Assembly (NCBI GenBank): GCA_016933535.1
Contig: JAFGAS010000060.1
Coordinates: 1 to 35,260 of the forward strand
Reading direction: 5' to 3'
Source: Candidatus Zymogenaceae bacterium
Lineage (GTDB): Bacteria; Desulfobacterota; Zymogenia; Zymogenales; Zymogenaceae
Length of the DNA stretch: 35,260 nt
Shown: positions 1 through 35,260 of the stretch, one piece after another
Layout: each line of letters starts with the position of its first letter
Position numbering within the stretch: position 1 is the stretch's first letter
Notes under the pieces: model-generated
What the model saw: only the letters and a program-made list of their open reading frames with translations
Told to the model about the DNA's origin: nothing
The model's database searches: none
Made by a program: the position numbers and the translations under genes

Positions 1-334
1 GAAATGGTAGCCGAAGAGGACGTGGCGTAGTATACTACATCCATCTGACAGGAAGGCAAACTGTCAACACAACTCGTGACTACTGCAATTTAACACCTCA
101 TAGATTATTGTCAATGAAATATTATGTATACAAATGTGATATTTATATAGCATGAATTAGCGGGAAAGGTATATATATGTATGTGTATACGAATATGTTT
201 GGCATTATATATATGTGAAGTTTTTTTATGGGGGATTTCTAAGGTGCGCGATAGAGGTACGATTTAAAGGAGGGGGAAAGTGTGAACATGATCGGGCAGC
301 GGGCGCAGGATCACGGTGTCATACGGGTACGTCT
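1..334. other. AT-rich left edge, no certain gene
   Basis: Bases 1-30 read on the plus strand as nine codons (EMVAEEDVA) and a TAG stop, so they could be the tail of a gene that begins outside the window; this is weak. A perfect 12-bp palindrome, GTAGTATACTAC, lies at 27-38, and a small hairpin (TGACAG at 46-51 with CTGTCA at 61-66) follows. Bases 110-235 are very rich in A and T with alternating TATATG/TGTATA runs, unlike the GC-rich genes to the right. I see no further gene here. Confidence 0.4.
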
Positions 335-810
335 TCACCACATCACGTGGGCGGGCAAAATGCTGCCGCCCCTTCGTGCCGGCGGCCGTGTCTTTTCACT
401 CCCGATGGTCCCGTGCCGGATGCAGTCAACCGTCTCGGTGGCCCCGTGCGGGGCGTCCGGGACCGGCCCGCACCCCATGACGTTTTTGTTGGGGATGTCC
501 TGGGTGTATTTGATGCGCAAGGTCGCGGTGGGTTTGAACCCGAACCTCTGATAATAGGCGGCGGTGCCGACGAGGTATAGGGCCGTATGGCCAATCTCCC
601 GTGCCAATTTAGAATTCTCCATTACCGGGGCCGGGCCAACCCCCGGTTGGGGCGTTCCAGCACCATGCAAAGGGGCCCCAGGAGGAGCACGTCAAAAGTC
701 CTTTCGCCGTCGGCGACATGGGCCACCGTCGGCATGAAGCAACTGATGAGTTCGCCGCCCTCTTCGGTCACCGGCGCAAGCTCCGGGATATAATCGCCGC
801 CGGTTTGCTC
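335..810 (-). pseudogene. Decayed GNAT-family N-acetyltransferase
   Basis: Two pieces of one GNAT acetyltransferase lie in different frames. Reading leftward from the stop codon of the GH116 gene, the first piece runs GGDYIPELAPVTEEGGEL..., then TFDVLLLGPL, which is the central beta-strand and acetyl-CoA entry region of YhbS-like GNAT proteins, and stops at a TAA at 622-624. The second piece continues in another frame from about 632 with MENSKLAREIGHTALYLVG and AYYQRFGFKP, the usual C-terminal part. The shift falls in the GC-rich run at about 621-640. The first 40-50 residues normal for the family are missing: the remnant starts directly after, and in frame with, the neighbouring stop codon. 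It should not make a working enzyme. The exact C-terminal end is uncertain. Confidence 0.72.
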
Positions 811-3510
811 CTACCCGGCCTTTCCCGTAAACTCGATCGTGAGCGACTCCCCCGGGCCTATCGTCGTCGGCGCGTCCAGCACCACGGTCGTCCCGCGCCC
901 GTCGGCGGGCTCGGTACGTCCGGTAAGCTCCTCCTTTCCCTTGAAAATCTGTGCGACTCCCCAACCTCCGCCGCCCCCGTCTCCCATCTCCAGCGACAGC
1001 CGCTTCACCTGCAGCCGTCCGAAAAGCACCGAAAGCTCCGCGAGGGCCGTGTCCTTTTCCGTCCGCTGGGCATACGTCCCCCAGCCGGTGCCGGTGGACC
1101 AGAAGGTCTTAAAATCCTCCGCGCTGATCTTCGGGGCAAAGCCGTAGGCGCGCCCCGGCGCGTCGAAGGTGAAGCCGGAGAGCGCGATGAGGAGCCCCCA
1201 GTTGGCCAGCGCCCGGACGTAGTGGTTTCCGCACTCCACCTCGTTAAACGGGTTTCGGTATCTCCCGTCGTAGCGCAGGCGTACGCCGCGGACGACCGAG
1301 AGCCCCTCGTCGACGAATCCCTCGTTGACGAGGTGCGCGGCCACCTGGTATTCGATACCCGTCCAGACCTCGTCGGCGTAGACGAACGGCAGCCTCGGAT
1401 GCCCGCCCCGGGGCCAGGTGCAGATGAGGAGCCCCGGCTCCCCCTCCGTGGCAAACACGCGCTGGGGGTTGACGTGGCCCGTGAGGTCGGGCCGCCAGTT
1501 GTAATGGAATATCGACGAGAGCGTCTTTTTTACATTTCCCTCGTCAAAGAGCCGGCCCAGCCCGAAGAGGCGCGCTAGTCCTTCCCCGAAGAGCTGGTCG
1601 GATAGGCACCCCTGCCCGTACTGGTACTTCGGCTCACCCTGTTCGTCCTTTTCCTGCCCCCCCATGGAAACGTCGGTCGCCACCGGCGAGAGGCGGTCGG
1701 CGTCGGGATCGATCCGCTGTATATAGTACTCCCCGTTGAAGAGCTCTTTGTCCATCCAGGCCGCCCCCTTACGTGCCAGCGCCTCGTAGTCGGCGGCGGC
1801 CTCGTCCTCTCCTGCGGCGCGGGCCATCCGTGCCGCCGCCGCCAGCGCCCCGGCATAGAGGCTTCCCATCATCGTGTTGGGGCCGTAAAACTCGATGTCG
1901 TAGGTGTTGTGCTGGAGTCCCTCCATGACCCCGTCTTTGTCGGCGTCCCAGTATTTCCAGCCGTATTCAAGGGATTTTTTGACCGAGGGCCACATCTCCT
2001 TGAGCCAGTCCGTATCTCCAGTGAGCTGATAGTCGCGGTAGATCCGCATGACCCCGCCCATCTGGCCGTCGGCCGCCGGATGAAACGCCTCCCCCAGTCC
2101 GGCAGTCCCGCCCAGGGCCGTCTCCTCGGCCTTTTCCCCCAGCGGCACCGACGTCCGAAAGGCCATCCTGCCGTCGTCGGCCAGGTTGTACCGATATTCG
2201 GCATCGCGCATGGAGCGCTCCAGCGCCGGGAAGAGGAAGCCAAGAGTCTGGGCGTAGTTCCAGACGTGGGTGCACGAACCTTCGCAGCAGCCGTCACCGC
2301 AGTGGCAGCCCTCAAACGAATAGAACGTCCCATCCGAGAGCCTGATGCAGGTGGTGGAGCGGATCGTCGCGATCTGGCTGGAGACGGCGTCCAACACATA
2401 GTCGGGCAGCGTCGACGAGAAGAGGGCGTCGGTAAATTTCCTCGTTTCGGCCAGCAGCCGGTCGTGATGTTCGGCAAGGTATGCAGCGGCGGTCAGCGCG
2501 TCGGGGAAACGGCCTGCGTAATGGTTCTCCCAGCGCGGTTTTCCGGTCACGATTGTCCCGTCCGGGCCCGTCTCGGTCACGTCCGGCCGCCAGTATCCCT
2601 CCATCGTGGGAAACGACCAGGTGAGATAAAGCGGCAGGGTGATGCTCTGGCCCGGCTCGACAACCGTCTTCATCCCCAGAGAGGCTATGTCGCCGGCCAG
2701 CGGCGGATAGGTCCGGTCGATCAGCTCGCCCGTGGCCGAGACCTCATCCCAGAAGGTCGAGAGGTTATCGAACCATGCCCCCCGCACCCAGGCGCGGGTA
2801 TAGGTGACGTCGGGATGCGTCGTGAACATCCCCATCGACCCCCAGCCGGGCGATTGCGGTTTTTGTTTCCGGGAGGCCATGGTGATCCCCCGCACCCCGT
2901 CCTTGTCGACATAGTCGTTGTAGTTGGTGAAGTCCCCGTTTACGACGTTGTGCATGTTAAACAGCAGTGTCGCCTTTACGGGGGCGGTCCCGGGGTTCTT
3001 CAGCTCAAAGAGGAAGACGGCGCCGGGGATCGAGCTGTCATGCTCGTTGTGGGGGACGAGCGGGTTATAGGCCGTCAGGGTCACCTCCAGCGGCACATCC
3101 GGATCGGTAAACTCGATCCCGGCAAAGGGGTAGCGGCCGGTAAAGCGCGCCCGCTTCATGTGGGGCAGGCCCAACCCCGTGAGGCGGTTGGCGCCGAACC
3201 CGGTGCCCGAAAAGAGGCCGGGGCCTGACCCCGAAAGGCCCCGCATGGGCCGCTCGGCCAGCACCTTCGTGACGGGGTCTTTGCCCTGTTGGGCGGCCCG
3301 CAGGGTGAAGAAGGAAAAGGCGTTGATGGTGCCCTTGTTGGGCCGGTTCTGGATCTCCCAATCGACGAGCTGACCCCGGCCGGTAAGCGATATCGTGCCG
3401 GTGCCGATCCCGCCCAGCGGGAAAGCGATCTCGTCGAGATACGGGCCCTCCTTCGGGCCGGGCGGGCCTATGGTCATGAGGTCTTTTTTCGGATAGGGTT
3501 TTGATTCCAC
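811..3510 (-). CDS. GH116 beta-glucosidase / glucosylceramidase-type hydrolase (GBA2-like)
   Basis: An 899-residue protein with the two-part build of GH116 enzymes: an N-terminal beta-sandwich (about 20-350), opening with FPLGGIGTGTISLTGRG, then a C-terminal alpha/alpha toroid (about 370-870). By analogy with characterised GH116 enzymes, the nucleophile should be Glu410 in the Cys-rich motif CCEGSCTHVWNYAQ and the acid/base Asp538 in NTYDIEFYG. It should release glucose or a related sugar from beta-glycosides with retention. No signal peptide or membrane segment is seen, so it is probably cytoplasmic; the true substrate (oligosaccharide or glycolipid) cannot be told. The start used is GTG with a weak GAGG upstream; an ATG eleven codons further in lacks a ribosome site. 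A decayed GNAT gene follows directly. Confidence 0.93.
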   Translation of the reverse strand: MESKPYPKKDLMTIGPPGPKEGPYLDEIAFPLGGIGTGTISLTGRGQLVDWEIQNRPNKGTINAFSFFTLRAAQQGKDPVTKVLAERPMRGLSGSGPGLFSGTGFGANRLTGLGLPHMKRARFTGRYPFAGIEFTDPDVPLEVTLTAYNPLVPHNEHDSSIPGAVFLFELKNPGTAPVKATLLFNMHNVVNGDFTNYNDYVDKDGVRGITMASRKQKPQSPGWGSMGMFTTHPDVTYTRAWVRGAWFDNLSTFWDEVSATGELIDRTYPPLAGDIASLGMKTVVEPGQSITLPLYLTWSFPTMEGYWRPDVTETGPDGTIVTGKPRWENHYAGRFPDALTAAAYLAEHHDRLLAETRKFTDALFSSTLPDYVLDAVSSQIATIRSTTCIRLSDGTFYSFEGCHCGDGCCEGSCTHVWNYAQTLGFLFPALERSMRDAEYRYNLADDGRMAFRTSVPLGEKAEETALGGTAGLGEAFHPAADGQMGGVMRIYRDYQLTGDTDWLKEMWPSVKKSLEYGWKYWDADKDGVMEGLQHNTYDIEFYGPNTMMGSLYAGALAAAARMARAAGEDEAAADYEALARKGAAWMDKELFNGEYYIQRIDPDADRLSPVATDVSMGGQEKDEQGEPKYQYGQGCLSDQLFGEGLARLFGLGRLFDEGNVKKTLSSIFHYNWRPDLTGHVNPQRVFATEGEPGLLICTWPRGGHPRLPFVYADEVWTGIEYQVAAHLVNEGFVDEGLSVVRGVRLRYDGRYRNPFNEVECGNHYVRALANWGLLIALSGFTFDAPGRAYGFAPKISAEDFKTFWSTGTGWGTYAQRTEKDTALAELSVLFGRLQVKRLSLEMGDGGGGGWGVAQIFKGKEELTGRTEPADGRGTTVVLDAPTTIGPGESLTIEFTGKAG

Positions 3511-3536
3511 GGCGGGCCTCGTTGGAAGTTTGAACC

Positions 3537-3564
3537 ACTATACCATATATTGTTCCCGTGTGAC
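3537..3564 (-). promoter_or_regulatory. Possible sigma-70 promoter for the GH116 gene
   Basis: On the minus strand GTCACA (3559-3564), a 16-base gap and TATAGT (3537-3542) lie about 30 bases before the GTG start. The match is moderate, and it sits in the gap shared with the divergent ilvB promoter. Confidence 0.35.
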
Positions 3565-3595
3565 TCCCCAATTTTTCCGCGGTCGGAAAAAATCC

Positions 3596-3624
3596 TTGTA
3601 TATCGGGACTCTATCGGATACAAT
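3596..3624 (+). promoter_or_regulatory. Probable sigma-70 promoter of the ilv operon
   Basis: TTGTAT (3596-3601), a 17-base spacer and TACAAT (3619-3624). The -10 box matches five of six consensus bases; the -35 box matches only at TTG. Transcription would start near 3631, leaving a leader of about 88 bases before ilvB. I saw no leader-peptide attenuator in it. Confidence 0.5.
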
Positions 3625-3718
3625 TCAGAAAATACGTAATAGTATCCGGTGCGAACGAAATCCCCTCGCGGGCGTTCCTTTGGGACGTGCGGTAATTGCA
3701 CTGAAGGTGGTCCAGTAG

Positions 3719-5359
3719 ATGAAAAAGATGTGCGGCGCCGATATACTCATCCAGGCCCTCCTGTCCGAAGGGGTCACGGTCGCCTTCGGCTATCCAGGGG
3801 GGGCGATACTGCCGCTTTACGACCGGCTGTGTAACTGCCCCATCCGCCACATCCTGGTGCGGCACGAGCAGGGGGCGGCCCACATGGCCGACGGGTATGC
3901 CCGGGCCTCGGGCAGCGTCGGCGTGGCGATCGCCACCAGCGGCCCCGGTTCCACGAACCTGGTCACCGGGCTTGCCACCGCCTACCTCGACTCGTCGCCG
4001 GTCGTGGCGATCACCGGCCAGGTGGAGCGCCGCTTCATCGGCACCGACGCCTTCCAGGAGGTGGACATCGTCGGGATCACCATCCCCATCACCAAGCACA
4101 ACGAGCACATCTTGTCGGCCGGCGATATTTACGCTGCGGTCAAGCGGGCCTTTTACCTCGCCCGAAGCGGCAGGCCCGGCCCGGTGCTCCTGGATATACC
4201 CAAGGACGTGCTGATGGAGGAATGTCCGTTTGACCCGCGGCAGGAGGTGGCCATCGAGGGCTATAACCCGATTACAGAGGGGCATGGGGGACAGATAAAG
4301 CGGGCGGCAAAGCTGCTCGGCCAGGCAAAATCCCCCGTTATCGTGGCGGGCGGCGGGGTGATTCGTTCGCGGGCAACCGAGGAGCTGATCAGGCTCTCAC
4401 GGCTCCTAGGGGCGCCGATCCTCACGACCCTCATGGGTAAATCGGCCGTGCCCCAGGACTTCGAGTATTACCTCGGGATGATCGGGATGCACGGCAGCCA
4501 GGCGGCCGTTCGGACGCTTCAGAATGCCGACGTTATTGCGGCGGTGGGGGCGCGCTTCGGAGATCGGGCGGTGCTCTCTTATAAGAAATTCGAGAAGCTT
4601 GCCCGCTTCATCCAGATAGACATTGACCCGGCCGAGATCGAAAAGACCGTCGAGGTGGATATTCCCATCGTCGGGGACGCAAATAGGATCCTGACCGAGA
4701 TCAACAATCGGTTGGCAACGGAAGAAGGGGAGGCCGCCGTCGTCCCGAAGGCCGTGCCCCGAGCGCGCCCGGAGCGTTACGAGGGATCGGGGCCGCTGTC
4801 CATCCCCGCGGTGGTGCAGACGCTGTCGGACCGGGGCGGCGACTGTATCGTAGTCACGGACGTGGGCCGCCACCAGATCTGGGCGGCCAAGTATTACAGC
4901 AGCCCCAATCTTCCCGTCGGCCTCTTTATTACCTCGGGGGGGCTGGGGACGATGGGGTTCGGGCTGCCGGCCGCCCTCGGGGCAAAGCTCGCCCATCCCG
5001 AAAGACAGGTTGTCCTGATCACCGGCGACGGGAGCTTCCTTATGAACATCCAGGAGCTGGCCACCTCGGGCCACCACGACATCCCGATCCTGGTCGTGGT
5101 CATGAACGATCACCACCTCGGTATGATCCGTCAGCTTCAGGATGCCTTCTACAAGAACAACTACGCCGAGTGCACCTTTCCGCCCGGCGTGGACTACGTC
5201 GGCCTGGCGCGGGCCATGGGGCTTGACGGCACGCGCGTAACAGACATCGGCGAGGTCAACGACGCGGTCGATCGGGGGCTTTCCTCTAAAAAGACGTTCG
5301 TGATCGAGTGCATCATCGAGTCCCAGGAAAATATCCCGTATCAGTCCTATGATGAGTAA
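3719..5359 (+). CDS. ilvB: Acetolactate synthase, large (catalytic) subunit
   Basis: A 546-residue thiamine-diphosphate enzyme that joins two pyruvates to 2-acetolactate, or pyruvate and 2-oxobutyrate to 2-aceto-2-hydroxybutyrate, the first common step to valine, leucine and isoleucine. The N-terminal pyrimidine domain has the catalytic glutamate (Glu50) in RHEQGAAHMADGYARASG. The central domain covers about 190-330. The C-terminal diphosphate-binding domain has GDGSFLMN (about 436) and NDHHLGM about 26 residues later, the metal-ThDP signature. Length is normal for the family. The ATG is preceded by a good AAGGTGG. Two regulatory-subunit genes follow directly, which makes this the biosynthetic AHAS rather than the catabolic AlsS. 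Confidence 0.96.
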   Translation: MKKMCGADILIQALLSEGVTVAFGYPGGAILPLYDRLCNCPIRHILVRHEQGAAHMADGYARASGSVGVAIATSGPGSTNLVTGLATAYLDSSPVVAITGQVERRFIGTDAFQEVDIVGITIPITKHNEHILSAGDIYAAVKRAFYLARSGRPGPVLLDIPKDVLMEECPFDPRQEVAIEGYNPITEGHGGQIKRAAKLLGQAKSPVIVAGGGVIRSRATEELIRLSRLLGAPILTTLMGKSAVPQDFEYYLGMIGMHGSQAAVRTLQNADVIAAVGARFGDRAVLSYKKFEKLARFIQIDIDPAEIEKTVEVDIPIVGDANRILTEINNRLATEEGEAAVVPKAVPRARPERYEGSGPLSIPAVVQTLSDRGGDCIVVTDVGRHQIWAAKYYSSPNLPVGLFITSGGLGTMGFGLPAALGAKLAHPERQVVLITGDGSFLMNIQELATSGHHDIPILVVVMNDHHLGMIRQLQDAFYKNNYAECTFPPGVDYVGLARAMGLDGTRVTDIGEVNDAVDRGLSSKKTFVIECIIESQENIPYQSYDE

Positions 5360-5375
5360 ATCCAGGAGCCGGACC

Positions 5376-5894
5376 ATGCAGAAGGTTATTTCTATTCTCG
5401 TGGAAGACAAACCGGGCGTCCTCATGCGGATTGCCGGGCTCTTCTACCGCCGGGGCTTCAATATAGACGCCCTGTCGGTGGGCAGCACCGAGATATCCGG
5501 CAAGAGCCGCTTTACCATTACGGTCAACGGCGACGAAGCAGTCCTCGAGCAGGTCAGAAAGCAGGTTCAGAAGCTGCTGAACGTCCACCGCACCGCCGAG
5601 CACGACAGCAAGAACTCCCAGCTCAGGGAGTACGCCCTCATCAAGATCAACTTTACCGAAAGCACCAAGACCGAGATCATCCACCTCGTCGAGTTCTTTC
5701 GGGGCCGGGTCATCGATATTTTCGACGGGGCGGCCATCATCGAGATCGCCGAGGAGGAGTCCCGCATCGACGCCTTCATAGAGCGGCTCACCCCCTACGG
5801 GATCATCGAGTCACTCAGAACCGGAAAGGTGTCCATGTACCGCGGCAAGAAATCGCTGTCGACCCCCACGAAGGTAATCAAGCTGGCGGGGTAA
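5376..5894 (+). CDS. ilvN: Acetolactate synthase, small (regulatory) subunit
   Basis: A 172-residue IlvN/IlvH subunit that activates the catalytic subunit and normally gives feedback inhibition by valine. The N-terminal ACT domain begins VISILVEDKPGVLMRIAGLF and carries the RRGFNIDALSVG segment typical of effector-binding IlvN proteins; a C-terminal regulatory domain follows (about 85-172). The start at 5376 is preferred to the two ATG codons at 5349 and 5352, which overlap the end of ilvB, because AGGAG at 5364-5368 lies seven bases before it. It begins 16 bases after the ilvB stop and is surely co-transcribed. Confidence 0.95.
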   Translation: MQKVISILVEDKPGVLMRIAGLFYRRGFNIDALSVGSTEISGKSRFTITVNGDEAVLEQVRKQVQKLLNVHRTAEHDSKNSQLREYALIKINFTESTKTEIIHLVEFFRGRVIDIFDGAAIIEIAEEESRIDAFIERLTPYGIIESLRTGKVSMYRGKKSLSTPTKVIKLAG

Positions 5895-5951
5895 TGATCG
5901 AGCTTTCTATAACGCCCCTCTGTTTTCGGAGCAGGGGTCGGGGAAGGAACC

Positions 5952-6503
5952 ATGGATAAAAAGTTAGACCGGATCCTGAGGATCTATCCGAAGGAGGACG
6001 AAAAAGAGTATACGCTCTACATCCTCTGTGAGAATAAGCCGGGTGTGACGGCCAACGTTAGTAACGTCATCTCACGCCGCGGCTTTAACATCACCTCGTT
6101 TATCGGCGCCGGCACCATGACCGACGATGTCTACAAGATCATCATCAAGCTCTATGCGACGCCCACGGGCCTGAAAGGGATCGTCAAACAGATCGCCAAA
6201 CTCATCAACATCATCGAAGTCAAGAACTCCATGTCCGATGAGTTCGTCGAATACGAGATGGTCCTGGTGAAGCTTACCTATTCACCCGATAACCACGGGG
6301 ATATCTTTCAGGTCGTCAATCACTATTACGGCGAGATCGTGGATCTCTCCGACAATAAGCTGACCGTCGCCTTTACCGGGACGCCCCAGAAACTGGACAC
6401 GATCCTGGCGCTCATCAGGCATTTCGGAATCCTGGACATCGTGAAGTCGGGAATCGCCGTCATGAGAAAATACGAAGAAAACGGCATTACCGGTACGCCA
6501 TAA
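5952..6503 (+). CDS. Second IlvN-like ACT-domain protein
   Basis: A 183-residue paralogue of the preceding gene. It has an ACT domain with the same pattern (YILCENKPGVTANVSNVISR, RRGFNITSF) and a matching C-terminal half, but little detailed identity to the first copy; the N-terminus is longer by about 20 charged residues. It is probably an alternative regulatory subunit of acetolactate synthase, giving a different inhibition pattern, or a sensor derived from one. A clear AAGGA precedes the ATG. The 57-base gap after ilvN holds a small GC-rich hairpin (CCCCT with AGGGG), so co-transcription is likely but its level could be lowered. The second-subunit function is inference. Confidence 0.85.
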   Translation: MDKKLDRILRIYPKEDEKEYTLYILCENKPGVTANVSNVISRRGFNITSFIGAGTMTDDVYKIIIKLYATPTGLKGIVKQIAKLINIIEVKNSMSDEFVEYEMVLVKLTYSPDNHGDIFQVVNHYYGEIVDLSDNKLTVAFTGTPQKLDTILALIRHFGILDIVKSGIAVMRKYEENGITGTP

Positions 6504-6513
6504 TATGCGGGAA

Positions 6514-6537
6514 GGCCCTCGGTGCTAACAAAGGGCC
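6514..6537 (+). terminator. Weak hairpin after the ilv genes
   Basis: GGCCCT (6514-6519) pairs with AGGGCC (6532-6537) across a 12-base loop just after the last ilv gene. There is no T run after it, so if it ends transcription it is not a standard intrinsic terminator. Confidence 0.25.
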
Positions 6538-6645
6538 ATATAAAAAACGCTACGGCTTACATGTGGAATCCGACTCTTTCAATGGTACCCGATAAAGGAC
6601 CGTCCCGCCGCCGGTATCGGTGGTTTTCAGTCCTGACCATATTAT

Positions 6646-7473
6646 ATGGAAAATAGTTTCCTGATCCCCATCCTCATTACCGTGGCCGCCGGGCTGTCTA
6701 CCGGCATAGGCAGTATCGCCGCTCTTTTCGTCAAACAATTCAAACACAAATACCTCTCGTTGATGCTCGGTTTTTCCGCGGGGGTCATGGTCTATGTCTC
6801 CTTTGCCGATCTCCTCTTTAAATCGGTCCACGAGATCGGTCTGGTATGGAGCAACGTCTGGTTTTTTGCCGGGATCGGCTTGATTGCCGTTGTCGAGCGC
6901 GTTATTCCCCATATTTGGCTCGAAGAGAAGCAGAATGCCTTTCCGGTCAATGGCGATCCAATAGTCACCTCGAGACGCCGTCGGCGCAGGGAGCGTGAGG
7001 GGAGCGGCGCTATCTCGGACGAACAGCTTATGAACACGGGGCTCTTGACGGCCGCGGGAATCGCCATCCACAACTTCCCGGAGGGCATGGGAGTCCTGTT
7101 TACCTCTATGCACGACCTGACCGTCGGGATACCGCTGGCCGTGGCCATCGCTCTACACAACATACCCGAGGGGATCGCGGTCTCGATACCGATCTATTAC
7201 GCCACGAAGAGCCGGAAAAAGGCCTTTCTCTATTCCTTTTTTTCGGGGGTAACGGAGCCCCTGGGGGCTATCTTCGGGTACCTGATCATCCGCCCCTTCC
7301 TTACCGAATCGGTACTGATGGGCACGCTGTCTGTGGTGGCGGGGATTATGGTCTTTATCTCGTTTGACGAGCTGCTTCCCGTCTCATTTTCCCGGGGCGA
7401 GGAACACATCGCCATCCTCGGGCTCTTTATCGGGATGGGGATGATGGCCTTTTCGCTGTCGATCCTGTCATAA
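6646..7473 (+). CDS. zupT: ZIP-family divalent metal transporter (ZupT-like)
   Basis: A 275-residue inner-membrane protein with about eight hydrophobic segments that should import zinc, iron or similar divalent metals into the cell. The two metal-site helices carry the ZIP signatures HNFPEGMG (about 141) and HNIPEGIAVSIP (about 171). The loop between the third and fourth helices, often rich in histidine in this family, here holds a run of arginines (SRRRRRRERE, about 108-117) and no histidine cluster. Length is normal for ZupT. The ATG lacks a clear ribosome site. It stands between the ilv operon and an unknown membrane protein gene, 79 bases before the latter; nothing ties it to either by function. 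Confidence 0.92.
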   Translation: MENSFLIPILITVAAGLSTGIGSIAALFVKQFKHKYLSLMLGFSAGVMVYVSFADLLFKSVHEIGLVWSNVWFFAGIGLIAVVERVIPHIWLEEKQNAFPVNGDPIVTSRRRRRREREGSGAISDEQLMNTGLLTAAGIAIHNFPEGMGVLFTSMHDLTVGIPLAVAIALHNIPEGIAVSIPIYYATKSRKKAFLYSFFSGVTEPLGAIFGYLIIRPFLTESVLMGTLSVVAGIMVFISFDELLPVSFSRGEEHIAILGLFIGMGMMAFSLSILS

Positions 7474-7552
7474 TACGCGGGCCGGATACCCGACCCGCCG
7501 GGACGGCGGAAATGACCCGATATCGTTTTTCGTCACGTGAGAGGTCACGTAT

Positions 7553-8320
7553 ATGGTGTGGACAACCTATCGGCGGCATCTGCCGGCCCTCCTGATTATG
7601 ATTGCCGCCGCCGGACTATGGCTCGCGCTGTTACCTTCCCTGCCGGACCCGATGACCGTTTATCGCACGTTCTCGCCGGACCCCATCTTTGCCGCCGAGC
7701 CGATAATCCCGATCATCGCGATGTGCGGTTTCATGCTGATATCCCACATCGTCATCGTGTTGATCGATCTCTTCCTGTTTGCCCCCGTGGTCCCGGGGTA
7801 TATCATGGCCGCGATCGACTGGATCGTGGAAGGGAGCACGGCGGTCTTCTATCTTTCGGTTCTTTGCGCAGGTATAACGATCCTGCCGTTTGCCGCCGGT
7901 TTGCTCATCGGCGCCGTCGGGATGTTCGCTGTCCTTGCGATTGCCTATCGGAAATCAAAGGAATCCGTCCAAGGGGCGGCAGGTCCCCTGCTTTACTCTC
8001 CCTATTTCGAGCGGATAGGGCCCTCTCTCATGACGACGATCTTCTTTTTCCTCCGGCCCCTCTTTCCATCCTATATTGTCATTGTCCCGGTTGGGATCAG
8101 GATTATCGGGATACTCTACGACGTTACCTATCCCTGGGAGCGGATCGATCGGGTGAAAAAGGGAGATTTTATGACCTTTTTTTCCAACAGGCCGGTCAAG
8201 CTCAATCAGGCGCTTGCCAACACCGTGGAGATTCGCCTGAAGGATCGGAAAAAGTATCCGGTGATTTCGGTCGGGGACCGGGACCGCTTCCTGGACGCGG
8301 CGGCGCAGTTTATGACGTGA
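7553..8320 (+). CDS. Unknown multi-pass membrane protein
   Basis: A 255-residue protein I do not recognise with certainty. Hydrophobic segments lie at about 9-28, 50-77, 97-130 and 157-188; the C-terminal 65 residues are hydrophilic and basic and probably cytoplasmic. The N-terminal stretch LLPSLPDPMTVYRTFSPD resembles the start of DUF1648/SdpI-type proteins (a hydrophobic helix followed by an LPDP motif), but the rest does not clearly follow that family. GAGAGG lies nine bases before the ATG. Another frame is open over the same bases (7537-8454) but has arginine-rich, non-membrane content; the frame chosen gives proper membrane helices and is the real one. Confidence 0.78.
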   Translation: MVWTTYRRHLPALLIMIAAAGLWLALLPSLPDPMTVYRTFSPDPIFAAEPIIPIIAMCGFMLISHIVIVLIDLFLFAPVVPGYIMAAIDWIVEGSTAVFYLSVLCAGITILPFAAGLLIGAVGMFAVLAIAYRKSKESVQGAAGPLLYSPYFERIGPSLMTTIFFFLRPLFPSYIVIVPVGIRIIGILYDVTYPWERIDRVKKGDFMTFFSNRPVKLNQALANTVEIRLKDRKKYPVISVGDRDRFLDAAAQFMT

Positions 8321-8332
8321 GGGTAGGGGACA

Positions 8333-8617
8333 TTGGTATCTTGTCGGCCGCGTATCAAAGAATTTCGTCCTTTTTTTCGGCACTGCGGCTGCCTGCTGTT
8401 ACGGGGCGGCGGATCAAACCTCACCAGGGCGTCCGTCAATGGAAAATACTATAACCTGTTGAAGGTGATCAACGTCCCTGAGGACAAAGGTTCCTACGGT
8501 GACTTTAACGACTATGGGTACTATTCGAGCACTTCGTATGCGGGATACGACAATATCCCGGCGGGCTACTGGGTCTACGTCTACCCCGACTGGTACATCT
8601 GGGGAAATCAGAAATAG
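8333..8617 (+). CDS. Small exported protein of unknown function, N-terminus apparently frameshifted
   Basis: The last 50 or so residues are Tyr/Gly/Trp-rich (YYNLLKVINVPED, YGDFNDYGYYSSTSYAGY, GYWVYVYPDWYIWG) and look like a conserved small secreted domain that I have seen in proteobacteria but whose function I do not know. The first 40 residues in this frame (MVSCRPRIKEFRP...) are implausible and start at a TTG with no ribosome site. In a neighbouring frame the same bases encode a signal-peptide-like run, KNFVLFFGTAAACCYGAAD, which stops soon after. The simplest reading is a frameshift near 8410 that separates a signal peptide from the mature domain, so the gene may be broken. An intrinsic terminator follows. 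Confidence 0.55.
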   Translation: MVSCRPRIKEFRPFFRHCGCLLLRGGGSNLTRASVNGKYYNLLKVINVPEDKGSYGDFNDYGYYSSTSYAGYDNIPAGYWVYVYPDWYIWGNQK

Positions 8618-8624
8618 TCTGGGA

Positions 8625-8645
8625 GGGGGCGAAAGCCCCCTTTCT
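8625..8645 (+). terminator. Intrinsic terminator
   Basis: GGGGGC (8625-8630), a GAAA tetraloop and GCCCCC (8635-8640), followed by TTTCT. It ends plus-strand transcription after the small exported protein, just before the convergent V4R gene. Confidence 0.8.
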
Positions 8646-8658
8646 CCTCCCTGCCCGC

Positions 8659-9285
8659 TCAGTCTTTTGGGCGATATGAAACGAACCGGCACATCGGGTC
8701 GCCTTTTGCTATACAGTGGGTTTCCTCGATCTTAATATCCTTTCCGAAAATCCATCTGGCCAACCCGAGTTCAAAACCAATCTCGCCGTGACAGATCGGT
8801 GCCTCCGTTTTGAGCCCCATACACCAGTAACACGGGGATATCTCTAATGCCCACGAATCCCCCGTGCGGGACGTCTTATGAAGGCCGTCTCCAAAAATAT
8901 ACGTCGCCGCATCGTTCATGGTGTGTTGTATCCGCACGTATTCGTCAAAGAGCTTATCGGTAGTGCCGTTTTCGATCTGTACGCCATCCAACGCGAACAG
9001 ACCGGGCATGTCCCTGAGCATAATCTCGAAGGAGCGTATTCCCGACAGCAGCATCACTGAGCGGGCGCCCTTCTCGCCGAGGACCTGTATGAGACCTGCG
9101 GTAAAACGGGTAAAGTCCGATGACGGGTGCTCGAGGTCTAGCGTGTTCGGGGGATAATTGTTAATATACTGGGAGAGCTTTGCGTAGTTAAGTACCGCGT
9201 TAAGGCCGTTTTTCCCGAGGACCTCTTCAATAGTAACGAATGCGAGATTGAAGAGCTGGTTGGGCAGTTTGTCTTTGAGGGGCAT
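8659..9285 (-). CDS. V4R-domain protein 1
   Basis: A 208-residue protein with a helical N-terminal half (about 1-120) and a C-terminal V4R (4-vinyl reductase) domain, the fold shared by BchJ-type proteins and the sensor modules of some sigma-54 activators such as XylR/DmpR relatives. It has the Cys pattern expected for a bound metal: Cys152 and Cys155 in CYWC, Cys165 in APIC, Cys191 in THC and Cys199 in DPMC. No DNA-binding or ATPase domain is present, so it is a stand-alone binding or sensing protein, not a regulator by itself. AGGAGA lies six bases before the ATG. Two paralogues occur at 19351 and 24504, all with the same build. A sigma-54-type promoter stands upstream. Ligand unknown. Confidence 0.88.
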   Translation of the reverse strand: MPLKDKLPNQLFNLAFVTIEEVLGKNGLNAVLNYAKLSQYINNYPPNTLDLEHPSSDFTRFTAGLIQVLGEKGARSVMLLSGIRSFEIMLRDMPGLFALDGVQIENGTTDKLFDEYVRIQHTMNDAATYIFGDGLHKTSRTGDSWALEISPCYWCMGLKTEAPICHGEIGFELGLARWIFGKDIKIEETHCIAKGDPMCRFVSYRPKD

Positions 9286-9420
9286 CTATTGTCTCCTGAT
9301 TGTGAGAGAGTAAACGAAAAGCGAGCCGTAGCCTAAAGCTGCCTGCTCGCGCCACGCGTCCGAACAGAGAATAAGCAGAAACCGATGAAGATGAACAGTT
9401 GGGGTTGATCCATTTATATA

Positions 9421-9437
9421 AGCAATCGCCGTACCAA
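9421..9437 (-). promoter_or_regulatory. Sigma-54-type (-24/-12) promoter for V4R protein 1
   Basis: On the minus strand the 17 bases read TTGGTACGGCGATTGCT. This fits the TGGCACG-N4-TTGCW consensus with one change, and GG and GC have the required ten-base gap. A start would lie near 9409, giving a leader of about 124 bases to the V4R gene. It implies control by an enhancer-binding activator, whose gene is not in the window. Confidence 0.6.
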
Positions 9438-9759
9438 TTATCGTGAGGTAATCCCGTGATATTTTAATCAGTTATGTAAGAAAAGGCGCAGTTTGTGGCA
9501 CATAAGACCTGACTATCCGCAACGTGCCTTCCGGGCAAAGGGTTAGGATGCAAAAAAAAGCAAACTCTTTTGCTCCAGAGGAAACAGCTTGTTATTATTG
9601 GCAATTTATATGAATTGAGGTGCAAAATATTTTACAGGCATGTGTAGGAAAATCGTTTTCATTTCATAAATCGACAAGATATCCAATCGGCCGTTCCTTT
9701 TCCTCCTGTTCTTATTACTGTGAAAACAGAAAGTAATAAAAAAACCCTACTTTTTATTA
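9438..9759. other. AT-rich intergenic region between divergent genes
   Basis: About 320 bases between the V4R gene and the kinase promoter contain no convincing reading frame. The stretch is markedly richer in A and T than the genes. It may hold activator sites for the sigma-54 promoter at its left side, but I could not pick out a clear repeated site. Confidence 0.4.
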
Positions 9760-9788
9760 TTGAAAAAAGTTTTTCAAAATACTATAAT
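9760..9788 (+). promoter_or_regulatory. Sigma-70 promoter of the hybrid kinase, overlapping a palindrome
   Basis: TTGAAA (9760-9765), a 17-base spacer and a perfect TATAAT (9783-9788). The -35 box and spacer form an almost continuous inverted repeat, TTGAAAAA-AG-TTTTTCAA (9760-9777), which could be an operator. Transcription should start near 9795, with a leader of about 110 bases. Confidence 0.72.
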
Positions 9789-9906
9789 CCAAGGTCAGGA
9801 GAAGCTGCGGGACGGAAGACGAGATACCGCGCAAGACCACCGTATCATCGGCTTACGGTACGTGTTGATTTCTGTACCTCCGGTCTATTGACGGGATAAC
9901 GGGTGT

Positions 9907-12900
9907 ATGGCACGAGGGAAAAAGAAAACGCTCCTTCTATTCATTGAAAATAGTCCCGCCGATACACAACAAATCGGCCAAATGCTTGCTGTGGCGGGCG
10001 GCCGGACATTCGTGATGAGGACCGTCACCAATCTTGCCGAAGGGCTGGAACTCCTGGATCGGGAAGGCTTTGACGTTATCCTTTTGGACATGGACCTCCC
10101 CGGCGTTTCCGGCATGGATGCGCTCCGGACGATAATCTCCCGCCATCCGAAAATCCCGGTTATCGTAATTTGTGCCACCGATGACGACTCGACGACTATC
10201 AAGACCGTTGCCGAGGGCGCCCAGGACTATCTTATCAGGGGGCATCTGGACGGCAGCCTGATCGTGCGGGCGGTGCGCTGCGCGATCGAAAGGATGCGCA
10301 ACCGTGACGAGATCAAGAAACTGGAGGAGGAGATAGACAGGAGGGTCGAAGAACGAACGGCCCAGTTAGGACTCACAACAAAGAAGCTGATCGAACGCAA
10401 TGAGTTCAATTTCGCGTTGTTTGAATACAACCCCATAGAGACCATCGTCGTCGATCTAGAAGGCAGAATCGTCAACTTCAACCGGGCCAAGAGGCTGTCA
10501 AAAGGCGGGATCCCGAATATCGGGACATTGATGTACCGCGATTTTGCCGGCAGGCATCACAACGATATGCGTAATGAGCTGATGGACGCCATAGGCAGCG
10601 GTACGGTAAAAAACTTTCCCGAGCAAAGGTACGATAATCGATACCTCGCGATAACCATATCTCCGTTTTCCCAGGGCGCCATCATCACGTCTCAGGATAT
10701 TACGGCCCAACGGGTGGCCCAGGAGGCCCTCAGAGAATCCGAAGAAAAATACCGCCTGGTAGTGGAGAATGCTATAGATGGGGTTGCGATTATCCAGGAC
10801 GGCCGGTTCAACTATCTCAATCCCGCCGCGTGTTCGATTATCGGCTACCCGGAAGGCGAGCTCCTCGGCAGACAATTTACTGAATTTATCGCCCCCGACG
10901 ATCGAAACGAACTGGTTCGGGAATACGAGCGCAAGCTGTCCGGAGACGATCTCACCTATCCGACCGCGTTCCGGTTGATCGGCGGGGACGGGTCAATACG
11001 GTGGGTTGAGGCGATCGGCGTGGGGGTATCCTGGGACGGGGAGCCGGCTCTTCTTTCCTTCATGCGGGATATCTCGGACCAGAGGCGGGCTGAAGACGCC
11101 CTGAAAGAAAGTGAAAGGAAATACCGGATGCTCGTGGAGAGTCTCGACGAGGGAATCTGGGTTATCGATCAGGACGGCGCTACGACCTACACCAACCCCC
11201 GGATGGCCGAGATGCTCGGGTATACCGACCAGGAGATGATAGGGCGCCACCTCTTCTCGTTCATGGACGAAACGATGGTGCCGGACGCTGAAAAAAAGAT
11301 CGAGCGGCGGAAAAGAGGCATCCGGGAAAGCCATGAATTCGAGTTTCTTAAAAAAGACGGGAACCGGATACACGCCCGGCTCGTGACATCGCCGATGTAC
11401 GACGATAAGGGACGATATACCGGGGCGCTGGCGGCCGTGTTGGATATAACGGAAAAGATGCGGGCGGAAACGCTGGTGAGGGATTCGGAAGAGCGCTACC
11501 GGGAGCTCGTGGAAAATATTGAAGATATCATCTATGTTATCGACAGCGACGGGGCTATCATATTTGCCAATAGGGCCTCCGAACAGTTCACCGGATATGA
11601 TAAGGACGAACTGGTCAAAAAGAATTTTCGGGAGTTGGTACTGCCCGAATCGTACGGCTACGCGGGGGAGATATTCAAACGGCAGGTGGCGGGCGAAGAC
11701 GTCGGAACGTTCGAGCTCCGATTGATGAAGAAAAGCGGCCAGGTCATCGTGCTGGAAACGAGGGAACGCCCGGTATGGGACGGGGATAGGATTGTAGAGA
11801 TCCACGGCCTCGGACGGGATATCACCGACAGGAAAAGGACCGAGGAGGTGCTCAGGCAGTTCGAGGAAAAATGGCGCAATTTCATCGAGACGTCCCGGGA
11901 CGTCATCTTTCTAACGACGCTCGAAGGCAAGGTTGTCGATATAAACCCGGCGGGGCTGGAGCTTTCCGGCTATACCAGGGAGGAATTTGTCGGCAAGGAC
12001 ATAGCGGAAAACTACACGAACCGTTCGGATCGGGAGCCGTTCATCAAGACCATCATCGAAAAGGGATTCGTGAAAGACCTTGAGCTTAATTTATTAAGAA
12101 AAGACGGGTCGGTCGCTCATTGCATGATTACGGCCACCCAGCGAAGAGACAAGGGTGGAAACGTCATCGGATTCCAAGGAATCATAAAGGACATCACCGA
12201 GAAAAGAAATCTGGAACAGCAGCTCATCCAGGCGCAGAAAATGGAGGCTATCGTAGCCCTTGCGGGGGGGATAGCCCATAACTTCAACAATATCCTGGTT
12301 GGGATTATGGGGTATTCGGAATACCTCCTTTCAAAGAAAGGCCCGGATGACCACGACTATAAGGCGCTCAAGACCATCCATGAGGGGACCATCAAGGCAT
12401 CCACCCTCGTCAAACAACTCCTGGACGCGGCGCGGGTTGGACAGTATAATCCCGTTAGAATTAATCTCAACGACGTCATAAACGGCACCCTTCCGCTCAT
12501 TCAGGGCACCTTTGACAAATCAATCGAAATCGTAACCCATTTAAGCCGCGACCTGATGATCATTGAGGCCGACGCCGGCCAATTGGAGCAAAGCCTCCTC
12601 AATCTCTGTATCAACGCCAGGGACGCCATGCCGTCGGGCGGCAGCCTCATCATCGAGACCGCCAATAGACGGCTGGATAAGAGCTTTGCGGATTCCCATC
12701 TCGGCATCAAGGAGGGGGCGTACGTGGTGCTGTCGGTCACCGATACCGGAATCGGTATGACACCGGAGGTCACGGAACGGATATTTGAGCCCTTTTTCAC
12801 CACAAAAGACCAGGCCGGCGGAAAGGGGATGGGGCTCGCCACGGCGTACGGCATCATGAAAAATCACGGGGGCAAGATAACCGTCTATAGCGAGCCCGGC

Positions 12901-13344
12901 AAAGGAACGACGTTCAGACTCTATTTTCCGGCCGTGACCGAACAGCCGATCGATAATGCGGCCCAGCAAGACCGGGGGGGAGACAAGATCCTTATCGTCG
13001 ACGACGATAAGGCCGTCAGGGATCTGTGGAGCGGTTTCTTGTCGGAAAACGGCTTTACGGTCCTGGCGGCCGAAAACGGTCGGAAGGGAATAGAGATATT
13101 CCGCGTGCAGCCGGACGAAATAGACCTCGTCATAGTCGACCTGGTAATGCCCGAGATGGGAGGAAAGGAAACCATCGGCAGGCTCAAAGAAATAAAACCG
13201 GACATAAAGGTGCTCGGCTCCTCGGGCTACAGCGCCAACGGCCAGGCTCGGGATATGGTTGCTATGGATGTGGACGGTTTCATCCAGAAACCGTCACAGC
13301 TTTCCGAGCTTATTGAAATTGTCAGGAAGATCCTCAAGACATAA
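9907..13344 (+). CDS. Hybrid sensor histidine kinase (REC - five PAS - HisKA - HATPase - REC)
   Basis: A 1145-residue cytoplasmic kinase without membrane segments. Domains in order: an N-terminal receiver (about 7-125, phospho-acceptor Asp61 in ILLDMDLPG), a short coiled coil, five PAS domains starting near 165, 281, 405, 530 and 655, a dimerisation domain with His791 in GGIAHNFNNIL, a HATPase with N box NLCINARDAM and G boxes DTGIGM and GKGMGLATAYG, and a C-terminal receiver (about 1020-1143) with Asp1078 in VIVDLVMPEMGG. In the first receiver the usual conserved lysine near the end is an arginine (YLIRG), and the first acidic pair is partly lost (FIENSPAD), so it may signal weakly. No response regulator gene adjoins it, so it is an orphan whose signal and target are unknown. 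The ribosome site is weak (GGGTG). Confidence 0.95.
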   Translation: MARGKKKTLLLFIENSPADTQQIGQMLAVAGGRTFVMRTVTNLAEGLELLDREGFDVILLDMDLPGVSGMDALRTIISRHPKIPVIVICATDDDSTTIKTVAEGAQDYLIRGHLDGSLIVRAVRCAIERMRNRDEIKKLEEEIDRRVEERTAQLGLTTKKLIERNEFNFALFEYNPIETIVVDLEGRIVNFNRAKRLSKGGIPNIGTLMYRDFAGRHHNDMRNELMDAIGSGTVKNFPEQRYDNRYLAITISPFSQGAIITSQDITAQRVAQEALRESEEKYRLVVENAIDGVAIIQDGRFNYLNPAACSIIGYPEGELLGRQFTEFIAPDDRNELVREYERKLSGDDLTYPTAFRLIGGDGSIRWVEAIGVGVSWDGEPALLSFMRDISDQRRAEDALKESERKYRMLVESLDEGIWVIDQDGATTYTNPRMAEMLGYTDQEMIGRHLFSFMDETMVPDAEKKIERRKRGIRESHEFEFLKKDGNRIHARLVTSPMYDDKGRYTGALAAVLDITEKMRAETLVRDSEERYRELVENIEDIIYVIDSDGAIIFANRASEQFTGYDKDELVKKNFRELVLPESYGYAGEIFKRQVAGEDVGTFELRLMKKSGQVIVLETRERPVWDGDRIVEIHGLGRDITDRKRTEEVLRQFEEKWRNFIETSRDVIFLTTLEGKVVDINPAGLELSGYTREEFVGKDIAENYTNRSDREPFIKTIIEKGFVKDLELNLLRKDGSVAHCMITATQRRDKGGNVIGFQGIIKDITEKRNLEQQLIQAQKMEAIVALAGGIAHNFNNILVGIMGYSEYLLSKKGPDDHDYKALKTIHEGTIKASTLVKQLLDAARVGQYNPVRINLNDVINGTLPLIQGTFDKSIEIVTHLSRDLMIIEADAGQLEQSLLNLCINARDAMPSGGSLIIETANRRLDKSFADSHLGIKEGAYVVLSVTDTGIGMTPEVTERIFEPFFTTKDQAGGKGMGLATAYGIMKNHGGKITVYSEPGKGTTFRLYFPAVTEQPIDNAAQQDRGGDKILIVDDDKAVRDLWSGFLSENGFTVLAAENGRKGIEIFRVQPDEIDLVIVDLVMPEMGGKETIGRLKEIKPDIKVLGSSGYSANGQARDMVAMDVDGFIQKPSQLSELIEIVRKILKT

Positions 13345-13349
13345 AAAAA

Positions 13350-13370
13350 GGGGCCGAAGGCCCCCTTTTT
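13350..13370. terminator. Two-way intrinsic terminator
   Basis: GGGGCC (13350-13355), loop GAA and GGCCCC (13359-13364), with a T run after it and an A run before it. It serves both the kinase gene on the plus strand and the AOR gene that converges on it. Confidence 0.88.
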
Positions 13371-13394
13371 ATACCTCTATAGTTACGATAGTCC

Positions 13395-15356
13395 CTACAG
13401 CTTTAATTCTCCCAGGCCCAGCTCCCTGATTTTGTCCTTCGTAGGGCCGCCGGTCTTTTCGTCCCAGCCCATCATGTCGAAAAAGCCCTTCTCCAGCCCC
13501 GGCATATCCAGCGTCAGCCCCTTGTGTGGACCGGCCTTCATCGGGGGGCTGCCCCAGCCGCGGCCGTTCATGGCCGAATCCTTGGCGTCAAGCCCCTCGC
13601 GGACGTTAAAGGCCTTGCGCAGCGACAGCAGCCGCTCGGCGATGGTCCAGTAGTCGTCGGGACCGAGTTTCCACCCGGTGGAGGCGTTGATGTATTCGAT
13701 GATCGGAAGCGGGCTCGTCAGCGGTCCGAACTCGCACATCCCGCAGCCGTTCATGATCTGCATATAGAGCGTTGTCGCCTTGTAGAGGGCGACGTCCTTC
13801 ATCTCACCTTTGGCCGCCTTGATCTCCTTCTTGGCCTGGGGGAAGATCTTCTTGACCCCCCACAGGTTGCCGTAAAGCAGGCTGGCGATGGTGTGACGGC
13901 CCGGGGTCGGCTCGCATTGATAGGCGAGGGCAAAACCCTTGTCGAGCTTGGGGTCGTGCATGGGCAGTTCCTGGCCACCCGCGTGCACGGCGTATTTGTC
14001 CGACCCCTTGCCGATCTCCTCGGCCGCCTTGCGCGAGCCGTCGGCCAGCAGGTCACCGATGCCCTTGCGCTCGATGATCATCTCGACAAGCTTCTTGATC
14101 TCAGCGGATTTTCCCCAGCCGAGCTTAAGGCCGCCGGTATCCTTTTCGGTGATGATGCCCTTCTCGAAACATTCGATGGCAAAGGCCACCGTCCCGCCGG
14201 TGGAAATTGTATCGATGCCGGCGCGGTTGCACATCTCGTTGATCTCGACGATCTCGTCAAGGTTGTCGTGGAGGATCAGGGCGCCGAAGGCGCAGAGGGT
14301 CTCATATTCGGGCTTGTGCCCCTCGGTCCCCTTGTATTTGCCCGTCTTGATGTCGAAGATACCGCCGCAGCCCAGCGGGCAGGACTGACAGTGATATTTC
14401 TTCTTCTCGTTCTTGACGAGCTCTTTATCGGAGAGCTTGTAACTCATCGTGTCTACGGGGAACTCTTTATAGCCAACCCCGTCCCAGTTTTTGACCGGGC
14501 TGTCGCCGACTTCGGCCGAATAGCCGGTCAGGCCGCCGGTGCCGTACTGCTTCATGAGCAGACGGACGGTGGAAGGCTGGGTGGGGATGGAGACGCCGGT
14601 TCTGCCGATGATCTTGCTGATGAAGTTGAGCATCATCACGGAGATCTTGTCGGGCGGGCCGATCTTCTTGAACTTGTTCATGAACTTCTTGTTGAGGTCT
14701 TTCATCTTCTCCGGGTCGGCCACGGTAACCTTGCCCTTGCCGCGGACGGAAAAGGCCTTCAGCTTCTTGGATCCCATAATCGCGCCCAGCCCGGAGCGGG
14801 CGGCAATCCTGCCGCTGTCGGTGACGATACCGGAGATGAGAGAGATTTTCTCTCCCGATATGCCGATCGAGGCAACCTGGACGTTCTTGTCCTTGAGTTC
14901 GCCCTTGATGGCCTCTTCGGTTTCAACCGTGTCTTTACCCCAGAGTTTCTTGGCGTCCTTGAATTCGACTTTTCCGTCTGCGATATGCACCCAGACGGGT
15001 TCCTTGGCCGCCCCGGTAAAGAAGACGGCGTCGTATCCGGTCTTCTTCAGTTCGTTCGAGAAAAAGCCGCCCGAATTGGCGTCGCCCCAGCCGCCGGTAA
15101 GCGGCGACTTTCCCACGACCATATAGCGGCCGGAGAACATGGCGCCCGTCCCGGTAAGAAGCCCGGTGCAAAAACCGAGGTAGCTCTCGGCGGAGAGAGG
15201 ATTGATGCCCGGTTTCTGCCGTTCGGTGATAACCGCTGCGCCCAGCCCGTAGCCCGAGAGATACTTCTTGTAGAATTCCTCTTTCGGCTCGATGATGTCA
15301 AAACTTTTCTTGCCCAGATCGATGATCAGATATTTTCCCGTGAATCCACCCGGCAT
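13395..15356 (-). CDS. aor: Aldehyde:ferredoxin oxidoreductase, tungsten/molybdopterin type
   Basis: A 653-residue AOR-family enzyme. Such enzymes oxidise aldehydes to acids, or run in reverse, with ferredoxin, using a tungsten-bis-pyranopterin site and one [4Fe-4S] cluster. The N-terminal AOR domain (about 1-210) has the expected YLSGYGLGAAV and GDANSGGFFSNELKKTGYDA. Cluster ligands are in CQSCPLGC (Cys at about 322, 325 and 329) and a further Cys in NGCGMCEFG (about 538). The start is the ATG at 15356, with GGAGG five bases before it; a longer frame to 15389 has no ribosome site. No membrane or signal segment. Substrate cannot be told; relatives act on simple or aromatic aldehydes. The shared terminator at 13350 ends it. 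Confidence 0.94.
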   Translation of the reverse strand: MPGGFTGKYLIIDLGKKSFDIIEPKEEFYKKYLSGYGLGAAVITERQKPGINPLSAESYLGFCTGLLTGTGAMFSGRYMVVGKSPLTGGWGDANSGGFFSNELKKTGYDAVFFTGAAKEPVWVHIADGKVEFKDAKKLWGKDTVETEEAIKGELKDKNVQVASIGISGEKISLISGIVTDSGRIAARSGLGAIMGSKKLKAFSVRGKGKVTVADPEKMKDLNKKFMNKFKKIGPPDKISVMMLNFISKIIGRTGVSIPTQPSTVRLLMKQYGTGGLTGYSAEVGDSPVKNWDGVGYKEFPVDTMSYKLSDKELVKNEKKKYHCQSCPLGCGGIFDIKTGKYKGTEGHKPEYETLCAFGALILHDNLDEIVEINEMCNRAGIDTISTGGTVAFAIECFEKGIITEKDTGGLKLGWGKSAEIKKLVEMIIERKGIGDLLADGSRKAAEEIGKGSDKYAVHAGGQELPMHDPKLDKGFALAYQCEPTPGRHTIASLLYGNLWGVKKIFPQAKKEIKAAKGEMKDVALYKATTLYMQIMNGCGMCEFGPLTSPLPIIEYINASTGWKLGPDDYWTIAERLLSLRKAFNVREGLDAKDSAMNGRGWGSPPMKAGPHKGLTLDMPGLEKGFFDMMGWDEKTGGPTKDKIRELGLGELKL

Positions 15357-15391
15357 AGTGTCCTCCATTTTTGTATGATGACGCTTCACAT

Positions 15392-15419
15392 ATTATATAC
15401 AGACGGCCGAAGAAAGCAA
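15392..15419 (-). promoter_or_regulatory. Probable sigma-70 promoter of the AOR gene
   Basis: On the minus strand TTGCTT (15414-15419), a 16-base spacer and a perfect TATAAT (15392-15397), placed about 36 bases before the AOR start. Confidence 0.55.
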
Positions 15420-15545
15420 TATCTTTTTTGGCGGGTGGTTTGTCGGCACGCAGATATGCCGCAGTTGAAATGACGTCCAGGATCCAGGCGTGACGGGGCA
15501 ATCCCGTTTTCCGGGCGATGAATCCCCGCGGCGTTTATTGAGAGA

Positions 15546-15569
15546 CAAAAAAACCTCCCGGCGGGAGGT
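15546..15569 (-). terminator. Intrinsic terminator of the selenoprotein gene
   Basis: On the minus strand ACCTCCC, loop GCC, GGGAGGT (15553-15569) and then a run of T (15546-15553). It lies about 50 bases after the stop of the multihaem gene and separates it from the AOR promoter. Confidence 0.85.
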
Positions 15570-15617
15570 CACTTTCTGTCTCTTGTCTCTATAGGGCGGA
15601 TTTCTTGCCGTGCGCCC

Positions 15618-17237
15618 CTACGGTGCCGGGCACATGATCTTCTTGAGGTCCTCGGCGTAGACGAAGTTATCGTCGTTTTCGGGGTCGTGGCAGGAGATAC
15701 AGTCGGCCGCCGCGGTCAGCGATTTCATCTTATTGGCCGTGTTATCCTTGACGTGCAGGCTCCCGGGTCCGTGGCAGACCTCGCACTGGACGCCCAGCAA
15801 GTCTTTTGCCGTCAGGATATTGGTGAAGCCGCCCGGTTTTCTGTATCCGGTGGTGTGGCAGCCGATGCAGTCGGGCTCAAATTGGCGTTCCTTTTCCCTC
15901 AGCGTCTCGTAGGCCTTTGGGTGGGCGGTGCCGGAGACGAAGGAGTATATCTTGGCATGACACATCCTGCAGCTTTCCATCCCCGTATAATGGGGCTCGA
16001 CCGCCAGCGAGGTGATATCCCGTGCCCCCCCCTTGAGCAGCGATTCCTTCTCCTGATTCTTTATCTCCTTGAGCTTGTCGGCGTATTTCTTGAAAATGCC
16101 TCTTACGTCCGGATCGTCCTCAAGGCCCGAATCCAGGGCGATCAGGGTCGCCTTGACCGTGTTCGGGTGTTCCTTGCCCGACGCCTTGCCCATCTCCTCG
16201 ATTTTTTCCTCGACCTGTTTCATCTCGTCGGTGACGACCTTTTCGATATTTGAAACGTCCTTGCCTGCTTTCTTCTGGGCCTCTATGTCGGCAATGAAGA
16301 CGTCGAGCTGCTTTTTCCTCATGAGCAGTTCCCTGTTTTCGAAAGAGTCCGACTTATCGCTTCCCACGACAAAGAAGTCATAAGGACGCACGGGGTTGGT
16401 GATCGAGAAGTCAAGGCGGTCGATGTATTTGCCCCGGGCGAATACCTCGGTGAGCAGGGTCCTGCGTTCGGTGATCGGTTGAAAGAGATTGATGCTGCCA
16501 CCGTGGCCCACGATCATCAGGTCGATGTTGTTGAAGCCCTTGGCCAGGACCTTGGCATCGACAAGACCGGTGTGGGAGAGCACCACGATGAAGTCCGACT
16601 TGTTGGCAAGCTCCTTGAGGACGGCCGCCAATGAATTGGCCGGATCGGCCACATATATCCCGAGCTTTTCCTGCCGCTTGACCGAAAAGTTCGTATCTTT
16701 GCCGATAACCGAGGTAATCCCGACGCGAAAGCCGTTGAGCTTGACGACGGTATAGGGCTCGAAGACATATTTATTTGTCTCGGCGTCTAATATATTGGCG
16801 GCAAGAAACGGAAACTTCGCCGTCTTTTCGAGGTCTTTGAGATAGTCCACGCCCAGGGCGAAATCTTTCTCGCCTAAGCCGAGCGCCGTCCATCCCATCA
16901 CGTTCATGGACTCGATGATCTTCTTGCCCTGCACGGCGAGCGCAATGTCGGGATTGTCGCCGTAGTCAGTGTCGTGAAACAGCAGATCGCCCGCGTCCAG
17001 AAGGATGGGATCTTTGACCTCTTCCCTTACCGTGCCGATATAGGTTGCTTTCCTGGCCAGACCGCCAAGCAGATTAGATTTTCACCCACAGGGCTCGGTC
17101 TCGCCGAGCAGATCGTTGCTGTAAACGATGGTGAAATCAGCGGGCGTGGGCGTATAGTTCTTGCAGTAGGAGACGCCCAGAAAAACGAAAAAGATCGCCA
17201 GGATTGTCACAATGTTGGGTCGGAGCGTTTTGCGCAT
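15618..17237 (-). CDS. Putative selenoprotein: metallophosphoesterase-like domain with four c-type haem sites
   Basis: A 539-residue exported protein, read with UGA at 17082-17084 as selenocysteine (residue 52). Order: hydrophobic export signal (about 9-24, then Cys25); 5'-nucleotidase/UshA-like domain (about 35-290) starting YSNDLLGETEPCG-U; a charged helical stretch (about 300-390); four haem motifs CRMCH (423), CIGCH (457), CEVCH (485) and CISCH (513). Several metal ligands of true UshA enzymes are changed: the NDxHG motif reads NDLLG, GNHEF reads GEKDF, GHSH reads GHGG, while DAGD and SHTG remain. It may thus be a redox protein built on the phosphoesterase fold. As I recall, relatives carry EPCGC, so Sec replaces the second Cys. 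ATG at 17237 has GGAG seven bases upstream and a consensus promoter. Read as stop, the UGA leaves only a 437-codon fragment from an inner ATG at 16934. Confidence 0.85.
17046..17084 (-). promoter_or_regulatory. Bacterial SECIS element following the UGA
   Basis: Counting U of UGA as base 1, the mRNA forms a six-pair stem, CUUGGC (16-21) with GCCAGG (28-33), closed by the loop GGUCUG. An alternative lower stem pairs UGCUU (14-18) with AAGCA (35-39). The loop bases G23 and U24 and the stem base U17 fall at the same positions as those needed for SelB binding in the E. coli fdhF SECIS, whose loop is also GGUCU. The element lies inside the coding sequence, as is the rule in bacteria. Confidence 0.8.
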
Positions 17238-17263
17238 CAAGGTTCTCCAGAGTAATTTTTGCC

Positions 17264-17292
17264 ATTATAGAACATCGGCGGGCAACTGTCAA
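17264..17292 (-). promoter_or_regulatory. Consensus sigma-70 promoter of the selenoprotein gene
   Basis: On the minus strand a perfect TTGACA (17287-17292), a 17-base spacer and a perfect TATAAT (17264-17269). The start would be near 17257, only about 20 bases before the ATG at 17237. This placement supports the upstream start rather than the inner ATG at 16934. Confidence 0.88.
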
Positions 17293-17344
17293 TATCAAAC
17301 GCAAACCGCCCCAAGATATAATTGGTCTGTTCGTAAAATAAGTC

Positions 17345-17372
17345 TTGAATATCAATGGGCGGGTGATACAAT
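17345..17372 (+). promoter_or_regulatory. Probable sigma-70 promoter of the amidohydrolase gene
   Basis: TTGAAT (17345-17350), a 16-base spacer and TACAAT (17367-17372), about 90 bases before the ATG. It is divergent from the selenoprotein promoter. Confidence 0.5.
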
Positions 17373-17461
17373 ACATAACTTGATGTTTATGATCATATTT
17401 ATAGGCCTGTAGACGCGTATCCCGGACTGAGCAGGGCGGGATTTCTCAGGGAGGTATCGTC

Positions 17462-19231
17462 ATGAAAAAGGAATGGAAAGAGGTCTTTTCCCACTACCTG
17501 GACAGGAGGGACTTCCTCGGATCGGCGTCAAAGGCGCTCCTGGCGTTGGCGGCCTTCCCGCTTATCGGCTCGGCGGCCCGGGCGGCAACGCCGATGGGCC
17601 CGACGATTACCTCGACGGGGTCGGGACCCCGGACACTGTTGACCAACGGACTTGTCGTCGACGGTACCGGGAAGCAGGGATATATCGGAAGCGTCCTGGT
17701 TTCCGGTGACACCATCATGGATGTCGTCCCCGGCACGCCTGACGCCGGCAATGCTGCGGTGATCGATTGTACAGGAAAGGTAATCGCCCCCGGCTTTATC
17801 GACGCCCATTCGCACATGGACTGGTACCTGCCCGTGGCGGGACACGAGGAGCTCAAGACGCCGTTTTCCGCCCAGGGGATCACCACCTTCGTGGCGGGCA
17901 ACTGCGGTTACGGCGCGGCGGGGTACCGAAAGGGCGTCGACCGCGACTCCCTGGTCTACCTCGGGGGAGCCAAGGACTATTTTACCATCGAATGGGACAG
18001 CATGGAGGACTATTTCGCCCGCGTAAAGAGAGTCGGGATGACCCACAATCTCGTCAACTTCGTGGGCCACGGCACAACCCGGGCCTCAATGCGCGGATTT
18101 GATCCCTCTGCCCTTTCGGACGTCGAGACGTCCGAGATGCTGGGCCTTCTGGGGGATGCCATGGATCAGGGGGCGTACGGCGTCTCCTTCGGGCTTCAGT
18201 ACGAGCCCGGACTCTTTGCCGCAACCGATGAGATTGAGCGGATCTGCCGGCTCGTCAAAGAGAAGGATAAGGTCGTCACCGTCCACTCCAAGGCCTACTC
18301 GACACTCTCGGGCACCTACCCGCTGAATCCCCTCGGGGCCCCCCATAACCTGATCGCCTTAAAAGAGATGCTGGATGCTGCACGAAAGACCGGCGTCAAG
18401 CTGCAGCTCTCCCATCTCATATTCGTGGGGTCGCTGACCTGGAAGAACTGCGACACGGCGCTTTCCATGATCGAAGACGCGATTGCCGACGGGGTGGACG
18501 TGAAATTCGACACCTATTCTTATCACTGCGGCGTCTCCCACATAAATGTCTTCTTCCCGCCCTCATTTCTGGCGCGGGCGCCCGAGGTCTACGACGACAA
18601 GGCCGCGCTGCGAGGCATTAAGCTCCAGTTCTCGTTTATCGTCAATGTCATGGGATTCGGGTTTGACGACATCCAGATCACCTACGCCAACGACGAGGAA
18701 CTCAACCGGTATAACGGCATGTTCCTGTCTGAGATCGCCCGGGCCCGCGGCATGGACAATTTCACTAACTTCTTTGATATCGCCAGGCGGTCGGGGGGAG
18801 TCGCCCGGGTGCTCAACCACCGCTACTCGAATCCTGAAATCGTCCAGACCCTCATGAGACACCCGTCCTCCCTGTTCATGACCGACGCGTGGGTGGAAAA
18901 GACGGGGGTTCAAAACCCGGCGGCCTTTGGATGCTTCCCGAGGTTCCTGGAGTGGGCGCGGGACAAACAGCTCATCACGCTGGAAGAGGCGGTCAGGAAG
19001 ATGACGGGGGCTACTGCCGAGCGGTTCGACATCAAGGGCCGGGGATTCCTGAAAAGGGGCAACGCCGCCGATATCACGGTCTTTGACCCCGATACCGTCA
19101 AAGACAACAATACGCTGGCCGAAACGGCCAACGCCCCCTCCGGCATCGAGATGGTCTTTATCAACGGCAGAAGGGTGGTAAAAGACGGAAAGGTCGATCC
19201 AAAGGTCAAGGCCGGGGTTGTGGTAGGGTAG
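17462..19231 (+). CDS. Tat-exported N-acyl-D-amino-acid deacylase-like amidohydrolase
   Basis: A 589-residue amidohydrolase of the D-aminoacylase group, which removes the acyl group from N-acyl-D-amino acids or related amides with zinc. The N-terminus has a twin-arginine signal (Arg15-Arg16 in DRRDFLG, then a hydrophobic run) with likely cleavage after ARA at 39-41, so it should reach the periplasm folded with its metal. Metal ligands His116 and His118 lie in GFIDAHSHMDW; GNCGYGAAG and the C-terminal ADITVFDPDTVKD strand are typical of the family. The lower part also shows the MTGATAERFDIKGRG segment common to amidohydrolase ends. GGGAGGT precedes the ATG. Substrate is not clear, as the family is broad. 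V4R gene 2 follows 119 bases later. Confidence 0.88.
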   Translation: MKKEWKEVFSHYLDRRDFLGSASKALLALAAFPLIGSAARAATPMGPTITSTGSGPRTLLTNGLVVDGTGKQGYIGSVLVSGDTIMDVVPGTPDAGNAAVIDCTGKVIAPGFIDAHSHMDWYLPVAGHEELKTPFSAQGITTFVAGNCGYGAAGYRKGVDRDSLVYLGGAKDYFTIEWDSMEDYFARVKRVGMTHNLVNFVGHGTTRASMRGFDPSALSDVETSEMLGLLGDAMDQGAYGVSFGLQYEPGLFAATDEIERICRLVKEKDKVVTVHSKAYSTLSGTYPLNPLGAPHNLIALKEMLDAARKTGVKLQLSHLIFVGSLTWKNCDTALSMIEDAIADGVDVKFDTYSYHCGVSHINVFFPPSFLARAPEVYDDKAALRGIKLQFSFIVNVMGFGFDDIQITYANDEELNRYNGMFLSEIARARGMDNFTNFFDIARRSGGVARVLNHRYSNPEIVQTLMRHPSSLFMTDAWVEKTGVQNPAAFGCFPRFLEWARDKQLITLEEAVRKMTGATAERFDIKGRGFLKRGNAADITVFDPDTVKDNNTLAETANAPSGIEMVFINGRRVVKDGKVDPKVKAGVVVG

Positions 19232-19350
19232 GTTTTGGGGCGGGAGACGGACCTTACGGGGGAACCTTTCCACAATGCGGTCCTACCGACCCAACTCCCG
19301 AGGACCTTCATGTTATGAAAGCGGGCGTTTAACTCAAGAAGGAGACCGAC

Positions 19351-19968
19351 ATGGGTCTAAACGAGAAAGTACCAAATCAGCTGCTATACCTGACGTTCAT
19401 GACGGCAAAGGAAGTACTGGGCGAAAATGGACTGAACACCATCCTCAACTACGCCGGTCTGCAGCGGTTCATCGACAATTATCCCCCGGATAACCTCGAG
19501 ATGGGGGTTTTAAACAAGGAATTCATCCAGTTCCTGACGGGCGTTATCGGCGTCTTCGGGGAAAAGGGCGCCCGGCCGATCCTCTTCCGGGGGGGCATGA
19601 GGTCTTTCGAGATCATGAAGGAGCAGTTTCCGAGCCTGTATGCCATGGACGGCATCGACAAACACGACAGGACCCCCGAAAAGCTGTTTGGCGAGCTCAA
19701 GCGCATATATCAGTTGATCGTCGACGCGTCCGTATACATACACGGTGACATCTACAAGTATTATGAGGACAAAGAGGGACTTGTCCTGGAAATTGCTCCC
19801 TGCCACTGGTGCCTCGATCTAAAAACGGAAGGCCCTATCTGCTTCGTGCAAACGGGATTTCAGCAGGGCCTCGCGCGCGAGATCCTCGGCCAAACCGTTA
19901 CTATCGAGGAGACCCGCTGCATTGCGGCGGGCGATGAAATGTGTAAATTTGTCATACACCGGCCGTAG
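19351..19968 (+). CDS. V4R-domain protein 2
   Basis: A 205-residue paralogue of V4R protein 1, clearly alike from end to end: VPNQLLYLTFMTAKEVLGENGLN at the start, GEKGARP and GGMRSFEIM in the middle, and a V4R domain with Cys151 and Cys154 (CHWC), Cys164 (GPIC), Cys190 (TRC) and Cys198 (EMC). AAGGAG stands six bases before the ATG. It has no partner domain. It follows the amidohydrolase on the same strand and may be read with it. The likely role is binding a small hydrophobic or tetrapyrrole-like ligand or a metal, by family analogy only. Confidence 0.88.
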   Translation: MGLNEKVPNQLLYLTFMTAKEVLGENGLNTILNYAGLQRFIDNYPPDNLEMGVLNKEFIQFLTGVIGVFGEKGARPILFRGGMRSFEIMKEQFPSLYAMDGIDKHDRTPEKLFGELKRIYQLIVDASVYIHGDIYKYYEDKEGLVLEIAPCHWCLDLKTEGPICFVQTGFQQGLAREILGQTVTIEETRCIAAGDEMCKFVIHRP

Positions 19969-20274
19969 ATGCAGGGGGAAGGGCTCCCCAACCGCTGCCA
20001 CGGCACCACGGCCGAACGCGCCGGGACAGTGAGCTTGGGGGAGTGCTCGAGCCGCTTTAGGATTGAACGAAAAGCAGAAATCTCCCCTATGACCCGGTTG
20101 GGTAGTGCCGCCGCGGCCGGTCGCTTCGGAACGATCCCCTGTGTGAAACAACACCGGCGGGTAACGCATCAGACGAAATGCAGGGCCTGCCGGTGTTTTA
20201 CGTCAATCGATACACAAGAAAGTAGTCGATTCAACTCCCGTCCCCGGACGCCTCCCGGGATTGCCTCTCCCTTC
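19969..20274. other. Intergenic region with a long inverted repeat
   Basis: No convincing gene. ACACCGGC (20151-20158) pairs with GCCGGTGT (20189-20196) across a 30-base loop and is followed by TTTTA on the plus strand, so it could weakly end transcription of V4R gene 2 and of the converging methyltransferase gene. Confidence 0.4.
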
Positions 20275-20910
20275 TTATTTCCACGCGATGATCGACTGGA
20301 TGAAACCGGGGAACGCCGTTTGGATCTCGTACTTCGTAACGCCCAGGTCTCTGAATATGTCTTTGATCTCATCGGGCCGATAGGATGCCCGTATCGAGCT
20401 GATAAACCCGCCGTTTCCGGGCAGAAGGTAGAGCCACCACACCCGCCTCAGGTCAAGGATATAGAGCATGCCGCGGTTGCCCAGCGCCGCCCAGAGGTTC
20501 GAGAGAGAGCGCTTGGGATCTCTCCAATGGTGGAGCGAATAGGCCGAAAATATCAGGTCAAACGTCCCGAGCGGCCCCATTTCCTTGTCGTTGTTCACGT
20601 CGGCGCATATACAGCGGATTGCCCGGTCCAAGCCGTTTTCGCGGACGTTCTTGCGCGCCAGATCGACCATGTGCGGAGAAATGTCGGAGGCGGTAATCGT
20701 TATCCCGGGATGTTCCTGGGCCAGCAGGCAGGACAGGGCGCCGGTGCCCGCCCCGACCTCGAGGCATTTTCCCGCCGGTTTTACGGTTCCCATTCTCTTG
20801 AGAAACGTCCGGTACATGAGCCGGGGCCGGCTCTCATGCTTTTGGGCGTATTGCCGTACCTGTCCGTCTCCGGAAATGGGCTGGCTCGTATGCTCCTTTC
20901 TGCTCAGCAT
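20275..20910 (-). CDS. Class I SAM-dependent methyltransferase
   Basis: A 211-residue Rossmann-fold methyltransferase. The SAM-binding motif I is CLEVGAGTGALS (about 49-60), the acidic residue at the end of strand 2 is in TASDISPHMV, motif post-I reads ICADVNND and motif IV DLIFSAYSLHHW, typical of the UbiE/type-11 group. Substrate cannot be told. The start at 20910 has AGGAGG five bases upstream; the longer frame to 20988 has none. The middle carries a hydrophobic WWLYLLPGNGGF segment that may touch a lipid-like substrate. It faces away from the 2-oxoacid oxidoreductase genes. Confidence 0.85.
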   Translation of the reverse strand: MLSRKEHTSQPISGDGQVRQYAQKHESRPRLMYRTFLKRMGTVKPAGKCLEVGAGTGALSCLLAQEHPGITITASDISPHMVDLARKNVRENGLDRAIRCICADVNNDKEMGPLGTFDLIFSAYSLHHWRDPKRSLSNLWAALGNRGMLYILDLRRVWWLYLLPGNGGFISSIRASYRPDEIKDIFRDLGVTKYEIQTAFPGFIQSIIAWK

Positions 20911-21277
20911 GTAGTCCTCCTGAAAAACCGTACGATCGGTCGCGGGCACCTGCCCGCGGGTCCGCGGAGATTTTGTCCTACTATTCAAGACGAACGGGGC
21001 GGGGATTTATTGCGCCGTTAGCGGTTTCATCGGCCTTTGGCGCAGGGGGTTCCGGGAGCGGCCGGGACCGGGGGCGTAGGGGCGGGATCGTTCGACGGTA
21101 TTGGAGGCGCACCACCCCATCACCGGGCCCCTTCGTGCGTGAGGCGCACCGACGCGTCCGATCATGATCAGTCGGGGCATACGCCGGCCGGCATGTTCCG
21201 GCAGCAGGCGCCGTCCGCCCGCGGGCGCCGACGGGACGGGCGCAAGGGCGGCCCGGTTCTTTTTCCCGACAATCCTC
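20911..21277. other. GC-rich intergenic region between divergent genes
   Basis: About 370 bases that hold no reading frame I can support; arginine- and proline-rich open frames on both strands follow from the base bias. A oxidoreductase alpha subunit, expected upstream of the beta subunit, is not found here. Confidence 0.4.
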
Positions 21278-21305
21278 TTGACTTTCTTTTTCATCCGGCT
21301 AAAAT
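21278..21305 (+). promoter_or_regulatory. Sigma-70 promoter of the 2-oxoacid oxidoreductase genes
   Basis: TTGACT (21278-21283), a 16-base spacer and TAAAAT (21300-21305), each five of six consensus bases, about 55 bases before the beta-subunit ATG. It shows that the beta gene begins its own transcript. Confidence 0.65.
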
Positions 21306-21359
21306 AAGAAATCACCATTTCAGCCGCTCCGATAACCTCGGAACATGACGGGAGCATCC

Positions 21360-22121
21360 ATGACGGAGTTAAAAAAGGTTTTTTCACGGCCCAAGAGCCT
21401 CACCGATAAGCCATATCACTTCTGCCCCGGCTGCAACCACGGCATCATCCACCGCCTCGTGGGCGAGGCGCTGGACCAATACGACCTCGTGCCCCGCACG
21501 ACGGCCGTGGCCTCGGTGGGCTGCAGTGTGTTTCTCTACGATTATTTTGCCATCGACGTCCTGGAGGCGCCCCACGGCAGGGCGCCGGCCGTCGCCACCG
21601 GCGTTAAGCGGTCCCTGCCGAATAATATCGTCTTTACCTACCAGGGGGACGGGGACCTGGCATCCATCGGGATGAGCGAGATAGTGCACACCGCCAACCG
21701 AGGCGAGCCCATCACCGTGATCTTCGTCAACAACACCGTATACGGCATGACCGGCGGCCAGATGGCCCCCACCACCATGCTCGGCCAGAAGACCACCACG
21801 TCGCCCTACGGCCGGGAATACTCTAATGACGGCTACCCGATCCGCATGGCCGAGATGCTGGCAACGCTGGAGGGATCGGCCTTCGTGGCGCGTGTGGCCG
21901 TCAATAAACCCAAGAACGTTATCGCGGCCAAAAAGGCCATCAAGAAGGCCTTCAAGATGCAAATAGAAGACATCGGCTTCTCGTTCGTAGAGGTGGTGTC
22001 CACCTGCCCCACCAACTGGCGCATGACACCCAAGGAGGCGGCCTGGCGGGTGGAGGAGGAACTGCTCCCCTATTTTCCGCTCGGCGTCTTCAAGGAACGG
22101 ACGATGTCGGACGTCATGTAA
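21360..22121 (+). CDS. 2-oxoacid:ferredoxin oxidoreductase, beta (thiamine diphosphate) subunit
   Basis: A 253-residue KorB/VorB-type subunit. The enzyme interconverts a 2-oxoacid plus CoA with acyl-CoA, CO2 and reduced ferredoxin. CPGCNHG near the start and a later Cys (VGCS) are the cluster-type ligands of this subunit; YQGDGDLASIG and NNTVYGMTGGQ form the thiamine diphosphate and magnesium signature. The start at 21360 has GGGAG five bases before it; the ATG at 21345 has no such site. The gamma subunit follows, but no alpha or ferredoxin-like delta subunit is present in the window. Which 2-oxoacid is used (oxoglutarate, branched-chain or aryl pyruvate) is not clear. Confidence 0.92.
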   Translation: MTELKKVFSRPKSLTDKPYHFCPGCNHGIIHRLVGEALDQYDLVPRTTAVASVGCSVFLYDYFAIDVLEAPHGRAPAVATGVKRSLPNNIVFTYQGDGDLASIGMSEIVHTANRGEPITVIFVNNTVYGMTGGQMAPTTMLGQKTTTSPYGREYSNDGYPIRMAEMLATLEGSAFVARVAVNKPKNVIAAKKAIKKAFKMQIEDIGFSFVEVVSTCPTNWRMTPKEAAWRVEEELLPYFPLGVFKERTMSDVM

Positions 22122-22129
22122 AGGAACCA

Positions 22130-22156
22130 CCCACGGAAAACTCCGTTTTCCGTGGG
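22130..22156 (+). repeat. Perfect 12-bp inverted repeat between beta and gamma genes
   Basis: CCCACGGAAAAC, a three-base loop TCC and GTTTTCCGTGGG. There is no T run after it, so it is more likely an mRNA-stabilising or processing hairpin, or a short repeat of REP type. A similar, less perfect hairpin followed by the same TGGGGCCC is found at 23394. Confidence 0.75.
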
Positions 22157-22221
22157 GCCCGGTTGGGAGAGGAGCTCAAGGAAAGCACGTCAACGAATGA
22201 ATCACTTACCTGGAAGACAAG

Positions 22222-22779
22222 ATGTACTTTGACACTACGATGGCCGGGTTCGGCGGCCAGGGAATCATGCTCATCGGCAACCTCTTTGCCTACGCCGCGA
22301 TGGAGGAGGGTATGCAGGTTACCTACATGCCCACGTACGGCGTAGAGATGCGCGGCGGCACAGCCAACTGCACCGTCGTGATCTCCGACATCATCATCGG
22401 CTCGCCCATCGTCGGCCACCCGATGAGTGTTGTCGTCATGAACCGGCCGAGCCTCACGCGCTTCGGCCCGACCGTCAAAGAGGGGGGGCTGGTGGTCATT
22501 AACGAGTCGTTGGTTCCGGATGTCCTGGAAGATCGGCCCGACCTGAAACAGGTCCGTGTCCCGGCAAACGATATCGCGCAGAAGCTGGGCAGCGACAAGA
22601 TGGCCAACATGGTTATCCTCGGCGCGTTCCTCGAACTGGCCAAGGTCATCCGGCCCCAGTCGGTTTTCGATTCGTTCTCGCACGTGCTGGACGAGCGGTA
22701 TCACCGCCTTATTCCCAAGAACGTCGAGATGATCAACGCGGGTATCGAATACGCCGCCAATAACGGGGGGAAGTCATGA
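22222..22779 (+). CDS. 2-oxoacid:ferredoxin oxidoreductase, gamma subunit
   Basis: A 185-residue KorC-type subunit. The start MAGFGGQGIMLIGNLFAYAA and the YMPTYGVEMRGGTANCTVVIS segment, where the gamma chain helps to bind CoA, are typical. Length is normal. It lies 100 bases after the beta subunit, with an inverted repeat between, and overlaps the next gene by four bases (ATGA). The ribosome site is modest (GGAAG). It works only as part of a complex with alpha and beta chains; the alpha chain must be coded elsewhere. Confidence 0.92.
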   Translation: MYFDTTMAGFGGQGIMLIGNLFAYAAMEEGMQVTYMPTYGVEMRGGTANCTVVISDIIIGSPIVGHPMSVVVMNRPSLTRFGPTVKEGGLVVINESLVPDVLEDRPDLKQVRVPANDIAQKLGSDKMANMVILGAFLELAKVIRPQSVFDSFSHVLDERYHRLIPKNVEMINAGIEYAANNGGKS

Positions 22780-23351
22780 CCGAAGACCTCAAGGTAGGTG
22801 AAAAGATCAAGCTCCTCAGGGAGAAGAAGAAATTATCGCTGCCCGACCTCGCCGGAAAATCGGGCTTTAGCTCCGCCGTCCTCTCCCAGATCGAAAACCA
22901 TATGATTTCCCCGCCGCTGGGCACGATCATCAAGCTGGCCAAGGCGCTGGAGGTGGAGCCGGGCTATTTCTTCAAGGAAAAGCCGAAGTCCCACTACGTG
23001 ATCGTCAGGAAAGACGAGCGTCAGTCGGTCTCCCGGGTCGCCAGCAAGGAGGGGGTCAGCTACGGCTATTCCTATGAATCGCTGGGGGCCGACAAGAAAG
23101 ACCGCAAGATGGAGCCCTTTATCGTGACGCTCGAGCCCGAGACGGTCAAAAAGGCCGCCCAGTCGACCCACGACGGCGAGGAGTTCATTTTCGTGCTGGA
23201 AGGAGAGATGGAGGTGACCCTCGGCGACCACTCGGACGTATTGGTGCCCGGCGATTCGATCTACTACGATTCCACCATCCCCCACCGGGTGGGCGCCAAG
23301 GGGAGCGTCCCAGCCAAGATACTGGCCGTCCTCTGGGCGGGCGCAAAATAG
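22776..23351 (+). CDS. XRE-family regulator with cupin sensor domain
   Basis: A 191-residue repressor or activator. Residues about 8-64 form a Cro/C1 helix-turn-helix (LREKKKLSLPDLAGKSGFSS, then LSQIENHMISPP), and residues about 110-188 form a small cupin barrel (HDGEEFIFVLEGEMEVTLGD, VPGDSIYYDSTIPHRV) that binds an effector or metal. The ATG overlaps the end of the gamma-subunit gene, so the three genes form one operon; it most likely controls that operon or related 2-oxoacid/acyl-CoA genes. Effector unknown. Confidence 0.93.
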   Translation: MTEDLKVGEKIKLLREKKKLSLPDLAGKSGFSSAVLSQIENHMISPPLGTIIKLAKALEVEPGYFFKEKPKSHYVIVRKDERQSVSRVASKEGVSYGYSYESLGADKKDRKMEPFIVTLEPETVKKAAQSTHDGEEFIFVLEGEMEVTLGDHSDVLVPGDSIYYDSTIPHRVGAKGSVPAKILAVLWAGAK

Positions 23352-23356
23352 CTCTT

Positions 23357-23418
23357 TGCGAAGACTTCGTTTTCGCAGGGGAAACAACGCCGTCCCAAGG
23401 AATCGCAGATTCCCTGGG
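23357..23418 (+). repeat. Two adjacent hairpins after the XRE-cupin gene
   Basis: TGCGAA (23357-23362) pairs with TTCGCA (23372-23377). CCCAAGGAATC (23394-23404) pairs with GATTCCCTGGG (23408-23418) with one mismatch and a three-base loop. The second is followed by GCCCTGG, much like the sequence after the hairpin at 22130. No T run follows. Confidence 0.55.
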
Positions 23419-23526
23419 GCCCTGGCTCAGAAGAGAATAAGCGCGAAAAACATATACGGTGCGGAATTATTGTTAGAGGTTATCTCTCCGTTTTCCTCCT
23501 ATAATGAATACGGGAAAGGAATATGA

Positions 23527-24435
23527 ATGTGGATTAAACAGCCCGGACCGGTCACCGATCGGATCGTATTACTCGGCAGGGAGGAATCCTGCATCTATCT
23601 CCTCAAGGGGCTGAATGACGCCGAACACGCCATTATTGGCGGCGGGATGATCCATATCGTGCCCGAGGTCCTTTCCCAGATCAGGGAATTGGGCATCGAC
23701 GCCGATACAATCACCCGCCTGTTGGTCCTGCATACCCACTTCGACCACTGCGGCGCCGTGCCGGCGCTGGCACGGCGTTTAAAGAACCTGAAGGTCTATA
23801 CCTCCCCCCGGGGCAGGGAGCTGCTGTCAACCCCCGACGTCACCGCCCAGATCAAGGCCCTCAACGAGGGGATGATCGCCATAAACAAGATGGAACAAGA
23901 GGCCCGTGAGTTCGGACTGGTCTTTGACGGGATCCGGGTGGATGGGACGGTTTCGGGTGGCGACCGGGTCGACTGGGGCGGCAATGAGCTTGAGATCATC
24001 GACGCGCCGGGACATTCCTCCTGCTCCATCGCCGCCTACCTGCCCGCGGAAAAGGCGCTGTTTGCCTCGGACGCCGGCGGCATCCCCTATGGGGACACCG
24101 TCTTTGCCGCCGGCAACAGCAACTTCACCCAGTTTGAAGAGACCCTTCAGAAATTCGCGACCTACGACGTAACCGTTCATCTGTCGGAACACTACGGGGC
24201 GTTTACGGGAGCCGACGGAAAGGGCTTTATCGGCCGTGCGATCGCCGCGGCAAAAGATACCAGAAAGCTCCTGGAAGAATCGTACCGCAAGACCCGCGAC
24301 ATCGGCAAAAGCACGGTCCAGATTACCGATAGCATGATGAATGAGGCCGAGGGCTATTTCCTGCCCCGTCCGGTGGTGGAGATGGTGGTGGGCCAGATGC
24401 TGCGCCACATCGCCAAGACCATAGACGGCAAATAG
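23527..24435 (+). CDS. MBL-fold metallo-hydrolase
   Basis: A 302-residue metallo-beta-lactamase-fold protein. The metal motif HTHFDH lies at 69-74, with further ligands expected in APGHSS, ASDAGG and SEHYG, so both metal sites look complete. No signal peptide. The fold serves many hydrolases (thioesters, lactones, phosphodiesters) and some oxidoreductases; no flavodoxin domain is attached, so it is not an FprA-type diiron protein. The start at 23527 follows AAGGA at a good distance; an ATG four bases before it is out of frame. A TATAAT box is at 23500-23505 without a clear -35 box. V4R gene 3 follows 68 bases later. Confidence 0.88.
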   Translation: MWIKQPGPVTDRIVLLGREESCIYLLKGLNDAEHAIIGGGMIHIVPEVLSQIRELGIDADTITRLLVLHTHFDHCGAVPALARRLKNLKVYTSPRGRELLSTPDVTAQIKALNEGMIAINKMEQEAREFGLVFDGIRVDGTVSGGDRVDWGGNELEIIDAPGHSSCSIAAYLPAEKALFASDAGGIPYGDTVFAAGNSNFTQFEETLQKFATYDVTVHLSEHYGAFTGADGKGFIGRAIAAAKDTRKLLEESYRKTRDIGKSTVQITDSMMNEAEGYFLPRPVVEMVVGQMLRHIAKTIDGK

Positions 24436-24503
24436 GGGGCCGTTGGGAGGCACAGGTCGCCGTGAATCGCCGATGTCGGTAACCCTGATTACAGGAGCCT
24501 TCA

Positions 24504-25112
24504 GTGAAAGATCGCATCCCGAATTCTCTTATGTACGTATCTCTATTGGCCCTCAACGAGATACTGGGACAAAACGGTTTGAACGCGGTTCTTAATTACG
24601 GGAATCTCAAACGGTTTCGGGATAACTTTCCCCCCAACAACGACAAGACCGAGATCCCGATGGCAGAGTTTATCTGCCTCATAAAGAGCGTTATCGATAT
24701 ACTCGGAGAGCGGGGTGCGCGGCTCCTTCTCTACAACGCGGGAGGCAAGGGGTTCCGTGTTGTGCTTGAATAGAATCCCGGCCTCTTCGGGCTCATAAAC
24801 CTCGGCCTGAAGGTGCTCTCCCCGCAAAAGCGCGCTGAAAAGGCCCTCAAGGTAGCCACCAAAGAGGGCGATAAGATCTTCGGGATCAAGCAGAAGTTCA
24901 CGGTCCTCGAGAACGGTTTTAAAACCGAGATAGCCGACTGCTACTGGTGCGAGGGGCTGAAAACGAAGGCGCCGATCTGTCACGGGGAGGTGGGATTCGA
25001 GGCCGAGCTGGTAAAATGGGCCGCCGGCGGCGGCATCCAGTATGATGTAAAGGAAGTCACGTGCATCGCCTGCGGGGACCCCACCTGCACGTTCGTGGTG
25101 ACGGAGAAATAG
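24504..25112 (+). pseudogene. V4R-domain gene 3, interrupted by an in-frame amber codon
   Basis: The frame encodes about 202 residues, alike end to end with V4R proteins 1 and 2 (IPNSLMYVSLLALNEILGQN; GERGAR; ADCYWCEG, APICHGEVGFEAEL, VTCIACGDPTC), but codon 90 (24771-24773) is TAG. Both sides are in the same frame and both look conserved, so one base change explains it: the aligned residue in protein 2 is Gln, and CAG to TAG is a single transition. The first 89 residues would be made, with AGGAG six bases before a GTG start. The C-terminal metal-type Cys domain would be lost unless there is readthrough. Other genes in the window end in TAG, so pyrrolysine is unlikely. Confidence 0.75.
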
Positions 25113-25400
25113 CGGCGGATAAATCTCACCATTACGGCAGCGCCCATCGCGCGGGCAAGAAACACCGGCAACAAAAAAAGCCTTTTATTGTGTTTGATTA
25201 GCACCTACCCGATGATACGCCAGTTTCGGTTAGGGGATCTGCCTGACTTTTCACTTTCTCGGGGTCTTCGTATTCCGTGGCGGCATCACCCAGCGGATGA
25301 TAGCCAGAGAGATGGGACGCGAGGGGCATGGAGGGAAGTAGAAAGGCGCAAGGGAGGGGTCGGGTCTTTTGGACAGGAAACGCCAGGGATTCGGCCCTAT
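25113..25400. other. Intergenic stretch without a recognised gene
   Basis: I see no supported gene. It contains the first copy of a 20-base direct repeat (25349-25368) and lies just beside a truncated gene copy, so it may be the edge of a rearrangement. Confidence 0.4.
25349..25368 (+). repeat. Direct repeat, copy 1
   Basis: CAAGGGAGGGGTCGGGTCTT occurs here and again, without a change, at 26388-26407. The copies flank a truncated gene fragment and the acetoacetate-decarboxylase-like gene. Confidence 0.85.
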
Positions 25401-25590
25401 TCAGCCAGTTAATCGGATCCGCTCTATTGAGTGACTTCCTTCCCTCCACTCAATCTCCACCAGCCACAGGTCGTCGTGCGTTTTGATAAGCCGGGAAAAG
25501 CCCTTCAATTCCTCGATTTCCGACACCATGACCCAGGCGGACGCGTTAAGGGCCGAGAGCACGTCCGGGGCCGTGCCGAATTTGGCTAAT
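25401..25590 (-). pseudogene. Truncated copy of the small unknown gene at 26529
   Basis: The minus strand reads LSALNASAWVMVSEIEEL, then LIKTHDDLWLVEIEW, nearly the same as the C-terminal half of the 111-residue protein at 26529-26864. The N-terminal half is missing: just upstream in frame is a stop, and the decarboxylase-like gene ends nine bases away. DNA identity with the other copy is also evident. It is a duplicated remnant with no start codon. Confidence 0.75.
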
Positions 25591-25598
25591 CAATACGA

Positions 25599-26372
25599 TC
25601 AACGGAACCGCAGATTGAAAGTATTGGAAAACCACTTCGGGCCCGCCAGTCCGACCGGCACCATATATGATGAATCTCCGGGAATGTCCATGACCACAAT
25701 CCGGCCGTTTTGGGGCTCGCCTGCTACCAGACGCGATATAGGGTCATAATCGGAGTCGTTCAGAGTCAGCTTTATGTCAGCCCTATAGTATTCGTGGATG
25801 ACCTCGCGTGGGCGGAACATCCATACCGGATTCACGGCAAAAAACTGGCCCATGCCGCCTATGTTGAAGGTTTTGCAGTTGAAGACAGGCTGGGGAGCCG
25901 TTTCCTTCGGAGCGCGGATCCCCTCGATCGATATAACCTGAGTGCCACGGCGGGAGACAGAGGCCCGAACAGTGTCCTTTTCTTCATTGAATTTGAAGAC
26001 TCCCATTTTCTTCGGGTAGCCCAACAACTCCCTGCCCAGGATCAGCGCGGTGTCGTCATCCACGATCATCCAGCAACAGTGAATGCCCGTACCCAGCGGA
26101 GTGCGCACATGGATTAACAGTGCCGCTTCGTGATAGGGAAATAGGGGAAACGATACCCCGGTATAATGAGCAATGAAGAGAGTGGCCATCGGCGGGTTGG
26201 AGGGCCTCATTGCCCACGGCAAAATTCTCTTGACCTCGTGATAATCAAGAGGCACGTCTGCCAGCACAAACCGTGCGTTGTCCCACGTGTTTTCGCCTTT
26301 TCTCTTTTTGTCTCGGATTTTTCCCCAGAAGGTTTCACTTTTCCGTATGGGCCCGGTCGTTCCATCTCTCAT
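25599..26372 (-). CDS. Acetoacetate decarboxylase-family protein
   Basis: A 257-residue protein of the ADC fold. The motif GRELLGYPKKMG (Lys121 and Lys122) matches the place where the Schiff-base lysine and its neighbour stand in acetoacetate decarboxylase, so it should decarboxylate or otherwise act on a beta-keto acid or a similar carbonyl compound; members of the family often have other substrates. No signal or membrane segment. Two ATG codons overlap at the start; the inner one at 26372 is six bases from GGAGG (26379-26383) and is preferred over 26375. The gene stands alone between two copies of a 20-base direct repeat. Confidence 0.85.
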   Translation of the reverse strand: MRDGTTGPIRKSETFWGKIRDKKRKGENTWDNARFVLADVPLDYHEVKRILPWAMRPSNPPMATLFIAHYTGVSFPLFPYHEAALLIHVRTPLGTGIHCCWMIVDDDTALILGRELLGYPKKMGVFKFNEEKDTVRASVSRRGTQVISIEGIRAPKETAPQPVFNCKTFNIGGMGQFFAVNPVWMFRPREVIHEYYRADIKLTLNDSDYDPISRLVAGEPQNGRIVVMDIPGDSSYMVPVGLAGPKWFSNTFNLRFR

Positions 26373-26387
26373 CATTTACCTCCAGGA

Positions 26388-26407
26388 CAAGGGAGGGGTC
26401 GGGTCTT
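26388..26407 (+). repeat. Direct repeat, copy 2
   Basis: Exact second copy of the 20-base sequence at 25349-25368, set just upstream of the ribosome site of the decarboxylase-like gene. Confidence 0.85.
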
Positions 26408-26528
26408 ATAAGAAGGATTTCTAAAGGAGGTCATACACAATCGAAATCCCGGTTTAGGGGTCAATAGATGTCTGGTCCCCATTTGGTCCGATATACTATT
26501 TTCCTTGCGAGGATAATTGCATCAAGAC

Positions 26529-26864
26529 TCAAAGGCTCTTGCTGCTTCCCGCTTCCTCCTTCCCCCATTCGATCTCCACCAGCCAGAGGTCGTCGTGCGT
26601 CTTGATGAGATGGGAGAATCCCTCAAATCCCTCCACCTCAGACACCATTACCCAGGCGGACGCGTTGAGGGCCGTGAGCTGGTCGGCGGCCGCATCCCGG
26701 TCGTCGGCAAACACGAGCCTCCCTCCGGTCGCGAACCGGGCGCGGCGTGCCCGTGCAATCGATGGAATCAGGCACTCGGTCGGCTCCCGCCCGGAGACCG
26801 CCTCCTCTTCCCGGAGGTAGTCGAGCAACACCTCGTCCACGGTCTTTCGTCGGTTATCCGTCAT
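26529..26864 (-). CDS. Small protein of unknown function
   Basis: A 111-residue acidic soluble protein that I do not recognise. The N-terminal part (MTDNRRKTVDEVLLDYLREEE) is helical and charged; the middle has ARRARFATGGRLVFADDRDAA; the C-terminal half carries the conserved segment ALNASAWVMVSEVEGFEGF and HDDLWLVEIEW, repeated in the truncated copy at 25401. GGAG lies eight bases before the ATG. It stands alone, with the REP/MITE-like element upstream. The conserved half in two copies argues for a real gene. Confidence 0.65.
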   Translation of the reverse strand: MTDNRRKTVDEVLLDYLREEEAVSGREPTECLIPSIARARRARFATGGRLVFADDRDAAADQLTALNASAWVMVSEVEGFEGFSHLIKTHDDLWLVEIEWGKEEAGSSKSL

Positions 26865-26896
26865 AGTATTGACTCCACTTTGTTGTCAGCGCCGTC

Positions 26897-26984
26897 GAAT
26901 TCAGGTGACACCATACTTAATTATATCTTTTATTCGTGGGAAATGGGGGAATTAATTCAATTTAGTATGGCGTTACCTGAATTC
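26897..26984. mobile_element. Short REP/MITE-like inverted-repeat element
   Basis: An 88-base AT-rich element with 21-base ends: GAATTCAGGTGACACCATACT (26897-26917) and its inverted partner AGTATGGCGTTACCTGAATTC (26964-26984), 19 of 21 bases matching. From memory, ends like GAATTC-GGTGACACCATACTTAATT are common near REP-associated (IS200-like, HUH) transposase genes in proteobacteria. It holds no gene, so it would be a non-autonomous or relic copy. It touches the stop codon of the phosphorylase gene. Confidence 0.7.
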
Positions 26985-28715
26985 TCAACCCGAATAGGCC
27001 TTGAGCGAATATTCCAGCACCATCCGGTGGGTGTTGAAGAATGAGCTGTTGATGCCTATCGCATTGCGCATGATGTCAATCCAGTCATCCCTCTCGTGAT
27101 AGTACATCGGGATAATGACATACTCCAGCTTGCCGTAGAGAGATTGAGCGTGCTCGGCGTCGCTGCCGGCCTCTTCACGGGCCTGGCCGACGGCCCAGCC
27201 GGTAATCCCCTCGATGCATCCTTCTATCCACCAGCCGTCCAGTATGCTGATGGACGGCACGCCGTTGTGCGCCGTCTTCATCCCGGATGTCCCCGAGGCC
27301 TCCATCGGCTTCCTGGGCGTGTTGAGCCACAGGTCGACGCCCGAGACGAGCAGCTTTGCCAGCTCTATATCGTAGTTCTCGAGGTAGACGACCTTTATAT
27401 CGTTCTTGAGCCATTTAGAGAGGTCCACGATCTTCTTGATGAGCTCTTTGCCCGGCCAATCGTGGGGGTGCGCCTTGCCGCCGAAGACCAGCTGTATGGG
27501 CCCCGCCCCCTTGGAAATCTCGATGAGTTTTGCCGTGTCGTGAAAGATCAGGTCCGCCCGCTTGTACGCGGTGGCCCTGCGGGCAAACCCGATGGTCATC
27601 GTGCGGCTGTCTAGCCCGGCGTCGGTTTGGCCGTTCACGTAGGAGATGAGCCTGTCCTTTGCTTCCTGATGGGCCGCCCATATTTCATCCTTGGGGATGC
27701 TCAGGGCGTAGCGCAGGCTGAACGATTCGCGTTCCCATCCGGGGATATAGGCATCGAAAAGGCTCTTGAAGCTGCCGCATACCCAGGTGGCCGAATGCAC
27801 ACCGTTGGTTATCGAGTCGATGTGGTATCCGGGGAACATCTCCCGGGATACCTTGCCGTGCTGCTTGGCCACCCCGTTGTGGTAGTGGCTGAGATTGAGC
27901 GCGAGCAGAGTCATGTTGAGCGCGTCTTTTCCGCCGATTTGTTTGAGCAGGTCAAGCGGCACATAGCCGCCCAGGACCCGCTGGACCAGATCGTAGGGGA
28001 ACTGATCCATCCCGGCGGGCACCGGCGTGTGCGTGGTAAACACGCACTGTTTCTTTACGCCGTGGATATCCCAGGCGGGGTCGTTATCCAGTTTTGCCTC
28101 GGTGAGAAGCCTGAGCACCAGCAGGCTCGAATGTCCCTCGTTCATATGATACCGGACCAGCGACCCATATCCCAGCTCCCGCAGCATCGAAAGCCCGCCG
28201 ATCCCGAGGATGACCTCCTGACAGAGCCGGTACCGCTGGTCCCCACCATACAGATAGTACGTCAACTCCCGATCCGCGCCGGAGTTTTCCGGGACGTCGG
28301 CATCCAGAAATATCACCGGCAGAACATGGCCCGCGACCCCCCTGACGGTGTACATCCACGCCTGGATTACGACGGGCCTGCCTTCTATCGTTACCGTGGC
28401 CCTGGCGGGCAGGAGTTTCAGGAACTCGCCGGGGTTCCACTCGTCCGGCAGCTCCTCCTGTTTGCCCTCCGCGTCGATTTTCTGCCGGAAATATCCTTTT
28501 TTCGTCAGCAGGGTGACCGCCACCATCGGGACGCCCAGGTCAGCGCACGACCGTATCGTATCCGCGGCCAGGACCCCCAGGCCTCCGCTGTAGGTAGCGA
28601 TCCGTGAATCTATGCCTATTTCCATGGAAAAATAGGCGATCTTTCTCTCGTCTTCGCGAAGTATAGCTGTCGCGGGATTGTCTATCGTGAAATCCTGCCC
28701 GGCCCTTTCATCCAT
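26985..28715 (-). CDS. glgP: Alpha-glucan phosphorylase (GT35)
   Basis: A 576-residue glucan phosphorylase that releases glucose 1-phosphate from glycogen or maltodextrin with phosphate. The pyridoxal-phosphate lysine is Lys480 in EASGTSGMKTAHNG; the N-terminal part has the substrate-site FSMEIGIDSRIATYSGGLGVLAAD. It is of the short bacterial type, about 250 residues less than the classical 800-residue enzymes. The likely start is the ATG at 28715 with GGGGTGA before it; a GTG at 28724 is possible. It begins 13 bases after the hisS stop and is probably co-transcribed with it. The stop touches the inverted-repeat element. Confidence 0.93.
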   Translation of the reverse strand: MDERAGQDFTIDNPATAILREDERKIAYFSMEIGIDSRIATYSGGLGVLAADTIRSCADLGVPMVAVTLLTKKGYFRQKIDAEGKQEELPDEWNPGEFLKLLPARATVTIEGRPVVIQAWMYTVRGVAGHVLPVIFLDADVPENSGADRELTYYLYGGDQRYRLCQEVILGIGGLSMLRELGYGSLVRYHMNEGHSSLLVLRLLTEAKLDNDPAWDIHGVKKQCVFTTHTPVPAGMDQFPYDLVQRVLGGYVPLDLLKQIGGKDALNMTLLALNLSHYHNGVAKQHGKVSREMFPGYHIDSITNGVHSATWVCGSFKSLFDAYIPGWERESFSLRYALSIPKDEIWAAHQEAKDRLISYVNGQTDAGLDSRTMTIGFARRATAYKRADLIFHDTAKLIEISKGAGPIQLVFGGKAHPHDWPGKELIKKIVDLSKWLKNDIKVVYLENYDIELAKLLVSGVDLWLNTPRKPMEASGTSGMKTAHNGVPSISILDGWWIEGCIEGITGWAVGQAREEAGSDAEHAQSLYGKLEYVIIPMYYHERDDWIDIMRNAIGINSSFFNTHRMVLEYSLKAYSG

Positions 28716-28728
28716 CGCAATCACCCCG

Positions 28729-30039
28729 TCACGGGCGCCCGAGGGAGTCCCGCACCCGCGAGACCTCCACTTCTTTTTCCTGCCCTGTCTTCATGTCTTT
28801 GATCTTGACAACCCCGCGGGAAAGCTCGTCGGGCGCGACGATAACGACCTTCGCCGCGCCGGTCCGGTCGGCGTAGGAGAACTTCTTTTTGAGCTTGCCG
28901 CCGTCGGTATAGACGTCGGTATTGACGCCGGAGCGCCTGAGTTCATGGGCGATCTTCATAGCTTGTCCCATCTCGGCGTCCCCGAAGGCGATCACCAGCA
29001 CCATTTCCGCGGCCGCGGCATCGGCAAACATTCCCCGGTCGTTGACCACCTCGATGATGCGTTCCAGCCCCAGCGCCATGCCCGTGGCCGGCACGTCGAT
29101 GCCGGTAAAGAGCCCGATCACCCCGTCGTAGCGCCCGCCCCCGGCAAGGCTGCCGATCCTGGGGGTCGTGACCACCGTCTCGAAGACCGGGCCGGTGTAG
29201 TAGGCAAGGCCCCGGGCAAGGCGCGGCGCAAACGATACCCGGGAGGGCTCGATGCCCGCCTCGGCCAGGAGCCGAAATATCTTCGTGAGGTCTCCGATTG
29301 CCTCAGCCGCAAGGCCGCCGCCGGAAAGCTCGCGGCCCATACGGGAGAGATCCTTTGCTGCGTTCCCCGTCGTCTCGGTCAGCGAAAAGAGCTTATCCAC
29401 GGCGCCTGCGGCAAATCCCGCTTCGGAAAACTCCGCCCTGACCGCCTCCTCGCCCACCTTATCGAGCTTGTCCAGCACGCGCATGGCGGCGGCGGCGCGG
29501 TCTTCACCGATGCCGATGGATTCCATGACCCCCGCTAAAAGCTTCCGGTGGTTGACCAGCGTCACGGAGCCCTCAAAGCCCAGGTCGCCCATGACGTCGG
29601 TGATAAGACAGATGATCTCGGTGTCGGCCGCGGTGTCTTTTACGCCCACGATGTCCGCGTCGCACTGGAAGAATTCGCGCAGCCTGCCCCGCTGGGGCTT
29701 TTCGGCCCGCCAGACCGGTTGGATCTGGTAGCGCTTGAACGGCATGACGATCTTGTCCTGATACTGGGCGATGACCCGGCACATGGGCACGGTCAGGTCG
29801 TACTTGAGGGCCACTTCTTTTCCGCCCTTGTAGGCCAGGTCGAAGATCAGCCCCTCACCCTCGTCGCCGTATTTGCCGGTGAGGATGTCGTAATATTCCA
29901 TGGCGGGGGTGGCCAGCGGCGAAAACCCGTAGGTCTCGAACCGTTTCTTGATGATCCCGATGACGTGCTCCCGCACGCGCATGTCGTCCGGGAGGAAATC
30001 CCGGGTTCCCTTCATGATTCGTGGTTTGATGATGTCCAT
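28729..30039 (-). CDS. hisS: Histidyl-tRNA synthetase
   Basis: A 436-residue class II synthetase that charges tRNA-His. Motif 2 is in YQIQPVWRAEKPQRGRLREFFQCD, the histidine-binding HisA region in ARGLAYYTGPVFE and GGRYDGV, and motif 3 in GMALGLERI; the C-terminal anticodon-binding domain covers about 335-425. The start is the ATG at 30039, where MDIIKPRIMKGTRDF matches the usual N-terminus; a longer frame to 30243 would add about 68 residues of no family likeness. An AGGA lies 11 bases upstream. The promoter at 30232 gives a leader of about 185 bases. The phosphorylase gene follows. Confidence 0.95.
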   Translation of the reverse strand: MDIIKPRIMKGTRDFLPDDMRVREHVIGIIKKRFETYGFSPLATPAMEYYDILTGKYGDEGEGLIFDLAYKGGKEVALKYDLTVPMCRVIAQYQDKIVMPFKRYQIQPVWRAEKPQRGRLREFFQCDADIVGVKDTAADTEIICLITDVMGDLGFEGSVTLVNHRKLLAGVMESIGIGEDRAAAAMRVLDKLDKVGEEAVRAEFSEAGFAAGAVDKLFSLTETTGNAAKDLSRMGRELSGGGLAAEAIGDLTKIFRLLAEAGIEPSRVSFAPRLARGLAYYTGPVFETVVTTPRIGSLAGGGRYDGVIGLFTGIDVPATGMALGLERIIEVVNDRGMFADAAAAEMVLVIAFGDAEMGQAMKIAHELRRSGVNTDVYTDGGKLKKKFSYADRTGAAKVVIVAPDELSRGVVKIKDMKTGQEKEVEVSRVRDSLGRP

Positions 30040-30231
30040 GGGGGGGTGGTTCCTGATATGAGATAAACGGACGAATCGCCAAAACGGCTGAACCGATAGT
30101 GAAAACGAGGGCGGACCCGACGGGCGAAGCCGGTTACTATTTAGCCCCGTCGATACGCGGGCAACCCGACGGTCGTCCGCGACACCCTTTTGGGGGAACG
30201 GCCCTTTCCATTCCCGTACCAAAACAGAAGT

Positions 30232-30260
30232 TTTATACACCAAAAGGCCGTAAAAGTCAA
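30232..30260 (-). promoter_or_regulatory. Sigma-70 promoter of hisS-glgP
   Basis: On the minus strand TTGACT (30255-30260), a 17-base spacer and TATAAA (30232-30237), each five of six consensus bases. The start near 30225 lies about 185 bases before the hisS ATG, which also excludes the longer hisS frame starting at 30243. Confidence 0.7.
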
Positions 30261-30362
30261 CAAAGGCCGTGCAGTGCCGTCATCGCCCGGTTTTTACCGC
30301 TTAAAACGACGGCAGATGCCGCTTCCGGGAGGGGCAAATATAAAAAATATTTCACATTTCTC

Positions 30363-30391
30363 TTGACATAAGATAAATACAGATATACGAT
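30363..30391 (+). promoter_or_regulatory. Sigma-70 promoter of the RRM gene
   Basis: Perfect TTGACA (30363-30368), a 17-base spacer and TACGAT (30386-30391). The same layout is found at 35010. The start near 30398 leaves a leader of about 205 bases, which begins with a hairpin CCGGGA/TCCCGG at about 30405-30422. Confidence 0.65.
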
Positions 30392-30426
30392 TTAATAATA
30401 ATAGCCGGGATGTTTTTCCCGGTTGA

Positions 30427-30603
30427 GGTGCTGCCGGAGAGGGAGTTTGACTGCCTCCTCTGAGGTGTTCAGCGAATTTCAGGCAGCTTTTCTATTTTTA
30501 GATTCTCGTGTTTAATGATGTTTTCAGTGAAGAGGTCCTACTGTATTTCTCCCCTCAACCTCCTCAGACGATCATTGTTAGCAGGAGAGAAAAGGAGTTG
30601 AAA
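30427..30603 (+). promoter_or_regulatory. Conserved structured leader of the RRM gene, copy 1
   Basis: 177 bases that recur at 35072-35250 with roughly nine in ten bases alike. GCTGCC (30430-30435) pairs with GGCAGC (30482-30487), and AGAGG inside it with CCTCT; a T-rich run (30488-30499) follows, as in an intrinsic terminator or attenuator. Nearer the gene, TTTCTCC and AACCTCCTC can pair with the two GGAG runs before the ATG, and GAAGAGGT can compete for them. It could be a cold-responsive or self-binding leader controlling the RRM protein; this role is inferred. Confidence 0.65.
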
Positions 30604-30885
30604 ATGCAGGAAAGCAAGCTGTTCGTAGGAAACCTGAGCTATTCGGTAACGTCCGAGGAACTCACGGAGCTTTTCTCCGGTCACGGAACCGTCGTTGAGG
30701 CCAAAGTCATCGAGGGAAAAGGCTTTGGATTCGTCGAGATGGGAAGCCCGGAAGAGGCCGAGTCGGCAAAAGAGGCGTTGAACGGAACGGACTTTTCCGG
30801 ACGGGCCCTCAACGTGGACAAGGCCAAGCCGCCCAAGAGCAGGGACGACAGGGGCGGCGGCGGTGGTGGCTACCGGAGGTACTAA
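30604..30885 (+). CDS. RRM-domain RNA-binding protein
   Basis: A 93-residue single RRM protein. RNP2 is KLFVGNL (5-11) and RNP1 GKGFGFVEM (38-46); the tail (about 75-93) is basic and glycine-rich, ending GGGGGGYRRY, like the cold-induced Rbp proteins of cyanobacteria and deltaproteobacteria. It should bind single-stranded RNA and act as an RNA chaperone. AAGGAG stands six bases before the ATG. The long leader suggests strong post-transcriptional control. A second copy begins at 35251. Confidence 0.95.
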   Translation: MQESKLFVGNLSYSVTSEELTELFSGHGTVVEAKVIEGKGFGFVEMGSPEEAESAKEALNGTDFSGRALNVDKAKPPKSRDDRGGGGGGYRRY

Positions 30886-30913
30886 TCCGATTGGTCGACG
30901 ACCACAAAAAAAA

Positions 30914-30936
30914 GGGGGCTCTTGCCCCCTTTTTTA
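30914..30936. terminator. Two-way intrinsic terminator
   Basis: GGGGGC (30914-30919), loop TCTT and GCCCCC (30924-30929), with a T run after it and an A run before it. It ends both the RRM gene and the converging QueG-like gene. Confidence 0.9.
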
Positions 30937-30952
30937 TTGAGCGTGTCATGAT

Positions 30953-31666
30953 CTACCGCTTTGGGCCCGGACTCTTCGAAGACAGGCCCCGGCCCTTTGG
31001 GCACACCGTCCTGCAGGCACGGCAGGTCTCCAGCGAATAGCCCTTGGGGGTGACCGTGGACGAATTATCCCGGCACAGCTTCTGGTCGACGCCGGCCTCT
31101 CCGATCGCCCCGGCCGGGCAGGACGCGACGCACACGTTGCAGGTCTCGCAGCCGAGCGTATAGGCGGCCGCGCCGTCGCCGGCAAGATCGATGCCGGCAA
31201 GCAACGCACCCAGCGTGATGCGGTTTCCGAACCGGTCGTTGGTCAACAGCGTGTTCGTGCCCATTACGCCCAGCCCCGCCAGAACCCCCGCGTGCTTGAG
31301 CGAGAGGATCCCCCGTCCCTCACGTTTCTGTTCATCCCAGTACTCGTACGGTTCGCTCGGGACCGGCACGGCCGTAACCCCGGAGTCCTGGAGAGCCAAC
31401 GCCAGGTCGCGCATGAGCAGGTACACGGCCTGAAGCGTCGTGTCATAGGCAAATTTATACGGAACCGGGCCGGGCGCCAGCAAGGCCCCCTCGGGCACCC
31501 TCTTGGCCACGACCACCACGGACCTCGCGTCCGCCCAGATATCGGTCGGCCGAAAGCCGTGCGGGGCGCCGGAAAAACGGGAGACCGGGGCGATGCCGCA
31601 GAGGTCGGCGCCCGCCTGTGCGGCAAGTTTCTTGATACGGGCGGCTGTTATCACGGTTGTGCTCAT
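30953..31666 (-). CDS. QueG-like iron-sulphur protein
   Basis: A 237-residue protein related to epoxyqueuosine reductase and other COG1600-type proteins. The N-terminal part has AGADLCGIAPVSRF and a GLGVMGTNTLLTNDRFGNRITLGALL-type stretch; the C-terminal part has two [4Fe-4S] motifs, CETCNVCVASCP and CRACRTVCP with a further Cys in KLCRDN. It is 80-100 residues shorter than true QueG and lacks its C-terminal HEAT-like part, so a role in tRNA modification is not certain; it may be another ferredoxin-like reductase. The start at 31666 fits the family (MSTTVITAARIKKLA), although no good ribosome site is seen. The ECF-S-like gene is 100 bases upstream. Confidence 0.82.
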   Translation of the reverse strand: MSTTVITAARIKKLAAQAGADLCGIAPVSRFSGAPHGFRPTDIWADARSVVVVAKRVPEGALLAPGPVPYKFAYDTTLQAVYLLMRDLALALQDSGVTAVPVPSEPYEYWDEQKREGRGILSLKHAGVLAGLGVMGTNTLLTNDRFGNRITLGALLAGIDLAGDGAAAYTLGCETCNVCVASCPAGAIGEAGVDQKLCRDNSSTVTPKGYSLETCRACRTVCPKGRGLSSKSPGPKR

Positions 31667-31766
31667 TATCGAAGGATTACGGCATGAGTGTCCGAAATAT
31701 AGAAAATCTCCCGGAGAAGCGCCGGCCAAAAGATGCCGCTATTTTGTCGTCCGTGGGCTCCCGGCG

Positions 31767-32315
31767 CTATCGGCCGGCCCGGCCGGGCAGCGCGGGTTCA
31801 AACCTCAGGACCCTGCGTGTCGCGAAGTAGACCACCCCGCCCAGAAGCGCGGTTACCAGCTGGGGCCAGGAAAATGAGAAATAGAGCACCGCGGAAAGGG
31901 CGGCCGGAAGCTGGGTCAAACGCAGAAAGGCCGCCACGGCCCCGAAGAGAAACAAGAATTTCGCCACGGCCCCGACGAAAATCCCGATCGTTTTCCGCTT
32001 AAACAGGTAAGACATCAACACCAAGAGGAAGTTCCCCGCGCCGATAAACGGCAGAAAGGGCAGGGGGATCGGGGCGCCGGCCAACAGCGCCGTGAACGGC
32101 ACGGCAAAGGCGATAACGGCCGCGCCCCTGATTCCCGCATAGTCCACCGCGATCAGGAGGCACGCGTTGACCAGCGTTCCCACGACGAATATGTTGGCCG
32201 GCCCCAGAAAGGGGGTAAGGTATCTGCCCGATATCTGGAGGGCCGCCGTCAGGGCAAGCATAAGGGCGGTCCCGGCAATCTGTCTTGTCAACCTCAGGGA
32301 TTTATTTTCGACCAT
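31767..32315 (-). CDS. ECF transporter S-component-like membrane protein
   Basis: A 182-residue membrane protein with five or six hydrophobic segments (about 12-32, 38-58, 62-82, 84-104, 110-130, 140-165) and a basic end. The layout, the early ALMLALTAALQ helix, the loop with FLGPANIFVVGTLVNACLL and PLPFLPFIGAGNFLLVL resemble substrate-binding S components of ECF vitamin transporters. The substrate and the partner ATPase and T component are not in the window. GGAGG lies four bases before the ATG. It is probably read together with the QueG-like gene that follows. Confidence 0.7.
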   Translation of the reverse strand: MVENKSLRLTRQIAGTALMLALTAALQISGRYLTPFLGPANIFVVGTLVNACLLIAVDYAGIRGAAVIAFAVPFTALLAGAPIPLPFLPFIGAGNFLLVLMSYLFKRKTIGIFVGAVAKFLFLFGAVAAFLRLTQLPAALSAVLYFSFSWPQLVTALLGGVVYFATRRVLRFEPALPGRAGR

Positions 32316-32737
32316 GCCGCCTCCATGTCCGACGGGGAATCATTCCGCGCCTGATTATCGGGCGTGCGCCGCAGTACCGCCCTGTTTGCTCGGATCCGTC
32401 CGCCGGAGTTGAAAATCGGAATTATACTATCGACACGGGCAAAAGGCCACCAGATTATTACGCTCGATATCTTTACCCGGCGATCAGGCATGGAATGGAC
32501 GTTATCGACGCGATGCATACGATTTTGCAGCTATGGGTGAGCGGACTGCAAGCGTCATGCATCTGACCGATTGTGTTGAGCCTGCGGTACGGGACGGCCG
32601 CTTATAAGGGGGCAGGGGAGGGTGGTCGTCCGGGGTGTTTAAATTTATTCGATTTTTTTCTTTTCATACGTGATATCGTGTGGTCAAATGAGATACTATA
32701 GCGTTAGTTCGCATAATCCGTTGAGGGTCTTATCAGT
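32316..32737. other. Intergenic region between divergent genes
   Basis: About 420 bases with no supported gene. A TATAAT box for the minus strand lies at 32421-32426 without a good -35 box, and TACTAT at 32694-32699 could be the -10 box for the FixC-like gene. Neither promoter is certain. Confidence 0.4.
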
Positions 32738-34423
32738 ATGGATCAGTCATATGATGTCATCGTTATTGGATCGGGATTTGGCGGCCCCGTCGCCGCCCGC
32801 AAATGTGCCGAAAGCGGCCTCAAGACCCTCATGATTGAGCGGTCGGAGCACGTCGGCGAAAAAGTCGTCTCGGGCCTGACGATACCCGTCTATGGTTTCC
32901 TGTTCGGGCCCGCGTTCATCCGGGACGGCAACCCGCCGATCGAGCGGCCTGTAGACGGCATCATCAACTACATCGTAAAGGACATTGACACCGGTGATAT
33001 CGAAATCGATGACAGCCTGATGGTTCCCAAGCCGTTCTCACCGATTACCGCGTTCGGTTACAATGCGTACTGTATGCCGTTTTGCGAGTGGGAGGCAAGA
33101 AAGGCGGTGGAATCGGGCGTCGTGCTCCTCACCTCCACCACGGTCACCGACCTGATACGGGAGGACGGCATCGTCAAAGGCGTCGTTATCGAAGGGGGAA
33201 CGCCCATTCGTTCAAAGATCGTTATAGACGCCGAGGGGTCCCAGGGACTCGTGGCCGTCAAGGCAGGCGTCCGGGAAAAGTATCCCCCGGAAACCATCTC
33301 TCTTGCCGATACATACGACTACGAGATGCCCAAAGATAAAATCGATGAACTGTTGGGGTATTCGATCCGCTTCTGCTGGGGATGGGACGAACAGCGGATA
33401 GCCCCTCCGCTGGGGCACGGCAACGGGCTTATGGTATGGCCGTATCGGGAAAGCCTCCATTTTATGCAGGACCAGTGCCTGAGGCAGGGCGGCAAACGGG
33501 TGGTGAATCTTCGGAAGGCCTTCGACGAGTATCATACGAGGATAACCTCAAAGCTCCCCTGGTGGACGGACGAGGTCGAGCCCCACGTAACCCTCAGGGC
33601 CCGGATGTGGGAGGGGTTCGAGATATTCGTGGGGCTGGATGACAAGCTGCGCGCCATGCCGAACCATACCGACGGAATGATCCTGATCGGGGACGCGGCG
33701 GGTCTCGAGTCAACGGAGCTTTGTGACGGAGTCCCGGCGGCCTGGTTTTCCGCCGAAATTGCCGCCGATGTGGCAATTTCCGCCGTCAGGAAAGGCGATA
33801 CGTCTGGGAAATTTCTTGCCAGGTACGACAGGAGGATCCGCAAACACCCGATTATCCAGTGGTCCATCAGGGCGACAAACAGGTATAATCTACGCAAGGC
33901 CCAACAGAGCCATGATGAAGACGAGCTCAAGCGCTACATCCACCAGGGATGGGGCCTGGGCGCCCTTGGCGAGATAAGCACACCCTTGCTGCGAACCCTG
34001 CTCATTTCCGTGGTGAAGGACCCCCGGGTCATTACCTCCTGGATAGCCATGTTCTTTCGCTACTACCACAACTGGCATCATAATCGGTTTGAATACGGCA
34101 ATGAAAAGAATAAGGCGCCCGAAACAGGGGAAAAGAAAAATGGGGGCAAACAGAGGGTATTTACGGTCCTTTTGCGGTCTATCGATCTTCTTCTCCTGTT
34201 CTTCGGGCCGATCGTAAGGCTCCTGGCGCTGCTGCTGGTCCCGCTTGCATGGCTGGCAAACTCTTCGCTGCGGCTCGCGCTTCCCCTCATCGAGCCGTTA
34301 TACATAAAGGTCACGAAAATGGCGGGACCCACAGCCGGCCGTTTGAGCGAAAGGCTCATCGCGTTTACCGTGAATTCGGATCCCTCTATTTTTAGTCTGC
34401 AGTCCAACAAAGACAGGGGCTGA
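32738..34423 (+). CDS. FixC/ETF-QO-like flavoprotein with C-terminal membrane segments
   Basis: A 561-residue FAD-dependent oxidoreductase of the geranylgeranyl-reductase/FixC group. The FAD fold starts VIVIGSGFGGPVAARKCAESG and the second FAD motif is GMILIGDAAGLESTEL, with the residues of the FixC type (about 315-330). Unlike standard FixC it has an added C-terminal part (about 450-561) with a charged linker and one or two hydrophobic segments (about 475-507 and 510-525), which should place it on the membrane. It may take electrons from the ferredoxin next to it or from ETF and pass them to quinone; this is inference. The ferredoxin gene starts one base after the stop. A GAGGG lies nine bases before the ATG. 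Confidence 0.88.
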   Translation: MDQSYDVIVIGSGFGGPVAARKCAESGLKTLMIERSEHVGEKVVSGLTIPVYGFLFGPAFIRDGNPPIERPVDGIINYIVKDIDTGDIEIDDSLMVPKPFSPITAFGYNAYCMPFCEWEARKAVESGVVLLTSTTVTDLIREDGIVKGVVIEGGTPIRSKIVIDAEGSQGLVAVKAGVREKYPPETISLADTYDYEMPKDKIDELLGYSIRFCWGWDEQRIAPPLGHGNGLMVWPYRESLHFMQDQCLRQGGKRVVNLRKAFDEYHTRITSKLPWWTDEVEPHVTLRARMWEGFEIFVGLDDKLRAMPNHTDGMILIGDAAGLESTELCDGVPAAWFSAEIAADVAISAVRKGDTSGKFLARYDRRIRKHPIIQWSIRATNRYNLRKAQQSHDEDELKRYIHQGWGLGALGEISTPLLRTLLISVVKDPRVITSWIAMFFRYYHNWHHNRFEYGNEKNKAPETGEKKNGGKQRVFTVLLRSIDLLLLFFGPIVRLLALLLVPLAWLANSSLRLALPLIEPLYIKVTKMAGPTAGRLSERLIAFTVNSDPSIFSLQSNKDRG

Positions 34424-34424
34424 A

Positions 34425-34694
34425 ATGACAACAACATCAAAGAACTTCCCGGGAGTCGAGTGGGTAAAGGCGACGGCTGATTTCATACAGGTTGACGACG
34501 GGAAATGCAGTGGGTGCGCCGACTGCATAAAGGTATGTCTGGCGGGATGCTTTAAAATTGAAAACGGAAAGGCCCGGGTAACGAACCTCGGTGAGTGCAT
34601 GGAGTGCGCCTCCTGCTGGTACATCTGCGAGCGCGAGGCGATTATTTTTTCGTGGCCCGAGGGCGGAGCCGGTTTCAGAACCAGGTTCGGATAG
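34425..34694 (+). CDS. FixX-like 2[4Fe-4S] ferredoxin
   Basis: An 89-residue ferredoxin with CSGCADCIKVC and CMECASCWYIC, plus a Cys in LAGC; these give ligands for two [4Fe-4S] clusters. Short N- and C-terminal extensions. Its ATG is one base after the stop of the flavoprotein gene, so the two are translated together and surely work together, like FixC and FixX, in electron transfer between a flavoprotein and a membrane acceptor. No etfA/etfB genes are in the window. Confidence 0.92.
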   Translation: MTTTSKNFPGVEWVKATADFIQVDDGKCSGCADCIKVCLAGCFKIENGKARVTNLGECMECASCWYICEREAIIFSWPEGGAGFRTRFG

Positions 34695-35009
34695 ACACAG
34701 TTTACTTACTGTTTGCGTTGCGTATTTGCCGGTTCTCACCCGGAGACGCTGCACGGTAGGCCGGGAGACACATAACTATACCAGCCGGTCTTTGGATTTC
34801 TCCCGGCGATAAGCCGGGACCGCCGGCTAATCAGCCTAGATCGAAATAGGGCCAATGAAGCTTCTCTCCCCAATTTTCAATCATCCGCATATCGAGAGGA
34901 TATATATAAAGCCCCTATTGGGCTGCCGAAGCCATTGGCCGGCCCCTTCGAATCGATGGGCGGGCGGCCGGGTATCGTGCGGCCATTGAAAATAGTTATC
35001 ACTTTTTCC
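34695..35009. other. Intergenic region with a hairpin
   Basis: No supported gene. TCCCGGC (34801-34807) and GCCGGGA (34813-34819) form a seven-pair stem with loop GATAA. The position after the ferredoxin gene suggests an mRNA end or stabiliser, but there is no T run. The rest is not recognised. Confidence 0.4.
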
Positions 35010-35038
35010 TTGACATTCGATAAAAATAGATATAAAAT
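35010..35038 (+). promoter_or_regulatory. Sigma-70 promoter of the second RRM gene
   Basis: Perfect TTGACA (35010-35015), a 17-base spacer and TAAAAT (35033-35038). Spacing and position match the promoter at 30363. Confidence 0.75.
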
Positions 35039-35071
35039 TAGTTAAAATCAGGATAAGGATTCTGGTTTTAT

Positions 35072-35250
35072 GGTGCTGCCGGAGAGGGAGTCTGAATACC
35101 TCCTTTGAGGAGATTCAGCGAACTTTCAGGCGGCTTTTTTATTTTTAGATTCTCGTGTATAATGATGTTTTCAGTGAAGAGGTCTTACTGCTTTTCTCCC
35201 TTTAACCTCCTCGAGCGATCATTGTTAGCAGGAGAGAAAAGGAGTTGAAA
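35072..35250 (+). promoter_or_regulatory. Conserved structured leader of an RRM gene, copy 2
   Basis: The second copy of the leader at 30427. The outer pair is kept by a wobble change (GCTGCC at 35075-35080 with GGCGGC at 35129-35134), and the inner AGAGG pairs with CCTTT. The T-rich run, the CCTCC stretch and the AAGGAG before the start are all kept. Confidence 0.65.
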
Positions 35251-35260
35251 ATGCAGGAAA
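35251..35260 (+). CDS. Start of a second RRM-domain gene (cut by the window edge)
   Basis: ATGCAGGAAA gives MQE, the same first residues as the RRM protein at 30604, behind the same leader and AAGGAG. Only three codons are present, so the identity rests on the leader. Confidence 0.6.

What the first reader, a model, noticed from the sequence alone, without database searches (positions are those of the whole stretch)
15618..17237. Unannotated selenoprotein: haem-bearing metallophosphoesterase with a PCG-Sec motif
The frame from 16934 to 15618 continues upstream through one TGA (17082-17084) to an ATG with a ribosome site and a perfect TTGACA-17-TATAAT promoter 20 bases before it. The upstream part is needed: it carries the export signal, without which the four CxxCH haem sites could not be loaded in the periplasm. 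The TGA directly follows PCG, at the place where, as I recall, relatives have Cys (EPCGC). The mRNA after UGA forms a stem with loop GGUCUG, with U17, G23 and U24 at the positions used by the E. coli fdhF SECIS. Sec in an exported c-haem protein of this fold, with altered metal ligands, may be a new redox chemistry.
Basis: partly seen in the sequence, partly recalled or inferred. Interest (0 to 1): 0.93.

Follow-up and report, generated by a model that had tools for sequence, protein, structure and literature searches.

The report
Exported tetrahaem UshA-like selenoprotein
This gene is interrupted by one TGA stop codon that is very likely read as the selenium amino acid selenocysteine, giving a predicted exported four-haem protein of an already catalogued family, in which a cysteine-selenocysteine pair has likely taken over from the mostly lost metal site of a phosphate-cutting enzyme.

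Summary
Frame 17237-15618 (-) is open except for one TGA (17084-17082) directly after PCG. Relatives have Cys or TGA at this codon: 57 Cys and 21 TGA in the 78 of 80 independently found loci that cover it. Of the 30 best phylum loci, 29 have TGA and one has lost both Cys and Sec. TGA genes carry a hairpin with a GGU loop that Cys genes lack (five or more contiguous pairs: 31 of 39 against 1 of 32). The genome has tRNA-Sec, selA and selD. selB was not found, but EF-Tu is also only in pieces in this 89%-complete assembly, and the three other genomes of its bacterial family have selB.

It is not a new selenoprotein family: NCBIfam NF041198 'UshA_like_PCGU' matches full length (539 bits, cut-off 275), and the family is in print (2008, 2026). 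New here: phosphoesterase metal ligands are mostly lost (129 of 164 relatives keep at most one of four), while CxC/CxU and the four haem motifs persist. My reading is a periplasmic thiol/selenol redox enzyme wired to four haems (inferred; substrate unknown). A paralogue in this genome sits in an ars-type cluster with thioredoxin, ArsF and DsbD-like ArsG.

The parts
15618..17237 (-). UshA-like tetrahaem selenoprotein gene, ATG to TAG, 539 codons plus stop, codon 52 = TGA
   Evidence: NF041198 539 bits against cut-off 275
17082..17084 (-). in-frame TGA, predicted Sec52
   Evidence: TGA or Cys codon at the same place in 78 of 78 covering named loci; TGA in 29 of 30 phylum loci
17082..17093 (-). 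Pro-Cys-Gly-Sec motif (residues 49-52)
17052..17069 (-). SECIS-like hairpin: 6-bp stem, apical loop GGUCUG
   Evidence: covariance model R2 hit at 17084-17043, 45 bits
17264..17292 (-). promoter TTGACA-17-TATAAT
   Evidence: 12 of 12 matches, 0 in 100 shuffles of the window; activity untested
17245..17248 (-). ribosome-site-like GGAG
   Evidence: sequence
17163..17237 (-). N-terminal export signal or membrane anchor (residues 1-25), predicted
   Evidence: hydrophobic helix 6-24 in the model; no signal predictor was available
16038..17147 (-). UshA-type phosphoesterase fold (about residues 31-400), metal ligands partly lost
15663..15989 (-). cytochrome c554-type domain (about residues 417-525) with four CxxCH
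   Evidence: PF13435 61 bits against 20.8
15552..15570 (-). intrinsic terminator after the gene
   Evidence: fold z -4.09
13395..15389 (-). downstream neighbour: aldehyde:ferredoxin oxidoreductase-like gene, neighbour in 4 of 4 genomes of the bacterial family
   Evidence: PF01314, PF02730

Best explanation
The gene encodes a predicted exported tetrahaem protein in which an in-frame TGA very likely directs selenocysteine, and its Cys50-Gly-Sec52 pair is likely the redox centre of a periplasmic thiol/selenol oxidoreductase that would pass electrons to or from its four haems. Steps: (1) transcription from its own consensus promoter (sequence shown, activity untested); (2) the hairpin after the UGA, with its GGU apical loop, would recruit SelB and Sec would be inserted (comparison strongly supports the hairpin; decoding untested); (3) export and haem attachment in the periplasm (predicted); (4) the UshA-type fold is a scaffold whose phosphoesterase metal and catalytic residues are mostly lost in the family, while CxC/CxU is kept with one exception seen (shown by alignment); (5) the Cys-Sec pair would cycle between a selenenylsulfide and its reduced form, converting two-electron chemistry into one-electron steps through the haems (inferred). 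The substrate is unknown; thiol/disulfide or chalcogen/arsenic species are my guess from the neighbourhoods of a paralogue and of four Cys relatives.
For: NF041198 full-length match. 78 of 78 covering named loci have CxC or CxTGA, found by a cytochrome pattern and not by this motif. P0003 (Cys) is the sister of the window protein inside a Sec clade; at least 8 Sec/Cys changes on the tree. Hairpin: 31 of 39 against 1 of 32; GGT 42 of 49 against 3 of 33; model R2 hits the window site alone in the window and no Cys locus of 9. tRNA-Sec, selA, selD. selA in 17 of 21 TGA genomes against 11 of 29 Cys genomes. Metal ligands: 129 of 164 relatives keep at most one of four, haem Cys/His kept in 97-98%. 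Haem-less relatives carry CxU or CxxU. A paralogue lies with thioredoxin, ArsF and DsbD-like ArsG; DsbA-like genes follow four Cys loci.
Against: No selB found in this assembly. The window protein itself keeps four of the seven ligand or catalytic positions (D42, D84, H222, H245), so it might still bind a metal. L035, a full-length haem-type member, has lost both Cys and Sec. Haem-less relatives exist, so haems are not always part of the system. The 2008 survey set UshA-like apart from families with conserved Cys-based redox motifs (PMC2398784, passage). The hairpin alone is not significant, and the mean folding energy of the stretch is not lower in TGA genes than in Cys genes (-11.1 against -13.4 kcal/mol); only the z-score is (-1.15 against -0.09). 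The window gene's own neighbours point to no thiol partner. The distance from Sec to haem was not measured.
Confidence: 0.6

Rival explanations
1. It is still a metal-dependent hydrolase (5'-nucleotidase or SoxB-like), with Cys50/Sec52 as replacement metal ligands near the old site; the haems serve docking or structure.
For: Fold match to UshA, CD73 and SoxB. D42, D84, H222 and H245 are kept in the window protein, P0003 and L036.
Against: The catalytic-His and Asn positions are K124 and E123. 129 of 164 relatives keep at most one of four ligands; L024 and L026 of the same bacterial family have lost D84 and H222 but keep the TGA. No Pfam metallophosphoesterase or 5'-nucleotidase C-terminal domain match at E 0.001.
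Confidence: 0.15
2. A periplasmic metalloid or chalcogen oxyanion reductase (arsenic, selenium, tellurium), a narrower form of the best explanation: Sec reduces the oxyanion and the haems supply electrons.
For: Paralogue G000:C72 lies between an ArsP-type permease, a DGC-domain protein and thioredoxin-ArsF-ArsG-ACR3. The cytochrome selenoprotein ExtKL of Geobacter is a candidate for selenite reduction (PMC5877670, passages).
Against: The window gene has no such neighbours. None of the eight C72 cluster genes used as queries was found at E 1e-8 in the other loci searched. ExtKL belongs to another family (NF040886).
Confidence: 0.15
3. The TGA is a real stop: a pseudogene or a shorter 438-residue cytosolic product from the GTG at 16934.
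For: selB not found. Gene callers report truncated forms: 20 of the 112 hits are 454-485 residues long and start after the site (P0004-P0022, and P0002, the window's own 438-residue ORF).
Against: Conserved TGA with a conserved synonymous hairpin. The short form lacks the export signal and first strand. tRNA-Sec, selA and selD are present, and selD has its own in-frame TGA.
Confidence: 0.04

Closest known systems
NCBIfam NF041198 UshA-like (seleno)protein (UshA_like_PCGU; 'COG0737 UshA-like, CxU')
   Same: Full-length match, 539 bits against 275; PCGU at the defining place; haem motifs
   Different: Nothing that takes it out of the family
UshA / CD73 5'-nucleotidases
   Different: Catalytic His and Asn positions changed, ligands mostly lost in the family, tetrahaem domain in place of the C-terminal nucleotidase domain, Cys-Gly-Sec loop added
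SoxB thiosulfohydrolase
   Different: Far below SoxB's cut-off of 550; no Sec or haem in SoxB (recalled)
Cytochrome c554 (PF13435; PDB 1bvb)
   Same: Tetrahaem domain with four CxxCH
   Different: Here it is fused to a UshA-type fold
ExtKL (NF040886) of Geobacter
   Same: Predicted multihaem c-type cytochrome with a Sec residue (PMC5877670, passages)
   Different: Another family in the 2026 list; predicted five haems; no UshA-type fold mentioned in the passages seen
NCBIfam NF049981 UshA-like selenoprotein family 2
   Same: Related Sec-bearing UshA-like fold; weak match 48.6 bits
   Different: Motif CxxU; window protein is below its cut-off of 140

Membership tests
NF041198 UshA-like selenoprotein | Score over the curated cut-off across the full profile | tested here: met
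   539 bits against 275, profile 2-519 of 519
NF041198 UshA-like selenoprotein | PCG followed by Sec (TGA) or Cys | tested here: met
Bacterial selenoprotein gene | SECIS-type hairpin just after the UGA with conserved GGU loop | tested here: met
Bacterial selenoprotein gene | Genome with tRNA-Sec, SelA, SelD | tested here: met
Bacterial selenoprotein gene | Genome with SelB | tested here: inconclusive
   no hit over the cut-off; EF-Tu is also only in pieces; the three other genomes of the bacterial family have it, one match (G087) with an in-frame TAA
Bacterial selenoprotein gene | Sec shown in the protein | not testable with these tools
   needs 75Se labelling or mass spectrometry
Cytochrome c554 (PF13435) | Score over the gathering cut-off, four CxxCH | tested here: met
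   61 bits against 20.8
UshA-type 5'-nucleotidase (enzyme) | Metal ligands and catalytic Asn/His of the DxH...GD...GNH...H...GHxH signature (roles recalled) | tested here: not met
   L44, E123 and K124 in place of His, Asn, His; four others kept
UshA-type 5'-nucleotidase (enzyme) | 5'-nucleotidase C-terminal domain (PF02872) | tested here: not met
   no Pfam match at E 0.001; cytochrome domain there instead
SoxB | Score over TIGR04486 cut-off | tested here: not met
   81.3 bits against 550
NF049981 UshA-like family 2 | Score over the cut-off | tested here: not met
   48.6 bits against 140

The most novel reading that the evidence does not exclude
A kind of two-electron/one-electron converter not described before: the active site of a phosphoesterase fold has been dismantled and rebuilt as a selenenylsulfide (Cys-Gly-Sec) centre wired to four c-type haems, fed or drained by periplasmic thioredoxin-like relays, with sulfur, selenium or arsenic species as substrate.
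Probability: 0.35. Interest if true: 0.8.

Novelty: new member of a known kind. Interest (0 to 1): 0.47.

Why it matters
The family is common in the window's phylum (69 of 395 sampled genomes over the cut-off), and relatives reach Myxococcota, Planctomycetota, Nitrospinota and others. My ten paper searches turned up no reported function. That the phosphoesterase site is mostly lost while CxC/CxU and the haems persist turns a misleading 'nucleotidase-like' label into a testable redox hypothesis. The closest Sec/Cys pair (window protein and P0003, 71% identical) is a ready comparison of what selenium adds.

Tried and rejected
selB was looked for in the 13 kb around selA by reading the ORFs of 200 or more residues: none is selB-like by eye. 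Rfam on the gene region (E up to 10) gave six sub-threshold matches and none at this hairpin. PADLOC: no match. An RNA model from all 34 hairpins together took only 2 pairs because two stem registers are mixed; split by register the structure could be counted, and one register was modelled. Neighbour families seen most at the named Sec loci look like housekeeping genes (RarA-like at 9, Mn-dependent pyrophosphatase-like at 7, also TsaD- and RsmA-like; my reading of sequences, not a family search) and gave no partner. DUF1573 proteins lie near six Cys loci (one tested in Pfam); not pursued. Papers: 'multiheme, cytochrome, metallophosphoesterase, selenocysteine', 'multiheme, nucleotidase, selenocysteine' and 'metallophosphoesterase, c-type cytochrome, selenoprotein' returned none; 'UshA, multiheme' returned 6, seen as a listing apart from the 2026 review; arsF/arsG returned a listing with nothing relevant; PMC8318568 has no mention of UshA, nucleotidase, phosphoesterase or cytochrome. 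The Sec-haem distance could not be measured, as no coordinates are given out. C50 and C/U52 are invariant in the 164-row alignment by selection, so that claim rests on the 78 loci found by a cytochrome pattern; L035 is a true exception.

Full report
What is there. On the minus strand the frame from ATG 17237 to TAG 15618 codes for 539 residues with one internal TGA at codon 52, directly after Pro-Cys-Gly. A perfect sigma-70-type promoter ends 26 bases before the ATG, GGAG precedes the ATG, and a strong intrinsic terminator follows the gene. The gene is thus likely its own transcription unit. Residues 423-517 hold four CxxCH in a cytochrome c554-type domain (PF13435). The first 25 residues look like an export signal or anchor; no predictor was available.

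It is a known family. NCBIfam NF041198, 'UshA-like (seleno)protein', matches over its length with 539 bits against a cut-off of 275. The family stands as 'COG0737, UshA-like, CxU' in the 2008 ocean survey among previously characterised families (PMC2398784, passages) and as NF041198, CxU, in a 2026 review (PMC13188914, passages). The 2008 passage sets UshA-like, with SelD and FdhA, apart from the major families that have conserved Cys-based redox motifs, a view that differs from mine. In the window's phylum 69 of 395 sampled genomes hold a match over the cut-off. This genome has three members with one TGA each: the window gene, C72:91960-93495 (445 bits) and a haem-less one at C69:50209-50955, below the cut-off.

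Is the TGA read as Sec? Of the 30 best phylum loci (window included) 29 have TGA at the aligned codon. The remaining one, L035, reads PSGR with codons TCC and CGA: it has lost both Cys and Sec, and its second Gly codon is GGG, not GGT. L098 and L105 do not cover it. On a tree of 110 of the 164 rows (3 Sec and 51 Cys rows left out) the label changes at least 8 times, 5 of them forced by well-supported branches, and the Cys protein P0003 is the sister of the window protein inside a Sec clade. selA passes its cut-off in 17 of 21 genomes with TGA loci and in 11 of 29 with Cys loci (29 of the 57 Cys loci were given).

The hairpin. By itself the window hairpin is not significant. Compared across genes it is. 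In TGA genes the distance from Sec to the GG pair is fixed (49 of 49; 33 of 51 in Cys genes), and the second Gly codon is GGT in 42 of 49 against 3 of 33. After removal of near-copies (49 to 39; 33 to 32), 31 of 39 TGA genes form at least five contiguous pairs below the loop, against 1 of 32 Cys genes of the same spacing. There are two stem registers, set by the third codon after the first Gly; the synonymous third base of the Leu codon follows the register (G in 18 of 18 against 0 of 11, Leu-bearing genes only). Shared ancestry contributes to that association. Within the registers 91.7% and 94.2% of cells pair, against 16.7-60.8% when slid; each register has two pairs with changes on both sides, a count that 44 and 33 of 500 shuffles reach. 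A covariance model from 14 sequences outside the window's bacterial family, run over 317 kb in 17 sources, found the window site (45 bits, E about 4e-7) as the only hit in the window, four paralogues or relatives (L130, L131, L132, L133), and nothing in 9 Cys loci. The model also carries coding conservation, so it is not a test of structure alone. The folding z-score is lower in TGA genes (mean -1.15 against -0.09), although the plain energy is not (-11.1 against -13.4 kcal/mol).

Machinery. tRNA-Sec (75.6 bits, anticodon tca), selA (586 bits) and selD (361 bits, with an in-frame TGA) are present. selB was not found: the three hits are EF-G-like frames of 690-699 codons. The assembly is 89% complete, and EF-Tu, which every bacterium needs, gives only a 29-residue piece and two 26-residue pieces at the starts of contigs C6 and C7. 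Of 24 genomes holding the family, 22 have selB over the cut-off, including the three other genomes of the window's bacterial family (the G087 match with one in-frame TAA); G000 and G060 do not.

Neighbours. The window gene is followed by an aldehyde:ferredoxin oxidoreductase-like gene in 4 of 4 genomes of the bacterial family (window, L134, L135, L026), in the window with a terminator between; its meaning is unclear. The C72 paralogue lies in a cluster with a thioredoxin-fold protein, ArsF (95.9 bits), ArsG (288 bits; DsbD_2 in Pfam), ACR3 (444 bits), an ArsP-type permease and a DGC-domain protein. DsbA-like genes directly follow four Cys-type loci (L094, L112, L113, L121; L113 and L121 tested in Pfam). 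These fit thiol-redox work, but the eight C72 cluster genes used as queries were found at no other locus searched.

Verdict. It is a new member of a known selenoprotein family for which I found no reported function. The proposed mechanism, a selenenylsulfide redox centre on a retired phosphoesterase scaffold coupled to four haems, is the best-supported inference (0.6); the substrate is unknown.

Noticed in passing
L130 (G000:C72), TGA at 9382-9380 (-), cluster 4845-13236: A second haem-type Sec paralogue of this genome lies in an ars-type cluster: thioredoxin, ArsF, ArsG, ACR3, ArsP-type permease, TauE/SafE-like and DGC-domain proteins.
   Followed up: partly
L131 (G000:C69), TGA at 8285 (+): Haem-less UshA-like paralogue with CGU and a SECIS-model hit of 30.6 bits.
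   Followed up: partly
L035 (G111), 55-1536 (+): Haem-type member that reads PSGR (TCC, CGA) in place of PCGU: a natural loss of both Cys and Sec in a genome that has selB.
   Followed up: partly
L107 (Blastocatellia), L081 (Myxococcales), L111 (Oligoflexia): TGA forms in loci whose records name bacteria outside Thermodesulfobacteriota; for L055, L092, L104 and L111 no selA was found, which may be genome incompleteness.
   Followed up: partly
P0049, P0077: Database proteins with PCGW, probably TGA read as Trp by a gene caller using another code.
   Followed up: no
window 13395-15389 (-): Aldehyde:ferredoxin oxidoreductase-like gene next to the selenoprotein gene in 4 of 4 genomes of the bacterial family, although upstream neighbours differ.
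   Followed up: partly
window 8659-9285 (-), 19351-19968 (+): Two V4R-domain proteins; 24813-25112 (+) looks like a third, shorter one by eye.
   Followed up: no
G000:C7:1-78 and G000:C6:1-78: EF-Tu C-terminal pieces at the starts of two contigs: an assembly break at a likely repeated tuf gene.
   Followed up: no
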